From Acidobacteriaceae bacterium (GTDB taxonomy: Bacteria; Acidobacteriota; Terriglobia; Terriglobales; Acidobacteriaceae): a DNA stretch of 60,467 nt. Location: contig JANXUC010000040.1 of assembly GCA_025352065.1 (NCBI GenBank), positions 1 to 60,467 of the forward strand, written 5' to 3'. The translations under genes were made by a program, and so were the position numbers. The first letter of the stretch is position 1; every line of letters begins with the position of its first letter. Below are positions 1 through 60,467 of this stretch, one piece after another. The notes under the pieces were generated by a model that was not told where the DNA came from, made no database searches, and saw only the letters and a list, made by a program, of their open reading frames with translations.

Positions 1-880
1 TGCCAGAATCGATTTCCCGCTTCAGCCGTTTCAGGTCTGCCCGCATTTCGGCAGCCACTTGATAGCGCAAGTCGCGGTCTTTCTCCAACGACTTATTGAT
101 AATGCGTTCCAGTTCCACTGGCAAATTGGAATTGAGTCGCACGGGCGACGTAGGCGCGCGGTTCAGGATGGCGTCAAAAATTACAGCAGCGGTGTTGCCC
201 GTGAAGGGCTGCTTCCCTGTCGCGGTCTCGTAAAGTACGGCGCCGAAAGAAAATAGGTCCGTGCGCGCATCCAACTCTTCCCCACGCGCCTGCTCGGGAG
301 ACATGTAGGCGACCGTCCCCATAGCGCTGCCCGGGCTGGTAAGATGCGCGGGATCGATCGCCGCCGTCGCCAGCGTGACTCCCTCGGGCTCCCGTTGCGG
401 CATGGACGGCCTCAAGACCTTGGCCAAGCCGAAATCAAGCACCTTGGGCTGGCCCCGCTTGGTGATAAATAAGTTCGCGGGCTTGATGTCGCGATGGACA
501 ATGCCAGCAGAATGAGCGACATCCAGCGCATCGGCAATCTGTACCCCGAAGTCTACCAACTGCTCCAGAGAGATTGGCTTGCCTTCAATGCGATGCTTCA
601 GCGTCGCGCCATCGAGAAACTCCATGACGATGTATTGGCGACCCTGATTTTCGCCTATGTCGTAAATAGTGCAGATGTTGGGATGGTTCAGAGCCGACGC
701 CGCCTGCGCCTCGCGCCGAAAGCGTTCTAAGGCTTGCGGGTCTTTGGCCACGTCGTCGGGGAGAAACTTCAGCGCGACGAAACGTCCAAGGCGGGTGTCT
801 TCGGCCTTGTAGACTACCCCCATCCCGCCACCGCCCAGCTTTTCGACGATTCGGTAGTGGGAGATGGTTTGGTCAATCAT
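1..880 (-). CDS. Serine/threonine protein kinase (N-terminal part, cut by window edge)
   Basis: Reading from the ATG at 880 gives about 293 residues of a Hanks-type (PknB-like) Ser/Thr kinase domain. The protein begins [16 protein letters not shown] and has a Gly-rich loop ([14 protein letters not shown]). It has the VALKF lysine, the catalytic loop [15 protein letters not shown], and the activation-segment end MSPEQARG. The frame is still open at base 1, so everything C-terminal to the kinase domain is outside the window. In Acidobacteria this is usually TPR, WD40 or a transmembrane sensor. The family phosphorylates proteins on Ser/Thr; the target cannot be inferred here. It is divergent from the cytochrome P460 gene, with 189 bp between them. 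Confidence 0.93.
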
Positions 881-1069
881 TCGGGGTTTATCGTTTGAGG
901 GTTAATCTTTTGGGAGTTGATCGTTGCAAAGTGCCCACATCGGGTGTCGCTTCATCTTACGGACGCTGCATCCCTGAGTCAACGAATCGCCTCAACCCTT
1001 ACTTATGGGAACTTATCGCGTCTCAATTGCGTACTTCAGCTCAAGAATCGCACTCCAAGGAGTTTGAAC

Positions 1070-1678
1070 ATGAAAATTGCCGCTTTCGCAGTGCTCACCG
1101 GGACGGCTCTGGTTCTATTAGCGGCTCTCTCTCACTCCGCTCTGCCGCCGACCTGGGCGCCGGAGTTTACCAGCGACGGGCAGATGAAGATGCCCGAGAA
1201 CTATCGCGAGTGGGTGTACCTGTCGACCGGGTTCGATATGAGTTACAACCCGGCCATGCGAATGGGTCACCACATGTTCGACAACGTGTTTGTGAACCCC
1301 GAGGCCTACAAGAAATTCGCAGAGACCGGCACTTGGCCTGACAAGACTACGTTCGTGCTGGAAGCGCGTGGCGCCAAGGATAAAGGCTCCATCAACCAGG
1401 CCGGCAACTACCAGGGGACCGACGTGATGGCGCGGGAAGTCCACGTGAAAGACGAAGCGCGGTTCCAGGGTAAGTGGGCTTTCTTCCCGTTCGACGGTCA
1501 GAGCAAGACTGCGAAAATGATTCCGCAAACCGCCGACTGCTATTCGTGCCATGCCGCGCATGCCGCCGTGGATACGACATTTGTGCAGTTCTACCCGACG
1601 CTGCTGCCGATCGCGAAGAGCAAGGGGACGTTGAGCGCTGGGTATTTGAAAGAAGCGGAAGGGTTAGCGAAAAAATAA
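1070..1678 (+). CDS. Cytochrome P460 family haem protein
   Basis: A 202-residue exported protein. I chose the ATG at 1070, preceded by an AAGGAG ribosome site, over an in-frame upstream start because a signal peptide begins right there (MKIAAFAVLTGTALVLLAAL). The mature part carries the P460 pattern YREWVYLSTG near the start, a GTW..KTTFVLE segment, and a c-type haem site CYSCH at residues 157-161. P460 cytochromes are periplasmic haem proteins. The best-known member oxidises hydroxylamine, but many homologues in heterotrophs have no known substrate. It stands alone, convergent with the transpeptidase gene. The family assignment is secure and the reaction is unknown. Confidence 0.88.
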   Translation: MKIAAFAVLTGTALVLLAALSHSALPPTWAPEFTSDGQMKMPENYREWVYLSTGFDMSYNPAMRMGHHMFDNVFVNPEAYKKFAETGTWPDKTTFVLEARGAKDKGSINQAGNYQGTDVMAREVHVKDEARFQGKWAFFPFDGQSKTAKMIPQTADCYSCHAAHAAVDTTFVQFYPTLLPIAKSKGTLSAGYLKEAEGLAKK

Positions 1679-1739
1679 CTTTCGAGGGTGCCCCGTCCTT
1701 GTGAGAAGCTGTGCTGTCTGTTGCGGTTACGGGCTGGCG

Positions 1740-2948
1740 TTAGGGTTGAATCTTCTCGTCAAGAGATTTCGGCAACGTCGCTTTGGCCGCGAAGAAACTG
1801 TGCTGGTAGAGGTTTTGGTACATCTTTCCCGCGATACCTGCGGCTTTGGGGCCGAACGTCGGGCGGCCGCCACGCAGGAAGACTACGATCACGATATCTC
1901 CGGCGTCGGTGTTCACGTAGGAGGCAAACCATCCAAAGCGCGTTCCTGCATGAGAACACGTGCCTGTCTTGCCCAGGACTTCTTCCGCACTGAAATCCAT
2001 GCGCAAGCGGCGCGCCGTGCCGTAGTGCGTGGCGCCAGATAGGCCGTCAGCCAGTTCCGGAATTGCGCGGTCGATTTTCAGAACACGTTTCACGCGAGGT
2101 TGAAAATCTGCCGCCGCCTGGGGATCTTCGGGGTGCTGCAGGTAGTAGAGGGTTCCGCCATTGGCAACGGCGGAAACCAATGCTCCCAGTTGCAGCGGCG
2201 TCATGGAAATGCCTTCTCCGTAAGAGCACATGCGGCCTACGCCGCCAAGCGTCTGAGGAATTTCCGTAGTGGGATACACCCCCCGATGCTCGCCCTGAAT
2301 CTGGTAGCCCGCGAGTTCGCCGAGACCGAACATCTGCGAATAGCGATGCACGCGCGCGAAACCCAGCTTGCGACCGAGCGCTTCAAAATAGGCGTTGTTG
2401 GAGTGCGCCAGCGCCGTGGTCATGTTCAGCGAATAGTGTCGGCTGATGGGGACCAGAGTCGCCTTGGTGACAATGCCTTCGCTCAACGCGGCGAGTGCTA
2501 CGGGAACTTTGATGGTGGAACAAGGCTGCGCGCCCGCCGACAGTGCCAGCTTCTGATTGACCATCGCGAGCACGCGACCGGTGTTGGGGTCCATTGCGAC
2601 AACGGTGCCGTTCATGTTGCCCAAAGCTTCGATGGCAGCGGCGCGGACCGTGGCATCTTCGCCTTCGGTTATGTCGTCGGTGAAGGTGTCAGTCGAATAC
2701 GAGCTGGTGAAAAACCGCTCGTGATATCGGTGATGGCGTCTGAGCAACCGGGCACTTGTCTGGCTGGAGGAACGCCTTGCCTTGCGCAATCGGCTGATGC
2801 GTTTGCGTGCCTTGGCATTTTCACTGATCGAGTGGGATCGGCTGGAGGTGAGCGGCCGGGTATTGACGTGGGCCGCTTCGGCGATGACGGGCAAGGTGAA
2901 GCACAAAACTAAAGTCAATCGCCATAAGGACTTACCGATCGTTTCCAT
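1740..2948 (-). CDS. Penicillin-binding transpeptidase-domain protein
   Basis: A 402-residue protein with an N-terminal hydrophobic export signal (residues 7-26) and a basic linker (about 35-80). A transpeptidase domain follows. The penicilloyl-serine motifs are visible: S-T-I-K at 144-147, S-N-N at 183-185 and K-T-G-T at 327-330. This fits a periplasmic D,D-transpeptidase of the FtsI/PBP2 fold without the usual N-terminal dimerisation domain. It lies downstream of ftsZ in the same orientation but 337 bp away, so it probably has its own promoter. A class D beta-lactamase is an alternative, since it shares these motifs. The missing carbamylation context and the GSM-less architecture favour a PBP. 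The physiological role is inferred. Confidence 0.85.
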   Translation of the reverse strand: METIGKSLWRLTLVLCFTLPVIAEAAHVNTRPLTSSRSHSISENAKARKRISRLRKARRSSSQTSARLLRRHHRYHERFFTSSYSTDTFTDDITEGEDATVRAAAIEALGNMNGTVVAMDPNTGRVLAMVNQKLALSAGAQPCSTIKVPVALAALSEGIVTKATLVPISRHYSLNMTTALAHSNNAYFEALGRKLGFARVHRYSQMFGLGELAGYQIQGEHRGVYPTTEIPQTLGGVGRMCSYGEGISMTPLQLGALVSAVANGGTLYYLQHPEDPQAAADFQPRVKRVLKIDRAIPELADGLSGATHYGTARRLRMDFSAEEVLGKTGTCSHAGTRFGWFASYVNTDAGDIVIVVFLRGGRPTFGPKAAGIAGKMYQNLYQHSFFAAKATLPKSLDEKIQP

Positions 2949-3285
2949 AGTGTTCCTTACAGCCTCCAGAAATACATATCTACTGACGTTGAGATGCCGA
3001 ATTGGCCTACAGTGTCTCCTGTAGGAGCAACTGAAGATTCGCTTCTCCGATGTTACGAACTCCGTCGGCTTATGGCAACGGAAAAGTTAGGTTTCTGCAA
3101 TCAAAGTTAGAATCGTCAAGTAATTGAATCAAAAACAGTTACCGCAGTATTACGATTGGGCAAGGCCTATTCGTAACCTAGGGCAAGTTACCTTACCAGT
3201 AACCTACTGCAAATCCCGCCGTGTGAGTTGGCATTCGCTGGCCTGCATGATTGTGGTTCCATAATCGTCGCTCCAAGGTCTCCGA
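2949..3285. other. Intergenic region between ftsZ and the transpeptidase gene
   Basis: No coding frame is convincing in these 337 bases. Near the ftsZ end there is a GTTAC-N7-GTAAC inverted repeat (3187-3203) in AT-richer sequence, which could be an operator or a weak hairpin. No T-tract terminator is visible on the minus strand. The region must contain the promoter of the transpeptidase gene if that gene is not read through from ftsZ. Confidence 0.4.
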
Positions 3286-4587
3286 TTACATGATTTCGGT
3301 GCGTTTGCGCAGGAACGCCGGAACGTCAAGGTCGTGCTGGTCATATTGTTGATAGGGCTGCTCGTAGGCAGGCTGCTCAAAGGCAGGCGCTTCAAACACT
3401 TGCGGCGGAGGAGGCGGATCGCTGACGGAAGCCATCTGGACAGCTCCGCCTGAGTCGGCATCCGACATGATGCGCATGGGCTGAGGCTGAAATACTGGTT
3501 CCGGTTCAGGCTCCGGTTCGGAATAGCGCGGAACATCGCGGACGATGATTGGCGGCGAAAAACTCGACACATTGCGGTCGTTTTTTTCTCGTTCCAGCCG
3601 ATGGAAGCGAGGAATGTCGCGGAAGCCTGTGGCGATTACGGTGATCTTCACGCTGTCCTGCATTTTATCGTCGAGGACGGCGCCGAAAATGATGTTGGCG
3701 TCTTCGTGCGCGGCTTCCTGGATGATCATGGAAGCCTCGTTGACTTCCGCTAGTTTGAGCGACGATGCTCCGGTTACATTGATGAGAATTCCGCGGGCGC
3801 CATCGATGGCACCGGTTTCGAGCAAGGGAGAAGCGATTGCTTTCTGCGCCGCTTCCTTCGCGCGATGTGGACCACTGGCCGTGGCCGTGCCCATGACGGC
3901 ATAGCCCATGCCCGCCATGATCGCTTTTACGTCGGCGAAGTCGCGGTTGATGATGCCGGGGATGGTGATGATGTCAGAAATTCCCTGCACGCCTTGGCGA
4001 AGGATGTCGTCGGCGATGCGGAAGGACTCGAAGAAGCCGGTATCCTGGGCGACCGCGAGCAGTTTTTCGTTGGGGATGGCGATCATGGTGTCGACGGCTT
4101 CGACCAGTTCGGCCATGCCGCGCTCGGCTTGCTGCATGCGGCGCTTGCCTTCAAAGGCAAACGGCTTGGTGACGACGGCGACGGTGAGCGCGCCCATTTC
4201 GCTGGCGAGCGAAGCGATAATTGGCGCGGCTCCGGTGCCGGTTCCGCCGCCGAGGCCGGTGGTGATGAACACCATATCCGCGCCTTCGAGGGCTTCGATG
4301 ATTTTTTCGGAATCTTCGAGGGCAGCCTTACGGCCAACCTCAGGATTGGCGCCTGCTCCGAGGCCATTGGTGAGCTTGACGCCGAGTTGAATTTTGACGG
4401 CGGCGCGGGACATGCGGAGAGCTTGCAGATCCGTATTGGCGACGACAAACTCGACACCTTCGACTCCGGCGTCGATCATGCGGTTGACGGCATTGCAGCC
4501 GCCGCCGCCTACGCCGATGACCTTAATCTTGGCGTCGTTGTGCGCGTCGTCCTGGAAGCTGATGCGGATGTTGCCTTGATTGTCCAT
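3286..4587 (-). CDS. ftsZ: Cell division protein FtsZ
   Basis: A 433-residue tubulin-like GTPase that polymerises into the cytokinetic ring. It has a short N-terminal extension, then [17 protein letters not shown]. The tubulin signature GGGTGTG is at 113-119 and the T7-loop region ([11 protein letters not shown]) is present. After residue about 330 comes a Pro/Glu/Gln-rich linker with PEPEPEP and PPPPPQ runs. The protein ends in the conserved C-terminal peptide DVPAFLRKR, which binds FtsA and other partners. The start MDNQGN has no better alternative. It is last in the minus-strand dcw run, 144 bp after ftsA. The linker is longer than in E. coli FtsZ but normal for the phylum. Confidence 0.98.
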
Positions 4588-4731
4588 TTGCGCTGTCCTC
4601 GCGTGTACAGATTTTGTGTTTCGTTTCCTTACCTTTTAGGCCCCAGATCCCTCAGGGGCTAAAGCCTGATCAACTTCCCAAATTTGCGGCACGACTGAAG
4701 CCGTGCCCTGATACGAATCAAAACCACCCAC

Positions 4732-5967
4732 TCAAGCGCCTTTTCTTGCGAACCAGGCTTTGAACTTGCTGCTCCAACGATCTTCTTGCATGCCTCGCGC
4801 TATCCGCGCGCGATGCCAATACATGGCCATGCCGAGAACGGTTGCGAATTCGGGCTCGGCGAGTGTGCGTGGCATTTTCGCCATTGGCGTCGGCCAGGAA
4901 ACTCGGACGGGCCGCCGCAATGTGGATTCGGCGACGTCCAGAATCCCCGCCAATCGCGTTCCGCCACCGCTGAGCACGCAACCTCCGGCGCACAGATCCA
5001 GCATGCCCGCCTGGCGGAGGTTGACGCGCATCATCTCGAATAATTCGCGGGCGCGCGGTTCCAGTATCTCGCCTACAAAGCGTTGCTGCACCATACGAGA
5101 AGGGCGATCTCCGACGGAGGGTACTTCAACTTCGTTACCTTCCGGAATCAGCGTGACTACCGCATTGCCATAGGTGCGCTTAATCTTTTCCGCCTCGACG
5201 CCGGGGGTGGCCAAGCCGACGGTGAGATCGCTGGTGAAGTGGTCTCCGCCAATCGGAATCACAGCGGTGTGTGCGACTGCACCTTCGTGGAAGACAATCA
5301 TTTCTGTTGAACCGGCGCCGATGTCTGCGAGACAGACGCCGACTTCGCGCTCATCATTGCGTAGAACGGAATCGGCGCACGCCAGAGGTTCGTAAACTGT
5401 GTCTTGCACTTCTACGCCCGCGCGGTTGACGGCCGTGACGACGTTCTGCACCGCACTGCTGGCGGCCGTCAGAATGTGGACGCGAACTTCGAGCCGCGTG
5501 GCCATCATGCCGAGCGGATCGTGGATTCCCGATTGCTCGTCCAAAACAAATTCCTGCGGCAGGAGGTGCAGGACTTCGCGGTCGGCGGGCAAAGGGATAG
5601 CACGAGCCTTCTCCACGGCCTGGCGAATTTCATCGCGAGAAATTTCACGCGCCTTCAAGCCCAAGCTGATACCGCCCTGGCTATTCACTCCGCGAACATG
5701 AGCGCCACCAATGCCAACAATGGCGCGCTCGACGGGGGCTCCCGCAGAATTTTCCGCTTGCTCGACTGCCTTTTGAATCGAAGCGACTGCGCGTTCCAGA
5801 TCAACAATGACGCCTTTGCGCGAACCGCGGGATTCCGACACGCCGTGCCCTCGGTAGCGGAGGCCATTGCCGGTAATTTCCGCAACCAGCACGACAGTCT
5901 TTGAACTCCCCAGGTCGATAGCGACGATCAGGTTGTCGTTCGCGGCGCTCATGGTCGCTTGATTCAT
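4732..5967 (-). CDS. ftsA: Cell division protein FtsA
   Basis: An actin-fold ATPase of 411 residues that tethers FtsZ filaments to the membrane. The ATG at 5967 (MNQATMSAANDN) is preferred because a GAAGGGA ribosome site lies just upstream. A longer frame starting at 6015 would overlap ftsQ. Visible motifs are the phosphate-1 loop VAIDLGSSKTVVLVAE, the SHS2 (1C) region with ERAIVGIGGAHVRG, and the second phosphate loop LADIGAGSTEMIVF. The adenosine motif is VLSGGGTRLAGI. The C-terminal end RWSSKFKAWFARKGA is a basic amphipathic membrane-targeting helix. It lies 34 bp after ftsQ and 144 bp before ftsZ, so the three are probably co-transcribed. Confidence 0.97.
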   Translation of the reverse strand: MNQATMSAANDNLIVAIDLGSSKTVVLVAEITGNGLRYRGHGVSESRGSRKGVIVDLERAVASIQKAVEQAENSAGAPVERAIVGIGGAHVRGVNSQGGISLGLKAREISRDEIRQAVEKARAIPLPADREVLHLLPQEFVLDEQSGIHDPLGMMATRLEVRVHILTAASSAVQNVVTAVNRAGVEVQDTVYEPLACADSVLRNDEREVGVCLADIGAGSTEMIVFHEGAVAHTAVIPIGGDHFTSDLTVGLATPGVEAEKIKRTYGNAVVTLIPEGNEVEVPSVGDRPSRMVQQRFVGEILEPRARELFEMMRVNLRQAGMLDLCAGGCVLSGGGTRLAGILDVAESTLRRPVRVSWPTPMAKMPRTLAEPEFATVLGMAMYWHRARIARGMQEDRWSSKFKAWFARKGA

Positions 5968-6001
5968 GTATTCCCTTCGCTGGCAAATTTCAGTTCCAAA
6001 C

Positions 6002-7360
6002 TCACTGTTGCGCAATGGCTGCGTGCGGCTTGCCGCTTTGTTGATGTGGCGTGGCCGGAGCCATCATCGGGTTGATCATCTTTTTCGTGCTGGCCGGCTG
6101 CACCGTCTTGGCTGCCGTGTTCTTAGCCGCGACATTCCTGGCAGCCGGATTCTTGGCTAAAGGCTTCTTCGGGGCGGCATGCTTCTTTGCGATTTTCTTC
6201 GAAGGCTTCTTAACAGCCTGTTTATGCGGCTTCGCAACTGGCCTGGCATGGGAGACGGGATTGAGCGAAGCCTTCGTCGCCGCCTTGACCGGAACGGGCT
6301 TCGCTGCCGCTTGCTGGTGCTTTACAAGAGCCGCCGCTGTAATCGCCATGGCAGGAACTCCCGCCGCTACCGCTGCTTTGGCAGCACTGGCTGACAGCGT
6401 CGAGGGCTGAATCGACGAACGCAAGTCTGGATTGACAACAATCTGGCGTTCATAGCGCAAGTCGACGGATTCCAACTTTTCAAACTGCTGCCGCCAATCG
6501 CTTACGTGCGATTTGTAAAGCTTGAAGCGGTCGAGGAAGTTTCCGGTCCCGGAATTCGCCGATCCCAGATGCAAGAGCACGTCGCCGGAAGGATCGTTGA
6601 CCAGCACCTTGGCATCTTCGGGATCGGAAAGATCGACTTCACTCAACTCCTGGGATTCGTGGCTGCCTTCGGAATCGAGTTGGCGGACAAGCTCGTTGTA
6701 GACCTTCATGCGAACGGCACGAGTGGACAGCGGCTCGGAATCGCGCGCACCGGCGATCACCGGGAAGGAATACTTCTTTTGGATATGCGGAGGCAGATCC
6801 ATGATGTGTCCCGTGGCATCCATCAATCCGATATGCGAGCCTACGCGCGCGAAGGCAACAGGAGTGCGCTCGCGAACCTCCACCTTCAGGCGGTTGGGGA
6901 CAAAGCGCATGACCGACGCGGATTCTACCCAGGGGATCTGTTCGATCTGCGCGCGACGTTCGTCGAGAGGCACAAAAAAAATATTGCGCCCGATGTCGCT
7001 GCCCATCGCTTCCATGATCTGGCTGCGCGTGACATTTTTCGTGCCAGCGATTTCTATCTGGTCGCTGGACTCCACGCGAAAACGCCAGGAGCGTTCGCCG
7101 TAGCGATAGACCATGCCATACGCCACGCCGCCGAGAACGAGCGCGGTCAGAGCCAGACCGACCCATTTCAGGCGGTGGGTAGTTTTCTTGGGGAGGGAGG
7201 AGCGGCGCGCGGAGACACGCTTCTGTTTTCGAAGAAAAGGAGTCCCTTCCTCTTCTTCGAGGTCAGTAAAGCGGGCATCGTCCATTTCCGGACGAAAAAA
7301 CTCCTCTTGAGCGAGAGGTGTTTCTTCCTGCGGCAACACTGCGCTGTCTTTTCGCGCCAT
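6002..7360 (-). CDS. ftsQ: Cell division protein FtsQ with a long Lys/Ala/Pro-rich C-terminal tail
   Basis: A 452-residue bitopic divisome protein. Residues 1-65 are cytoplasmic and acidic then basic. One transmembrane helix follows (about 66-88, WVGLALTALVLGGVAYGMVY). A periplasmic POTRA domain is at about 95-170 (IEIAGTKNVTRSQI, PWVESASVMRFVPNRLKVEV) and the FtsQ beta domain runs to about 314 (LESVDLRYERQIVVNPDLR). FtsQ bridges FtsA/FtsK to FtsB/FtsL. What is odd is the last 138 residues: a low-complexity tail rich in Lys, Ala and Pro, resembling histone-H1 or PG-binding linkers. Normal FtsQ proteins end soon after the beta domain. ftsQ lies 162 bp after murC, with no ddl between. Confidence 0.95.
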   Translation of the reverse strand: MARKDSAVLPQEETPLAQEEFFRPEMDDARFTDLEEEEGTPFLRKQKRVSARRSSLPKKTTHRLKWVGLALTALVLGGVAYGMVYRYGERSWRFRVESSDQIEIAGTKNVTRSQIMEAMGSDIGRNIFFVPLDERRAQIEQIPWVESASVMRFVPNRLKVEVRERTPVAFARVGSHIGLMDATGHIMDLPPHIQKKYSFPVIAGARDSEPLSTRAVRMKVYNELVRQLDSEGSHESQELSEVDLSDPEDAKVLVNDPSGDVLLHLGSANSGTGNFLDRFKLYKSHVSDWRQQFEKLESVDLRYERQIVVNPDLRSSIQPSTLSASAAKAAVAAGVPAMAITAAALVKHQQAAAKPVPVKAATKASLNPVSHARPVAKPHKQAVKKPSKKIAKKHAAPKKPLAKNPAARNVAAKNTAAKTVQPASTKKMINPMMAPATPHQQSGKPHAAIAQQ

Positions 7361-7522
7361 TGTCGTCGCTGGTGAATCGCCAGAGTTTTAACTATAAACG
7401 GTTTTTTTGTGAATCAGTTAGGTAGAAAGTTGATTCGCACCAAAACATACGGTGCATGGAACCCGCATAAACACTGGGGAAGAATAGGCGAAAGTCGTCG
7501 GCTGCTGTGCAACGGCTGGGGA

Positions 7523-8950
7523 CTAAACTCTCGGAGCGGGGGGATTACTTCCCTCTTGCAAAGCTTCCAGCACCATGGGAGCAATCCGCACGACGCTTCC
7601 CGCGCCTAGCGTGAGGATCAGGTCGCCTTGCTGGGCTGCGCTTACCGCAGACGCAACGGCTTTTTGAAACGAACTTGCATACTCCGCCGTGCCCTTGGCT
7701 TTTTCCCGGATATGTTGAGCGAGAGCTGCGCCGGTGACACCCGGGATTGGCGCTTCGTTCGCGGCATAGATATCGAGCACGCAAATGGAAGCTGCGTCGG
7801 CGAACGCATTGGCGAAATCGTCCATGAGCAGTTGGGTGCGCGTGTAGCGGTGCGGCTGGAAAATCACATGCACACGCTTGAAACCCGCTTGCCGCGCGGC
7901 GGCCAGGGTGGCGCGAATTTCAGTGGGATGATGGCCGTAGTCGTCAACCACCGTGACGCCGCGGACGACACCTTTGTGCTGGAACCGCCTGTCGACCCCA
8001 CGAAAAGACTGTAGCGCTTCGCGTATGCGGTCCGGCGGAATGTCCAGGCCGATGCCGACGGCTACGGCGGCCGAGGCGTTCAATACGTTGTGCTGTCCGG
8101 GCACATGGAGATGGAATTCTCCCAAGTCTTTGCCGCGATAGACGATTTGAAATCGGCTTAGCGGACCCTCCGGCGGCATGGTTGTGGACTGTCTTGCGAG
8201 TGCATCCAGCACTTGCACGCGAAAATCAGAGTCTTCGCGAGCGCCATACGTCACCACACGGCGGCGCACCCGAGGCAGCAACGCCCGGAGCATCGCATCG
8301 TCTCCGCATGCAACGATCATTCCGTAGAATGGCACGCGGTCCATGAATTCTACGAAGGTATTTTCCACGTCCTGCATGTCGCGATAGCAATCCATGTGCT
8401 CGCGATCGATATTGGTGACTACGGAAATGATGGGGGAGAGCTTGAGGAACGAGCGGTCACTCTCATCCGCTTCGGCGACCAGATAATGCGACTTCCCCAG
8501 TCGCGCATTCGAACCCATGGCATCCACGCGGCCGCCGACGACGACCGTAGGATCGAGACCTCCAGCGGCCAGAACCGCCGCTACCATGGATGTTGTCGTC
8601 GTCTTGCCATGCATGCCTGCGATGGCGATGCCATACTTAAGCCGCATCAATTCGGCGAGCATTTCCGCGCGCTGGATTACCGGTATGTGCAGTCGGGCAG
8701 CTTCAACGACCTCGGGATTGTCGCGCCCTACAGCGGAGCTGGTGACAACGACTTCTGATCCTGGAACGTTCTCCGCTCGGTGCCCTTCGAAGATTGTGGC
8801 CCCCATTGCGGCGAGACGCTGCGTAACGGCAGAAGTATTTAGATCCGACCCCGAAACTTTGTAGCCGAGGTTCTGCAAGACCTCGGCGATGCCGCTCATG
8901 CCGATGCCGCCGATACCCACGAAATGGATGCGTTGAACTTTGGCGAACAT
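7523..8950 (-). CDS. murC: UDP-N-acetylmuramate--L-alanine ligase MurC
   Basis: A 475-residue cytoplasmic Mur ligase that adds L-Ala to UDP-MurNAc using ATP. The N-terminal dinucleotide-like fold reads VGIGGIGMSGIAEVL. The ATP loop GMHGKTTTT is at residues 112-120. The central domain has EADESDRSFLKLSP and the C-terminal domain has DDYGHHPTEIRATL and FQPHRYTRT, all diagnostic of MurC rather than Mpl or MurD. Length is typical. It begins 17 bp after murG. The next gene is ftsQ; murB and ddl, often found here in dcw clusters, are missing. Confidence 0.98.
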   Translation of the reverse strand: MFAKVQRIHFVGIGGIGMSGIAEVLQNLGYKVSGSDLNTSAVTQRLAAMGATIFEGHRAENVPGSEVVVTSSAVGRDNPEVVEAARLHIPVIQRAEMLAELMRLKYGIAIAGMHGKTTTTSMVAAVLAAGGLDPTVVVGGRVDAMGSNARLGKSHYLVAEADESDRSFLKLSPIISVVTNIDREHMDCYRDMQDVENTFVEFMDRVPFYGMIVACGDDAMLRALLPRVRRRVVTYGAREDSDFRVQVLDALARQSTTMPPEGPLSRFQIVYRGKDLGEFHLHVPGQHNVLNASAAVAVGIGLDIPPDRIREALQSFRGVDRRFQHKGVVRGVTVVDDYGHHPTEIRATLAAARQAGFKRVHVIFQPHRYTRTQLLMDDFANAFADAASICVLDIYAANEAPIPGVTGAALAQHIREKAKGTAEYASSFQKAVASAVSAAQQGDLILTLGAGSVVRIAPMVLEALQEGSNPPAPRV

Positions 8951-8953
8951 AAA

Positions 8954-8981
8954 TTAGCTGTTAGCTCTTAGCCATTAGCTT
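8954..8981. repeat. Four tandem 7-bp TTAGCNN repeats at the murG/murC junction
   Basis: The plus strand reads TTAGCTG, TTAGCTC, TTAGCCA, TTAGCTT without gaps. The third unit supplies the murG stop codon (TTA at 8968-8970 is TAA on the minus strand) and the array sits between that stop and the murC ATG. It looks like slipped-strand expansion of a GCTAA unit. Confidence 0.8.
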
Positions 8982-10065
8982 CTACCTTGCTGCTGGTCGC
9001 GAGGCTTTTTACTAACTCCGCAATCTCGCGGGCAGCGTTGGGATGTGCCATCCTTCGAGCCGCTTCGCACATCGCTTGCAACTTCCAAGGATCGGAAATC
9101 AGTCCTGCTATCAATGCTACTAACTTCGCCGCTGTCAGATCGCGTTCTTCCAGCATCACCGCCGCACCCACATTTTGCATGGCCTCCGCGTTGCGGCGCT
9201 GATGGTCGTCTGCTGATCTTGGAAATGGAACATAGACCGCTGGCTTGCCCGCCGCTGCGATCTCGGCGACCGTGCTCGCTCCTGAGCGGCAGAGGATTAA
9301 GTCCGCACGGGCGAAAGTGCCCGGCATGTCGTCGATAAACTTAGAGATTTCCGCTTTAATGCCAAGTTTCTCATACGCTTCAATCGTGGAGCTGTAGTCG
9401 CGCTCTCCGGTCTGATGGATGATTTGCAGATTAGGAGTCTTCTCGCGTAACCCGGAAACCGCTTCGCACATGGATTGATTGATAGCTCGAGCCCCTTGGC
9501 TCCCACCAAACACCAGCAGTATAGGCGGCCCGCCCGCTGCACGCATCTTCTCCCGCGAAGACAAATCGAAAAACTGGGCGCGTACCGGAACACCCGTGAC
9601 GTGGCAGTTGCGGAAATACTTTTTCGTTTCGTCGAAGTGCACGGCGGCGGCGGAGACAAATGGAGCCACAATTCTGTTGGCAAAGCCCGGAACCACGTTC
9701 GGTTCAAACGCCAGCATGGGAATGCGACGAAGTACGGCAGCAGCCATCGCGGGCCCGGACGCATATCCACCCACACCAATCACAACATCAGGGCGAAACT
9801 TGCGGAGGATTCTCAGCGCTGTCCAAATCGCAACGGGTAATCCGAAAAGCGTTTTTAGGCGCATCATCAGACTGACCTGATTCAAGGCGCCAACTTGGAT
9901 GAGCTCCAGAGGAAAACCTGCCGCCGGGACAAGCCGCGTCTCGATGCCGCGCGAGGTTCCAATAAACAAACAGTCCGCCGAATCGAGGGTCTGCAACTCG
10001 CGGGCTATGGCTAGCGCTGGGATGACATGGCCGCCGGTGCCGCCTCCCGCCAGGATTACTCGCAT
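8968..10065 (-). CDS. murG: UDP-N-acetylglucosamine--lipid I transferase MurG
   Basis: A 365-residue GT28-family glycosyltransferase acting at the inner face of the membrane to make lipid II. The N-terminal Gly-rich loop is ILAGGGTGGHVIPALAIA. A second Gly-rich stretch is VGVGGYASGPAMAAAV. The UDP-GlcNAc-binding C-terminal domain has VFGGSQGARAINQ, HQTGERDY, LILCRSGASTVAEIAAAGKP and FPRSADDHQRRNAEAM. Length is normal. It starts 6 bp after ftsW and ends within the TTAGC heptad repeat, 17 bp before murC, so translational coupling along ftsW-murG-murC is likely. Confidence 0.98.
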   Translation of the reverse strand: MRVILAGGGTGGHVIPALAIARELQTLDSADCLFIGTSRGIETRLVPAAGFPLELIQVGALNQVSLMMRLKTLFGLPVAIWTALRILRKFRPDVVIGVGGYASGPAMAAAVLRRIPMLAFEPNVVPGFANRIVAPFVSAAAVHFDETKKYFRNCHVTGVPVRAQFFDLSSREKMRAAGGPPILLVFGGSQGARAINQSMCEAVSGLREKTPNLQIIHQTGERDYSSTIEAYEKLGIKAEISKFIDDMPGTFARADLILCRSGASTVAEIAAAGKPAVYVPFPRSADDHQRRNAEAMQNVGAAVMLEERDLTAAKLVALIAGLISDPWKLQAMCEAARRMAHPNAAREIAELVKSLATSSKVEANG

Positions 10066-10071
10066 GGCGCT

Positions 10072-11163
10072 CTATTCTATCTGCTTGGAGATGTTCAGCA
10101 ATACGCCGGCACAAAGTAGCATGACAAAAATCGACGATCCGCCGTACGAAACAAACGGCAGCGGGATGCCCTTGGTCGGCATAAGACCCAGCACAACGCT
10201 GACGTTGATAAATGCCTGGAGGCACACCATGCAGGTGATTCCGGTGGCCATCAAACGCCCAAACGGGTCTTCAATCTTGAGCGCGATACGCACGCCACGA
10301 ACCAGGAAAATGGCAAACATCGTAACCACCACCACTGCGCCGATCAAACCCAGTTCTTCGGAGATGACGGCAAAAATGAAATCCGTATGCGGCTCCGGCA
10401 AATAGAACAGCTTCTGCTTCCCTTCCATTAAGCCCACGCCAGTCAAGCCACCGGTGCTCACCGCGATGAGCGACTGGATCATGTGGAAGCCGCGTCCTTG
10501 CGGGTCGGCAAAGGGATTCAAGAAAGCCAGCATGCGATCCCTTCGCCAGCTGACGTGGAAAAGCAGGAAATAAAGTGGGAGTAAAGAAGCCACGAAAGCG
10601 TAGCCAAAATACCTCGCACGCATTCCGGCTACAAACATGACGCTCGCCGTAATTCCTGCACAGGCGATTGCGGTACCCAAATCCGGTTGCAAAACAATGA
10701 GAGCGAGAAACACGAGTGTCGGAGCGACGGCTGGCAGCAGCGTATTCCGCCAGTCGTCAATGGATTTCAGCCGGTTATGTAAGAAGAATGCTAGAAACAA
10801 GATCAGAGCGGGCTTGGCCAACTCCGAAGGTTGCAACGAGAACCCACCGAAGCGAATCCAGCGGTGCGTATTGTGCGAACGATCTAAGAAGAAGACGCCG
10901 ATCAATAAGAGCGTGGTGAATCCGAGCGTGCAAAAAACCAACGCCGGGCTCTTATACCGGCGATAATCCACGCGCATCGCCAGCAACATGGCAATCAGTC
11001 CTGCTACTGCCCACGCCGTTTGCTTGAAAAGAAAAGTTGAGGCTGATCCGAAACGCTCTTTTGCCATGACGGCCGAAGCACTGAATACCATCACCAAGCC
11101 AATAAATACGAGCAGAAGGACGACGGTGAAGAGCCAACGGTCGACGCTAACGCGCTTTGCCAT
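10072..11163 (-). CDS. ftsW: SEDS-family peptidoglycan polymerase FtsW
   Basis: About 363 residues with some ten membrane helices, beginning MAKRVSVDRWLFTVVLLLVF. The frame is open far upstream, but the upstream part is not FtsW-like and ATG 11163 precisely matches the family start, so I used it. SEDS features are the PSELAKPALILFLAFFLHN segment, VLQPDLGTAI, FHMIQSLIAVSTGG and ISEELGLIGAVVVV. The end segment is INVSVVLGLMPTKGIPLPFVSYGG. FtsW polymerises lipid II with its partner PBP at the septum. It heads the minus-strand dcw run. The promoter probably lies in the 254-bp divergent gap with the 11418 gene. Confidence 0.96.
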   Translation of the reverse strand: MAKRVSVDRWLFTVVLLLVFIGLVMVFSASAVMAKERFGSASTFLFKQTAWAVAGLIAMLLAMRVDYRRYKSPALVFCTLGFTTLLLIGVFFLDRSHNTHRWIRFGGFSLQPSELAKPALILFLAFFLHNRLKSIDDWRNTLLPAVAPTLVFLALIVLQPDLGTAIACAGITASVMFVAGMRARYFGYAFVASLLPLYFLLFHVSWRRDRMLAFLNPFADPQGRGFHMIQSLIAVSTGGLTGVGLMEGKQKLFYLPEPHTDFIFAVISEELGLIGAVVVVTMFAIFLVRGVRIALKIEDPFGRLMATGITCMVCLQAFINVSVVLGLMPTKGIPLPFVSYGGSSIFVMLLCAGVLLNISKQIE

Positions 11164-11417
11164 GCAAACTTTCAGCCTCACTTGAAGTACTTTTGAGCAA
11201 TAGTCAAGTTTTATCATCGAAGCTGTACAGGGCGGAATGACTGGGTAGATTCGCTGGGGCTCGCTTGACAACCGGAAACCGAAAGATGCATTCTTTCTGC
11301 GGTCGGTTCCAGCAGCTGTTCCCCTCTCGCTGGTTCGGGCTCCGTTGACACCAAGCGCCAAGAATTGGCTGTTTTTGATTTTCAACCCTAGACAAACTCT
11401 CAGGAGAGGTGTATTGC

Positions 11418-11915
11418 ATGAAACCAAATCGAATCGCGCGTATTTTCGTAACCTGTGTTGCGTTTTCCTTGCTGGCCATGCCAGTTTCGGCCAAATCAAA
11501 GCAGAAACTGACTCCGGAAGAATTGGCGGCTGTAGCCACTACTGTTACCGGCAAACTTGTGTACACAGCAACCATCACCCTTAGCTCGACGTTTCCTGCA
11601 GCCGATGTAATCTCCTGCACTGGGGAAGCGATTTTGCTGGACCTGGGGAGTGGCAGTGAAATCATCGAGACCGCTTCCGTTGCGGCCACTCGAAGCGGCA
11701 CAACCGCCACCTGCACGGCGACGATCCCATATTCGTGGAGTTTGGTCACACCCACCACGGATATGGTGTCGGTGAACTTCAACATCAATGTACCCGCCAC
11801 GCCCTCGACGCCTGCGGCTTTGCTGCCCAATCGCGTAAGCAGCCGCGGGCTCGGCTCGATCAAAGTCCCCGCCAATGGCACCACGACAACCTTTACCGTC
11901 AAAGCCACGATCTAG
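11418..11915 (+). CDS. Small secreted protein of unknown function
   Basis: A 165-residue protein starting at the ATG at 11418, with an AGGAGAGG ribosome site just upstream. An upstream TTG in the same frame is less likely. Residues 1-23 form a Sec signal peptide ending in PVSAKS. The mature part is Ser/Thr/Ala/Val-rich with beta-strand-like alternation (LVYTATITLSST, TATCTATIPYSWS, TTTFTVKATI). It has two cysteines that could form a disulphide. I do not recognise a family. It could be a small immunoglobulin-like or adhesin-like envelope protein. It is monocistronic and followed by a strong terminator. Confidence 0.75.
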   Translation: MKPNRIARIFVTCVAFSLLAMPVSAKSKQKLTPEELAAVATTVTGKLVYTATITLSSTFPAADVISCTGEAILLDLGSGSEIIETASVAATRSGTTATCTATIPYSWSLVTPTTDMVSVNFNINVPATPSTPAALLPNRVSSRGLGSIKVPANGTTTTFTVKATI

Positions 11916-11936
11916 TTACTGCAGTAGAGTTGCAAC

Positions 11937-11969
11937 AAAAAGGCGGACCTTGGGAGGTCCGCCTTTTTT
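11937..11969. terminator. Bidirectional rho-independent terminator
   Basis: AGGCGGACCT (11941-11950), loop TGGG, AGGTCCGCCT (11955-11964). An A4 run on the left and a T6 run on the right make it work in both directions. It sits between the convergent secreted-protein gene and the GH36 lipoprotein gene. Confidence 0.95.
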
Positions 11970-11986
11970 GTTCACGAGAAACGAAA

Positions 11987-14227
11987 CTATTCTCTCGTGG
12001 TTTCCACCAACAAGCTTCCCGTAAACTCCGCAACCATAGACGGACTGGCTGCGTCGACTTCGCCTAAGTCCTTGTCGTTCGCGTAATCATGAACGCGATA
12101 CTTCCCGGCAGGCAGACCGCGCAGCTCAATCTTGCCTTTCCAGGCAGCATCGGCTTTGGGCGAGAAGAAGGCATAGTACATCTTGCCATCCTTCTCAATC
12201 GCGTATGCTTCCGGCGAGTCATAGCCGTAGACGTATAAGTCCTTGAACTCGCCTTTCGAAAGCATCTTCGAGTTATACAAAGCGGTCCACTTTTTCCAGT
12301 GTTCTTCCTTGTCCGGAGTGAGCGCAACTTTCGCAAACTTAGGATTGTTGTCGCCCCAGGTAAATTTCGTACCCACCACTCCGCCTGTTCCTATAGTTGA
12401 GGCAAAGTCGCGACCAACTTCCCGATACTGCCCCGGCTTCGTTTGTGGCATGTCCGAGAGTTCTACGTGATCGCCATATACCGCGGCGTTCGGGCCAAGC
12501 AGAGCTTTGTACCACTTGATGCGGCGACGCACTTGTACTGCTCCTACCGGATCGGCTGTAACGGCCTGGTCCATGGAGCCTAGCCAAGCCAGGTTCGGCG
12601 TCGTGCCGCAGGGACAAATCTGCGTTACGCTTTCCGGCTTCAGAGCACGCGTCGTCTGGTAAATCACCCTGTAGACATCGGCCATCGCGTTGGTAGATTC
12701 CTGCGGCGACTTATGATGATGCTTCGGGTTGTAGCACGCCGGGACTGTATAAATATTGTCCAGCTTGTGGCCGTCGAAGCCCCAATCGCGGATGAACTTC
12801 TCCGTCAGCTTTTTGTAATACTCCTGCACTTCTGGCAGCGACGGATCGAGAATTGCGAGATCACGGAAGACGCGCGCCGGTTTGCCATCTTTGCCAAGCA
12901 CAAGCCAGTCCGGATGTTCCTTCACTACTTTGGACACGATGTATTTGTGCGATTCCCACTTGCCGTGGCCATCCTCTACCACCAACGGATACCACCAGAG
13001 CTGGGCATAGATACCCTCTTTGTGGAAATCATCGGCCATCTTCTTAATGGAATCGCCGGGGAAGGTTTCCGGACGCGGATCCCAGTCGCCGTAAGTGGTA
13101 AACCAACGATCGTCCAGCGTAGCCCACTTGATACCCAGCTCTTTCAATTTTGGAATGGTTCCCAACATCTGAGCGGGAGTTACGTTGAACTCATAGCCCC
13201 AGCCGCACCACGCGATGCCGTAGTCCTGGTCATTCGGTTTGGCCACGGTCCAGCCTTCTTTTTGCAACGCCAGCGAGTAGGTCCGCAGGGGCTCGTAAAA
13301 ATCTCCGTGATAGACCGCGACAAAGGTCCTTGGAGTTGCAAACGAATCGCCCGGCTTCAAGATTGTTTTTGGCGCCAACGTCAAGCTGGTTTGGATGCGC
13401 TTATCCGCGGCAACGCTCACCGGTAGCGACAGAACTAGAGGCAAGGTTTCAATGTGGCCAATCGCCTCACCAACATTCGCTGTCCAGAAAGCATTGACTG
13501 GAATGCCGCCGCCCGTGCCTTGTTTGGGCACCACATCCCCCATCAGATTCGGACGCGAAAACTTGGCGGGAATCTGCAGGATCTCGTCCTGTCCCCAAGT
13601 AAAGCTGGCACCCTCAAATGACCAGAGTGAATGCGGCGCAACTTTCGCGTCCACCAGCGAAGCATTGATGCGATGCTCCTGCGTACTCACGCCATCCAGC
13701 GCAACATCCTTGGCACCGGCGTTCTTGTAAGAGGTAGTTACCAGCGCCATGCCGGGAAAATCGTCGTAGACTTCGACGGTCAGCGTTTCGTCCAAGCCGG
13801 ACGCAGCGCTGTGTCCGCTTATATCAATTCGCTTACCAAGAGTTCCCAGTTTGCCGGTCGCTTCTGTAACCGCAGGCCTAGTAAGATCAAGAACAAAATC
13901 GCGGACTGGTTTCCCAGCCAGAGTCACTCCACCGCCCGAAGCGTCCGCCATAGGATCGTCGAGAGTCAGGCGCTGGCCATCGCGCAGAAGGAACGCTTGC
14001 ACATAGCCGTGCGGAGTAACATCAAATTCAGCGTCCTTAGTCTTAACGACCAATGGACCCGTCGCAGCAGGAGCAACCTCGACCTGGGAAATTGCCGCTA
14101 CTTTCGGCACTGAAGCCACAGGACTGCTGGCTTGCTGCTTCTCACACCCTTGCAGAAGCACTAAGCTACAAGCGGCAGCAACCAAGACCTGATATCCAGA
14201 AGCTTTCCAACCAAAACCTGTCCTCAT
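11987..14227 (-). CDS. Exported GH36-type alpha-galactosidase/raffinose-synthase-like lipoprotein
   Basis: A 746-residue protein. The leader ends in the lipobox LLQGC (cysteine about residue 28), so it is probably an envelope lipoprotein. Residues 60-330 look like the N-terminal beta-sandwich of GH36. The TIM barrel follows, with WCGWGYEFNVTPAQML and ATLDDRWFTTYGDWDP. The nucleophile-type K-x-D motif is in GFDGHKLDNIYTVP, and a likely acid/base Asp is in QAVTADPVGAV. A C-terminal beta domain closes the protein. Members hydrolyse or transfer alpha-galactosyl or related alpha-linked sugars; the exact substrate cannot be read here. It has an AGGAGA ribosome site and lies 46 bp after the amidohydrolase gene in the same direction, suggesting co-transcription. 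Confidence 0.85.
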   Translation of the reverse strand: MRTGFGWKASGYQVLVAAACSLVLLQGCEKQQASSPVASVPKVAAISQVEVAPAATGPLVVKTKDAEFDVTPHGYVQAFLLRDGQRLTLDDPMADASGGGVTLAGKPVRDFVLDLTRPAVTEATGKLGTLGKRIDISGHSAASGLDETLTVEVYDDFPGMALVTTSYKNAGAKDVALDGVSTQEHRINASLVDAKVAPHSLWSFEGASFTWGQDEILQIPAKFSRPNLMGDVVPKQGTGGGIPVNAFWTANVGEAIGHIETLPLVLSLPVSVAADKRIQTSLTLAPKTILKPGDSFATPRTFVAVYHGDFYEPLRTYSLALQKEGWTVAKPNDQDYGIAWCGWGYEFNVTPAQMLGTIPKLKELGIKWATLDDRWFTTYGDWDPRPETFPGDSIKKMADDFHKEGIYAQLWWYPLVVEDGHGKWESHKYIVSKVVKEHPDWLVLGKDGKPARVFRDLAILDPSLPEVQEYYKKLTEKFIRDWGFDGHKLDNIYTVPACYNPKHHHKSPQESTNAMADVYRVIYQTTRALKPESVTQICPCGTTPNLAWLGSMDQAVTADPVGAVQVRRRIKWYKALLGPNAAVYGDHVELSDMPQTKPGQYREVGRDFASTIGTGGVVGTKFTWGDNNPKFAKVALTPDKEEHWKKWTALYNSKMLSKGEFKDLYVYGYDSPEAYAIEKDGKMYYAFFSPKADAAWKGKIELRGLPAGKYRVHDYANDKDLGEVDAASPSMVAEFTGSLLVETTRE

Positions 14228-14240
14228 CGTGTTCTCCTTA

Positions 14241-14280
14241 AGAGTGTTGCTTGCTACTTCAGAGTGTTGCTTGTTACTTC
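14241..14280. repeat. Two tandem 20-bp repeats at the amidohydrolase stop codon
   Basis: Two adjacent copies of AGAGTGTTGCTTGYTACTTC differ at one base (C or T). The right-hand copy contains the amidohydrolase stop (TTA, 14274-14276). The left copy abuts the ribosome site of the downstream GH36 gene. It looks like a recent short tandem duplication that lengthened the spacer. Confidence 0.85.
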
Positions 14281-15422
14281 GTCGCTAGGCTTGCGCCCTT
14301 AAACTTGCTAAACAGCTTCTCGGCGTTCAGGTGATAGATCTTTTCCAGCACAGGGTCGGGCAAATTCAGCCCGGATATCGTCCACCGCCCCTGCGACGGC
14401 GATCCCCAATAGTCGAAAGCTTCGTCGTCCGTCTCCAGCCAGCGGAAATTGTTTTGATACATGTCTACATCCGGAGTGTTGTCGCTGCCAAACATCACGC
14501 GGTCTTGATAATCCATAAAGAGCTTGCGCGCGCGGCGCGGTTGACGACCAAGCTCCGCTTCCCTCGCTCCGAACTCGATCACAGTATTCGGCAAGCGATC
14601 CAGCATTTCGGCGACATTGCTCAGATTCTCTGGCCAATTGCCAGCGTGCAGCACGATAAACGTCGTGTGCGGATGTTTCGTAAACATGCGATTGCGGGCC
14701 GCCAATAACTCCTCAAAGCTGGGAAATTGCGGGCCGTAGAAACTCCAATCGGGATGTTCATTCAATTCTTCGTAACGCTCGTTTTCGCCGTCAATGGGAT
14801 GAAAAAAGGCTTCCGGATCCGCAATGTGGATAGCGACCGGAATCCCGAGCCGCCCGCACTCTTCCCACACCGGATCCATGCGCGGATCGTCGACCGTGAT
14901 CAGTTTTCCGGTCTTATCTTTGATTCCGAGCCCCAGCTCTTTCAGAATTTTGTACCCGCGCGCGCCGCGCCGAACCGCATCGTCAAGTTGCTTGACCATG
15001 AGGTCGCTGAAATTGGAATCGTCAATCTTGCTCCAATCCGGTTGCGCAAATACGACGAACCGACCCGGATAAGGCTTCACCATCTCATCCATGACTTTTT
15101 GCAACTGCTCGCCCCATCCACCGGTCAAAATCACCATGCTCTTGATATTGAGCTGGTCCATTCTTTGGACCATTTCCGCTGGTGGAATGCGGTCTCCAAT
15201 CCCTCTGGCGTCGTTCACATGCTGGTGCATGTCGATCACGGGGAACTTGGCACGAAGCACCGGGGTCTGCTTCACGTGCAACATCGACTTGGGATGGAAA
15301 TCCTTCAGCAACAGAGTTTTTTTTTGCTCGGCGTCGGCCGCGGACTTGTAACCGATTTGAGCATGCAACCCGGCAAGAAACACAGAGCCAACTGCGAACG
15401 TCAGGAGAAATCGTTTCTTCAT
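14274..15422 (-). CDS. Exported amidohydrolase (Amidohydro_2 family)
   Basis: A 382-residue protein with a Sec signal (MKKRFLLTFAVGSVFLAGLHA). The metal-dependent TIM barrel of the Amidohydro_2 family shows the first HxH in VIDMHQHVND (about residues 65-70). A strand-5-type His is in IPVAIHIADPEAFF, a strand-6 His in TFIVLHAGNWPE, and a final Asp in VMFGSDNTPDVDMY. This family includes decarboxylases and lactonases; the substrate is unknown. The gene precedes the GH36 lipoprotein gene, so a role in processing a sugar-derived or aromatic compound in the periplasm is possible but unproven. Confidence 0.85.
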   Translation of the reverse strand: MKKRFLLTFAVGSVFLAGLHAQIGYKSAADAEQKKTLLLKDFHPKSMLHVKQTPVLRAKFPVIDMHQHVNDARGIGDRIPPAEMVQRMDQLNIKSMVILTGGWGEQLQKVMDEMVKPYPGRFVVFAQPDWSKIDDSNFSDLMVKQLDDAVRRGARGYKILKELGLGIKDKTGKLITVDDPRMDPVWEECGRLGIPVAIHIADPEAFFHPIDGENERYEELNEHPDWSFYGPQFPSFEELLAARNRMFTKHPHTTFIVLHAGNWPENLSNVAEMLDRLPNTVIEFGAREAELGRQPRRARKLFMDYQDRVMFGSDNTPDVDMYQNNFRWLETDDEAFDYWGSPSQGRWTISGLNLPDPVLEKIYHLNAEKLFSKFKGASLATK

Positions 15423-15491
15423 TCAAGTTTCCTTTCCAGCAAGCAAATCGCAAAACCAGCTCTTCAATTCTGTAGTAGTGTATACGTTAGA

Positions 15492-15503
15492 GTAATATAT
15501 TAC
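15492..15503. promoter_or_regulatory. Perfect 12-bp palindrome in the divergent promoter region
   Basis: GTAATATATTAC is a perfect inverted repeat located 70 bp upstream of the amidohydrolase gene and 158 bp upstream of the MFS gene. Its position between divergent genes and its AT content suit a repressor site or extended promoter, but no regulator gene is next to it. Confidence 0.35.
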
Positions 15504-15637
15504 GAAATGAAATGTAACAATTCGAAGCGTTGAAACGATACCTCTGTTTTATGCCGGATGCAGCGATTCCTTGCAGATTCATTTTCTGGAATCAAACTGG
15601 GCAAGAGCTCCTGAACAGAGCTTCCGGTTAGCGCACG

Positions 15638-15643
15638 TATAAT
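15638..15643 (+). promoter_or_regulatory. Candidate -10 element for the MFS gene
   Basis: A consensus TATAAT lies 17 bp before the GTG start, which would give a very short leader. No good -35 hexamer is present at 16-18 bp spacing, so this is only a candidate. Confidence 0.3.
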
Positions 15644-15660
15644 CGCTGCTGAGAATACGC

Positions 15661-16854
15661 GTGACTTCGACCCCGTTAACGCAGCAAAGACTTGCCAGCT
15701 CCGTTTTGGCTTTTTGGATTCACGCCCAATTCATTTTGATCGGCGTCACGACGGTATTACTTGGGCCATTGCTCCCCGCCATCGCGGAACATTGGTCGAT
15801 GCGCGATCTGCAATCCGGATATTTCTTTCCTGCCCAGTTTGCGGGCAACATGCTCGGCAGCCTGCTCTCGACACGTTTATTGCCTCGGTGGGGATTTGCG
15901 CGCTTGTGCGCAGGCGGAATGGGACTCCTGTTCCTCGGTCTTGGAATTTTCGCTCTCGGCTCGCGGCAAGTCGGTATGGCGGGAATATTTCTCAACGGCC
16001 TCGGTATGGGACTTGCCATAGTTGCTTCCAATCTCTGGGCCGCCGAAAGCAATCCCGCGCGGCGGGCTTCTGCCCTGAGCCTGCTGAATTTTTCCTGGGG
16101 AATTGGAGCGGTTGCCTGCCCCCTGTTGATTGCAGCCGGGTTACACTTACTGCCCCTGACGCGCTTGCTTCCGGCACTCGCAGTCTTTCCGCTGCTTTTT
16201 GCTATTCGCTTTGTGAGCCTCCCCACGACGACAACCCACGCATCCGACGATTCGATGGAAGAACTGCCTGCGGCTGCATGGCAACCCTTCTCATTTGGAC
16301 TCATTGCAATCCTGTCGTTCTTCTATGTTGGCACGGAAACGGCTCTCGGCGGGTGGATCGCTTCCTACGCGCAGGCGTTCGGCTCAGTCTCGACCATTGC
16401 TGCGGCCTTGGCTCCGTCAGCATTTTGGGCGGGATTGCTTCTAGGGCGCGGACTAGCGCCCCAGGTCCTGAGCCGTCATCGGGAACACACCATCTTCACC
16501 CTCGGCCTGCTCATGGCGTTGCTGGGAACCGCTCTGATATTGACCACTCATCTGGTACCGGTTTTGCTTGTCGGCACTACGCTGGCTGGTCTCGGTCTGG
16601 CGGCGTTGTACCCGATCCTGCTGGCTGTTATGTCGAGAGAGTTTGGGCCGCACAGTAAGCGTCTGGCTGGTTACATCTTTGCGTGTAGTGGGATGGGAGC
16701 TGCGATCATCCCATTCGTGGTTGGAGCAATTTCGTCCCACACAGGAAGTCGTCGCGCAGGACTCGCGCTCGTACTCTTCACCATCACCTGTCTTCTGGCC
16801 GTAAGCCTCGCCTTTTCCAAGCGGCTGGCGTTCAACTCCCGAGAAGTGACTTAA
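15661..16854 (+). CDS. MFS transporter (sugar-permease-like)
   Basis: A 397-residue inner-membrane protein with about 12 hydrophobic helices, starting at a GTG (MTSTPLTQQRLASSVL). It is major facilitator superfamily, closest in feel to the FucP/Glu-Gal-Man permease-like group: an N-terminal helix-2/3 region with FFPAQFAGNMLGSLLSTRLL and a helix-4/5 region with GLGMGLAIVASNLWAAE. The central loop is hydrophilic and short. It is divergent from the amidohydrolase/GH36 pair, so it may import the product of those exported enzymes. The substrate is not readable from sequence. Confidence 0.85.
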   Translation: MTSTPLTQQRLASSVLAFWIHAQFILIGVTTVLLGPLLPAIAEHWSMRDLQSGYFFPAQFAGNMLGSLLSTRLLPRWGFARLCAGGMGLLFLGLGIFALGSRQVGMAGIFLNGLGMGLAIVASNLWAAESNPARRASALSLLNFSWGIGAVACPLLIAAGLHLLPLTRLLPALAVFPLLFAIRFVSLPTTTTHASDDSMEELPAAAWQPFSFGLIAILSFFYVGTETALGGWIASYAQAFGSVSTIAAALAPSAFWAGLLLGRGLAPQVLSRHREHTIFTLGLLMALLGTALILTTHLVPVLLVGTTLAGLGLAALYPILLAVMSREFGPHSKRLAGYIFACSGMGAAIIPFVVGAISSHTGSRRAGLALVLFTITCLLAVSLAFSKRLAFNSREVT

Positions 16855-16914
16855 CGCCTCAAATTGTGACTTTTGGGCTTGTGGCGAATCACACCATCAT
16901 CAAGGAGCAGCCAA

Positions 16915-17676
16915 ATGATAAGTTCTTCTCGATTTTTTCTCTTAATGTCAGCTCTTACTCTCTTAGCGAGCACGAGCATGGCGACTACGCAAAGAAGTAA
17001 TCCCGTGGTGGTTGAACTCTTCACCTCGGAGGGCTGTTCGAGCTGCCCGGCGGCGGACGCAATCCTGAGTAAACTGCGCAGCGAAGGGACTGTTGACGGC
17101 GCCGAAGTTTTGATCCTCGGTGAGCATGTGGACTATTGGAATAGCCCTGGTTGGTCGGATGGTTTCTCGTCCGCTGCACTCACCCAGCGCCAGGCAGACT
17201 ATGCTGGCCGCTTTGATCTAAATTCTTCTTACACTCCACAGATGGTCATCGACGGCCATGTCGAGTTGGTCGGTAACGGTGAGAGTGCTGTCCGCCGTCA
17301 GTTGGCCCTGGCTGCACACTCGTCGAAACCAGCTCAAGTGAGCCTGAACTGGGGCACGGACCGAAGACTGCAGGTGCATGTCGAGGGCGCGAACGAAGTG
17401 AGCGGCAAAGTTCTCTTGGCTATCACGGAAGACGGACTCTCCAGCAAAGTCGGAGGCGGAGAGAACGGCGGTCGTGTGCTGCGCCACAGCGGCGTAGTGC
17501 GGGACTTGCGTGAGATCGGCTCTCTGAAGCAAGGCAAGTTCTCTGAAACCGTAAAGCCTGTTCGCCAATCCGACTGGAAGATCGAGAATCTAAGAGCGAT
17601 TGTGTTCGTGCAGAAGCCTGGACATGGAGATGTCCTGGGTGCGGCGTCGCTGGGTTACACGGGCTCCGCTCAGTAA
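16915..17676 (+). CDS. DUF1223 thioredoxin-fold exported protein
   Basis: A 253-residue protein. The ATG at 16915 has an AAGGAG site 7 bp upstream and opens a signal peptide (MISSSRFFLLMSALTLLAST). DUF1223 features are VVELFTSEGCSSCPAADAIL, with a CxxC pair in a thioredoxin-like fold, HVDYWNSPGWSDGFSS, and YTPQMVIDGHVELVG. The family is predicted to be periplasmic and thiol-active, but no member's function is firmly established. It is convergent with the DUF4097 pseudogene and separated from it by a GC-rich hairpin. Confidence 0.88.
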   Translation: MISSSRFFLLMSALTLLASTSMATTQRSNPVVVELFTSEGCSSCPAADAILSKLRSEGTVDGAEVLILGEHVDYWNSPGWSDGFSSAALTQRQADYAGRFDLNSSYTPQMVIDGHVELVGNGESAVRRQLALAAHSSKPAQVSLNWGTDRRLQVHVEGANEVSGKVLLAITEDGLSSKVGGGENGGRVLRHSGVVRDLREIGSLKQGKFSETVKPVRQSDWKIENLRAIVFVQKPGHGDVLGAASLGYTGSAQ

Positions 17677-17709
17677 GCGAACTGCAGATTCCCTCCCCCG
17701 GCAAAAAGT

Positions 17710-17742
17710 GGCGGACGCGATGATCTCAGAAGCGCGTCCGCC
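17710..17742. terminator. GC-rich hairpin between convergent genes
   Basis: GGCGGACGCG (17710-17719) pairs perfectly with CGCGTCCGCC (17733-17742) around a 13-base loop. There is no following T-tract, so it may be a rho-dependent or transcript-stabilising hairpin. Its place between two convergent genes supports a termination role. Confidence 0.6.
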
Positions 17743-17789
17743 TAGTTGGTGTAGGCATCATTGCCCCGCCCGCTTTCCCTCCGCTCGCC

Positions 17790-18745
17790 TTATTGCAAGA
17801 CAATTCGGCCCCTCTCGGTCCTTACCTGAATACTGCTTCCGCCGCCGTTCACGATCTGATGGAGATGGCGCGGGTCGGTCCCCGACGACTGAACATCGTT
17901 GCGACCCACCACAATTTCACCGGACTTCGAAGTCGCGTCCAATTCAAATGGGGCGCTGGGAGGGAGTTCGACGCGGATATTCCCGCTGGCTGAATTCAGG
18001 CGCCAATCGCCGTGTGGCTCGGCTCTAACGTGCAACGACCCGCTGCCGGTCGAGGCCACCAAGCTCCCTCGGGCTCCACCAACTATGATCGTTCCGTCTC
18101 CCTTCGTCACCCTCGCAGTCGAGGCCCCGACGACCATCAGAGTAATATCGCCATCTTCCGTTTCGGCATCGACTCCCTGAGCGGCGCGTGAGCAGGAAAT
18201 ACTGCCTCCGCCCGTTTTTGCATCAACATGTTCCCCCACCACCTGAAAATCCAGATTCCCGGTTTCCGCATGAGCGGATAGGCTCTTCGAGATGTACGAA
18301 GCCCGGATATCTCCCCTTTTGGAGATCGCATTCACCGGTCCCATGATTCCGTTAATGGTCTGACTGCCGTCGCGTACGACCGAAGTGACCTCAGTCCAAT
18401 ACGGTACGTCGATGCGATACCCAACGCGGGTTCCCCGCTCCGGCGCGGCCGCATTCGCCGCGCTTGCCGAACCTTAATGTGATTCCCGTTCTGCTCCACG
18501 TCCAGGACCGCACCCAGAGAATCGGCGATCCCTTTGGTGCCTGAAACAGTCTGTGCGATTCCCGTGATCGATACTTCTCCATCCCGGCGGTATTGAATCT
18601 GCAGATCTCCTTGGGGCAATTCAACATTAAGAATTACCTGTTCGGTGGCTGTGACCGTGAGGATGCGATGGAATTGACCGGAGGTTGGACCCGGTGAATA
18701 CTGGTTGGACGAAGACTGCGCCAACATGAGCCGACCACCTGCCAT
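17790..18745 (-). pseudogene. DUF4097-type (putative adhesin) gene broken by a frameshift
   Basis: Two minus-strand frames together make one DUF4097-like beta-helical protein. The upstream frame gives MAGGRLMLAQSSSN, then ILNVELPQGDLQIQYRRDG, up to HIKVRQ. The downstream frame resumes with RGTRVGYRIDVPYW and continues through repeated strand motifs (AISKRGDIRASYI, GSGSLHVRAEP, SASGNIRVELPP, ATSKSGEIVVG) to the stop at 17790. The switch must fall between about 18452 and 18473, because the downstream frame has a stop at 18474-18476. A one-base indel explains it. The upstream end is also odd: no good start precedes ATG 18745, and an apparent leader (FVKHLIFADITLAA) lacks a start codon. It is probably a real pseudogene; a sequencing error is the alternative. 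Confidence 0.7.
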
Positions 18746-18780
18746 CGCAGCCAGCGTAATGTCAGCAAAAATGAGATGCT

Positions 18781-19482
18781 TTACAAACTGGCCAGTACAA
18801 TTCGTGCGGAGGAACCTCCTCCGTTCCTCTCGCAAGCTCGTTTCTGAAAAACCCTCTTTTTGAAAGATGCGATCGTCACCAGCCCCGTGCAAAAACACAC
18901 CGCCAACAAGGCTGTGAAGGATAGAAGATGCCTTTCCCACTCGAACAGGCTCGCCTGCAAAATTGGCTCTATGGGATTCGCAGTTTGTGGAACCGCGGTA
19001 GCGGACAATGGCAACGACTTAAAGCGCTGAATTGAACGCTCGGCCTCAATTTCCAGATCCACAGGACGATTCGCAGCCGACAACCTGAATCGCAGCAATT
19101 TGCCGCCCTGCACATGCTCCGTGAAGTACACGGACGATCCGCTCTGCCGACCACGGTTTTGAAACATTTCAGGATTGCGCGCCTCGAAGTGAATCGTGTC
19201 CGGAACCATGAGCGCGAGTTCGCCGACTGGACGTAACACCGTTGCGGTCAAGGATGCGCTCCCGAGATATGGCAGGTGATCGACCGCACGAACCTTCGTA
19301 ATCCCCGGACGCATGGGATAGGCAATGCAGTATTGCCGTGGGGGTCCACACGCCGACGCCTTTGCCGGAATTGCACGGCCATCGTACAAGCCGCCTCGGG
19401 CAAAACCGATACGGCCCTGAACAGGCTCAAGGCAATTTTCGCGGAAACCAGAAAATCCGGATACAGAACTTACCAATTTCAA
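18781..19482 (-). pseudogene. 5'-truncated gene for a single-pass membrane protein (carboxypeptidase-regulatory-like family)
   Basis: Only the part from about 19332 downwards looks like protein. It has YCIAYPMRPGITKVRA and VDHLPYLGSASLTATVL, then MVPDTIHFEARNPEMF and KLLRFRLSAAN. A C-terminal membrane helix (LLSFTALLAVCFCTGLVTI) is followed by a basic tail. This matches the C-terminal half of a family common in Acidobacteria, which has a signal peptide and a CarboxypepD_reg-like domain ahead of it. Those N-terminal parts are missing. The N-terminal codons of the open frame (19363-19482) overlap an unrelated relic on the other strand. I read this as a deletion remnant. It may still be translated, but without an export signal. 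Confidence 0.65.
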
Positions 19483-19533
19483 GCTCGTCTAGCTCTTGCC
19501 CGCATCGAGATAAAGTCTGGGAAGACCGCTGCG
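19381..19533 (+). pseudogene. Fragment of a TPR-type protein gene
   Basis: The plus strand here encodes SGKTDTALNRLKAIFAE, then YQFQARLALARIEIKSGKTAA. This is the helix-turn-helix pattern seen in the C-terminal TPR region of acidobacterial kinase/winged-helix TPR proteins. It has no start and breaks off into unrelated sequence at both ends. It lies back to back with the truncated minus-strand gene, marking a rearrangement junction around 19335-19381. Confidence 0.55.
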
Positions 19534-19547
19534 CACCGATGGGCATG

Positions 19548-21275
19548 TCATGACTTCGGAATCCCAACTCCCTCGACAATGGAAATATAGCGGTCAATCG
19601 GCAAATCGGTAGAGGTATCCACCCTCGTGCTGGGCTGGGGCCAGCTAATCTCCAACTTGTCGATCTTCGTGTGCGCTCCAATTCCAAGCACTTCGCGCGG
19701 ATCGTGCGAGGACAAGTAACTGCCTCCCGCTATTTTGAGCCGCGTGCGCTTCACTCCGCCCGCCTCCCAGGTGATCCTGGTGCCCACTCCATCCGGATTC
19801 GACTTCTTGCCCACCAGCTTCACGCCCAGCCAGTGATTCCCTTTTGCAGCAGCATTCTTCAGCAGCAGCGGAGGACCATCGTTGACCGCAACCAAAACGT
19901 CCACCGCGCCATCGTTATTGAAATCCCCAAGCGCCATCCCGCGGGCCGCGAAAGAATCCTGAAAAGCGGGACCAGCCCGTTCGCTGACGTTTTCGAACTT
20001 CCCGGCCTTGTTGTGGAACAGGAGCAGAGGTTCCTTGTAAGTCACATGCTTGGAATGCAGCTCGATTTTGTCGTCAGGATGGCCATTCGCGATAAACAGG
20101 TCGAGATCGCCGTCATTGTCATAGTCGAAGAACTTTACGCCCCAACCGCTCATCAAGCGAGTGATTCCACCAATCCCCGTTTGCCCAGCCATGTCGTCAA
20201 ACGTCTCGTCATGGTTGTTTTTGTAGATCGAATACATTTCCTGATCCACATTAGAAACAAACAAATCCTGCCAGCCATCCTGATTAAAATCCGCAGAATC
20301 TACTCCCATGCCGGAGCGGGCGCGGCCATCCAGGCTATAGCCGACGCCGGATTGCAGACCGATTTCTTCGAACTTGCCGTGACCTCGGTTGGCGAACAGA
20401 AAGTTCGGCAGCGTATCGTTAGCCACAAAGAGATCCATGCGGCCATCGTTGTTGATATCGGTGGCAACGACGCCCCAAGCCTTCCCAAGAGCCTTCGCGA
20501 TCCCGGAAGATTGGCTCACGTCTGTAAAGGTACCGTCTCCGTTGTTGTGGAAAAGCCAACTCGCCGCTGGCGGATAGACGCGAGGAATGCAATAGTAACG
20601 CTCGCCATTCCTCTCATCGCCACAGAATTTGTTCTTCGATTTATCAAAATCCACGAAGCGGCAAACAAACAAATCCAGCCGTCCGTCGTTGTCGTAGTCG
20701 AACCAGACCGCGCTCGATCCCCACCCGGGCGCGCTAACTCCGGCCTTGGCGGTGACATCCGTAAAGGTGCCATCGCCGTTATTGCGGTAAAGAATGCTAC
20801 TCCCGTACTGCGTAACGTAAATGTCGGGAAAACCGTCACCGTCGTAGTCGCCTACGGCCACACCCATGCCATAACCGCCACCGGGAACTCCAGCCTTCTC
20901 GGTGACGTCCGTAAACGTTCCATCGCGATTGTTGCGATAAAGAGCGTTGCGCAACGGCGGCTTGGGATCGTAGAAATCGCAGCGTCCGCTGTTGATCAGA
21001 TAAATATCCATCCAGCCGTCGTTGTCGTAATCGAGGAAAGCGCAACCCGCCCCGGTCGTCTCCGGGAGATAGTACTGAGGCGAACGACCGCTGACGTGAC
21101 GCCAAGTGATCCCGCTGACTATCGGGGGAACGATTTCGAAAAGATTTCCGGACGAGGTAGGGGCGGCGGCGGCAGATTGGAGAAGGGGCAGTGCCGGATG
21201 CGAACATGCCAGAATTGAAGCCGAGACCGCTGTACGGGCGGCAGTCTGCAAGAAACGTCTTCGCGTGAAGGGCAA
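19548..21275 (-). CDS. Exported CRTAC1-type VCBS/ASPIC-UnbV protein
   Basis: A 575-residue protein with a Tat leader ([19 protein letters not shown]). The body is a string of calcium-binding VCBS/FG-GAP repeats forming a beta-propeller: [81 protein letters not shown] and [12 protein letters not shown]. Each has a DxDxDG loop. The C-terminal UnbV/ASPIC domain contains [12 protein letters not shown] and [20 protein letters not shown]. This family is extracytoplasmic and typical of Acidobacteria and Planctomycetes; no biochemical role is agreed. The repeat coding produces a very long antisense frame that I do not consider a gene. Confidence 0.9.
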
Positions 21276-21398
21276 AGTCAGCGGTGCTCCTAACTACGAA
21301 TCCATACGATTCTACTGGGTCCGGCGACATTGTTTCGAGGAAACACGTGCCTAGGCTCCATAATAGAGGACGCTCGGATAAAATTCCGTTGAGCCTTC

Positions 21399-22637
21399 AT
21401 GACCGTCCAACCCACGCCACCCAGTCTTCTGCATCCGTTGCAAGGAATCAAAGTGTTAGACCTGTCCCGCGTGCTCGCAGGTCCGTGGGCGGGGCAACTG
21501 TTGGCCGACTATGGAGCGGATGTCATCAAGGTTGAGCGCCCGGGAACTGGCGACGATACTCGCGCCTGGGGTCCGCCTTTTGCTCGCGATAGCCACGGCA
21601 ATTCCCTTCCGCTCGAATCTGCATACTACCTGAGCGTCAATCGCGGCAAGCGATCCATCGCCTTGGATATCACGACACCATATGGGCAAGAAGTCGTCCG
21701 CGATCTCGCACGGCGTTCGGACATTCTCCTTGAAAACTACAAGGTAGGAGGGCTCGTCCAATACGGCCTGGACTACGAATCCCTTCGCGTGCTAAACCCT
21801 CGACTAATCTATTGTTCCATAACTGGATTTGGGCAGACGGGCCCACTAGCGAAACGCGCTGGCTATGACTTGATGATTCAAGCCATGGGCGGACTCATGA
21901 GTATAACGGGAGAGCCTGATTCGCAACCGGGAGGCGGTCCGCAGAAAGTTGGGGTTGCGGTGGTCGACATTCTGACGGGGGTGTACGCCGTGAGCGCTAT
22001 CCTTGCTGCGCTTCACCAACGCGAATCTACCGGCAAGGGTCAACATATAGATGCCGCGCTCTTTGACGTGCAGCTGGCGATGCTCGCCAATCAGGGTTCC
22101 AACTATCTGGTGGGCGGAATGGTGCCGGAGCGCATTGGAACAGCGCATCCCAACATCGTTCCCTACCAGCGATTCGCGACCAAGGACGGATTTCTGGTGC
22201 TCGCAGTTGGCACAGAAGGCCAGTTTGCGATCGTCTGCAAGCTGATCGGACTGCCCACTTTGCCGCAGGATGCTCGCTTTTCAACCAATGCAGTTCGGGT
22301 GCGCAACCGAAACGAACTAGTACCTATTTTTGAGGCAGCATTTCTAGAACATAACACTAAAGACTGGATAAATTTTTTGGAACAATCAAATATTCCCTGC
22401 GCGCCGGTTCGCGACTTGGGCGAAGTATTTGCCGACCCCCAAGTCGCAGCCCGCGGCATGATTTTGGAATCGGAGCACCCGGACGCTGGCACAATTCGGA
22501 CCGTGGCTCAGCCCATGAAGTTTTCAGCGGCCTCATCCCAAAACACCAGAGTGCCGCCGCGGCTCGGCGAGCACACAAAAGAAATCTTGCAGGAACTCGG
22601 TTACGACGAAGAAAAGATTAAGAGCTTGAACTTGTAG
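21399..22637 (+). CDS. Class III CoA-transferase (CaiB/BaiF family)
   Basis: A 412-residue cytoplasmic enzyme. Family III signatures are VLDLSRVLAGPWAGQLLADYGADVIKVERPGTGDDTR (given here by position, about residues 20-55) and YYLSVNRGKRSIALD. The catalytic Asp is in RAGYDLMIQAMGG, and there is a C-terminal VRDLGEVFADPQV segment. Such enzymes move CoA between carboxylic acids through aspartyl-CoA, as in formyl-CoA, carnitine or succinyl-CoA transferases. The substrate pair is unknown and the neighbours give no clue. The start ATG matches the family N-terminus (LHPLQGIKVLDLSR). Confidence 0.92.
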   Translation: MTVQPTPPSLLHPLQGIKVLDLSRVLAGPWAGQLLADYGADVIKVERPGTGDDTRAWGPPFARDSHGNSLPLESAYYLSVNRGKRSIALDITTPYGQEVVRDLARRSDILLENYKVGGLVQYGLDYESLRVLNPRLIYCSITGFGQTGPLAKRAGYDLMIQAMGGLMSITGEPDSQPGGGPQKVGVAVVDILTGVYAVSAILAALHQRESTGKGQHIDAALFDVQLAMLANQGSNYLVGGMVPERIGTAHPNIVPYQRFATKDGFLVLAVGTEGQFAIVCKLIGLPTLPQDARFSTNAVRVRNRNELVPIFEAAFLEHNTKDWINFLEQSNIPCAPVRDLGEVFADPQVAARGMILESEHPDAGTIRTVAQPMKFSAASSQNTRVPPRLGEHTKEILQELGYDEEKIKSLNL

Positions 22638-22682
22638 CGCTGGCATCTTGCTGGCAGTCGCGCTGGCGTCTCGCCGTCGCAG

Positions 22683-24476
22683 CTATGCCAATTCCAACTC
22701 GATCTTCTTGCCTTCTGCATCCAGCTTCACAATCCGGAAACTGCGAATCTGACCTGCTTGCAGCGCCTCCGGCTTCTTTTCACTGCTGGGGGCGCCACTC
22801 TTCCAGCGGGCGTTGAGCATCAAACTCAGTGAAGACAAATCAGCCTTGCCTTGACCTGCCGTCGGCGCAACAGGGACCTCCGCCGCTGGACTCTCTTTCG
22901 CGACTTTGCAGGAAGCCTGAATTCCCTCCCCTAGTTCCACTCGTGCGCGACCATCCCCAATCTCAACTAAACGCCCAGTCACCACATCGCCCGCCTTATG
23001 CTCGGCGATGTACTCGTCGATTCCAGTGGCAACGAGTTGCTTCATGCTCAGCCGCAATTGCCGCTTTTCCAAATCAAGAGCAAGGACCTGCGCCTTCACG
23101 GTCTGCCCGAGTTTTAGCACATCCTGGGGATGGCCAATCCGGACATTCTCTGACGCGTAGTGTTCGTTCGCTTTGTCCGCCTTCTTTCCGGAGCTGATTT
23201 CGCTCACGTGAATCATGCCTTCAATCCCTTCGGAAATTCGCACGAACGCGCCAAACTTCGTAAAGCTGGTGACCGGACCTTCAACCACCGATCCCACTGC
23301 GAATTTCTGCCCGGCGTCCGCCCAAGGATCGCCTAAAGCCTGCTTCAGTCCCAGAGAAATACGGTGGTCAGCCATGTTAACGCCTAGAATCACAGCTTCC
23401 ACGGCATCGCCTTGCTTCAGTAGATCGCTGGCCTTCCGAACTCTCTTTGCCCAGGACATTTCCGAAACGTGAATCAATCCTTCAATCCCGGGTTCCAGTT
23501 CCACAAATGCGCCAAAGTCCACGACGCGAGTAACCGCACCACGCACACGTTCCCCTGCCTTGTATTTCTCGGTTACGGAATCCCACGGATGCGGCAACAG
23601 TTGCTTCATTCCGACCGCAATGCGGCGCTTGCCGGATTCCGACGTAATCTTCAGCACCTTCACATCAACTTGCTGGCCCACCATGAGTACATCGGCAGGC
23701 TTGTTCACGCGTCCCCAGGAAATTTCTCCGACATGCAGCAAGGCGTCCACGCCGCCCATATCAACGAAGGCCCCGTAGTCGGTTAGACTGCGAACGGTAC
23801 CGTTAGTGACATCGCCTTCCTGAATTTCAGAGTAACGGCGGTCCTCGACCGAACGTTCCTCCTCTTCAGCCAGAACACGTCGATCTACGACGATATCCTC
23901 GTCATCCACATCGAGCTTGATGATGCGGCAACGAATCTCCTGCCCCACCAAATTTGCTAGTTCAGCCGCATCGCGCGCGCCACTTCGCGAGCCAGGCATA
24001 AACGCACGCACCCCTACGTCAACGCTGAGGCCGCCTTTGATAACGCCCGTCACGGTGCCTACAATCGCAGCCTGCGAAGCAAATGCCTGCTCCAGAGAGG
24101 TCCAATCCTTGGGACGATCAACCTTGAAGCGGGAAAGCGTGTAGTAGCCTTCCGTATCGCGACCCTTTACTGAGACCCGCATCTTGTCGCCTAGTTGAAC
24201 GGTCTCTCCTGCGGCGACAAAATCCGCAAGCGGCAGAATTCCTTCCGTCTTGAATCCGATATCAAGAAGAACCGAGTCGGCAGTGATCGCCGCTACGGTG
24301 CCTTCCAACTGCTTACTGCCGTCGTCGGCCCTTCGCGAATGGCTCCGTTCGTATTGCGAAAGAAGGTCCTTGAAGGATTCGTCAGTTTCGGCAGCAACAA
24401 CCGGCGACGCCGGACGCGAAGGATTCGAAATCGTGGAATCGGACATACGCAACTTCAGCTCACTTGCATCAGACAT
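22683..24476 (-). CDS. Multi-S1-domain RNA-binding protein (ribosomal protein S1-like)
   Basis: Read from ATG 24476 this is a 597-residue protein with five clear S1 OB-fold repeats and a degenerate sixth. The clear ones include EGTVAAITADSVLLDIGFKT, GTVRSLTDYGAFVDMGGVDA, GAVTRVVDFGAFVELEPGIE and GPVTSFTKFGAFVRISEGIE. S1 proteins unwind and deliver mRNA to the 30S subunit. Size and repeat number fit RpsA or an acidobacterial RpsA paralogue. The open frame continues upstream to 24902, but those codons resemble a sensor-kinase N-terminus and not S1 sequence, so I start at 24476; ATG 24446 is another option. Neither has a strong ribosome site, as is common for S1 genes. Confidence 0.82.
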   Translation of the reverse strand: MSDASELKLRMSDSTISNPSRPASPVVAAETDESFKDLLSQYERSHSRRADDGSKQLEGTVAAITADSVLLDIGFKTEGILPLADFVAAGETVQLGDKMRVSVKGRDTEGYYTLSRFKVDRPKDWTSLEQAFASQAAIVGTVTGVIKGGLSVDVGVRAFMPGSRSGARDAAELANLVGQEIRCRIIKLDVDDEDIVVDRRVLAEEEERSVEDRRYSEIQEGDVTNGTVRSLTDYGAFVDMGGVDALLHVGEISWGRVNKPADVLMVGQQVDVKVLKITSESGKRRIAVGMKQLLPHPWDSVTEKYKAGERVRGAVTRVVDFGAFVELEPGIEGLIHVSEMSWAKRVRKASDLLKQGDAVEAVILGVNMADHRISLGLKQALGDPWADAGQKFAVGSVVEGPVTSFTKFGAFVRISEGIEGMIHVSEISSGKKADKANEHYASENVRIGHPQDVLKLGQTVKAQVLALDLEKRQLRLSMKQLVATGIDEYIAEHKAGDVVTGRLVEIGDGRARVELGEGIQASCKVAKESPAAEVPVAPTAGQGKADLSSLSLMLNARWKSGAPSSEKKPEALQAGQIRSFRIVKLDAEGKKIELELA

Positions 24477-24589
24477 GAGAGGTCGGCCTTTATCGTAGAA
24501 GAACGCCTCTAGAATAACACTGGGCCTTGGCCTCAGGCGTCTGACTTCGGGCCACGCCACACCTGTCTTGGCGCTCACCGAACTGAGGT

Positions 24590-24902
24590 CTGATGTCCAG
24601 CTATAATCGTCGCCTTCAACGTAGATCCCCGAAGTTAAATTTTGAATAGAGAAATCTGGCGCCGGAACATCATCTGTGATGACCCCACGAATCCGCCCTC
24701 GGTATCCGAGTGCTGCTTGGTCTGGAGTAAGTCGCCTTACCTGTTCTGCGCTGGTCAGGGTTGGAAGCGAGGTACGACTCGAAATATCGTGCGCGGACAA
24801 TCCGGCCACCCACACAACCCACGGCGGCAACCGCACACCGCAAACGGCTAGCGTCGTTGCTGGCCTAGAGAACCGCCCCGAAATCGACCTCGTCTTGGAC
24901 AT
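24590..24902 (-). pseudogene. N-terminal relic of an exported sensor histidine kinase, in frame with the S1 gene
   Basis: The codons upstream of the S1 start encode a hydrophobic leader (LAVCGVRLPPWVVWVAGLSA). Then come LPTLTSAEQVRRLTPDQAA and GYRGRIRGVITDDVPAPDF, followed by SIQNLTSGIYVEG. This is the characteristic opening of acidobacterial periplasmic sensor kinases (signal peptide plus an OB-like domain). The match fades after about 24600, and nothing of the sensor or kinase domain remains. The frame then happens to stay open into the S1 gene. It is best read as a deletion remnant. Confidence 0.6.
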
Positions 24903-24944
24903 TCCGTCGAACTCCCAAAAACGTTCGTACCTGCAAGAAGCAGT

Positions 24945-25817
24945 CTACTCGGCAGGCCGTGCATACACTCGCACATAGTCCACCAGCATCGCTTGAGGAA
25001 AGACTGTCGCTGCATCGGGACTTCCCGGCCAATCCCCTCCCACCGCAACATTCAGCAGCAGAAAGAACGGATGATCGAACACCCACTTTTGCCCGGGCTT
25101 CAGGCTGGCACGAGTCTGCGTCGCATAGAGCTGATCGTCCAAGTAAAAACGAACCTCATCACGCACCCACTCGACGGCGTAAACATGAAAATCGTCGGAC
25201 AACTTGCGCCCGCCGCTCAAGGACGTGTGCGCCTCAATTCCATCCTCCCCTGTGTAGGCAGGGCCGTGGATGGATCCGTGATTTACGGATGGCTCCTTGC
25301 CAATATTTTCCATGATGTCGATCTCGCCGCAAGCGGGCCAGCCGACTTTGTCGATATCAACTCCGAGCATCCAAAATGCAGGCCACAAGCCCTGTCCGTA
25401 GGGAATCTTGATACGGGCTTCGAACCTTCCGTAGGTACGTGAAAACTTGCCCACAGTCTTGATCCTGGCCGAAGTGTAGTCTTTCATTACGTCGGCGGCA
25501 CCTTTGTACTTTTCCGCTCGGGCTTCTATGACCAGATTCCCATTTTCGATGCGCGAATTCTGCGGACGGTCCGTGTAGTATTCAAGCTCCTGGTTTCCCC
25601 AGCGCTCTGCTCCGATATCAAAACCCCACTTCGTCGAATCCACAGGCGATTCATTGGGAGCATTGAACTCGTCGCTCCAGACCAATATCCATTGCTTAGC
25701 CTGCAATTGCGCCTTGTCCCGAGCTTGAGAGGTAAGGGTTTGCGCCGAACTGCTGTTGGTCAGAGACAGGACGCCGAAAAGAACCGCGATTGCCGCAGGT
25801 TGGAACTTGCGCATCAT
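24945..25817 (-). CDS. Secreted GH16 glycoside hydrolase (laminarinase/beta-glucanase-like)
   Basis: A 290-residue enzyme. Start ATG 25817 has an AGGAG site 6 bp upstream and opens a signal peptide ending near NSSSAQ. GH16 hallmarks are WSDEFNAPNESPVDSTKW, YGRFEARIKIPYGQGLWPAF and the catalytic GEIDIMEN, where Glu165, Asp167 and Glu170 form the E-x-D-x-x-E motif. Further ones are HVYAVEWVRDEVRFYLDD and the closing DYVRVYARPAE. GH16 enzymes cleave beta-1,3/1,4-glucans or related polysaccharides with retention. EIDIMEN with the GKEPSVNHGSIHG segment fits the laminarinase-like subfamily. No polysaccharide cluster surrounds it. Confidence 0.93.
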   Translation of the reverse strand: MMRKFQPAAIAVLFGVLSLTNSSSAQTLTSQARDKAQLQAKQWILVWSDEFNAPNESPVDSTKWGFDIGAERWGNQELEYYTDRPQNSRIENGNLVIEARAEKYKGAADVMKDYTSARIKTVGKFSRTYGRFEARIKIPYGQGLWPAFWMLGVDIDKVGWPACGEIDIMENIGKEPSVNHGSIHGPAYTGEDGIEAHTSLSGGRKLSDDFHVYAVEWVRDEVRFYLDDQLYATQTRASLKPGQKWVFDHPFFLLLNVAVGGDWPGSPDAATVFPQAMLVDYVRVYARPAE

Positions 25818-25960
25818 GAAAACTCCTGAAACCTGAATTGCTTCACATTCAAGCACATCATCGCCCATTCCGGCGAGTGCCTCGGGGAAACTGAAACACT
25901 GCCAGCTTGCACTTGGGTGATATATTCACCGGAAGCACCTCCGGTTCCTGAGAACACGGC

Positions 25961-26023
25961 ATGAAAACAGAATCGACGCGCCGAACGTTTCTGAACCTGT
26001 CTGCAGCGGGCCTGGGCGCCTGA
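25961..26023 (+). pseudogene. Orphan twin-arginine leader (20 codons)
   Basis: The plus strand has ATG followed by KTESTRRTFLNLSAAGLGA and a stop. This is a complete Tat signal peptide (TRRTFLNLS) that ends in TGA before any mature protein. A GGTTCC-type upstream region has no obvious ribosome site. It is most simply the 5' end of a deleted or frameshifted Tat-exported protein gene. Confidence 0.5.
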
Positions 26024-26097
26024 CGGAAGGAATCGCCTAATCCGCGAACCTTGACCTTGGCTGTGGCTGCTGTTAGCTTCTAGTTCCACGCAGCCAT

Positions 26098-29000
26098 GTG
26101 GAGGCTACAACGCTGAGCAAGATAATAGGGGCGCACCGCTGTAAGGACATATTCCTCCCTCCGAATCCAGGGCGACGCGAATTTTTAATTTCGTCGGGCT
26201 ACGCTGCCGGGGCCGTTTTCCTTTTAGCAAATCTCGGAAACATGGCGTTTCCGTTTGTTCGCGGACCAAAGGCTTCGCAGCCCGATGGGTACCACTTACA
26301 TCCGCACTATCGTACCCGGACAACTCTCGATGCCGCGACACTCAAAACACAGACGGGTGGGAACGAATTCGCCACTGAAAAATACGCGGATCAAATCGCA
26401 CTCGTACTTAGGCGATGGAGCGCAGCACTGCGGCAGTCTCCTCAGAATTTAGAGTCGTTCGAAGTGGCGTTGACTCCAGATTTCTCTGGCGCTCCTTTAA
26501 GTCCAACGGAGTCACGGCAGCTGCGGTCCGGCCCGATTGAAGCCCAGAGACGCAGATTCTCTTCGTCGATTTCTTTGGGCCGAGAGGCCTTCTTTGCCGA
26601 ACTTGAATCCGCCATGGCGGGAATTACAAAGTTCTTCACTGCTGACTTCCAGATAACCAGCATTCGCGACGAAGGCAGCGGACGGCTCAAGACTCGCATA
26701 CTCTACGAACTCGTTTGCACGGGAACGGGATTCCATCGGGAACAGCGGGTGGGCGAGTGGGAAATCGAGTGGAAGAGCTCTTCGTCGGGAGAGTTTCAGG
26801 CAGCGCGCTGGCGTGCGCTGGGAGAAACGTGGAGTCGATCAATGGCACCAGCGTTTCAGGACATCTCCACGACGGCGCTCGGAAGTAATTCCTCCTATGC
26901 GCAGCAATTGCTGCACGGTTCCGACTACTGGCGCACCCTACTCGACGGTGCCAGCGGCATTGATATCTACGGACACAACGGAGTCTCCGTCGGCGATATC
27001 GACAACGATGGCTTCGACGATCTCTACATTTGCCAGCCGGCTGGCCTACCTAACCGCCTGTATCGCAATCGCGGGGATGGAACGTTCGAAGACATCACAC
27101 AAGGGTCTGGTTTGGGAATTCTGGAAAACTCCGCCTGCGCGCTTTTCGCAGATATTGATAACAACGGCCGTCAGGACCTCGTCATAGTTCGCACGAACGG
27201 CCCGCTGCTCTTCGTGAATCAGGGTGGGGGAAAGTTTCGACAGCAGCCCGATGCCTTCCGTTTCGCGAATCCGCCGCAGGGGACATTTACCGGAGCTGCC
27301 ATAGCCGATTACGACCGAGACGGATGGCTCGATATTTACTTCTGCCTCTACGCGTATTACCAAGGCACGAATCAATACAAGTATCCGAGTCCTTACTACA
27401 ACGCTGAGAATGGCCCTCCGAACTTCCTGATGCAGAATAGTCGCGACGGAACCTTTCGCGATGTGACGGCGGAGTCAGGACTCAATCAAAACAATACTCG
27501 CTACAGCTTCTGCTGCGGATGGGCCGACTACGATGGAAACGGTTGGCCGGACCTCTATGTAGTAAATGACTTCGGACGCAAGAACCTTTACCGCAACAAC
27601 GGCGATGGAACATTTACGGATGTCGCCGCTCAGTCAGGCGTGGAAGATACGGGTGCAGGCATGTCCGTCTGCTGGGTTGACCATGACAACGACGGAGCCG
27701 ACGACCTCTACATCGCGAACATGTGGACAGCAGCTGGCCAACGAATTTCGGAACAACAACCTTTCCAGAAGGAATCATCCGCAAAGGTCAGGGCGATGTA
27801 TCAAAAACACGCCATGGGAAACTCTCTCCTAAGGAACAACGGAGGCATCTTCCGCGATGTTACGGCAGCAGCAGGCGTAGGAAACGGTCGCTGGGCGTGG
27901 TGCAGCGACGCTTGGGATTTTGATCATGACGGCTTTCAGGACCTCTACATCACCAACGGCATGGTTTCTGGACCCTCGCCCGAAGGCACGGCAACAGTAG
28001 ACCTGAACAGTTTTTTCTGGCGGCAGGTAGTCGCTAACTCGCCCGAAGGTAAAGCGACTTCACACACTTACGAAGACGGCTGGAACGCGATCAACGAACT
28101 CATCCGCTCCGATAGCACCTGGAGCGGACGGGAACGTAATGTTGTCTACGCGAACAACCGCGATGGAACATTTTCCGATGTTTCAGGTGCGGTTGGGCTG
28201 GACTATATCGAGGACGGAAGAGCCTTCGCACTCGCGGACTTCGATCATGACGGACGCCTCGAAGTATTCTTAAAGAACCGGAACGGCCCGCAGATCCGGG
28301 TGCTGAAGAACGTCATACACAAACTGCCACCTTCAATTGCTTTCAGGCTGCGCGGAGTGACAAGCAATCGCGACGCGATTGGTGCCGCAGTTACTATTGA
28401 AACAGATGCGAGCCACCAGACTCGTATGTTGCAAGCAGGATCAGGCTTCCTTTCTCAACACAGCAAAGAAGTCTTGTTCGGGTTAGGTGAGGCAAAAGAA
28501 GTTTTGCGTGTCTCCATCCGATGGCCCAATGGGCTTATTCAACATCTAGGCCAGTTACCACTCAATCATCGTATCTGGGTAGAGGAAGGAGCCGCACCTT
28601 CGCGCATTGAACCTTTTATTTCCAGCCCAAAATACGAGAGTGCTGGTTCAGTCTTTCAAGAACCCGAGGCAACTCCAGCTACGATAGAAACATGGTTGCT
28701 AGCGCCAGTATCGGCACCTAATTTTTCACTCCCTGACTTGTCCGGCAAGATCAACACGCTTTCTTCGCTGCGCGGTAAACGGTTGCTTCTCAATTTTTGG
28801 GTATCGCAGTCTGAAACTTGCCTGCGAGATCTCGATACCCTTAGTCACCGAAGCAATCATTGGGCGGAACTCGGCCTCCAAATCCTGACATTGAATTGTG
28901 ACGTCGCGGGCGAGGTCAAAGATAATTCGATCACCGCGAGGAAAACTCGCTTCGCAGTTCCCATCCTGCAGGCATCGGAAGACGTGGCTGGTATTTATAA

Positions 29001-29973
29001 TCTGCTCTATCGCTATTTGTTTGATCGCCATTGTGACCTAAGCTTTCCTACGTCCTTCTTGATCGATGCACAAGGAGACATCGTCAAGGTATATCAAGGT
29101 CCTGCGCCAGTGGATCACATTGAACGCGACTTCCAGCACATTCCTGAGAACAGCGAAGAGCGCCTGCGGAAGGGCTTGCCCTTCCCTGGCAATGACTCAT
29201 TTGAGTTCGGACGCAACTACCTCTCCTACGGATCGGTGTTTTTTCAACACGGATACTATGACCAGGCTGCGACGTCGTTTCAGGGGGCTCTTCACGACAA
29301 TCCAGCCAGCGCTGAAGCGCTTTATGGGATCGGCAGCGTCTATCTGCAACAGGACAAGAACGCTGAAGCCAAGAAGACTTTTGAACGGACAGTCAAGCTA
29401 CGCGCCACTTATCCCGATACACTGCCGAATGCATGGAACAATCTAGGCATCCTTGCCACCCGGGAAGGAAGAATGAAAGCGGCAACTGACAAGTTCCAAG
29501 AAGCCCTGCGTCTCAATCCCGATCACTTGATCGCACTTGGGAATCTTGGCAATGCCTACCGCGAGCTACGGCAATGGGATGACGCCCGCAAAGTACTTCT
29601 GCACGCTATTGAAGTTGGTCCCGATAGCCCCGAGGCTAACTATAGTTTGGGGATGGTCTACGCTCAAACTGACGATACAACGCGAGCTTCTGAGTATCTC
29701 AAGATCGCGCTGAAGTACCGTTCGGTCTACCCCGAGGCTTTGAATAACCTAGGCATACTCTACTTACGCACGCAACAAAGAGACCAAGCCGTCGCGAGCT
29801 TCGAAGAATGCATTCGTGTAGCGCCCGATTTCGACAGCGCTTACATCAGCTTGGCCCGTGTGTATTCCCTGGAAGGCCAGCCAGCAAGGGCCCGAGCTGT
29901 CCTTTTGCAATTACTTAAAGTCCACCCGGATCATGAGCCAGCACAAGAGATGCTCGATGCGTTAGGGCAGTAG
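26098..29973 (+). CDS. Large Tat-exported fusion: VCBS/ASPIC propeller, redoxin-like domain and TPR array
   Basis: A 1291-residue protein, apparently from GTG 26098 because no ATG precedes the Tat motif GRREFLISSGYAAGAVFLLA (about residues 25-45). VCBS/FG-GAP repeats occupy about 290-740 (VGDIDNDGFDDLYI, IADYDRDGWLDIYF, WVDHDNDGADDLYI, DFDHDGFQDLYI). An ASPIC/UnbV domain (GAAVTIETDASHQTRML) runs to about 845. Residues about 875-1020 are an AhpC/TSA-redoxin fold (APNFSLPDLSGKINTLSSL) with only one Cys (QSETCLRDL) where a CxxC is usual. Five or more TPRs follow to the end. It is probably periplasmic or surface-exposed. Its function is unknown; TPRs suggest partner binding. It is convergent with the nucleoside hydrolase gene, 14 bp apart. 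Confidence 0.87.
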   Translation: MEATTLSKIIGAHRCKDIFLPPNPGRREFLISSGYAAGAVFLLANLGNMAFPFVRGPKASQPDGYHLHPHYRTRTTLDAATLKTQTGGNEFATEKYADQIALVLRRWSAALRQSPQNLESFEVALTPDFSGAPLSPTESRQLRSGPIEAQRRRFSSSISLGREAFFAELESAMAGITKFFTADFQITSIRDEGSGRLKTRILYELVCTGTGFHREQRVGEWEIEWKSSSSGEFQAARWRALGETWSRSMAPAFQDISTTALGSNSSYAQQLLHGSDYWRTLLDGASGIDIYGHNGVSVGDIDNDGFDDLYICQPAGLPNRLYRNRGDGTFEDITQGSGLGILENSACALFADIDNNGRQDLVIVRTNGPLLFVNQGGGKFRQQPDAFRFANPPQGTFTGAAIADYDRDGWLDIYFCLYAYYQGTNQYKYPSPYYNAENGPPNFLMQNSRDGTFRDVTAESGLNQNNTRYSFCCGWADYDGNGWPDLYVVNDFGRKNLYRNNGDGTFTDVAAQSGVEDTGAGMSVCWVDHDNDGADDLYIANMWTAAGQRISEQQPFQKESSAKVRAMYQKHAMGNSLLRNNGGIFRDVTAAAGVGNGRWAWCSDAWDFDHDGFQDLYITNGMVSGPSPEGTATVDLNSFFWRQVVANSPEGKATSHTYEDGWNAINELIRSDSTWSGRERNVVYANNRDGTFSDVSGAVGLDYIEDGRAFALADFDHDGRLEVFLKNRNGPQIRVLKNVIHKLPPSIAFRLRGVTSNRDAIGAAVTIETDASHQTRMLQAGSGFLSQHSKEVLFGLGEAKEVLRVSIRWPNGLIQHLGQLPLNHRIWVEEGAAPSRIEPFISSPKYESAGSVFQEPEATPATIETWLLAPVSAPNFSLPDLSGKINTLSSLRGKRLLLNFWVSQSETCLRDLDTLSHRSNHWAELGLQILTLNCDVAGEVKDNSITARKTRFAVPILQASEDVAGIYNLLYRYLFDRHCDLSFPTSFLIDAQGDIVKVYQGPAPVDHIERDFQHIPENSEERLRKGLPFPGNDSFEFGRNYLSYGSVFFQHGYYDQAATSFQGALHDNPASAEALYGIGSVYLQQDKNAEAKKTFERTVKLRATYPDTLPNAWNNLGILATREGRMKAATDKFQEALRLNPDHLIALGNLGNAYRELRQWDDARKVLLHAIEVGPDSPEANYSLGMVYAQTDDTTRASEYLKIALKYRSVYPEALNNLGILYLRTQQRDQAVASFEECIRVAPDFDSAYISLARVYSLEGQPARARAVLLQLLKVHPDHEPAQEMLDALGQ

Positions 29974-29987
29974 CACTGGCAGAAACG

Positions 29988-31070
29988 CTATGTTTTCGGT
30001 GGAGGTGTCGGCGCTTTCAGTAAGTCAACAAACATCTTGTAGAACTTCTCAAGATCAAGGTCAACTTGTATCTCGACAGGCTGGATGTCGACCTTTGGCT
30101 TGTCCTTGTCCGACCAAGTCAAAGTGTTGCCGTAACCAGCACCGTGATCCAAATCAACATCCATATAGCGAGTTTCTTTCTTGGTGATCACACTGGGATC
30201 AAGCCAAGCCGCTGCCGCCAACTCATCCCAGAGGTAGTTGTATTCGCGTTCGACTTTGGAGTAAGTTCCAATGTACTTCGCAGCTGGAGTGTCTCCGGCT
30301 TTGACTTGGTTCAGCAGGTCGGCGGTGAAACTAGTCTTGACGGAAATATCGACCGTCGTACACACAATCTTCTTCCACGGAGCGCGCAGAACGATATGCG
30401 CCGCTTCGGGGTCAAACCAAACATTAAATTCATGACGAGGCAAGTTGGCAAACTCAGGATCTTTAGTTTGGGGGCTCAAACTTGCTCCCATAAAGACAAG
30501 TTCTTTGGCCAGGCTGGCGAACTCCGGGTCGATACTCTGCGCGAGCGCCAGATTTGTCATGGGACCGCCCTCATAGATGGTTATTTCATGCGGGTACCTA
30601 TGCACCATACGCACCAGAAAGTGCGCTGCATCTTCGTCAGAAGCTTTTATTGTTGGCTTGCCTTCCGGCATTGCGCCAAGCTGGTCGGCAGGATGATACA
30701 CGCGAGGGTCCCATGCACCTAACCAGGCAAACGAGCCGAATCTTTGCTCCCATCGTTCAGTCTCCGCCTGCCGGCGCACCAACGGATACTCTGCTCCGCG
30801 AAGGACAGGGATGTCGGTTCTCCCAATAATTTCCAGCGTCCGAAGTGTGTGCGCGACCTCTTCGTTCAGCCATCCATCACCCGTAACCACCGTAATTCCA
30901 AGAACCTCGGTCTGCGGCGATTGAATCAACATCAAAATAGCCTGCTGATCGCTGCCACCCGGGCCAGCCGCATCCTGATCAATTATGACTTTCCTCTTGT
31001 CCTGAGACGACGCAGTAAGCGAAGCAGCGAGTAACATCGTGACCAATATCCACAACCGGAGACTCTTCAT
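29988..31070 (-). CDS. Exported nucleoside-hydrolase-like protein, divergent metal motif (paralogue A)
   Basis: A 360-residue IU_nuc_hydro-fold protein with a signal peptide (MKSLRLWILVTMLLAASLTA). ATG 31070 has a purine-rich site upstream. The family normally opens with DTDPGxDD to hold Ca2+. Here it reads VIIDQDAAGPGGSDQQAI, which keeps the first two Asp but has a longer loop and only one of the paired Asp. Other family segments are present: EIIGRTDIPVLRGAEYPL, YEGGPMTNLALAQSI, FNVWFDPEAAHIVL and a late WDELAAAAWLDPSVI. There Asp stands where the fourth metal ligand is expected and Trp replaces His. It presumably cleaves an N-ribosidic or similar bond outside the cytoplasm. It is last in a three-gene operon. 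Confidence 0.85.
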   Translation of the reverse strand: MKSLRLWILVTMLLAASLTASSQDKRKVIIDQDAAGPGGSDQQAILMLIQSPQTEVLGITVVTGDGWLNEEVAHTLRTLEIIGRTDIPVLRGAEYPLVRRQAETERWEQRFGSFAWLGAWDPRVYHPADQLGAMPEGKPTIKASDEDAAHFLVRMVHRYPHEITIYEGGPMTNLALAQSIDPEFASLAKELVFMGASLSPQTKDPEFANLPRHEFNVWFDPEAAHIVLRAPWKKIVCTTVDISVKTSFTADLLNQVKAGDTPAAKYIGTYSKVEREYNYLWDELAAAAWLDPSVITKKETRYMDVDLDHGAGYGNTLTWSDKDKPKVDIQPVEIQVDLDLEKFYKMFVDLLKAPTPPPKT

Positions 31071-31112
31071 TTTCACCCCTGAATAAGTTTGCTGACTCAT
31101 TGTCTTGCCGAG

Positions 31113-32291
31113 TTACTGCTTGGTCAGCCTGCCGATGAGTAACTCGAAGAACCTTTCAGAATCTACATCCACGGCTACATTGGTGTTGGGAACATACTTT
31201 TCTTTCACAACAGGAGATACTCGAGTCCCAGCGATTGTGGGAGCTGATCCGCGAATCTGCATCGCTGCTATTGCCTGCTTTTCCATCTCAGGGCTGCGCC
31301 GCAAATCTCCCGCAGTCGGGCTGTAACCCAGAGTTTCACCGGCCGTCAGTTCGCCCGCTGTTTCGACATCGACGTAATATTCTTTCCACTTCAATAGCGA
31401 CGGATCCAGGAACGAGGCAACTGCAAGTGAGTCATGCATATTGGGCCCGACGAGGAAACCTTGCGCCCGATTGTGGTCAATAGCGTTGCGAGCTATCTTC
31501 GCGGCAGCCTGACTCACCGAACTAGAGTTAGCCAGTAACGCACGCACGTGCTCCCCAGTCAGGGACGTCCTTCTCGTCACGTCGAGTCCGACCATAGTAA
31601 GTGGGATTCCAGACTGAAACACGATGTGCGCCGCCTCAGGGTCTACATAAATATTGAACTCAGCCGCTGGCGTGATGTTCCCTCCGGAAAGCGATCCGCC
31701 CATCATCGTCAGACCTTTGACTAATCCAGCAAGTTCGTCATCAGCATTCAGCGCAGCGGCTACATTGGTGAGCGGTCCAATCGTAATGAGCGTAACCTCG
31801 TGCGGATACTTTCGAACGATTTGTCGAATCAGCTCGGCAGCAGGCACATCGACAGGCTTGATCTCAGGTTCAGGGAAAACTGCTCCGCCCAAACCGTTGT
31901 CGCCGTGCGCATAAGCGGCGCTGACTAAGCGGCGCAGCAGGGGCGCCTTGGCTCCCGCCGCAACGGGTATGTCCGTGCGCCCGGCAATTTCCACCATGCG
32001 TAGCGCATTCGGCAATGTGATGTCGAGAGGCACATTCCCGGCAACGGCTGTGATGGCTTCAATCTTCAACTCCGGTGAACGCATTGCCAGGAGTAAGGCA
32101 AATGCGTCGTCCACACCGGGATCTGTGTCGATGATGACGCGAGCAGGATTGTTCGCACTTGGGCGATCTGACTTACTCAGGTCAACGCCCCAAGCGAATG
32201 GGACAGCGCCGGAAAATGCAGTCACTGCCAAACTTGCTGCCGCAGCCGTTACGAACTGCCGTCGCGTATGCAAGAGTTGTTCTATATCCAT
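31113..32291 (-). CDS. Exported nucleoside hydrolase, canonical motif (Tat leader)
   Basis: A 392-residue protein with a Tat leader (TRRQFVTAAAASLAVTAF). The canonical Ca2+ motif DTDPGVDDAFALLLA is intact. So are ITAVAGN, GPLTNVAAAL, NIYVDPEAAHIVF (with Asn, Asp and Glu near the nucleoside) and the late MHDSLAVASFLDP, which supplies the His-Asp pair. The family splits purine or pyrimidine ribonucleosides into base and ribose. Export before folding by Tat suits a metal-loaded periplasmic enzyme. It is middle of the operon, 51 bp after paralogue C and 42 bp before paralogue A. Confidence 0.93.
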   Translation of the reverse strand: MDIEQLLHTRRQFVTAAAASLAVTAFSGAVPFAWGVDLSKSDRPSANNPARVIIDTDPGVDDAFALLLAMRSPELKIEAITAVAGNVPLDITLPNALRMVEIAGRTDIPVAAGAKAPLLRRLVSAAYAHGDNGLGGAVFPEPEIKPVDVPAAELIRQIVRKYPHEVTLITIGPLTNVAAALNADDELAGLVKGLTMMGGSLSGGNITPAAEFNIYVDPEAAHIVFQSGIPLTMVGLDVTRRTSLTGEHVRALLANSSSVSQAAAKIARNAIDHNRAQGFLVGPNMHDSLAVASFLDPSLLKWKEYYVDVETAGELTAGETLGYSPTAGDLRRSPEMEKQAIAAMQIRGSAPTIAGTRVSPVVKEKYVPNTNVAVDVDSERFFELLIGRLTKQ

Positions 32292-32342
32292 TTCAGCTGC
32301 TCCTCGCCTTCTCTAGTCACAACTTACGAGTTCACAAAAGAG

Positions 32343-33446
32343 TTATTCCGGAGCCCTGGTGGGCTGCGTCATCAGCTTAATGTAGAGGTCGTACAACTTC
32401 TTCGTATCCACGTCGAATTGGACAGTCGCAAGATGCTCGTAAGGGGGCACTTTCGCTTGAGCACCCCAAAACAATGTTTGTCCGTAGCTGGCTCCGTGGT
32501 CAATGTCAATATCAACGTACATCTGTCTTTGCTCAGTGATGACCGACGGATCAATCATGGCAGCAGCGGAGAGTTCATCCCACATAAAACTATCGGCGTA
32601 ATACTTCGTCAGGTACCGAGCCACGGGAGTATCGGCTTTCGCTATTGCAGCCTTCACTGCAGGCTCCACATGTGTTTTGACGGAAATATCAATCGGCGTG
32701 ATCGTAACCTTCTTCCACGGCGACCGCATGACAATCCGAACCGCTTCCGGATCAAACCACCAATTGAACTCGCGGCGTCCATCGACCCCATTGATCCCGC
32801 CGTCATTCGCATACATGCCACTGCCCATCAACACCAACTCTTTGGCCAGGGTCGCTACTTCAGGATCAAGACGCAGAGCAAGCGCGATATTTGTCAGCGG
32901 CCCTCCTGCCCAGATGACGACCTGGCCAGGATACTTGTGAACGGTGCGAACAATGAAGTGCGCAGCGTCCTCATCCAGCGCTGTGGTATGAGGTGCACCT
33001 TCGACCAATTCAGGAACGACGTCCGGCGCGTGGTAGGCCTCCCGAAATGCAGGGGTCACCTCTGGACCGTTCTTAGAAAAGTCGGTCCAACAGCCTTTGT
33101 AGCCGAACGCGCCATACAAGGCTTCCCAACGCTCTGTTTCTTCTTTGGAATTTAACAACGGGAACTCCGCGCCTTGAATCACCGGAACGTCGGTGCGTCC
33201 CGCGATTTCAAGCAAACGCAACGTACGCTGCGTCTCTTCCCGCACCCATTGATCGCCGGTCACTGTTGTAATTCCAAGCACGTCGAACTTGTCCGATTGC
33301 AGAAAGATCAGAATCGACTGCATGTCGGTGGTCGCAGGACCACGCGCATCCTGATCGACGATAACTTTGATCTTCTGGGCAGGAAGAGTACTGGCAGTAA
33401 ACAACACCAAGAACAAAATCAAAACATCGGTTGCGTGTCGCTTCAT
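32343..33446 (-). CDS. Exported nucleoside-hydrolase-like protein, divergent metal motif (paralogue C)
   Basis: A 367-residue protein with a signal peptide (MKRHATDVLILFLVLFTAST; ATG 33446). It is the sister of the gene at 29988: its first motif reads VIVDQDARGPATTDMQSI, with the same two-residue longer loop and one Asp in place of DD. It shares EIAGRTDVPVIQGAEFPLL, IWAGGPLTNIALAL, FNWWFDPEAVRIVM and FMWDELSAAAMIDPSVI with it. First gene of the three-gene minus-strand run. The promoter should lie in the 167-bp gap shared with the divergent TPR gene. The substrate may be unlike that of classic nucleoside hydrolases. Confidence 0.85.
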   Translation of the reverse strand: MKRHATDVLILFLVLFTASTLPAQKIKVIVDQDARGPATTDMQSILIFLQSDKFDVLGITTVTGDQWVREETQRTLRLLEIAGRTDVPVIQGAEFPLLNSKEETERWEALYGAFGYKGCWTDFSKNGPEVTPAFREAYHAPDVVPELVEGAPHTTALDEDAAHFIVRTVHKYPGQVVIWAGGPLTNIALALRLDPEVATLAKELVLMGSGMYANDGGINGVDGRREFNWWFDPEAVRIVMRSPWKKVTITPIDISVKTHVEPAVKAAIAKADTPVARYLTKYYADSFMWDELSAAAMIDPSVITEQRQMYVDIDIDHGASYGQTLFWGAQAKVPPYEHLATVQFDVDTKKLYDLYIKLMTQPTRAPE

Positions 33447-33613
33447 TGTCAAAATCAAAATTCTCCCGGTTCGGTCGTTGCCATTTGCCTCGGCGTTCGA
33501 CAACAAGTGCGTACAGAGACATCGTAAAGCAAGTTATTGTAGCGCGATTCAGCAGCGCTACCAACTGTTGTATTCTGGTCGAGACCAGACTGACAGTTTC
33601 TCTATCTTCAGCC

Positions 33614-35026
33614 ATGCACGTTACAACCAGGCCCTCGGCACGTTGTCCAAGACTTCCGCTCTGTGGCTTCTTGTTTCTAGCTTTGGCATCTTCGCAGAGT
33701 CTGGGCCAAGCTTCTCCCCCATCGGGCACCGCGACCAGTTCAAAGCAGCAAGATACCGCGCAAAAGCCGCCTCCAGAACAGCACTCGACTGGCTCTCCGG
33801 AGCTATTTGATGAGCCAAAATTCACCGTCGCGGGCGTCGCGGATGCATCCAGCGCCGGAGGCCACGGTTCCAGCACCGCCGTGCAAACGAAAGAGGTCTT
33901 GGCGAAAGCTACCGCGACATTAAGTAAGACTTCTTCCGATGCAGCGGCTGACGAAGCTCGCGAAAAGACGTTGCGCGAAATCGTTGCCAGGGAGCCAGCG
34001 AGCTTCAAAGCCAATCACGAACTCGGCAAGATGCTGTTGAATCTCGGGAAGCCCTCGGACGCGGTAACCTACCTGCAGCGAGCTTCAGAACTCAATCCCA
34101 CCGATTACGAAACTGGGTATGATCTCGCTCGTGCACATGCCGCGGCCGGCGAGTATCAGGTCGCACAGCGCGACGTGCAGGCTCTTTTGACAAAACGCGA
34201 TCAGTCGGAATCGCATCATTTGCTCGCGGAAGTCAGCGAAAAGCTTAGCAACCCTCTCGAAGCGGTACGAGAGTATCAGCGAGCTGCACAACTCGATCCG
34301 AGCGAAGGAAATCTCTTTGATTGGGGCGCCGAACTCCTGCTGCACCGCGCTATCGAGCCCTCCATAGAAGTCTTCACAAAAGGCAACCGCCTCCACCCAC
34401 ACTCGACACGGAGTCTCCTCGGACTAGCAGTGGCTCTGCACGCGCGAGGCGCCTACGATCAAGCGCAACAACGCCTCTGCGAAGCTTCGGATTTAAACAC
34501 GGAAGATCCCAATCCTTACCTCTTCATGGGACGAATCCTGAGTACCCAAGCGCTTGCTTCCGAAGGCGTTTCGGAACGGCTCGCCCGATTCCTCAAGCTG
34601 CGGCCTGAGGACCCTCAAGCCAACTATTTTTATGCGCTGAGCCTTTTGAATCAGGAAACCGAAAATCGCGAAACCAAGCAAAGGGCGCGAGCAGAAGAAC
34701 TCCTGGAGAAAGCTGTAAACCTGAGTCCCAATCTTGCAGGAGCGTATTTGCGATTGGGCACAATCGCGTTGGATCGCGGTGACTTCGCCAGGGCTATTCA
34801 GCTTCACTCGAAAGCCGCTGCCCTTGAGCCGCAATCCCCCGAGGCTCACTACGCTCTGGCGCAGGCTTATTCTCGAAGCGGAGAGAAAGCAAAAGCGGAA
34901 GAAGAACTTCGCATCTATCAGCGCGTATCCAAAGACGCAGCCCAAAAGCTAGATCGTGAACGCAAGGCAATACAGGAATTCGTAGTCACATTACCGGACC
35001 AAAGCTCCCTAACGCAGCCTCGCTAG
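33614..35026 (+). CDS. Exported TPR protein
   Basis: A 470-residue protein. The open frame begins at 33431, but ATG 33614 starts a plausible signal peptide (PRLPLCGFLFLALASSQSLGQ), so I use it. A Pro/Ser/Gln-rich, low-complexity stretch follows to about residue 110. Then come about ten TPR units, for example FKANHELGKMLLNLGKPSDA, EVSEKLSNPLEAVREYQRAA, LLGLAVALHARGAYDQAQQR, AYLRLGTIALDRGDFARA and AHYALAQAYSRSGEKAKAEE. TPR arrays bind partner proteins; the partner is unknown. It is divergent from the nucleoside hydrolase operon. Its stop overlaps the ribokinase stop in a shared CTAG. Confidence 0.85.
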   Translation: MHVTTRPSARCPRLPLCGFLFLALASSQSLGQASPPSGTATSSKQQDTAQKPPPEQHSTGSPELFDEPKFTVAGVADASSAGGHGSSTAVQTKEVLAKATATLSKTSSDAAADEAREKTLREIVAREPASFKANHELGKMLLNLGKPSDAVTYLQRASELNPTDYETGYDLARAHAAAGEYQVAQRDVQALLTKRDQSESHHLLAEVSEKLSNPLEAVREYQRAAQLDPSEGNLFDWGAELLLHRAIEPSIEVFTKGNRLHPHSTRSLLGLAVALHARGAYDQAQQRLCEASDLNTEDPNPYLFMGRILSTQALASEGVSERLARFLKLRPEDPQANYFYALSLLNQETENRETKQRARAEELLEKAVNLSPNLAGAYLRLGTIALDRGDFARAIQLHSKAAALEPQSPEAHYALAQAYSRSGEKAKAEEELRIYQRVSKDAAQKLDRERKAIQEFVVTLPDQSSLTQPR

Positions 35027-35958
35027 CCTTTGTTCCGGCTCGCCCATTCGGCTTCGAACCTCGTTCGATCATAGAACGATTTCTGCGTACCCACGCCTTC
35101 TGTCGATAGCCCCGCATACAGGTTGGCGCGTCGGACTGCCTCCTTCTCTGGCAAGCCCTCTCCCAAAAAAGTGGCGAAGCTTCCGATAAACGCATCGCCA
35201 GCGCCAGTGCTGTCCTTCGCGTTCACCTTGAATGCGGGCATATGCTCCATGCCTTCGCTTCCGGCAAGCAGCGAACCATTGGAACCAAGTGTGATGATCA
35301 CCCGACGAATTCCCGAAGCCAGCAGTTTCTGCGCGCAAGCTTTCGCATCTTCCAGGTTGCGGACCGGCATTCCAGTAATCGTCTCCGCTTCGCTTTCGTT
35401 CGGCACAAAATAGTCGAGATTGGCGACCGCTTTCACGTCGATTGGTTGCCCGGGGGCAGGATTCAAGATGCAACGAATCTTGTTCTTATTGGCAAACTGG
35501 ATCGTGTAATAAACCGTTTCCAGCGGAATCTCGAATTGCAGGACGATGCAATCCACGTTCTTGAGAGTCTCCGCTGCAGCATCTACATCCGCGGGCTTCA
35601 GCGTGTCGTTCGCGCCTTTAATCACGATGATGCGATTCTGACCGGAAGGATCGACGAAGATTGGCGCGACACCGGTCGAAACTCCGGCAACCTGCTTCAC
35701 GTTGGCAGTATCAATCCCAACTTTCTGGAAATTGAGGATAGTGGCAGGGCCAAAAAGATCGTCCCCTACGCGGGCTACCATGAACACCTCAGCGCCGCAA
35801 AGCCTCGCCGCAGCAGCCTGGTTGGCGCCCTTACCGCCAAAGCCTAAGTCGAATTTCTGCCCAAAAATCGTCTCGCCGGGTTTGGGAAATTGGTCTACAA
35901 ATGAAACGAGATCGATATTTGCACTTCCGATAACTGCAATGCGAGGACGTTGGCTCAT
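35023..35958 (-). CDS. rbsK: Ribokinase (PfkB family)
   Basis: A 311-residue cytoplasmic kinase that makes ribose 5-phosphate (and often deoxyribose 5-phosphate) from the free sugar and ATP. Family motifs are VIGSANIDLVSFVDQFPKPG, the substrate Gly-Gly loop FGGKGANQAAAAARLCG-like at about 40-55, and the anion hole/catalytic base NAKDSTGAGDAFIGSFA (about 248-264). Length matches RbsK. It is last in the minus-strand run deoC-ALDH-TrpF-like-rbsK, 68 bp after the TrpF-like gene. It would capture the sugar released by the four exported nucleoside hydrolases nearby. Confidence 0.93.
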   Translation of the reverse strand: MSQRPRIAVIGSANIDLVSFVDQFPKPGETIFGQKFDLGFGGKGANQAAAARLCGAEVFMVARVGDDLFGPATILNFQKVGIDTANVKQVAGVSTGVAPIFVDPSGQNRIIVIKGANDTLKPADVDAAAETLKNVDCIVLQFEIPLETVYYTIQFANKNKIRCILNPAPGQPIDVKAVANLDYFVPNESEAETITGMPVRNLEDAKACAQKLLASGIRRVIITLGSNGSLLAGSEGMEHMPAFKVNAKDSTGAGDAFIGSFATFLGEGLPEKEAVRRANLYAGLSTEGVGTQKSFYDRTRFEAEWASRNKG

Positions 35959-36026
35959 AAGTTTTTATCGGCGCCCAAATTAAGGAACGCTCCGGCACCG
36001 AGTCTAGTGATCGGACGGGAACAGTG

Positions 36027-36695
36027 TCAAGAAGCGCTTCGCACAGCGGCAAAGAAGACTTGCAGCTTGGCGCGATCAAGCTTGCCGCCTGTCCTTGCTC
36101 CCGAGCAAATATCCAGGCCGAAGGAACCAACTTCCTGCACAGCCGCTAGCGCGTTCGTAGCGTTCAAGCCTCCGGCCAAAAACATGGGCACTGAAATCCG
36201 TTCACGAATTTCGCGGCTCAGCGCCCAGTCATGTTTTCTGCCCGTTCCGCCCAACTCCTTAACCGGAAGCGATTGATTGCCGGAATCGAGCAAAATCGCA
36301 TCGACTCCTCGATCCACGGCGACAGCTTCCTCAATCGACTCCCGGCCTGTTACGTGGATCACCTGAATCAGGGAGACCCCAGGCAGGGCCCGCTTCAGCT
36401 CGCGATGAGTCCCCGGAGTAATCCGGTCGCAGATCTGAATGCAGTTCGTTCGACACCGACGCTGCTGATCGATGATGACCTGCGCGTCCTGCCTGGAGGT
36501 GAGCAGAAAAGTCGCGACAGGCGGTGGCACAGTAGCTGCAATCTCCGCAATGAGTTCGTCGCTGATCACGCCCGGCCCGCTGGGCATGTAGGAAACCAAG
36601 CCAATCGCCGATGCACCAAGTTCGACGGCGAGCGCAGCTTCTTCGATGCTGCTGATGCAGCAGACCTTGACTCTCGGAGCGCTTGTAATCTTCAT
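36027..36695 (-). CDS. Phosphoribosylanthranilate isomerase-like protein (TrpF fold)
   Basis: A 222-residue TIM-barrel protein of the TrpF family. TrpF normally begins K-(I/V)-C-G-I-T. Here it is VKVCCISSIEEAALAVELGA, so the catalytic Cys is kept but the next Gly is Cys. The likely acid Asp is in DAILLDSGNQ, and phosphate-binding ends are visible in LAGGLNATNALAAV and GLDICSGART. No tryptophan genes are nearby; it lies between the ALDH (22 bp away) and ribokinase in a sugar-phosphate operon. It may act on an aminated or phosphorylated (deoxy)ribose compound, or be a stray trpF. The catalytic residues argue that it is active. Confidence 0.8.
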   Translation of the reverse strand: MKITSAPRVKVCCISSIEEAALAVELGASAIGLVSYMPSGPGVISDELIAEIAATVPPPVATFLLTSRQDAQVIIDQQRRCRTNCIQICDRITPGTHRELKRALPGVSLIQVIHVTGRESIEEAVAVDRGVDAILLDSGNQSLPVKELGGTGRKHDWALSREIRERISVPMFLAGGLNATNALAAVQEVGSFGLDICSGARTGGKLDRAKLQVFFAAVRSAS

Positions 36696-36717
36696 GTTTC
36701 AAAAAGCAGGTACGACG

Positions 36718-39096
36718 TCACTCCCCGTAAGGCACCCAAATATTCTTAATCTGTGTAGCGTGTTCGAGGAACCAGCGGCCTTGTCCTTGCTTCGAATCAA
36801 ACCAATCGATGACGCGACCTTCATTGGTGAAAACCTGCTTCAAATTCCCTGCCGAACACAACTTCGCTGCAATCGCGTCCGCCTCACTAGAGAACGACCA
36901 GATCGCATCCACATCATCGTGCTCCGCCAAGGTCTTGAGCAGGGATGACGTTGGACCGCTCACGATATTGACCACTCCTCCCGGGACATCGCTGGTGTCA
37001 AAAAGCTGATAAACATCGCCAATAATCAGCGGATACGTTTCGGAAGGAACCGCAACGACCGTGTTTCCGCAAGCAATCGCAGGCAGAATGAGCGACATCA
37101 TTCCAAGCAGAGGCGCGTCGGCGGGACACACGATTCCAATCGTCCCCACCGGTTCATTCATGGCGATGGCAATGGTTCGAAATGGCGGATTATGCACCGC
37201 GCCATCGAACTTATCGGCCCACGCAGCGTAGAAGAATATTCGGTCAATACTCTGATCCACTTCTACGGCGGCATGTTTGGATCCGACCGCCGCCGCGAGC
37301 CGGTCAGCGATTTCTTCTCGACGCAGCGAAAAGTTTTCAGCCAGGTAGTAAAGAATTTGAGCGCGGCCGTGCGCGGTATTCTTTGACCAGCTTTCAGCTT
37401 TACGCGCAGCCTCAACGGCATTGCGGATGTCTTTGCGGTTCCCCACGGGTGCCTCGCCCAAGAGCTTGCCTGCCGGATCGCGCACTTCCACGCTGTACCC
37501 GGAATCCGGACGAGCCTGTTTACCGCCGATGTAGAGCTTCACAGTGCGGTCAATGCCGCCAACCGCTTCTGTGCCGTTCACCTGCTGATTTGTTGGTTTA
37601 ACTGGCGCAGACAACTTCGGTGCGTTCTTGAACCACGCTGGCTCCAGATATTCGCGCAAGCCTTCCCTGCCGCCTTCGCGTCCGTAACCACTTTCGCGAT
37701 AGCCGCCAAAACCGCAGGCAGCATCGAAGAGATTCGCACAATTTACCCACACCACGCCCGCTTTAATCTGCGCGGCCACGTGCAGCGCGACGTTCAAGCT
37801 TTCGCTCCAAACCCCAGCCGCCAGGCCATATGTTGTGTTGTTGGCAAGCTCAACAGCCTCCGATGGCGTGCGGAAAGTCATCGCGGCCAGCACCGGACCG
37901 AAAATCTCCTGCTGCGCCACAACGGAAGACGGATGCACATTGCTGAGCAGCGTCGGCGGATAGTAGAGGCCGCGCGACGGCATGGCAATTGGCGGCTGCC
38001 AGCAAGTCGCTCCAGCGGCAACACCTTCCGCTACCAGGCGTTGAATGCGTTTCAATTGCACCGGAGCAACAATCGCGCCGATGTCGATGGACTTATCCAG
38101 CGGCGGCCCCGCACGGAGCGTACTCATACGGTCGCGAATCTTCGCCAGCAAGACTTCGGCGACGCTCTCCTGCATGAGCAGGCGCGATCCAGCACAACAA
38201 ACTTGCCCCTGGTTAAACCAGATGCCATCGACCAGTCCTTCGACCGCAGCATCAAGATCGGCATCTTCAAAAACGATAAACGGAGACTTGCCCCCGAGCT
38301 CAAGGGATAGCCGCTTGTGGGTCGAGGCAGTCGCGGTACGAATCAGCCGCCCCACTTCGGTCGAACCTGTGAACGCAATTTTGTCGACGTCAGGATGCTT
38401 TACCAAAGCCTCGCCCGTGACGCCGTCTCCGGTTACGATGTTCACAACTCCCGGCGGCAGGCCGATTTCCTGGCAGATTTCCGCAAAAGCCAGCGCCGTC
38501 AGCGGTGTGAATTCTGCTGGCTTAAGAACGACAGTGTTCCCAGTCGCTAGAGCAGGCGCAATCTTCCACGCCAGCATCAACAGCGGGAAATTCCAGGGAA
38601 TGATTTGGCCGACAACGCCGCAAGCGCTGCAATCCGGAAACTCCGATTCCAGAAGCTGCGCCCATCCAGCATGGTGATAGAAATGGCGAGCAACCAGCGG
38701 AATATCAATATCCCGGCTCTCTCGAATCGACTTACCGTTGTCGATGGTCTCCAACACAGCAAGCCTTCGTGAATGCCGCTGAACGGCACGAGCGATCGCA
38801 TAAAGATAACGTGCCCTAGAATGACAGCTCAGAGCCCGCCATGCCGGGAAAGCCGCGCGGGCAGCCTTGACCGCGGCATCGACATCTCCCGCAGATCCCT
38901 GTGCAACGCTGGCAATCTTTTCGCCCGTAGATGGATCGGTCGAATCGAAATAGACGCCTTCCGTCGGAGCATGCCATGCCCCGCCAATGAAATGGCTGAA
39001 TCTTCGCTGGTGCCGATCCAGCCAAGCCAGAGCATCCTTCGGATCTTCCGGTGCCGGACTGTATTCCATTGCGGCGAATTTCTCAGCTATGCTCAT
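36718..39096 (-). CDS. Two-domain aldehyde dehydrogenase, ALDH16 type
   Basis: A 792-residue protein made of two ALDH modules. Domain 1 (about 1-495) is complete. It has IIPWNFPLLMLAWKIAPALA, a FTGSTEVG loop, the general base Glu266 in LELGGKSP and the nucleophile Cys300 in NQGQVCCAGSR. Domain 2 (about 505-792) keeps the cofactor-domain pattern (EPVGTIGIVCPADAPLLG, VPSETYPLI) but lacks the Cys and Glu motifs and is shorter. This architecture is that of ALDH16, in which the C-terminal domain is non-catalytic. It lies 39 bp after the deoxyribose-phosphate aldolase gene, so acetaldehyde from that reaction is the obvious candidate substrate. This is an inference from context. Confidence 0.9.
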   Translation of the reverse strand: MSIAEKFAAMEYSPAPEDPKDALAWLDRHQRRFSHFIGGAWHAPTEGVYFDSTDPSTGEKIASVAQGSAGDVDAAVKAARAAFPAWRALSCHSRARYLYAIARAVQRHSRRLAVLETIDNGKSIRESRDIDIPLVARHFYHHAGWAQLLESEFPDCSACGVVGQIIPWNFPLLMLAWKIAPALATGNTVVLKPAEFTPLTALAFAEICQEIGLPPGVVNIVTGDGVTGEALVKHPDVDKIAFTGSTEVGRLIRTATASTHKRLSLELGGKSPFIVFEDADLDAAVEGLVDGIWFNQGQVCCAGSRLLMQESVAEVLLAKIRDRMSTLRAGPPLDKSIDIGAIVAPVQLKRIQRLVAEGVAAGATCWQPPIAMPSRGLYYPPTLLSNVHPSSVVAQQEIFGPVLAAMTFRTPSEAVELANNTTYGLAAGVWSESLNVALHVAAQIKAGVVWVNCANLFDAACGFGGYRESGYGREGGREGLREYLEPAWFKNAPKLSAPVKPTNQQVNGTEAVGGIDRTVKLYIGGKQARPDSGYSVEVRDPAGKLLGEAPVGNRKDIRNAVEAARKAESWSKNTAHGRAQILYYLAENFSLRREEIADRLAAAVGSKHAAVEVDQSIDRIFFYAAWADKFDGAVHNPPFRTIAIAMNEPVGTIGIVCPADAPLLGMMSLILPAIACGNTVVAVPSETYPLIIGDVYQLFDTSDVPGGVVNIVSGPTSSLLKTLAEHDDVDAIWSFSSEADAIAAKLCSAGNLKQVFTNEGRVIDWFDSKQGQGRWFLEHATQIKNIWVPYGE

Positions 39097-39135
39097 GCGC
39101 TTCGATTCGATCCTTCCCTGTTCAAGCCTTCCTTG

Positions 39136-40188
39136 CTACGCCAGCGGATGCCGATAACCGGCTGAATATCTGCCCGTTACGTGGTGCTCCAGTTGCCGCT
39201 CAATATCGTTGAGCAACCCGCTGGCGCCAAATCGGAACAGATCTGCCTTCATCCACGGAGTTCCCAGTTCTTCCTTCATCAGCCCCAGCCAATCGATGGA
39301 CTGCTTGGCCGTGCGAATTCCGCCAGCAGGCTTGAAGCCAACAGCCATGCGGGTTTCCTGCGCATATTCGCGAATCGCCCGCGCCATCACCAGCCCCACC
39401 GGAAGCGTCGCATTTGTCGGTTCTTTCCCCGTCGAAGTCTTGATGAAATCCGCGCCCGCCATCATCGCCACAAAGCTGGCACGCGCCACATTCCGCAGCG
39501 TGAGTAAATCGCCCGTACCGAGAATCGCCTTCATGTGCGCTTTGCCGCAGGCTTGCTTGAAGGTCGCAACCTCGTTGTACAACTCCTGCCACTTCCCCTC
39601 AAACACGTATGCGCGAGTGATGACGATATCGATTTCGTCAGCTCCTGCTTCCACTGAGCGCCGAATTTCGGCAATGCGTTCTTCCATCGGAGAAAGCCCA
39701 GCCGGAAATCCCGTCGAAACCGCTGCCACCTTGATGCCGCTACCTTCGAGCGCGCGAGCCGCTGTCTCCACAAAGCGGTGATACACGCAAACTGCTGCGA
39801 CTTTGATTCCGAGACTTTCGATCTCAAGACGTCTTACAAGCTCTTGTTCGATGGGCTGGCGAGCCTTGGCGCAAAGCCGCCGCACGCGCTCGTCAGTGTC
39901 GTCGCCGGAGAGGGTCGTGAGATCCATGCAGGTAATGGCGCGGAGCAGCCATGCCGCCTGCCAATCTTTCTTCACCGAGCGTCGCGCTACGTGGGATTGC
40001 GCCCTCCGCTCGACTGCGCTGGTGTTTACCCGCACCCTTGCCACACGTTCGAGGTCCAGAGGTATGCCGCGATTTGCTACCAACGGGATGCCGCGAAGGT
40101 CCGCCACAGGATGGTCCCCATGCGCCAAAGGAGAGCCATTCTTAGAGTCGCCGGTCATGGCTGAACTGGTTATAGGCGGTCGCGACAT
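39136..40188 (-). CDS. deoC: Deoxyribose-phosphate aldolase, eukaryote-like long form
   Basis: A 350-residue enzyme from ATG 40188 (an ATG at 40158 is possible). It cleaves 2-deoxyribose 5-phosphate to glyceraldehyde 3-phosphate and acetaldehyde. The Schiff-base lysine is in DFIKTSTGKEPTNA (Lys250) and the second active lysine in VGFKPAGGIRTAK (Lys286). The text DLTTLSGDDT, the KEELGTPW.KADLFRFGAS segment and the DIERQLEHHVTGRY end resemble the animal-type DERA. They differ from the short bacterial form of about 220-260 residues. It heads the sugar operon and is divergent from the fourth nucleoside hydrolase, with 84 bp between. Confidence 0.95.
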   Translation of the reverse strand: MSRPPITSSAMTGDSKNGSPLAHGDHPVADLRGIPLVANRGIPLDLERVARVRVNTSAVERRAQSHVARRSVKKDWQAAWLLRAITCMDLTTLSGDDTDERVRRLCAKARQPIEQELVRRLEIESLGIKVAAVCVYHRFVETAARALEGSGIKVAAVSTGFPAGLSPMEERIAEIRRSVEAGADEIDIVITRAYVFEGKWQELYNEVATFKQACGKAHMKAILGTGDLLTLRNVARASFVAMMAGADFIKTSTGKEPTNATLPVGLVMARAIREYAQETRMAVGFKPAGGIRTAKQSIDWLGLMKEELGTPWMKADLFRFGASGLLNDIERQLEHHVTGRYSAGYRHPLA

Positions 40189-40272
40189 CGCTTTGAATTG
40201 TACGGCAAACAGCGTGGCCCGGACAGTTTGGCCTTGACACTGACTTCTTTTCAAGACTACTCTTCGTGGCGA

Positions 40273-41382
40273 ATGAAATTCAGGAGACAGACGATCCTGC
40301 CCTTACAAAGAAGCGCCCGCCCTCAGTCCTCGCTGACCCATTTCGTAGCCCTGCTAGCGTTTGCGCTGATCGTTCAAGCGACGTTGTTCGGTACCTCCGC
40401 CGCAGCCGCTGCGAAGAAGATTATCTTCGATACCGACCCTGGCAGTGATGATGCGATGGCGCTCATGCTGGCCCTCAACTCCCCCGAACTCGATGTGCGC
40501 GCCATCACCGTAGTTCCCGGAAATGTGACCGCGAGTCAGGGTTTAGAAAATGCCTTGAAGATGGTGTCTTTGGCACAGCGCTGCGATATTCCCGTTGCCG
40601 CAGGCGCCCAGCACCCGCTCTTCCAAAAGCTCATCACGGCTGAGTTTTGGCATGGCAAGAACGGCTTGGCCAACGTCGAACTGCCCGCTAGCAAATGCGA
40701 AGTGGACGCACGTTTCGGCCCTGATCTGATCATTCAACTGATTCACGCTTCGCCGCACGAAATCACGCTGGTGCCCGTCGGCCCGCTCACCAATATTGCG
40801 CTGGCTGTGCTCAAAGATCCTTCTATTGTTCCATTAGTGAAAGATGTCATCATAATGGGCGGATCCATCAAGGGCGGCAACGTAAACGCATCCGCTGAAG
40901 CGAATATATACAACGATCCAGAAGCCGCGCAGATCGTTTTCCAGGCTGGCTGGACCGTCACCATGGTGGGGCTGGATGTCGGCGACAAGACTCTGCTCAC
41001 CCACCAATATCTTGACGAACTGGGCAAAATGCATGGCCCGGTCAATGATTTCATCCACAGCGTCGCGGCCTACTTGATCGACCTTTCGGCTCAATTCAAC
41101 TCACCCGGAACTCCAATGTACGATCCGCTGGCAGTTGGAGTCGCGATTGACGCGACGTTGGTGAAGGCACCGGAAATGCATGTCGACGTTGAGACTCGCG
41201 GCGAGTTTACGCGCGGAGAGACCGTTGCCAACCGTCAAGGTTACGTCGAGCGCAACGTCCTGCGCGGCGACCGCTATGTCATCGAAGGTGCCGACAAAGT
41301 GGTTCCGAACGCCAAAGTCTGCACTGAAGTGGATGCGGCGCGCTTCCTGAAGCTTTTCGTTTCTAGAATTCAAGGAAAATAG
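40273..41382 (+). CDS. Exported nucleoside hydrolase, canonical motif (paralogue D)
   Basis: A 369-residue protein. ATG 40273 precedes a basic N-region and a hydrophobic signal (VALLAFALIVQATLFGTSAAA). The Ca2+ site IIFDTDPGSDDAMALMLALN is canonical. It also has ITVVPGNVTASQGLENALK, VPVGPLTNIALAVL, ANIYNDPEAAQIVF and MYDPLAVGVAIDA, with the fourth-ligand Asp; Tyr stands where many enzymes have His. It probably cleaves nucleosides outside the cytoplasm. It is followed 48 bp later by the GRP/ureide-permease-like carrier in the same direction, which may import a product. Confidence 0.92.
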   Translation: MKFRRQTILPLQRSARPQSSLTHFVALLAFALIVQATLFGTSAAAAAKKIIFDTDPGSDDAMALMLALNSPELDVRAITVVPGNVTASQGLENALKMVSLAQRCDIPVAAGAQHPLFQKLITAEFWHGKNGLANVELPASKCEVDARFGPDLIIQLIHASPHEITLVPVGPLTNIALAVLKDPSIVPLVKDVIIMGGSIKGGNVNASAEANIYNDPEAAQIVFQAGWTVTMVGLDVGDKTLLTHQYLDELGKMHGPVNDFIHSVAAYLIDLSAQFNSPGTPMYDPLAVGVAIDATLVKAPEMHVDVETRGEFTRGETVANRQGYVERNVLRGDRYVIEGADKVVPNAKVCTEVDAARFLKLFVSRIQGK

Positions 41383-41430
41383 ACCTTTCCCGGGAACGAA
41401 GACACAAGATCGGGACAACGAGGAAAACAA

Positions 41431-42408
41431 ATGTTTACGCCACACAGTCTGAATCTGGCGCTGATGATGATGATTACCAGCGCAGTTTGCTGGGGATCTT
41501 GGGCGAACACCTACAAAGGCGTGAAGAACTACCGCTTTGAGTTGTTTTATTGGGACTACGCCGTCGGCATTTTTCTGATCTCGCTGGTGCTGGCTCTTAC
41601 CATGGGTAGCAGCGGCCACGATTCTTCCAGCTTCCTGAACAACGTTAGTTCCGCGGACACTTCCAACATCATCTACGCCCTAATCGGAGGCGTGGTGTTT
41701 AACCTCGCCAACTTATTGTTAGTAGCGGCCATCGATATGGCTGGGCTCGCGGTGGCATTCCCTATCTCCATCGGGATCGCCTTGGTAGTCGGAGTGGTGC
41801 TGAACTACATACAGCAACCAAAAGGAAGCGCCTTGTTTCTCGCACTCGGCGTGTTGTGCGCGTTTGTTGCGGTCGTGCTGGACGGCAAAGCTTATGGGGC
41901 CATGGCGCAGGCCGGACGATCAGTCTCCAAGAAGAGCGTCATAACCTGCATCGTTTCTGGCGTCCTGATGGGCCTGTGGAGCCCGCTTATGACCCATGCC
42001 ACGACTCGCGGGAACTCGCTCGGACCCTACAGCGCCGCGGTTTTCCTGACGCTGGGAGCGCTGCTTTCCTGTTTCATCTGGAATATTTACTTCATGAAGA
42101 ACCCACTCGTCGGAGAGCCTGTGAACTTCAGCGGATTCTTCCGCGCCCCCGCCTCTGCACATATGTTGGGACTTCTGGGCGGAGTGATTTGGGGTACGGG
42201 TACCGTCTTCTATTCGGTGGCTGGAAGTTTCACCGGATTCGCAATTTCCTACGCTATCGGACAATCTGCGCCCATGGTCGCCGCGTTGTGGGGAATCTTC
42301 GCGTGGAAGGAATTTAAAGGAGCGGGCTCATCCGCGAAGATGTACCTGACTCTCATGTTCATTTTCTATGCACTGGCCATTGCGCTAGTCGCCCATGCCA
42401 ACGGCTAG
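41431..42408 (+). CDS. GRP/ureide-permease-like DMT transporter
   Basis: A 325-residue, about ten-helix inner-membrane protein of the drug/metabolite transporter superfamily. The N-terminal helix has MMITSAVCWGSWANTYKGV followed by FELFYWDYAVG. Two inverted halves are visible, with AFPISIGIALVVGVVLNYI in the first and AISYAIGQSAPMVAALWGIF in the second. The nearest recognisable groups are GRP sugar permeases (RbsU, RhaT-like) and plant ureide permeases that carry allantoin and uracil. Placed after an exported nucleoside hydrolase, it should import either ribose or a nucleobase. A GAGGAAAAC stretch just upstream can serve as the ribosome site. It is convergent with the NCS2 gene, 2 bp apart. 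Confidence 0.8.
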   Translation: MFTPHSLNLALMMMITSAVCWGSWANTYKGVKNYRFELFYWDYAVGIFLISLVLALTMGSSGHDSSSFLNNVSSADTSNIIYALIGGVVFNLANLLLVAAIDMAGLAVAFPISIGIALVVGVVLNYIQQPKGSALFLALGVLCAFVAVVLDGKAYGAMAQAGRSVSKKSVITCIVSGVLMGLWSPLMTHATTRGNSLGPYSAAVFLTLGALLSCFIWNIYFMKNPLVGEPVNFSGFFRAPASAHMLGLLGGVIWGTGTVFYSVAGSFTGFAISYAIGQSAPMVAALWGIFAWKEFKGAGSSAKMYLTLMFIFYALAIALVAHANG

Positions 42409-42410
42409 AG

Positions 42411-43733
42411 TTAACCGATCGCCAAATAGACATCGCGCAGAATAAACACAACCGTCAAGATCCAAATTACGACGCTGACATCGCGGAATTTTCCTGCAGC
42501 CACTTTCACCAGCGTGTAGGTAATTACGCCGAAACTCAGTCCGGTAGCGATGCTAAACGTCAACGGCATTGCGAGCACTGTGACGAACGCCGGGAATGCC
42601 TCGGAGAAATCCGGCCAGTCGATATGCGAGACGGATTGCATCATCAGTCCGCCTACCAGCACCAAGGCGGGAGCGGTAGCAAATCCCGGAATCGCAGCCG
42701 CTAGAGGCGAGAAGAACATTGCCAACAGGAACAGCCCCGCTACAAATACGCTACTCAGCCCTGTCCTTGCGCCCGCAGCGACTCCGGCCGCACTCTCAAT
42801 GTAGCTGGTCACGGTTGAAGTCCCAGTTAGAGACCCCACCAAAGTCCCGACGCCGTCCGCCATCAGCACTCGTCCAACCCGCGGAATCTTTCCGTCGATC
42901 ACGAATCCGGCTTGCGCGCAGACTCCCATCAATGTGCCAATGTTGTCGAACAGATCGACGAACAAGAACGCAAAGATAATTTCGAGCAGTCCCAAGTGCA
43001 TAGCGCCGCGCAAATCTAGCTGCAGCAGCGTCCCTGACGGGTGCGGCAGCGAAACCCAGGAACTCGGCGCATGCGCTACACCACGCAGCACTGCCACCAA
43101 CATTGTTCCGGCAATCCCGATGAGAATGCTCCCGTTGACCTTCCTCACCATCAGCACCAGCGTCAGGAGAATTCCGAAGCAAGCCACTTGGACTTCGCGA
43201 TCCGAAAAGTTCCCCAAACCGACAAACGTGGCGGGGTTCGCAACCACCAGCTTGGCATTCCGCAACCCGACGAACGCAATAAACATGCCGATCCCAGCAG
43301 CCGTTGAATGCTTCAGGCAATCCGGAATTCCATTCACGATCTGCTCGCGCACTTTCGTGACTGTGACGAGGATGAATAAAACTCCCGAGAAGAAAATCAC
43401 GCCCAGAGCCGTCTGCCAGGGGATGTGCATACCCAGACAAACTGAGTAGGTAAAATAGGCGTTCAACGACATGCCCGGCGCCAGAGCGATGGGATAGTTG
43501 GCATACAGCCCCATCACCAAAGTAGCGACGGCAGCGGACATGCACGTCGCGAACACAACACCCTCGGCGGGCATGCCAGTCTGTGACAAGATCTGAGGAT
43601 TTACTACGACGATGTAAGCCATCGTCATAAACGTGGTCAGGCCGCCAATGAATTCCTGGCGGATGGTGGTCTGGTTTTCCAGCAGGCTGAAGTATTGATC
43701 GAGGAATCCGTTGGAGGCGTTGGGTCCTGTCAT
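42411..43733 (-). CDS. NCS2-type nucleobase permease (AzgA/PbuG group)
   Basis: A 440-residue membrane protein with about 12-14 helices. AzgA-like signatures are EFIGGLTTFMTMAYIVVVNP near the start, MGLYANYPIALAPGMSLNAYF, and a half-repeat VDLFDNIGTLMGVCAQAG. A further one is GVGTLVGSLTGTSTVTSYIESAAGVAAGARTG (by position, about residues 298-330). This group carries adenine, guanine and hypoxanthine with protons. Here it would bring in the bases freed outside the cytoplasm. It is transcribed away from the molybdenum hydroxylase operon, with 199 bp between the two starts, which probably holds both promoters. Confidence 0.92.
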   Translation of the reverse strand: MTGPNASNGFLDQYFSLLENQTTIRQEFIGGLTTFMTMAYIVVVNPQILSQTGMPAEGVVFATCMSAAVATLVMGLYANYPIALAPGMSLNAYFTYSVCLGMHIPWQTALGVIFFSGVLFILVTVTKVREQIVNGIPDCLKHSTAAGIGMFIAFVGLRNAKLVVANPATFVGLGNFSDREVQVACFGILLTLVLMVRKVNGSILIGIAGTMLVAVLRGVAHAPSSWVSLPHPSGTLLQLDLRGAMHLGLLEIIFAFLFVDLFDNIGTLMGVCAQAGFVIDGKIPRVGRVLMADGVGTLVGSLTGTSTVTSYIESAAGVAAGARTGLSSVFVAGLFLLAMFFSPLAAAIPGFATAPALVLVGGLMMQSVSHIDWPDFSEAFPAFVTVLAMPLTFSIATGLSFGVITYTLVKVAAGKFRDVSVVIWILTVVFILRDVYLAIG

Positions 43734-43932
43734 GGGGAAAGTGTCACTTTAGCGGCGCACGCGCCAACAAGCAACAGAAAAACGCCTTGAACGCACCCGA
43801 CGACGCAAGCCCTTCGCCATGGCTGAGCTGGCACTTGAACCCCGCTGTACAAATGCAAGGCCTTGATATAAAACCGTTATTGGCAAGCCACGTCCGCTGA
43901 CTTTCCGTCCAGCAACGCAAGGAAATCAACCA

Positions 43933-44769
43933 TTGTACTTTCGGCCCAAGACGCTTCTCGAAGCTACTCAGACGCTTGCTGGGGAGCACGCCCAAATCTT
44001 GTCGGGCGGCACGGATTTCTTCCCTGCGCTGGGCGAGCGGTGCGTCCAAGGCGCTGTGCTGGATGTCTCGGGAATCTCGGAGCTAAAAGGAATCACTCGA
44101 GAAGAGAACCATCTTCGCATCGGAGGCCTCACGACCTGGAGCGAGATTGTCGCGGCTCCGCTGCCGCGCTGCTTGGACGCTTTGAAGCTAGCGGCGCGAG
44201 AAGTCGGCGGCGTCCAAATTCAAAATCGCGGCACGATTGCTGGAAATCTCTGTAATGCATCTCCGGCCGCCGATGGAGTACCGCCTCTATTGGCGCTGAA
44301 CGCGGAAGTAGAGTTGTCTTCTACACACGGAACACGCTTCCTGCAGTTGTCGGAATTTATTACAGGCAACCGAAAGACCCTGCGCCGCGCCAATGAGATT
44401 CTGAGCTGCGTTCGCGTGCCTCTCGGTCTCGAACATGCTGCCTCGACATTCCTGAAGCTCGGAGCCCGCCGCTATCTGGTCATCTCCATCGCAATGGTTG
44501 CGGTAGTTTTAAAGGCTGACGCTGCGGGGCATATTTCCGACGCGCGCGCCGCGGTCGGGTCGTGCTCCGGCAAAGCCCAAAGATTGATGGAATTGGAACA
44601 CGACTTGATCGGAGCACGCGCGCGGGCCGGAATCGGGTCCATCGCGCAAGAAAGACATCTTAGCCCCTTGTCTCCGATCAGCGACGTGCGAGCGACCGCC
44701 GACTACCGCCTCTCTGCAGCTCTAACCCTGCTCGCACGCGCTCTGGACAACTGCGCGGGGAGTTGTTGA
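43933..44769 (+). CDS. Molybdenum hydroxylase FAD subunit (xanthine/nicotinate dehydrogenase type)
   Basis: A 278-residue FAD_binding_5/CO_deh_flav_C protein, apparently from TTG 43933 (MYFRPKTLLEATQTL). The FAD site shows ILSGGTDFFPALGERC and IQNRGTIAGNLCNASPAADGVPPLLAL. The C-terminal domain follows (TFLKLGARRYLVISIAMVAVVL). It passes electrons from the Fe-S/Mo protein to NAD+ or another acceptor. First gene of a seven-kilobase plus-strand operon; its TGA is 2 bp before the next ATG. FAD subunits of purine and of N-heterocycle hydroxylases look alike, so it does not decide the substrate. Confidence 0.92.
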   Translation: MYFRPKTLLEATQTLAGEHAQILSGGTDFFPALGERCVQGAVLDVSGISELKGITREENHLRIGGLTTWSEIVAAPLPRCLDALKLAAREVGGVQIQNRGTIAGNLCNASPAADGVPPLLALNAEVELSSTHGTRFLQLSEFITGNRKTLRRANEILSCVRVPLGLEHAASTFLKLGARRYLVISIAMVAVVLKADAAGHISDARAAVGSCSGKAQRLMELEHDLIGARARAGIGSIAQERHLSPLSPISDVRATADYRLSAALTLLARALDNCAGSC

Positions 44770-44771
44770 CG

Positions 44772-47555
44772 ATGGCGACGACGCTCGCCTCCGAGGCCCA
44801 GGCTTTCACGACGATCCACTTTTCCGTCAACGGAAAGAGCGTAAGCCCAGCAGTCTCTCCGACCGAGAGATTATCCCGAGTCTTGCGCGAATCGCTCGGT
44901 CTTGCGGGAACCAAAGTCGGTTGTGACGCCGGAGATTGCGGTGCCTGCACGGTCTTGCTGGACGGAGAACAAGTCTGTTCATGCTTGATCGCAGCCGGGC
45001 AAGTTGAAGGCTGCGAGATCACGACGGTTGAAGGGCTCGCCGAACGCGCACCGATTTTCGACCGCTTGCAGAATTCCTTTCTGCGACACGGCGCCGCGCA
45101 ATGCGGCATCTGCACTCCGGGTATGCTGGTCGCGGCAACGGCTCTTCTGGAACGTGACAGCGCTCCTAGCGAGGAAGCTGTAAAAGATGCCCTTGCCGGC
45201 GTTCTCTGCCGTTGCACCGGCTACCGGAAGATCATTACTGCCGTGATGGACGCGGGATTGAATCCGGCAATTCAAGCATCACCCGCTGCCGGAAACGCCG
45301 TCGGCACCCGGCTTGTCCGCCTGGACGGTCGCGGGAAAGTAAACGGCACCGAAATCTTCGGAGCCGATGAATTTCCTGCGAATGCCCTCTCGCTTCATGT
45401 GATCCGCAGCCCGCACGACCGCGCTAGCTTCCACTTCGGCGATCTCCAATTTTACGTCGCACAACATCCCGGCATCGCTAGGGTGCTAACCGCCAAGGAT
45501 GTTCCAGGAATCAATTGCTACGGCGTGATTCCAAGATTCGCGGATCAACCTGTGTTTGCAGAAACGGAAGCAAGATTCCGCGGCGAGGCAGTCGCCGCCG
45601 TAGTCGGTGACGCCGACGTTTTAGAATCGATGGACTGGTCTTCATTCCCCATCACCTGGGACAAACTGCCAGCGATCACGACAATCGAGGCAGCCCTGGA
45701 ATCGGATGCTCAGCGCATTCATTCCAAACGAGAGCAGAATATTCTAGTGAGCGGCAGGGTAGTTCGCGGAGATGTCGAGAAAGCGCTGACGGAATCCGCC
45801 ATAGTTGTCGCTGGCGAATACGAAACCGGATTCATTGAACACGCGTATATCGAGCCCGAGGCAGGCTGCGCGCGTCGCGTGGGCGATACCATCGAGGTTC
45901 AAGCCTGCACGCAATCTCCCTACATGGATCGCGACGACATCGCGAAGATTCTCGGCATTGCTCCGGACAAAGTACGCATCATTCCCACGGCGGTCGGCGG
46001 AGGTTTCGGCGCCAAGCTGGACTTATCCGTTCAGCCATTTATTGCGCTCGCAGCCTGGAAGCTCAATCGCCCTGTCCGTCTGATCTATTCCAGGAACGAG
46101 TCGATTCTTTCGACCACCAAACGCCACCCCTCGCGCATTCGCATGCGGGCTGGCGCGACTCAGGAAGGTCGGCTTCTGGCCGTGGATTTTGCTGCCGACT
46201 TCAACACGGGCGCTTATTCTTCCTGGGGGCCGACGGTAGCGGCACGAGTTCCAGTGCATGCGTCGGGCCCTTATAATGTTCCGAATTACAGAGCACTCAC
46301 GCGGGCCATCCATACGAACCTAATTCCAGCTGGAGCGTTTCGCGGATTCGGCGTACCACAAGCCGCCATCGCGCAAGAGCAACTCTATGACGACCTAGCG
46401 GACCGATTGAAGATCGATCGCCTCGAATTCCGAATCCTAAACGCGCTCGACGGCACAACGCCCACCGTTACCGGGCAGATTTTAGGCCAAGGCACTAGCA
46501 TTCGCGCCTGTTTTGAGGCGCTGAAGCCGAAGTGGCAAGCAGCTCGCGCCGAATGCGCCTCCTACAACGATCGAGTGGAAGGATCTTTGCGCAAGGGAGT
46601 CGGAATTGCAGGCATGTGGTACGGATGCGGCAACACTTCCCTGCCCAATCCATCCACGATTCGCGTTGGCTTGAAGCCCGACGGAAGGATCGCGCTGCAC
46701 CAGGGCGCGGTCGATATCGGCCAAGGCTCCAACACAATCATCACGCAGATTTGTGCGGATGCTTTGCACGTGCCCATCGACCGCTTTGATTTGCTTTCCG
46801 GCGATACCGCGATCTCCCCCGACTGCGGAAAAACCTCGGCCTCTCGCCAGACTTTTGTTACGGGAAAAGCAGCTTACATTGCAGGCACCTCACTTCGGAC
46901 AGCGTTGCTGGCATTGGCGCAAACGACAGATCCTGCCGAGATCACGCTCGGGGATGGATCTTTTTCAGTCAAGAATAGCGACGGGTTCCATCGCATCGAA
47001 TTACGCGATCTCCAGCTTGATGCTCACGGCTATGTTCTAGCTGCGGAAGGTACTTTCGACCCGCCAACCAGCCCTCTCGACGAAAATGGACAAGGCTCTC
47101 CCTACGCCGTTTTCGGCTTCGGAGCGCACATGGCGGAAGTCGTTGTCGATCTGGAACTCGGCACGGTCAAGGTCACAAAGATCATGGCCGCGCATGATGT
47201 TGGCCGTGCTATCAACCCCACTCTAGTTGAAGGCCAGATTGAAGGCGGCGCCGCGCAGGGCCTCGGCATGGCATTGATGGAAGAATTCATCCCAGGCAAG
47301 GGTGAGAATCTTCACGACTACCTGATCCCAACAATCGGCGACATTCCCGTCATCGAATCCATCTTGATCGAAGACGCTTCACCCATCGGCCCTTACGGCG
47401 CTAAAGGAATCGGCGAACAGGCCGTCATTCCTACTGCCCCAGCCATCCTGAACGCGATCCACGATGCCATCGGCGTGCGCGTGCGAAGACTCCCGGCCAC
47501 ACCCGACCGCCTTCGCGCCGCTATCCTCGCCTATAAGGACACACCGCGTGACTGA
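44772..47555 (+). CDS. Molybdenum hydroxylase, fused [2Fe-2S] and molybdopterin subunits
   Basis: A 927-residue protein. Residues 1-165 are the two-cluster ferredoxin-like part: Cys51, 56, 59, 71 for the plant-type [2Fe-2S] and Cys111, 114, 146, 148 for the second. From about 175 it is the XdhB/CoxL-like catalytic subunit. It has ETGFIEHAYIEPEAG, VGGGFGAKLDLSVQ, GAFRGFGVPQAAIA, PDCGKTSASRQTFVTG and the late active-site Glu segment GAKGIGEQAV. The fusion of small and large chains is less common than separate genes. Enzymes of this kind hydroxylate purines, nicotinate and related rings next to N. With the downstream ring reductase and enamidase, nicotinate 6-hydroxylation is plausible. Purine oxidation is the alternative. 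Confidence 0.92.
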   Translation: MATTLASEAQAFTTIHFSVNGKSVSPAVSPTERLSRVLRESLGLAGTKVGCDAGDCGACTVLLDGEQVCSCLIAAGQVEGCEITTVEGLAERAPIFDRLQNSFLRHGAAQCGICTPGMLVAATALLERDSAPSEEAVKDALAGVLCRCTGYRKIITAVMDAGLNPAIQASPAAGNAVGTRLVRLDGRGKVNGTEIFGADEFPANALSLHVIRSPHDRASFHFGDLQFYVAQHPGIARVLTAKDVPGINCYGVIPRFADQPVFAETEARFRGEAVAAVVGDADVLESMDWSSFPITWDKLPAITTIEAALESDAQRIHSKREQNILVSGRVVRGDVEKALTESAIVVAGEYETGFIEHAYIEPEAGCARRVGDTIEVQACTQSPYMDRDDIAKILGIAPDKVRIIPTAVGGGFGAKLDLSVQPFIALAAWKLNRPVRLIYSRNESILSTTKRHPSRIRMRAGATQEGRLLAVDFAADFNTGAYSSWGPTVAARVPVHASGPYNVPNYRALTRAIHTNLIPAGAFRGFGVPQAAIAQEQLYDDLADRLKIDRLEFRILNALDGTTPTVTGQILGQGTSIRACFEALKPKWQAARAECASYNDRVEGSLRKGVGIAGMWYGCGNTSLPNPSTIRVGLKPDGRIALHQGAVDIGQGSNTIITQICADALHVPIDRFDLLSGDTAISPDCGKTSASRQTFVTGKAAYIAGTSLRTALLALAQTTDPAEITLGDGSFSVKNSDGFHRIELRDLQLDAHGYVLAAEGTFDPPTSPLDENGQGSPYAVFGFGAHMAEVVVDLELGTVKVTKIMAAHDVGRAINPTLVEGQIEGGAAQGLGMALMEEFIPGKGENLHDYLIPTIGDIPVIESILIEDASPIGPYGAKGIGEQAVIPTAPAILNAIHDAIGVRVRRLPATPDRLRAAILAYKDTPRD

Positions 47556-49017
47556 CCACGCTATCCGATGCGACGCTTGCCCCGTCCTCTGCTACATCAA
47601 GCCCGGGCGCTCTGGCTCCTGCGACCGCTACGGCAATCAGGAGGGCAAACTCGTCCGCCTCGACCCTCATGTCGTCTTGGATCGTTCCCTAACACGCGGC
47701 GATTCGATCGTTCCATTTGCAGGTCAAGCATCGGAGGGCGGAGAAGATTGGGACGGCAACCTCCTGCGCAATTCCGAAACTTTTATCACCGCCATAGGCG
47801 CGGGAACTACCTATCCCGACTACAAGCCCGCTCCGTTCATCATCTCGACTGAAATTCAAGGGATCGACATGGTCACGGTCGTGACCGAGGGAATTTTCAG
47901 CTACTGCGGAGTCAAAGTAAAGATCGATACCGACCGTCATCTCGGTCCGGAAACCAGCCTCGTTCGCGCGCAAGGCGAACCCGTCGGTCACGTCACGACC
48001 AATGAATATGGGTCGCAAATGCTCTCCCTCGGCGGCGTTCGACACCTCACCGGAGGTAGCCGGCGCGAAGGGACCGTTACCTGCGAAACTCTGCTGAGGC
48101 TCTGCGACAGAAAGGCCGTCGAGCTCGCGATTGACGGCGGCACCACCGTCCAAGTGCAAGCCGGACAGCCTCCTGTCGTCGATGGCGTTCGCGAAGAACG
48201 TATGCGCGTCGGCTGCGGCTCCGCCACCATCGGAATGTTCGCGAAGCAGTGGTATGGCAAAGTGGACGAGGTTGTCGTCGTCGACGATCACATCACGGGA
48301 GTACTCTCTCAGCATCAGGCGGGAAAGCTGCTAGGCGTTCCAGAAACAGGTCTTCAGATCAAAGGCCGTCGTTCCACTCCGGGACGTTATTTCAGAGTTG
48401 CCGAACCGGGAACCGCTTGGGGCGGAACCGATATCGAAGACCCTCTTTCGATATTGAATCCCTTCGATCCGAAGGTTGCCCGGGCGGGACTGCGACTGTT
48501 GATGGTCAGCACCACGGGAGAACACTCCGCATTTTTCGAACTCGATGAAGCACTCCGCCCAGTCGAAATGGAATTGCCTGAGATCCTTCGCAAATCCGTG
48601 GAACGTATTCGGGAAAACTGCGAACCAGCCATGTGCAGTGTTCTATTCATGGCAGGCGCTGGAGGTTCGCTGCGCGCGGGCGTAACCGAAAACCCAGTCC
48701 GCCTGACGCAATCGGTGAAAGATGCGCTCACCCGCGTCACCTGCGGCGGCGCGCCAGTTTATATCTGGCCCGGCGGCGGCATCACGCTCATGGTCGACGT
48801 CATGCGCATGCCGGAAAACGCTTTCGGCTACGTGCCCACGCCCGCGATCGTGGCTCCTATCGAGTTCACACTCAAGCTGGAAGATTATGCCGCCCTCGGT
48901 GGACACATGGATCACGTTCGTCCGCTCAAATCTCTTGTCCCAGATGCGGAACGTCGTCATGTCGCGGCAAAGGATGAGAATCCGTGGCCGCTTTCGCCTT
49001 CGAGGCCAAAGCCATGA
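47548..49017 (+). CDS. 6-hydroxynicotinate reductase-like protein
   Basis: A 489-residue cytoplasmic protein from GTG 47548, overlapping the upstream stop by 8 bp. A long in-frame extension into the previous gene is ignored. The N-terminus carries four cysteines (Cys8, 11, 15, 25 in RCDACPVLCYIKPGRSGSCD), likely binding an Fe-S cluster. The body has strongly patterned blocks: AIGAGTTYPDYKPAPF, VVTEGIFSYCGVKVKIDTD, YGSQMLSLGGVRHLTGG, RVGCGSATIGMFAKQW, GRRSTPGRYFRVAEPG and PGGGITLMVDVMRMP. By memory of the family this matches proteins annotated as 6-hydroxynicotinate reductase, which in Eubacterium barkeri uses ferredoxin to reduce the hydroxylated pyridine ring. The adjacent enamidase supports this. 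The true substrate here is unproven. Confidence 0.8.
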   Translation: MTDHAIRCDACPVLCYIKPGRSGSCDRYGNQEGKLVRLDPHVVLDRSLTRGDSIVPFAGQASEGGEDWDGNLLRNSETFITAIGAGTTYPDYKPAPFIISTEIQGIDMVTVVTEGIFSYCGVKVKIDTDRHLGPETSLVRAQGEPVGHVTTNEYGSQMLSLGGVRHLTGGSRREGTVTCETLLRLCDRKAVELAIDGGTTVQVQAGQPPVVDGVREERMRVGCGSATIGMFAKQWYGKVDEVVVVDDHITGVLSQHQAGKLLGVPETGLQIKGRRSTPGRYFRVAEPGTAWGGTDIEDPLSILNPFDPKVARAGLRLLMVSTTGEHSAFFELDEALRPVEMELPEILRKSVERIRENCEPAMCSVLFMAGAGGSLRAGVTENPVRLTQSVKDALTRVTCGGAPVYIWPGGGITLMVDVMRMPENAFGYVPTPAIVAPIEFTLKLEDYAALGGHMDHVRPLKSLVPDAERRHVAAKDENPWPLSPSRPKP

Positions 49018-49913
49018 GCGCACCAGCGATTTCAGTAACCAGAGCGCAGATCGCGTTCCTGCCCGATCAACGACGTCTTCACATGCAAGACGGGCCTATT
49101 GACTTAATCGTTGAAGCCTTCGCCGATCCCGGTAATATCAGCAACGCTTACGATGCCGCAGCGCAACGCTTTGTATCAATATTGGATGAACTTTGCCAGG
49201 ATCTGCCTCTTTTGCGCCAGCCCGCAACGCGCGACAGTACTCTGCCACTCGGGCCAGTTGCCCGCCGTATGATGCTGGCCGTGAAGCCTTATGCCAAAGT
49301 AAATTTCATTACTCCCATGGCCGCAGTGGCGGGCGCGGTGGCCGAGGAAATTCTTCTTTCCATGACCAATGCGGCGAATCTCGTGCGCGCCTATGTGAAC
49401 AACGGCGGAGATATCGCTCTCCATCTAAACCCTGGCGCACGCTGTACGATAGGCACCGTAGAAACCAAAGAGGGCCAGGCCCCTAGCCTGTTTGCCACGA
49501 CTTCGTTGGAGGCCGCAATGCCCGTGCGCGGCATCGCGACCAGCGGTTGGCCAGGACGGAGTTTTTCTCTCGGCATTGCGGACGCGGTCACCGTTCTTGC
49601 AAAAACCGCGACCATGGCAGATGCGGCGGCGACAATTATTGCGAACGCGGTTGATCTGCCCGGACACCCCAACATCACTCGCGTTCCAGCTAAAGAACTC
49701 ACTCCTGATTCTGATCTCGGAACGCGCTTGGTGACGCAGCGCGTCGGATATCTCTCCGCGAAAGAAATCGACTCAGCTCTTGACGCAGGAAGCATCGTCG
49801 CCGAATCCCTCGCTTCTCGAGGCCTGATCCACTCCGCCGCCCTTCGTTTACAAGGACAAACTCGCGTCGTCGCGCTCGACACCCAATATTGTGGAGGACT
49901 TTTGCATGCCTGA
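49014..49913 (+). CDS. UPF0280 family protein (ApbE-like fold)
   Basis: A 299-residue protein starting at ATG 49014, which overlaps the previous stop as ATGA. UPF0280 segments are HMQDGPIDLIVEAFAD, the YAKVNFITPMAAVAGAVAEE block, YVNNGGDIALHLNPGA, and IATSGWPGRSFSLGIADAVTVLA. The NNGGDIA loop, the ATSG segment and the late ADAAATIIANAV helix parallel ApbE, the FMN transferase of flavoproteins. Its place between a ring reductase and DUF1185 genes, with coupled starts, argues for a role in the same reaction or in maturing the reductase. No enzyme activity is established for the family. I saw no consensus ApbE target motif in the reductase. Confidence 0.82.
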   Translation: MSAPAISVTRAQIAFLPDQRRLHMQDGPIDLIVEAFADPGNISNAYDAAAQRFVSILDELCQDLPLLRQPATRDSTLPLGPVARRMMLAVKPYAKVNFITPMAAVAGAVAEEILLSMTNAANLVRAYVNNGGDIALHLNPGARCTIGTVETKEGQAPSLFATTSLEAAMPVRGIATSGWPGRSFSLGIADAVTVLAKTATMADAAATIIANAVDLPGHPNITRVPAKELTPDSDLGTRLVTQRVGYLSAKEIDSALDAGSIVAESLASRGLIHSAALRLQGQTRVVALDTQYCGGLLHA

Positions 49914-50490
49914 AGTAAAGATAAGAAAGAGACTCACCGTCGTCGAAGAAATCTTCCACGAAGGCGGCCCCGTCGCCCAAACGCCTCTGCGGCGAGTCGC
50001 GGCGCTAGCGGTTATTCATAACCCATTCGCTGGCCGTTACGTCGAAGACATCTCCGCCTTCATGGACGACCTGAAACCGCTCGGCCTCGAGATGGCTCGA
50101 TCCATGCTTAAGGCTTTAGGCGGTGACGTTCACTCCGTCGCAGGATACGGCAAAGGCGCCATCATCGGTTCCGCCGGAGAGCTCGAACACGGTGCCCTCT
50201 GGCACGCTCCCGGCGGGTACGGCATGCGCGAAGTTTTGAACGGCGCGAAAGCCATCGTCGCATCCACAAAAAAAGTCGGCGGCCCCGGCACCCGCCTTGA
50301 TGTTCCAATAACGCATATCAACGCTTCCTACGTGCGCAGCCACTTCGATGCCATGGAAGTCGGCATCAACGATGCCCCGCGCGCCGACGAAATGCTGCTC
50401 GCGCTGGTGATGACCACCGGAGCCCGCATCCACGCCCGGACAGGCGGATTGAAAACTTCTGAAATCAAAGGCGAAGACGGACTTCGATGA
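49906..50490 (+). CDS. DUF1185/AA_synth family protein, copy 1
   Basis: A 194-residue protein from ATG 49906, overlapping the upstream gene by 8 bp. It has NPFAGRYVEDISAFMDDL, YGKGAIIGSAGELEHGALW, STKKVGGPGTRLDVPITH, RSHFDAMEVGINDAPRADE and the end EIKGEDGLR. The family was named for amino-acid synthesis without proof; as I recall, its structures fall in the chorismate-mutase-like/YjgF-like fold class. It shares most of these blocks and its exact length with the next gene. In this operon a step on the reduced or opened ring, or assembly with copy 2 as a heteromer, is the likeliest role. Confidence 0.85.
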   Translation: MPEVKIRKRLTVVEEIFHEGGPVAQTPLRRVAALAVIHNPFAGRYVEDISAFMDDLKPLGLEMARSMLKALGGDVHSVAGYGKGAIIGSAGELEHGALWHAPGGYGMREVLNGAKAIVASTKKVGGPGTRLDVPITHINASYVRSHFDAMEVGINDAPRADEMLLALVMTTGARIHARTGGLKTSEIKGEDGLR

Positions 50491-50509
50491 GGCTGGATGA
50501 GGCGAAAAG

Positions 50510-51094
50510 ATGAACGCTAAAATCCGCAAGATTGCGGTTTTCCTGGAAGAAGTTCACAGTGAAATGGGCCGCGCAATTCACCCTCCGACGCGCCGCGCCG
50601 CAGCCGTCGCCGTCATCGAAAATCCGTTCGCCGGAAAATACGTCGAAGACTTATCCGACCTGATGACCATCGGCGAAGAACTCGGCGAACTCCTAACGCA
50701 GCGCGCCGTGGATGCCCTCGGCATTCCCGGCCCCACCGCCGAAAGCTACGGCAAAGCCGCCGTCGTTGGAGAAAATGGCGAACTCGAACACGCCGCCGCC
50801 ATTCTGCATCCCAAACTAGGCACGCCGGTGCGCAAAGTCCTCGGCAAAGGCGCGGCGCTCATTCCGTCGTCTAAAAAGCGCGGAGGCCTGGGCACCGTGC
50901 TCGACATCCCTCTCGGCCACAAAGATGCCGCGTTCGTCCGCAGTCATTTCGATGGCATGGAGGTCCGTCTCAACGACGCCCCCCGCGCCAACGAAATCAT
51001 GGTCGCCATCGCCGTCACCGACAGCGGCCGCCCGTTAGCAAGAGTTGGCGGGTTGACCAAAGATCAAATCAAGGGAGAAGACGGGCTAAGATAA
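50510..51094 (+). CDS. DUF1185/AA_synth family protein, copy 2
   Basis: A 194-residue paralogue of the preceding gene, 19 bp downstream of it. Shared blocks are ENPFAGKYVEDLSDLM, YGKAAVVGENGELEHAAAI, SSKKRGGLGTVLDIPLGH, RSHFDGMEVRLNDAPRANE and QIKGEDGLR. Differences cluster in residues 10-30 and 95-112. The two equal-length copies side by side suggest an old duplication kept as two subunits or two specificities. It is last gene of the plus-strand operon and faces the enamidase gene with a 16-bp gap. Confidence 0.85.
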   Translation: MNAKIRKIAVFLEEVHSEMGRAIHPPTRRAAAVAVIENPFAGKYVEDLSDLMTIGEELGELLTQRAVDALGIPGPTAESYGKAAVVGENGELEHAAAILHPKLGTPVRKVLGKGAALIPSSKKRGGLGTVLDIPLGHKDAAFVRSHFDGMEVRLNDAPRANEIMVAIAVTDSGRPLARVGGLTKDQIKGEDGLR

Positions 51095-51110
51095 GACGAC
51101 GCGTGCCCGT

Positions 51111-52310
51111 CTAGGGCAACCCCACAACTTCCGGCACCCGCGTCGCCGGAGGCGTATTGCGACTCCGTTGAGTGCTAACGATCCCGTCGATCATCACCAT
51201 CCCAATCCCCGGCAGGTCGCCAAGCTGAATACTCTCCAGCACGGTCTTTCCTGCCGAATGCTGGGCACGATCCAGAAACACAAACGTCGCATCCCGCCCA
51301 GCTTCAACAATCCCGCAATCGAGTGCCCGTATTCTGGCAGTATTGCCGGTGGCCAGGCACACGGCCACTTCAGCTGGGAGATCTCCCAGCGACGACAGCA
51401 GCGCAATCATCCGCAGGATGCCCAGCGGCTGCACTCCTGACCCCGCTGGTGAATCCGTACCCAAAATTACGCGGTCCAAGCAACCGAGTTCCTTGGCCAT
51501 GCGTAGAGTCAGCAGCCCTGCCCTCTCATTGCCGTTGTGGACGATTTCCAGGGCCCGCGACGAGGTTTCACATAGGCAAACGATCTGATCGTCAGGAAGG
51601 GCCGTGTGGCCTCCGTTGATATGCCCTATAACATCGGCGTCGGCGGCGAGGACGATATCCTTGTCGATTAGGCTCGATCCTGGAATCGATGGCCCTCCGG
51701 TGTGAATTGTGCTCTGAATCCCATATTTTCGTGCCCAACCGACCATTTCCCGTGCCGTGCGGCCATCTTTGACGCTTCCTAGCCCTACTTCGCCCAACAT
51801 TGTCACGCCAGCAGCGGCTAAGTCCTTGAAATCCTCCTCGACCATGCCGTGCTCAATCACAGGCGCCCCCGCGTGAATCTTGATGCCTCCCGGACGAAAC
51901 GCCGAAAACGCGCGCTGCGCGAAGATGGCCATCGCCTTCAGGCCGACGATATCCCTAGGACGCCCCGGCGTATGCACCTCGCCAGCGGAAATCATGGTTG
52001 TCACGCCGCCGTGCAGGTAGCTGTCGATCCAGCCAATCTGGTTCTGCCGAGGCGTCCAATCGCCCGCCACCGGATGCACGTGGCTATCAATCAGCCCCGG
52101 AGCCAGCGCCGTCCCTTTGGCGTCGATGACAGTGGTTGCACCCTCAGCGTCGATGTCTTTTTCTTTTCCGACCGCGCGAATTTTTCCGTTCACCGCCAAA
52201 ACTGTATCCGCGTCGTTGATCGGGCTTTTCAAATCGCCGGTCAGAAGCAATCCAATATTTCGAATCACAACGCGGGTGTCGGACTTCGGTTTTTCTGGAT
52301 CGGCGCTCAT
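51111..52310 (-). CDS. Enamidase-like amidohydrolase
   Basis: A 399-residue amidohydrolase from ATG 52310 (the frame is open further but the extra codons are not family-like). It reads like Eubacterium barkeri enamidase: VIRNIGLLLTGDLKSPI, GLIDSHVHPVAGDWTPRQ, HGGVTTMISAGEVHTPGRP, EVGLGSVKDG, HTGGPSIPGSS, GHINGGHTA, ILGTDSPAGSG and a tail SRNTPPATR. Likely metal ligands are His77, His79, Glu174, His203, His230 and Asp286. Enamidase hydrolyses the cyclic enamide of 6-oxo-tetrahydronicotinate to 2-formylglutarate and ammonia. With the reductase gene close by, this is the strongest pointer to the pathway. It is divergent from the hydrolase at 52397. Confidence 0.88.
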   Translation of the reverse strand: MSADPEKPKSDTRVVIRNIGLLLTGDLKSPINDADTVLAVNGKIRAVGKEKDIDAEGATTVIDAKGTALAPGLIDSHVHPVAGDWTPRQNQIGWIDSYLHGGVTTMISAGEVHTPGRPRDIVGLKAMAIFAQRAFSAFRPGGIKIHAGAPVIEHGMVEEDFKDLAAAGVTMLGEVGLGSVKDGRTAREMVGWARKYGIQSTIHTGGPSIPGSSLIDKDIVLAADADVIGHINGGHTALPDDQIVCLCETSSRALEIVHNGNERAGLLTLRMAKELGCLDRVILGTDSPAGSGVQPLGILRMIALLSSLGDLPAEVAVCLATGNTARIRALDCGIVEAGRDATFVFLDRAQHSAGKTVLESIQLGDLPGIGMVMIDGIVSTQRSRNTPPATRVPEVVGLP

Positions 52311-52396
52311 ATTTTTCTCAGCTCTTTTCGATTTCGATTTTGCTAAGTCCACACAAAAACTGATACTCTCGCCGCATCTCAAGCTAGGCGGAAATA

Positions 52397-53005
52397 ATGC
52401 TCTCACGCGATGTCGTTTTTTGGGAAGTGGATACTCAGGTGGATTTCATGCTGCCGGATGGCAAGCTTTATGTACCCGGCGCAGAAAAGCTTTTGCCCAA
52501 TATTCAGAAGCTGACACAAGCGGCACGCGATGGACGCGTGCTTCTGGTTTCCCACGGCTGCTACCACATCGCAAACGATCCGGAATTCAGCACCTTTCCG
52601 CCGCACTGCGTGAAAGGCACGCCGGGTGCGGATTTTGTCCCTGAAGCCCTCACTGACAAGATTCTCCGCGTACCGAACGACCCCGCTGGTGCTCCTAAGA
52701 GTCTCACAGGCTATAAGCAAGTCCTCCTGGAAAAACAGACGCTCGACATCTTTGAGAGCCGCCACGTAGCAGAGGTTTTACAGCAGCTTGATCCGAAAAC
52801 TCACTTTGTCGTCTTTGGAGTGGTCACAGAATATTGCGTTCGCTTCGCCGCCAAAGGTTTGCTGGATCGCGGTCGCAAAGTCTCTGTGGTTCAGGATGCG
52901 ATTGAAACGCTCTCGAAGGCGGCTTCAAACGAGACCATTGCCGAATTGAAGGCTAAAGGGGCAAGTATGATCACGACCGGGCAGGCGCTTGCGTTGCTCA
53001 GCTAA
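52397..53005 (+). CDS. Isochorismatase-fold cysteine hydrolase (nicotinamidase-like)
   Basis: A 202-residue cytoplasmic hydrolase with an AGGCGG ribosome site. The catalytic triad is Asp12 (VDTQVDF), Lys113 (LLEKQTLDIF) and Cys147 (VVTEYCVRFAA). The segment FSTFPPHCVKGTPGADF closely resembles nicotinamidases, where this His binds the metal. The usual D-x-H of that site is replaced by SHGCYHIAND, so a standard metal site is not obvious. Nicotinamidases convert nicotinamide to nicotinate, which would feed the neighbouring hydroxylase-reductase-enamidase set. Other family members are carbamoyl or N-formyl hydrolases, so a late ammonia- or carbamate-releasing step is possible. Confidence 0.85.
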   Translation: MLSRDVVFWEVDTQVDFMLPDGKLYVPGAEKLLPNIQKLTQAARDGRVLLVSHGCYHIANDPEFSTFPPHCVKGTPGADFVPEALTDKILRVPNDPAGAPKSLTGYKQVLLEKQTLDIFESRHVAEVLQQLDPKTHFVVFGVVTEYCVRFAAKGLLDRGRKVSVVQDAIETLSKAASNETIAELKAKGASMITTGQALALLS

Positions 53006-53055
53006 GCCTTCGATCTATCCCACAAACTCAACTTGTCAAATATTGGCATCCGAAC

Positions 53056-55266
53056 TTACCGCGCGTCCACCACACAACGAAAACCAATCGTTCCAGAGCG
53101 ATCGCGTCCCGGCGACATCAACAAATATTTCTGGTGCTCGCTCAGCTTGTAAGTCTGCGGGAAATACCAGATCGAGCCGCGCGGCTGGTACGATGAGCCT
53201 CCTCGAACGATGGCTGCGCGCGTGTGCGGGTCGCGATATTCATCCGTCCACTGCGCGACGTTGCCTACCATATCCAGCACGCCAAACTCGCTCGCACCTC
53301 TCGGGAAGGCATCCACATCCGCAAGTGGCGCGCGTGTGCGGCCATGGTCGACAGGCGGGATGGCATCGAGCTTCCCGACCGACGAAGACGGGTGGTCGAG
53401 ATTCGTGGCTTCCGCCGCCAACTGCCATTCCCACTCATGCGGCAGGCGCTTCCCGGCCCAAGTGGCGTACGCGCGCGCATCTTCGATCGAAACCCATGTC
53501 ACCGGCTTGTTCCCCCAGCCTTCGGGATAGCTTCCCGCTTTCCAGTCGCGTAGGAAATTATGATCGTTTTTCGCATGGTAGTTCGTGGCCGCTAGAAATT
53601 TCTTGAACTGGGCATTCGTCACCGGAGTGCGGTCGATATAGAAGCTGGCGACATGCATAGTATGGTCGTGGAACCGCCGCGCAATGCTTTCCCACGGATA
53701 CTGCACATCCACGCCGGGGTCATTGCCGCCTTCGATCTCAATGCCACGCACCTGGAAATCGTATTCTCTTTCCGGAATGTTAATCATGCCGTTCGGAGCT
53801 GCTTCCGCGGACTTCGTCGGAGGGATCTCAACCATCGTCTGCGGCACCGGCTTCCACTCGCGCGAATAGCTCGACAGCGGACGCTTCGAACGCTCCGCCA
53901 TGAAAGCGAGTAGTTCTCGCACTCCGGTCACCGATTTCTCATCGGCAGCCAAAACCGCTCCGAAACCGCGTCCCTCAATCTCAAAACCCAAGGTGGCTTG
54001 CCCACCAAAAATAACGGGCGTCAGCTCCATGCCATGCCATAGATCGTAGTAGTGCGTTCCGACGCGATGCTCGACCCGCAGCTGTTCTCCTTGCGTGGCG
54101 TATTCGTTGCGATTGACGATGGTCCAGAATGTGCCAGTCTTCCCCGGAAATTTGCTGGCAAAAACTCCCGCCTGCAAAGTTGGCGTATGAGGCTCCCAAT
54201 CGGGACTGCGCAGATAGTCCGCCATGGCGCGTTCGATGCGAGTGAATCGCAGCAGCGCCTCCGCATCGTTGGCGTTCAACCCGTACCAGAATCCCCAGAG
54301 GTTTTCGAGATCGGCGTAGCCTTCGCCGTTGAAGAAGGCGTGCTGCAAGCTGTCCGTCTTGTCTCGAGTAAAGCGGTCGGTCACGGCAACTGTATGCCGA
54401 GGCTCCATCCAACGCGTCTTGTCGACCATTGGCGCGAAGGGATATTGCTTTCCTTCCCAAGTCACCCAGTCGTTCCATCCGAGATTCGTCCACGCCAGCG
54501 CTTCGTCGCGCGGCTCAAATTGCGGCTCCAAATCCAACGGATGCCCTACGGTCTCCGACGCCTGCAGAAATTCCGCAGGCGGGCTTTCCAGCGTATCGAA
54601 ATTAATACCGTCGGCGCCAATGTCTTTCAGTAAGCGGCACATCGCGAGCGCCCGCGAGCCTTCTTCTTCCCTCGTTCCGGTATCCCACGCGATGAAGGGA
54701 AAGAATACTTTGACATTTCTTTTATGAAACTGCTGCACCATTTCGCGCAGCCCTGGGATGCCGCCGGGGAGGTCACGCAGCAAATCGAGCTGATTGCGAT
54801 CATCGACGCCAAGGTTGGGATAGACATGCCAGATCAGGACGGCATCGATAGGCCCGATGCGATTCTCTGTCTCATCCAAAAACCGGTTGACGGTGTATTC
54901 GCCCTTCTCAGGATCGTAGAGACTGCGATCCCAAATAAGCAACTGCACTTGAGAAAAGACATGCTGCGTCCATTCCAACTCTGGACGACTGAACTGCGCG
55001 CCATCATACCGAAGGCCGACGCGCCGATCCGCCCGCCAAGCCTTGATTTGTTCGAGCCAGGCAGCGGCGCCGGAAGGGTCGTCCGGCCCAGGAAAAAAGA
55101 CTTCCGCGGGCGCAGGCATATCCGTTAAGTTCATAACGCCATTAGGAGGGACAAGGGCGTGGCTGGCTTTCCACTCGTCGGAAAAAGCTGGAAGGGTAAG
55201 CGAAAGGGTCAGCGCGCAACCAGCAAAAAGGCTGAGCGCCCGGTTCGTTCTATTTGCGATCATCAT
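53056..55266 (-). CDS. Exported TIM-barrel protein with C-terminal SUMF1/FGE-fold domain
   Basis: A 736-residue protein with a signal peptide (ALSLFAGCALTLSLTLPAFS). Residues about 90-330 look like a glycosidase-type barrel: VQLLIWDRSLYDPE, IDAVLIWHVYPNLGV, VKVFFPFIAWDTGT and IGADGINFDTLESPP. After a beta-sandwich region, residues about 485-736 form an FGE-sulfatase (SUMF1) fold. It has FYIDRTPVTNAQFKKFL, PVTWVSIEDARAYATWAGKR, LPHEWEWQLAAEAT, GVLDMVGNVAQWTDEY and RSGTIGFRCVVDAR. The cysteine pair that formylglycine-generating enzymes use is not visible, so this domain more likely binds a ligand. It is downstream of the TonB receptor but behind a terminator. Function is unknown; a carbohydrate role is likely. 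Confidence 0.8.
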   Translation of the reverse strand: MMIANRTNRALSLFAGCALTLSLTLPAFSDEWKASHALVPPNGVMNLTDMPAPAEVFFPGPDDPSGAAAWLEQIKAWRADRRVGLRYDGAQFSRPELEWTQHVFSQVQLLIWDRSLYDPEKGEYTVNRFLDETENRIGPIDAVLIWHVYPNLGVDDRNQLDLLRDLPGGIPGLREMVQQFHKRNVKVFFPFIAWDTGTREEEGSRALAMCRLLKDIGADGINFDTLESPPAEFLQASETVGHPLDLEPQFEPRDEALAWTNLGWNDWVTWEGKQYPFAPMVDKTRWMEPRHTVAVTDRFTRDKTDSLQHAFFNGEGYADLENLWGFWYGLNANDAEALLRFTRIERAMADYLRSPDWEPHTPTLQAGVFASKFPGKTGTFWTIVNRNEYATQGEQLRVEHRVGTHYYDLWHGMELTPVIFGGQATLGFEIEGRGFGAVLAADEKSVTGVRELLAFMAERSKRPLSSYSREWKPVPQTMVEIPPTKSAEAAPNGMINIPEREYDFQVRGIEIEGGNDPGVDVQYPWESIARRFHDHTMHVASFYIDRTPVTNAQFKKFLAATNYHAKNDHNFLRDWKAGSYPEGWGNKPVTWVSIEDARAYATWAGKRLPHEWEWQLAAEATNLDHPSSSVGKLDAIPPVDHGRTRAPLADVDAFPRGASEFGVLDMVGNVAQWTDEYRDPHTRAAIVRGGSSYQPRGSIWYFPQTYKLSEHQKYLLMSPGRDRSGTIGFRCVVDAR

Positions 55267-55301
55267 GATGGTTCATTGCAAACTAGGTGGTCTGGCTCAA
55301 A

Positions 55302-55349
55302 CGAAAAAACTCAGTGGTTGGGAGCGAACAATTGTCCCATCCACTGAGT
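55302..55349 (-). terminator. Rho-independent terminator of the TonB-receptor gene
   Basis: Arms 55309-55323 and 55335-55349 (ACTCAGTGGTTGGGA against TCCCATCCACTGAGT) pair at 14 of 15 positions around an 11-base loop. On the minus strand the stem is followed by TTTTTT. It lies 26 bp beyond the receptor stop and separates that gene from the SUMF1-domain gene. Confidence 0.93.
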
Positions 55350-55374
55350 CTTCATGTTCCGATTGTAACTCGCG

Positions 55375-58300
55375 CTAGAAGTTCAGTTTGAGAGCGAACT
55401 GAATCAGGCGCGCGTCGTTGACGGTGGAAGTAACCACGCCAAACTGCCCGGAGTTCTGATCCGAACCAGGTAACGCAAACTGCGGGTGGTTGAAAATGTT
55501 AAAGAATTCTGCCCGGAAATCCAGCCCCATTCCTTCGCGGTACGGCAGTACGAAGTGCTTGATGGCCGAAAAGTCCGAATTCACAAATCTTGGACCGTAA
55601 ACAGGTGCTCGATTGGCATTTCCTAGTTTTCCCGGATCCGCGGCCGCGAAGCAGCTTACGTTAAACCAGCTTTTTAAGGACGGGTTGCTAGCCGTCGGAT
55701 TGCACTTCTGATCCGGCCTGGTGAAGCTGCTCCCGCCATTGTTGAAATTCACACCCGATCCGTTGGCACTGCTGAAGATAAAGATCGGGAATCCAGACGT
55801 AACCTTTTCGATCACATCAACTTCCCAGTTGCCCAACACGGTATTTACTGGCCCTCCCCAGTTGCTGCCAAAGTGCTTACCCTTTCCAAAGGGTAGGTCA
55901 TAGATCATACTGGCGCTGAAGTTGTGTTTCAGGTTGACCTGGGAAAGACCCCAGTCAGCGTGGCGTGCTCCGGGTAGCGGATAGTAAGTCGCTCCAAGGC
56001 TGGTTCCCACGTTGTCCGAATAGCCAGAGTCCATGTTGCGTGAATACGTGTAGGAAACCAGCCCATAGAGACCCCGTCTCGCGTTCTTGGTCTCAGCCTT
56101 AACTTGCAGAGAGTTGTAGGCTGCGCGGCCAATGTCGTTGATGTTGGCCACGGTCGTAAACGGTCCGTAGGGGGCATTGGGGTAAATCGAAGTATTTGGA
56201 CCGCCGCAGCCCAACTTGTAGGTCGGATCGTAGAGCGGATTGGGCAAAGTACCATTCGGAGGATTATTCGGATCGGGTATGCTCGGAGAACAAGCTTGAG
56301 GGGCGGTGAGGTTTAGGTTCATTCCGTAAACCAGAATGTGCGTGCTGTGGGCACCCGCATAGCCCGCAGTCAGCACAATATTTCCCGGCAACTCGTGCTC
56401 GATATTCAGGTTGTATTGCGTAACCATACCCTGTTTGAAGTTCAGATTCTGAGACAGAATCGTGCCTTGGAAGCTGGCTGGATCTGGAGGCGTTGTGAAG
56501 ATGGGCAAGAAGCTCCGCGCCAACCCGCAATTGGCGGTGGTATTGCCAAGTGGGCATAAGCCGGAGAAATTGTCCGATTCAGCATAGTAGGGAGGATTCT
56601 GCCACAAGCCCGCAGCTCCTTGATTCCATGCGGAATCGTGGAAAATGGCGAATCCCGCGCGAATTGAGGTCGATTCCGCGCCAAAAGGCTTCCAGGCTAT
56701 GCCGATACGCGGCTCAATGGCAGTCTTATCGAACTGGACGCCAACGCGGCCATCCGATCCTTGACCAGGAATCAAATACTTCCCAGTGGCGAAATTGAAG
56801 TTTGCCTGACGATTGTGAGCTTCGGTAATTGGCGTTACAAGCGCCCATGCGACACCGATGTTGGCGGTTAGATTCTTCGTGATCCGCCAGTCGTCTTGCA
56901 CATAAGGACGGAACATCTTCCAGCGGCGACCCGTTGTCGCCCCCTTGAACGTTTGATCGTGAATTGCTCCCCCAACCTGGCCGAGCAGCAGGTCAGCCGA
57001 GGGATCTCTCGTGTATCCGCCGAACATCAGGAATAAGCCATCCTGGAATCCGTTGGTACGCACGTTCATCTGATTGATGCGAACCCCGCCGCCGATGCTG
57101 ATGTTGTGGTTACCGCGAATCATGTTGAACGCATCCGATACCGAATAAACGTTCGTACCGCCCTGGAAGGGAGCGAAGCCGCGATCACCCACCGAATAGT
57201 AGCCACCAAACAAGTCCACCGAGCTAAGACCGCAACTAATGCAGTCTTTCTTGGACTGGCTCAATCCCGGAGGAGCTCCGGGACAGCTGCTATCCAGGTT
57301 CGCACCCTGAATGCCCAGCTTGGCAGCCGCGCAGGAACGGTCTCCGAACGACAAGATGTGGTTAAAAATTCGATTGAAGCCGACGTTAAATTGGTTGATG
57401 TTACGGTCTGAAAAGACGTGGGTCTCGGATATGGCCACGTTGCGACCGTGATTGGTGATGTTCTGTGTGCTGGCAAATGCGTTTTGTTCGGCAAATCCCG
57501 GCGCGCCGCCTGGAACAAAGGATGTTGCCTGGTCATAGCTGAAGCGCGCGAAAATCGAATCTTTTGTGGAAAAGTTGTGATCCAAACGAACGTCAAACTC
57601 GCCTTCGTTCAGCTTGCGCACCGGAACGCTGGCATAGTTAAAACCGTTTCCGGTTGCATTCGGTAGAGGAAATAGATTGGTGAGCGCCTGGCCAATCGGA
57701 TCGATCAAGTTCGACGGAATGATACCGCAAGGCGTTGTTCCGCCGGGATCCGTTTGAGTGCCAGAGGGGTTCGTGGGAACCGGGACCATAGCGTTGGGCG
57801 GGCCGGTGCAGATAAACGGCTTTGAGGACGTTATCGTCGCGTCCACGAAAGGATCCGTTAACACTTGGCTATAGTTTCCACTCCGGTTAGCCTGCGTTGG
57901 AACAAGCCCGACGAATGGTGTTCCCTTGCGCTGCCTCTTGGCTTGGTAGTCCACAAAAAAGAAAGTCTTGTCTTTCTGAATTGGTCCGCCAAACGTTCCG
58001 CCGAACTGGTTCAAGTTAAATTTGTCTTTGGCTCTGGGTGATCCGAAATCGTAGGTCTTAGCGTCCAACGCGGTGTTGCGGAAGAACTCAAACAGCGAAC
58101 CGTGATATTTGTTCGATCCGGACTTCGTCGTCACCAGGACCGTCGGGCCAGCGCGCGTGCCGTATTGCGCGGAATAGTTGTAGGTCAGCACCTTGAATTC
58201 CTGGATGGCGTCGATCGAAGGCAGAATCGCAATTCCGCCAGCGGTGAGTTCGTTGTTGTCGTTGTCGTCGAGAAGCCAATCCGTCGACTGTGCGCGCGAT

Positions 58301-58878
58301 CCTCCCACGGAGAGCGAATAGGAGCCGCGAGCTGAAACTTCGCTGCTTGGTCCGCCGTTGAAGAAGCTGCCCGTATTCGTTTCCTGCACCGTTCCCGGCG
58401 TTAAAGTCGCCAGTTGCACGAAGTTGCGTCCGTTCAGCGGCAGTTCCGCCACTTGCTTCGACGTGATGACTTGCCCCAGGGTGGCGTTCGACGTCTCGAC
58501 GGCTACTTCCGTGCCAGTGACCTCGACGGTTTCCGTCACTGTACCCGGATTGAGAGCAAAATCCACTTCGCGCTGCTCGTCGACCTGTAGCGTGATGTCC
58601 TTCCGTTCGCTAGGCTGAAAGCCCGGCGCTTCCACGTGAACCGTGTAGTTCGAAACTGGCAGGAGAGGGATCGTGTAGTGGCCGGAACCGTCTGTCTTTG
58701 CTTCGCGGGAAAATCCTGTGGACGGTGAAGTCACCTTCACGCTGGCGCCCGAAACCACGGAGCCGGTCTTGTCGGAAACGGTGCCGGAAAAACTTCCGTT
58801 GGCCTGGCCAAACAAAAGAGAGCCGTTAACGAACACCGCAGAAAACAGCGCGAGGAGCAGAATTCTCTTAGAAAACAT
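55375..58878 (-). CDS. Oar-type TonB-dependent outer-membrane receptor
   Basis: A 1167-residue protein. ATG 58878 has GGAGG upstream and starts a signal peptide (MFSKRILLLALFSAVFVNGS), so the longer frame from 58956 is not used. Residues about 28-115 are a CarboxypepD_reg domain (GSFSGTVSDKTGSVVSGASV). A plug domain follows (VAELPLNGRNFVQLATLTPG, LLDDNDNNELTAGGIAILPS), then a large barrel with SG.NKYHGSLFEFFRN and aromatic strand ends. The last residues RLIQFALKLNF are a typical barrel terminus. Receptors of this Oar type in Acidobacteria probably import oligosaccharides or other large ligands. The specific ligand is unknown. Confidence 0.93.
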   Translation of the reverse strand: MFSKRILLLALFSAVFVNGSLLFGQANGSFSGTVSDKTGSVVSGASVKVTSPSTGFSREAKTDGSGHYTIPLLPVSNYTVHVEAPGFQPSERKDITLQVDEQREVDFALNPGTVTETVEVTGTEVAVETSNATLGQVITSKQVAELPLNGRNFVQLATLTPGTVQETNTGSFFNGGPSSEVSARGSYSLSVGGSRAQSTDWLLDDNDNNELTAGGIAILPSIDAIQEFKVLTYNYSAQYGTRAGPTVLVTTKSGSNKYHGSLFEFFRNTALDAKTYDFGSPRAKDKFNLNQFGGTFGGPIQKDKTFFFVDYQAKRQRKGTPFVGLVPTQANRSGNYSQVLTDPFVDATITSSKPFICTGPPNAMVPVPTNPSGTQTDPGGTTPCGIIPSNLIDPIGQALTNLFPLPNATGNGFNYASVPVRKLNEGEFDVRLDHNFSTKDSIFARFSYDQATSFVPGGAPGFAEQNAFASTQNITNHGRNVAISETHVFSDRNINQFNVGFNRIFNHILSFGDRSCAAAKLGIQGANLDSSCPGAPPGLSQSKKDCISCGLSSVDLFGGYYSVGDRGFAPFQGGTNVYSVSDAFNMIRGNHNISIGGGVRINQMNVRTNGFQDGLFLMFGGYTRDPSADLLLGQVGGAIHDQTFKGATTGRRWKMFRPYVQDDWRITKNLTANIGVAWALVTPITEAHNRQANFNFATGKYLIPGQGSDGRVGVQFDKTAIEPRIGIAWKPFGAESTSIRAGFAIFHDSAWNQGAAGLWQNPPYYAESDNFSGLCPLGNTTANCGLARSFLPIFTTPPDPASFQGTILSQNLNFKQGMVTQYNLNIEHELPGNIVLTAGYAGAHSTHILVYGMNLNLTAPQACSPSIPDPNNPPNGTLPNPLYDPTYKLGCGGPNTSIYPNAPYGPFTTVANINDIGRAAYNSLQVKAETKNARRGLYGLVSYTYSRNMDSGYSDNVGTSLGATYYPLPGARHADWGLSQVNLKHNFSASMIYDLPFGKGKHFGSNWGGPVNTVLGNWEVDVIEKVTSGFPIFIFSSANGSGVNFNNGGSSFTRPDQKCNPTASNPSLKSWFNVSCFAAADPGKLGNANRAPVYGPRFVNSDFSAIKHFVLPYREGMGLDFRAEFFNIFNHPQFALPGSDQNSGQFGVVTSTVNDARLIQFALKLNF

Positions 58879-59315
58879 CAATAGCCTCCGTAGATTGTTA
58901 ACGATCCCTCTGATAGCGACAGGTGGGATTTGCAGTTTCTCTGAAGTCGTATGCATCTCTGGTTCCCACTGTGCATGCAGAAGTTATGTTGCTCGGGTGC
59001 GCGCAAAACCTTTGGTGGAGCGGCGCAGAATTCGCCGTGGGGCGGTGCCAGATTGTTTCGAGCAATATTGGTCCCCGCACACAATCAACTCTCATTTTTG
59101 CCAAACGGTCACGATAGCGCCAACCGATTTGCTTGTCAACCGTTATAGCAGATTCTGTCGGTAGCAGATGATATGTCCGGTTGAGATAGCACATGACTTG
59201 TCCGCTTTGCGGGCGGTGAGGGTAGTAGGCCATGCAAATTCTGTCAGTAGCAGATGATGTGTCCGGTACATCGTGGTTTGGGCCGGAAACTGGCCGCGCA
59301 GCAAATCGAAGCGAT
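58879..59315. other. Intergenic region between galT and the TonB receptor
   Basis: These 437 bases hold no convincing gene; the frames on both strands are low-quality shadows. They include the receptor's ribosome site at 58882-58888, a probable promoter upstream of it, and the 33-bp repeats at 59149-59267. Confidence 0.5.
59149..59267. repeat. Pair of imperfect 33-bp direct repeats plus a partial third copy
   Basis: Copy 1 (59149-59181) and copy 2 (59235-59267) differ at three positions; both contain TAGCAGATGATRTGTCCGGT. A shorter related run, AGCACATGACTTGTCCG, lies between them. The layout resembles the multiple transposase-binding repeats at the end of an insertion sequence, but no transposase is present. 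A regulatory array is the other possibility. Confidence 0.7.
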
Positions 59316-60347
59316 CTAAGAGCATTTCCTGAGCAAGGCAGCCGCCGCTTCGGGTGTGATGTCGCGTTGGGGGCTCGCCAGCATCTCGTAGCCAACCATG
59401 AACTTCTTTACCGTCGCCGAACGCAACAAGGGTGGATAAAAATGCGCGTGTAAATGCCACTCGGGATGCGCAATCTCGTCCGTAGGTGCTTGATGGAACC
59501 CCATCGAATAGGGAAATGACATCTCGAACAGATTGTCATAGCGCGTCGTAAGTTGCTTGAAAATCTCAGCAAGACTCTCGCGCGTTGCACGATCTAGAGA
59601 CGCCAAGTCCCCCACGTGTTGTTTGGAGAGGAGTAATACTTCAAACGGCCATACTGCCCAAAACGGAACCACCACGACAAAGTGAGCGTTCTCGACAACC
59701 ATTCGCGTGCCGATTTCAGTCTCCAATTGTAAGTAGTCACAGAGGAGGCAAGTTCCATTCTTCTTAAGGTAAGCCTTTTGCGCTTCCTGCTCCTTGCCAG
59801 GCTCATTTGGGATGGTCTGATTTGCCCAAATCTGCCCGTGCGGATGCGGATTGCTGCACCCCATGATCTCGCCACGGTTCTCGAAAATCTGTACGTAGTT
59901 GATATATGGCAGAGAACCTATCTCGGCATATTGCTCCGCCCACACATCTACCACGCTTGTGATTTCCCCAACCGTCATTCGTGCCAGCGTCAGGTCGTGC
60001 CGCGGAGAAAAACATACAACTCTGCAGATTCCAGCTTCGGACTCGGCAAGCAGCAAGTTACGACCAGATTCGTCTCCCCTCGCAGCTTCTACCTCGGGCT
60101 TAAGGGCGGCAAAATCATTGGTGAAAACGAAGGTCGAGTTGTAACTCGGATTCCTTACGTCCCCTGCCCGCGCGTTGCCGGGACAAAGATAACACCCAGG
60201 GTCATAGGCCAATCCTGCTACGTTAGCCTTAGCTTCCATCTGACCTTGCCACGGTCGCTGCGTGCGGTGTGGCGACACTAACACCCAATCGCCCGTAAGC
60301 GGATTCAGGCGGCGGTGGGACTCTTCGAAAAGGCTCGTGGGTTTCAT
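59316..60347 (-). CDS. galT: Galactose-1-phosphate uridylyltransferase
   Basis: A 343-residue Leloir-pathway enzyme that exchanges UMP between UDP-glucose and galactose 1-phosphate. The nucleophile motif HPH is at residues 168-170 in [11 protein letters not shown]. Metal-site cysteines are Cys52 and Cys55 ([12 protein letters not shown]). The N-terminus has [21 protein letters not shown] and the C-terminal domain has [12 protein letters not shown] with further His ligands. Its ATG overlaps the galE stop as ATGA, so the two are translationally coupled. Confidence 0.97.
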
Positions 60348-60467
60348 TGCGTCGTGGCCTTACCGTACCCCTCAGGATTCTTCTGCCGCCACATCCACGC
60401 ACTACGGATAATGGCATCGAGCTTCGACACTTTCGGTGCCCACCCCAATTCCTTCCTGATTTTCTCC
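60344..60467 (-). CDS. galE: UDP-glucose 4-epimerase (C-terminal end only)
   Basis: The minus strand entering at the right edge encodes [17 protein letters not shown], then [17 protein letters not shown] and a TGA at 60344-60346. This is the usual GalE C-terminus (LGW.P..S.L..I...AW.W...NP.GY). About 40 residues are in the window. GalE interconverts UDP-galactose and UDP-glucose and is coupled with galT by a 4-bp overlap. Confidence 0.9.

Follow-up and report, generated by a model that had tools for sequence, protein, structure and literature searches.

The segment at 43933–53005 of the window (the entire 60,467-nucleotide stretch of Acidobacteriaceae DNA that was analysed) carries eight genes, all of them present and open; gene starts were corrected by reading the junctions in the sequence. 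Six form a series on the forward strand. They encode the FAD subunit of a two-chain molybdenum hydroxylase, a predicted nicotinate 6-hydroxylase (43933..44769; PF00941, E = 4e-40, and PF03450), the fused 2x[2Fe-2S]/Mo-pterin subunit of the same enzyme (44772..47555, ATG start; PF01799, PF02738, PF20256), a short, aerobic form of 6-hydroxynicotinate reductase (Hnr; 47548..49017, GTG start, 489 aa), a UPF0280 protein with an ApbE-like flavin-transferase fold (49014..49913, ATG start; NF003322) and two proteins of the AA_synth family (PF06684, DUF1185): AA_synth-1 (49906..50490, ATG start; PF06684, E = 7e-72) and AA_synth-2 (50510..51094; PF06684, E = 4.5e-74; 2qtp, E = 1e-90). An earlier note on this DNA had claimed these genes and their tight spacing, and both were borne out: a 2-bp gap separates the two hydroxylase genes, the FeS/Mo gene overlaps Hnr by 8 bp, Hnr overlaps UPF0280 by 4 bp (ATGA), and UPF0280 overlaps AA_synth-1 by 8 bp. 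AA_synth-2 follows after a 19-bp gap and is therefore not coupled by overlap. The enamidase gene (Ena; 51111..52406, reverse strand), whose product is predicted to open the ring of 1,4,5,6-tetrahydro-6-oxonicotinate, is convergent to the operon; its 5′ end is overlapped by a forward-strand gene for a nicotinamidase-like protein of the isochorismatase family (52397..53005).

The FAD-subunit gene also precedes the Mo-chain gene in loci L009, L014, L083 and L084, and the FeS/Mo chain is 56–59% identical to the chains adjoining Hnr in L009, L010 and L014. The chain matches chains A, B and D of Eubacterium barkeri nicotinate dehydrogenase (3hrd); its best match among solved structures is an aldehyde oxidoreductase, so that sequence does not prove its substrate specificity. 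The enamidase (Amidohydro_1) matches the E. barkeri enamidase 2vun over its whole length (E = 7e-108, 44% identity), conserving all of H67, H69, E164, H193, H220 and D276, which we take to be the binuclear metal ligands of 2vun.

The window Hnr, which no Pfam or NCBIfam model matches, is 61–68% identical to plasmid-borne relatives, several of them annotated as 6-hydroxynicotinate reductase, and 40–48% identical to anaerobic Hnr proteins carrying a ferredoxin domain; it belongs to the same family as the Hnr of the E. barkeri-type cluster of Acetobacterium bakii (L018). The N-terminal 2[4Fe-4S] ferredoxin domain is present in anaerobic Hnr and absent from the proteins of Alpha- and Betaproteobacteria and of the window. 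These short forms retain the conserved CxxCxxxCx9C, and cysteines 8, 11, 15, 25 and 223 are invariant in Hnr. Ferredoxin-NADP-reductase genes adjoin several aerobic Hnr clusters; none lies near the window operon, a distant homologue being encoded elsewhere in the genome. The structure model of Hnr is good (pLDDT 86), and it gave no Foldseek match at E 0.001, the best VIA Z being 4.8 over 65 residues. As judged from this model, Hnr is an enzyme with no detected known fold, which does not indicate a new one, because all 489 residues were searched unsplit into domains.

When an enamidase alignment was used to scan named genomes, 80 loci were obtained, belonging to Bacillota, Desulfobacterota, Pseudomonadota, Armatimonadota, Actinomycetota and Hecatellales archaea, and genes for Hnr, UPF0280, AA_synth, enamidase and molybdenum hydroxylase cluster repeatedly across them. 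The exact order FAD–FeS/Mo–Hnr–UPF0280–AA_synth–AA_synth with a convergent enamidase recurs in Dongia (L083), and the six-gene order is also found in Sulfitobacter mediterraneus (L009); since identical order occurs in unrelated genomes, the arrangement is far beyond chance. Other parts vary among Hnr clusters. The hydroxylase consists either of FAD and FeS/Mo chains or of a NicB-like Mo/cytochrome c protein, the ring-opener is either an enamidase or a hydantoinase/oxoprolinase-like pair, and Hnr–UPF0280 is retained where hydroxylase and ring-opener are exchanged. The A. bakii cluster runs Hnr, UPF0280, (chemoreceptor), a hydroxyisobutyrate-DH-like gene, the Ndh chains, Ena, AA_synth, B12 mutase, PrpF, MutL, an ICL-family gene and aconitase, a set equal to the nicotinate gene set that Alhapel reportedly described for E. 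barkeri in 2006.

These neighbourhoods revise part of the earlier note, which had called the system a candidate undescribed one and had counted UPF0280 and the two DUF1185 proteins as three extra components. UPF0280 and AA_synth recur with Hnr in aerobes and anaerobes alike, and their place inside the E. barkeri-type cluster of A. bakii makes them standard parts. The same gene order exists in Alphaproteobacteria, and a nicotinate cluster of the Hnr type, from Azorhizobium caulinodans and Bradyrhizobiaceae, has been in print since 2012 (PMC3511419); it includes an ABC transporter as well as two conserved proteins listed as unknown. The co-occurrence extends well outside the host lineage, and the window enamidase falls with that of the nicotinate pathway, not with enzymes of a different pathway.

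Taken as a whole, the operon is best explained as an aerobic variant of reductive nicotinate breakdown (probability roughly 0.8). Gene identities, synteny, co-occurrence and the predicted UPF0280 fold are read from sequence; from these we infer the reactions in the host, and a nicotinate pathway is very probable. Nicotinate is the best-supported substrate in view of the enamidase match, the identity of Hnr, the recurring clusters and the E. barkeri-type set in A. bakii. The FAD and FeS/Mo chains would convert nicotinate to 6-hydroxynicotinate, which Hnr would reduce to 1,4,5,6-tetrahydro-6-oxonicotinate; electrons would come from an external ferredoxin system, proposed because the window Hnr has no built-in ferredoxin domain. 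The enamidase would then turn the cyclic enamide into 2-formylglutarate and ammonia. Such action of hydroxylase, Hnr and enamidase in series on a pyridine carboxylate had been suggested before, and both the identity to the E. barkeri enamidase and the cluster synteny support it. Nicotinate may additionally be supplied from nicotinamide by the isochorismatase-family protein, the best PDB match of which is the Pyrococcus nicotinamidase 1ilw (E = 1e-16); its Asp/Lys/Cys triad is aligned, and one metal-ligand Asp is replaced by Cys.

Carbon would leave the pathway via glutarate and glutaryl-CoA, as in the Azorhizobium route, rather than through a B12 mutase as in E. barkeri. Single searches of the genome for a full-length B12-dependent 2-methyleneglutarate mutase returned B12-binding-domain matches only, in agreement with the earlier statement that the later E. 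barkeri steps are absent. A tentative candidate for glutarate activation is a CaiB-type CoA-transferase (21399..22637, forward strand) located 21 kb from the operon, with succinate-glutarate CoA-transferase as its best NCBIfam model at 519 bits, below the cut-off of 750. It is 53% identical to a CoA-transferase beside Hnr in Azorhizobium doebereinerae (L086), which likewise scores best against this model and below the curated cut-off. The missing mutase and the CoA-transferase candidate favour the glutarate exit without proving it, and we regard this route as reasonably likely.

The AA_synth tree contains two deep clades. One of them (support 100/100) comprises, besides AA_synth-1, only proteins of aerobic proteobacteria; the other contains AA_synth-2, the single copies of anaerobic nicotinate clusters and SPO0826 (2qtp). 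Copy 1 of the window groups with its Dongia counterpart at 98/96, copy 2 more weakly (93/27). SPO0826 has served as an argument for a role in amino-acid metabolism, given its branched-chain-type transporter neighbours. Transporters of this type are common in nicotinate clusters, and in the tree SPO0826 joins the AA_synth-2 protein from the nicotinate cluster of Sulfitobacter (99/92), which calls the Pfam name AA_synth into question.

Outside Hnr clusters, AA_synth genes are accompanied by flavin monooxygenases, alpha/beta hydrolases or amidohydrolases, and aldehyde dehydrogenases, a layout resembling the trigonelline degradation pathway. Rhizobial, roseobacter and Pantoea plasmids, including pSymA (L131–L136), combine AA_synth with an alpha/beta hydrolase, a flavin reductase, an LLM monooxygenase and an aldehyde dehydrogenase; these are likely trigonelline-type operons. 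A Sinorhizobium medicae locus (L125) brings together a BMP-type ABC transporter, two nucleoside hydrolases, an isochorismatase, MarR, an AA_synth-1-type gene and an oxoprolinase, and is possibly a second nicotinamide-riboside-like breakdown locus, with no Hnr annotated in the stretch. Enamidase adjoins AA_synth in two Hecatellales archaea (L066, L069), Hnr not being seen on these short contigs. In two Bacillota loci (L020, L022) AA_synth comes after enamidase, and the stretch fetched contains no Hnr, which suggests that AA_synth is tied to ring opening and not to reduction.

A plausible role for the AA_synth proteins is assistance in handling the reactive, nitrogen-bearing ring-opening product on its way from enamine or imine to aldehyde; we give this specific role a low probability, and a homologue is also known from coumarin degradation, a setting where nitrogen is absent (PMC7913881). 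Their association with many different ring-opening enzymes does suggest that a shared type of intermediate is the target. Alternatively, both proteins could activate or stabilise other enzymes, the function put forward for TgnF, and have no enzymatic part in ring opening. This is a serious contender, though short of even odds: for the DUF1185 homologue TgnF, one paper cites a stimulation of TgnE in the oxidation of succinate semialdehyde, and no activity was found there for HcdD (PMC7913881). Such stimulation can, however, be explained equally by faster formation of the semialdehyde. The activity of a formyl-dicarboxylate decarboxylase was also considered and fits poorly, because anaerobes keep that carboxyl group.

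The association of UPF0280 (NF003322 at 394.9 bits, cut-off 290) with Hnr is much stricter. It lies directly 3′ of Hnr in 64 loci, the exceptions beyond contig ends being L043, L057 (present elsewhere in the locus) and L092. Strong matches to Hnr and strong matches to UPF0280 (NF003322) were found in an identical set of 38 among 240 alphaproteobacterial genomes and in none of the remaining 202, and all 37 same-contig pairs are adjacent, with 27–204 bp between model edges; one further pair is split by contig ends. The nominal chance value of this co-occurrence, 10^-44, overstates independence, since the sampled alphaproteobacterial genomes are related. AA_synth is present in 34 and enamidase in 14 of the 38 Hnr-bearing genomes, so UPF0280 tracks Hnr, and neither the hydroxylase nor the ring-opener.

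Profile comparison with hhalign relates UPF0280 to ApbE (97%, E = 9e-11), ApbE chains turn up in a UPF0280 profile search of the PDB, and PF02424 itself gives weak matches on UPF0280 genes. The structure model (pLDDT 94) aligns with ApbE, Ftp and FmnB structures at Z 14.5–16.2 over 205–222 residues, the next group, uricases, reaching 8.4. UPF0280 keeps the D-x3-T site of ApbE (an Mg site by analogy) and the GGD motif; the HxxDPxTG loop with the catalytic His is a gap in the profile alignment, and the acceptor motif D-x-x-(S/T)-G-x-(S/T) has no conserved instance in 53 Hnr sequences. The host genome holds no other ApbE (PF02424 protein), and the Hnr of E. barkeri was reported, by Alhapel in 2006, to carry a covalent flavin. 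On the strength of the co-occurrence, the ApbE fold, the missing PF02424 protein and the E. barkeri flavin, we propose, at about even odds, that UPF0280 is a flavin transferase which would attach the flavin of Hnr covalently. The missing His loop and acceptor motif keep this role at the level of a proposal, and UPF0280 is accordingly claimed to act like ApbE, not filed as a member of its family.

We consider it rather unlikely that UPF0280 is instead a catalytic or structural partner of Hnr, such as a carrier of FAD or FMN, an electron-transfer partner or an FAD pyrophosphatase, since it conserves the D-x3-T and GGD motifs of ApbE, and the E. barkeri Hnr is said to have been purified on its own with its covalent flavin. 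The one-to-one co-occurrence would nevertheless suit a subunit equally well, the absence of the His loop from UPF0280 and of the acceptor motif from Hnr points the same way, and ApbE-fold proteins include described FAD pyrophosphatases (title of 4xdr). Returning to the flavin-transferase proposal, a wider version can be put forward tentatively: UPF0280 would represent a new cytosolic flavin-transferase sub-type that lacks the ApbE catalytic His and acts on Hnr, and DUF1185 would be a general helper of heterocycle ring opening instead of serving amino-acid synthesis. Relatives of UPF0280 also occur in methanogens and Desulfovibrio (2o34), so that the family has other jobs as well. Literature searches on UPF0280 or on flavin transfer to Hnr found nothing. 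The one-to-one pairing and the flavin-transferase fold make the function of UPF0280 directly testable; if the proposal is true, flavinylating enzymes gain a new branch, and the way in which Hnr obtains its cofactor is explained.

Directly upstream of the operon, positions 29988–43733 hold three nucleoside hydrolases, a ribokinase, an aldehyde dehydrogenase, deoC, a RhaT-like transporter and an NCS2 permease. This nucleoside-use island could provide the operon with nicotinamide by freeing it from the riboside. The NCS2 (Xan_ur_permease) gene (42411..43733, reverse strand; PF00860, E = 1e-54) is divergent from the operon, is not found in other Hnr clusters and is a possible importer for it. The three nucleoside hydrolases, ribokinase, deoC and nucleobase-type permease, together with the likeness that general models give the Mo chain to xanthine dehydrogenases and aldehyde oxidoreductases, would also agree with an operon that degrades another N-heterocycle (a purine, a pyrimidine or a substituted pyridine), its base being supplied by the island. 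We judge this very unlikely: enamidase and Hnr occur in nicotinate-type clusters wherever found, including A. bakii, several Hnr clusters have a NicB-like protein as hydroxylase instead, and the island is also explicable by nicotinamide riboside or general nucleoside use. The purine or pyrimidine substrate allowed for in the earlier note finds no support, all Hnr clusters examined carrying nicotinate-type parts.

Of 395 other genomes sampled from the host phylum, none contains a full-length Hnr; short matches in some genomes of the phylum were set aside, as they cover only about 40–60 N-terminal residues. On this account the block was probably acquired, and we regard it as an old lateral gain, not contamination. 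An assembly artefact, in which a proteobacterial fragment was misjoined to the contig, would agree with the absence from those 395 genomes and with the closest AA_synth relatives lying in Dongia (Alphaproteobacteria), but is scarcely credible given that the operon is close to its flanks in G+C (0.586 against 0.55–0.56) and in GC3 and sits whole, with its convergent enamidase, in mid-contig.

The pathway encoded here is thus ordinary and its host unusual; UPF0280 offers a strong, testable lead and AA_synth a weaker one. What is new here is the flavin-transferase fold of UPF0280 and its exact co-occurrence with Hnr; the nicotinate pathway was known, yet two of its constant proteins have been listed as unknown for years.

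Compared with known systems, UPF0280 shares with ApbE, Ftp and FmnB the whole-length fold, the GGD motif and the D-x3-T site, and differs in lacking the HxxDPxTG catalytic-His loop, while Hnr lacks the classical acceptor motif. Trigonelline operons (TgnF) and SPO0826/BB2672 share the AA_synth family and a ring-opening context with the window, SPO0826 falling in the tree with a nicotinate-cluster AA_synth-2; trigonelline-type operons differ in their monooxygenase-based ring cleavage and have neither Hnr nor UPF0280. The E. barkeri/Acetobacterium system (L018) has hydroxylase, Hnr, enamidase, UPF0280 and AA_synth in common with the window, the last two as seen in Acetobacterium; its own features are a four-chain hydroxylase, the ferredoxin domain of Hnr, a single AA_synth and the B12 mutase/dimethylmaleate branch. 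The A. caulinodans/Bradyrhizobiaceae cluster, which leads from THON to glutarate (PMC3511419), differs from the window in that the latter has a two-chain FAD and FeS/Mo hydroxylase, no ABC transporter and no adjacent reductase, A. doebereinerae (L086) having instead a NicB-like Mo/cytochrome c protein, a ferredoxin-NADP-reductase-like gene and a CoA-transferase beside the cluster. With this cluster the window shares hydroxylase, short Hnr, enamidase, conserved unknown proteins and an aerobic type of host.
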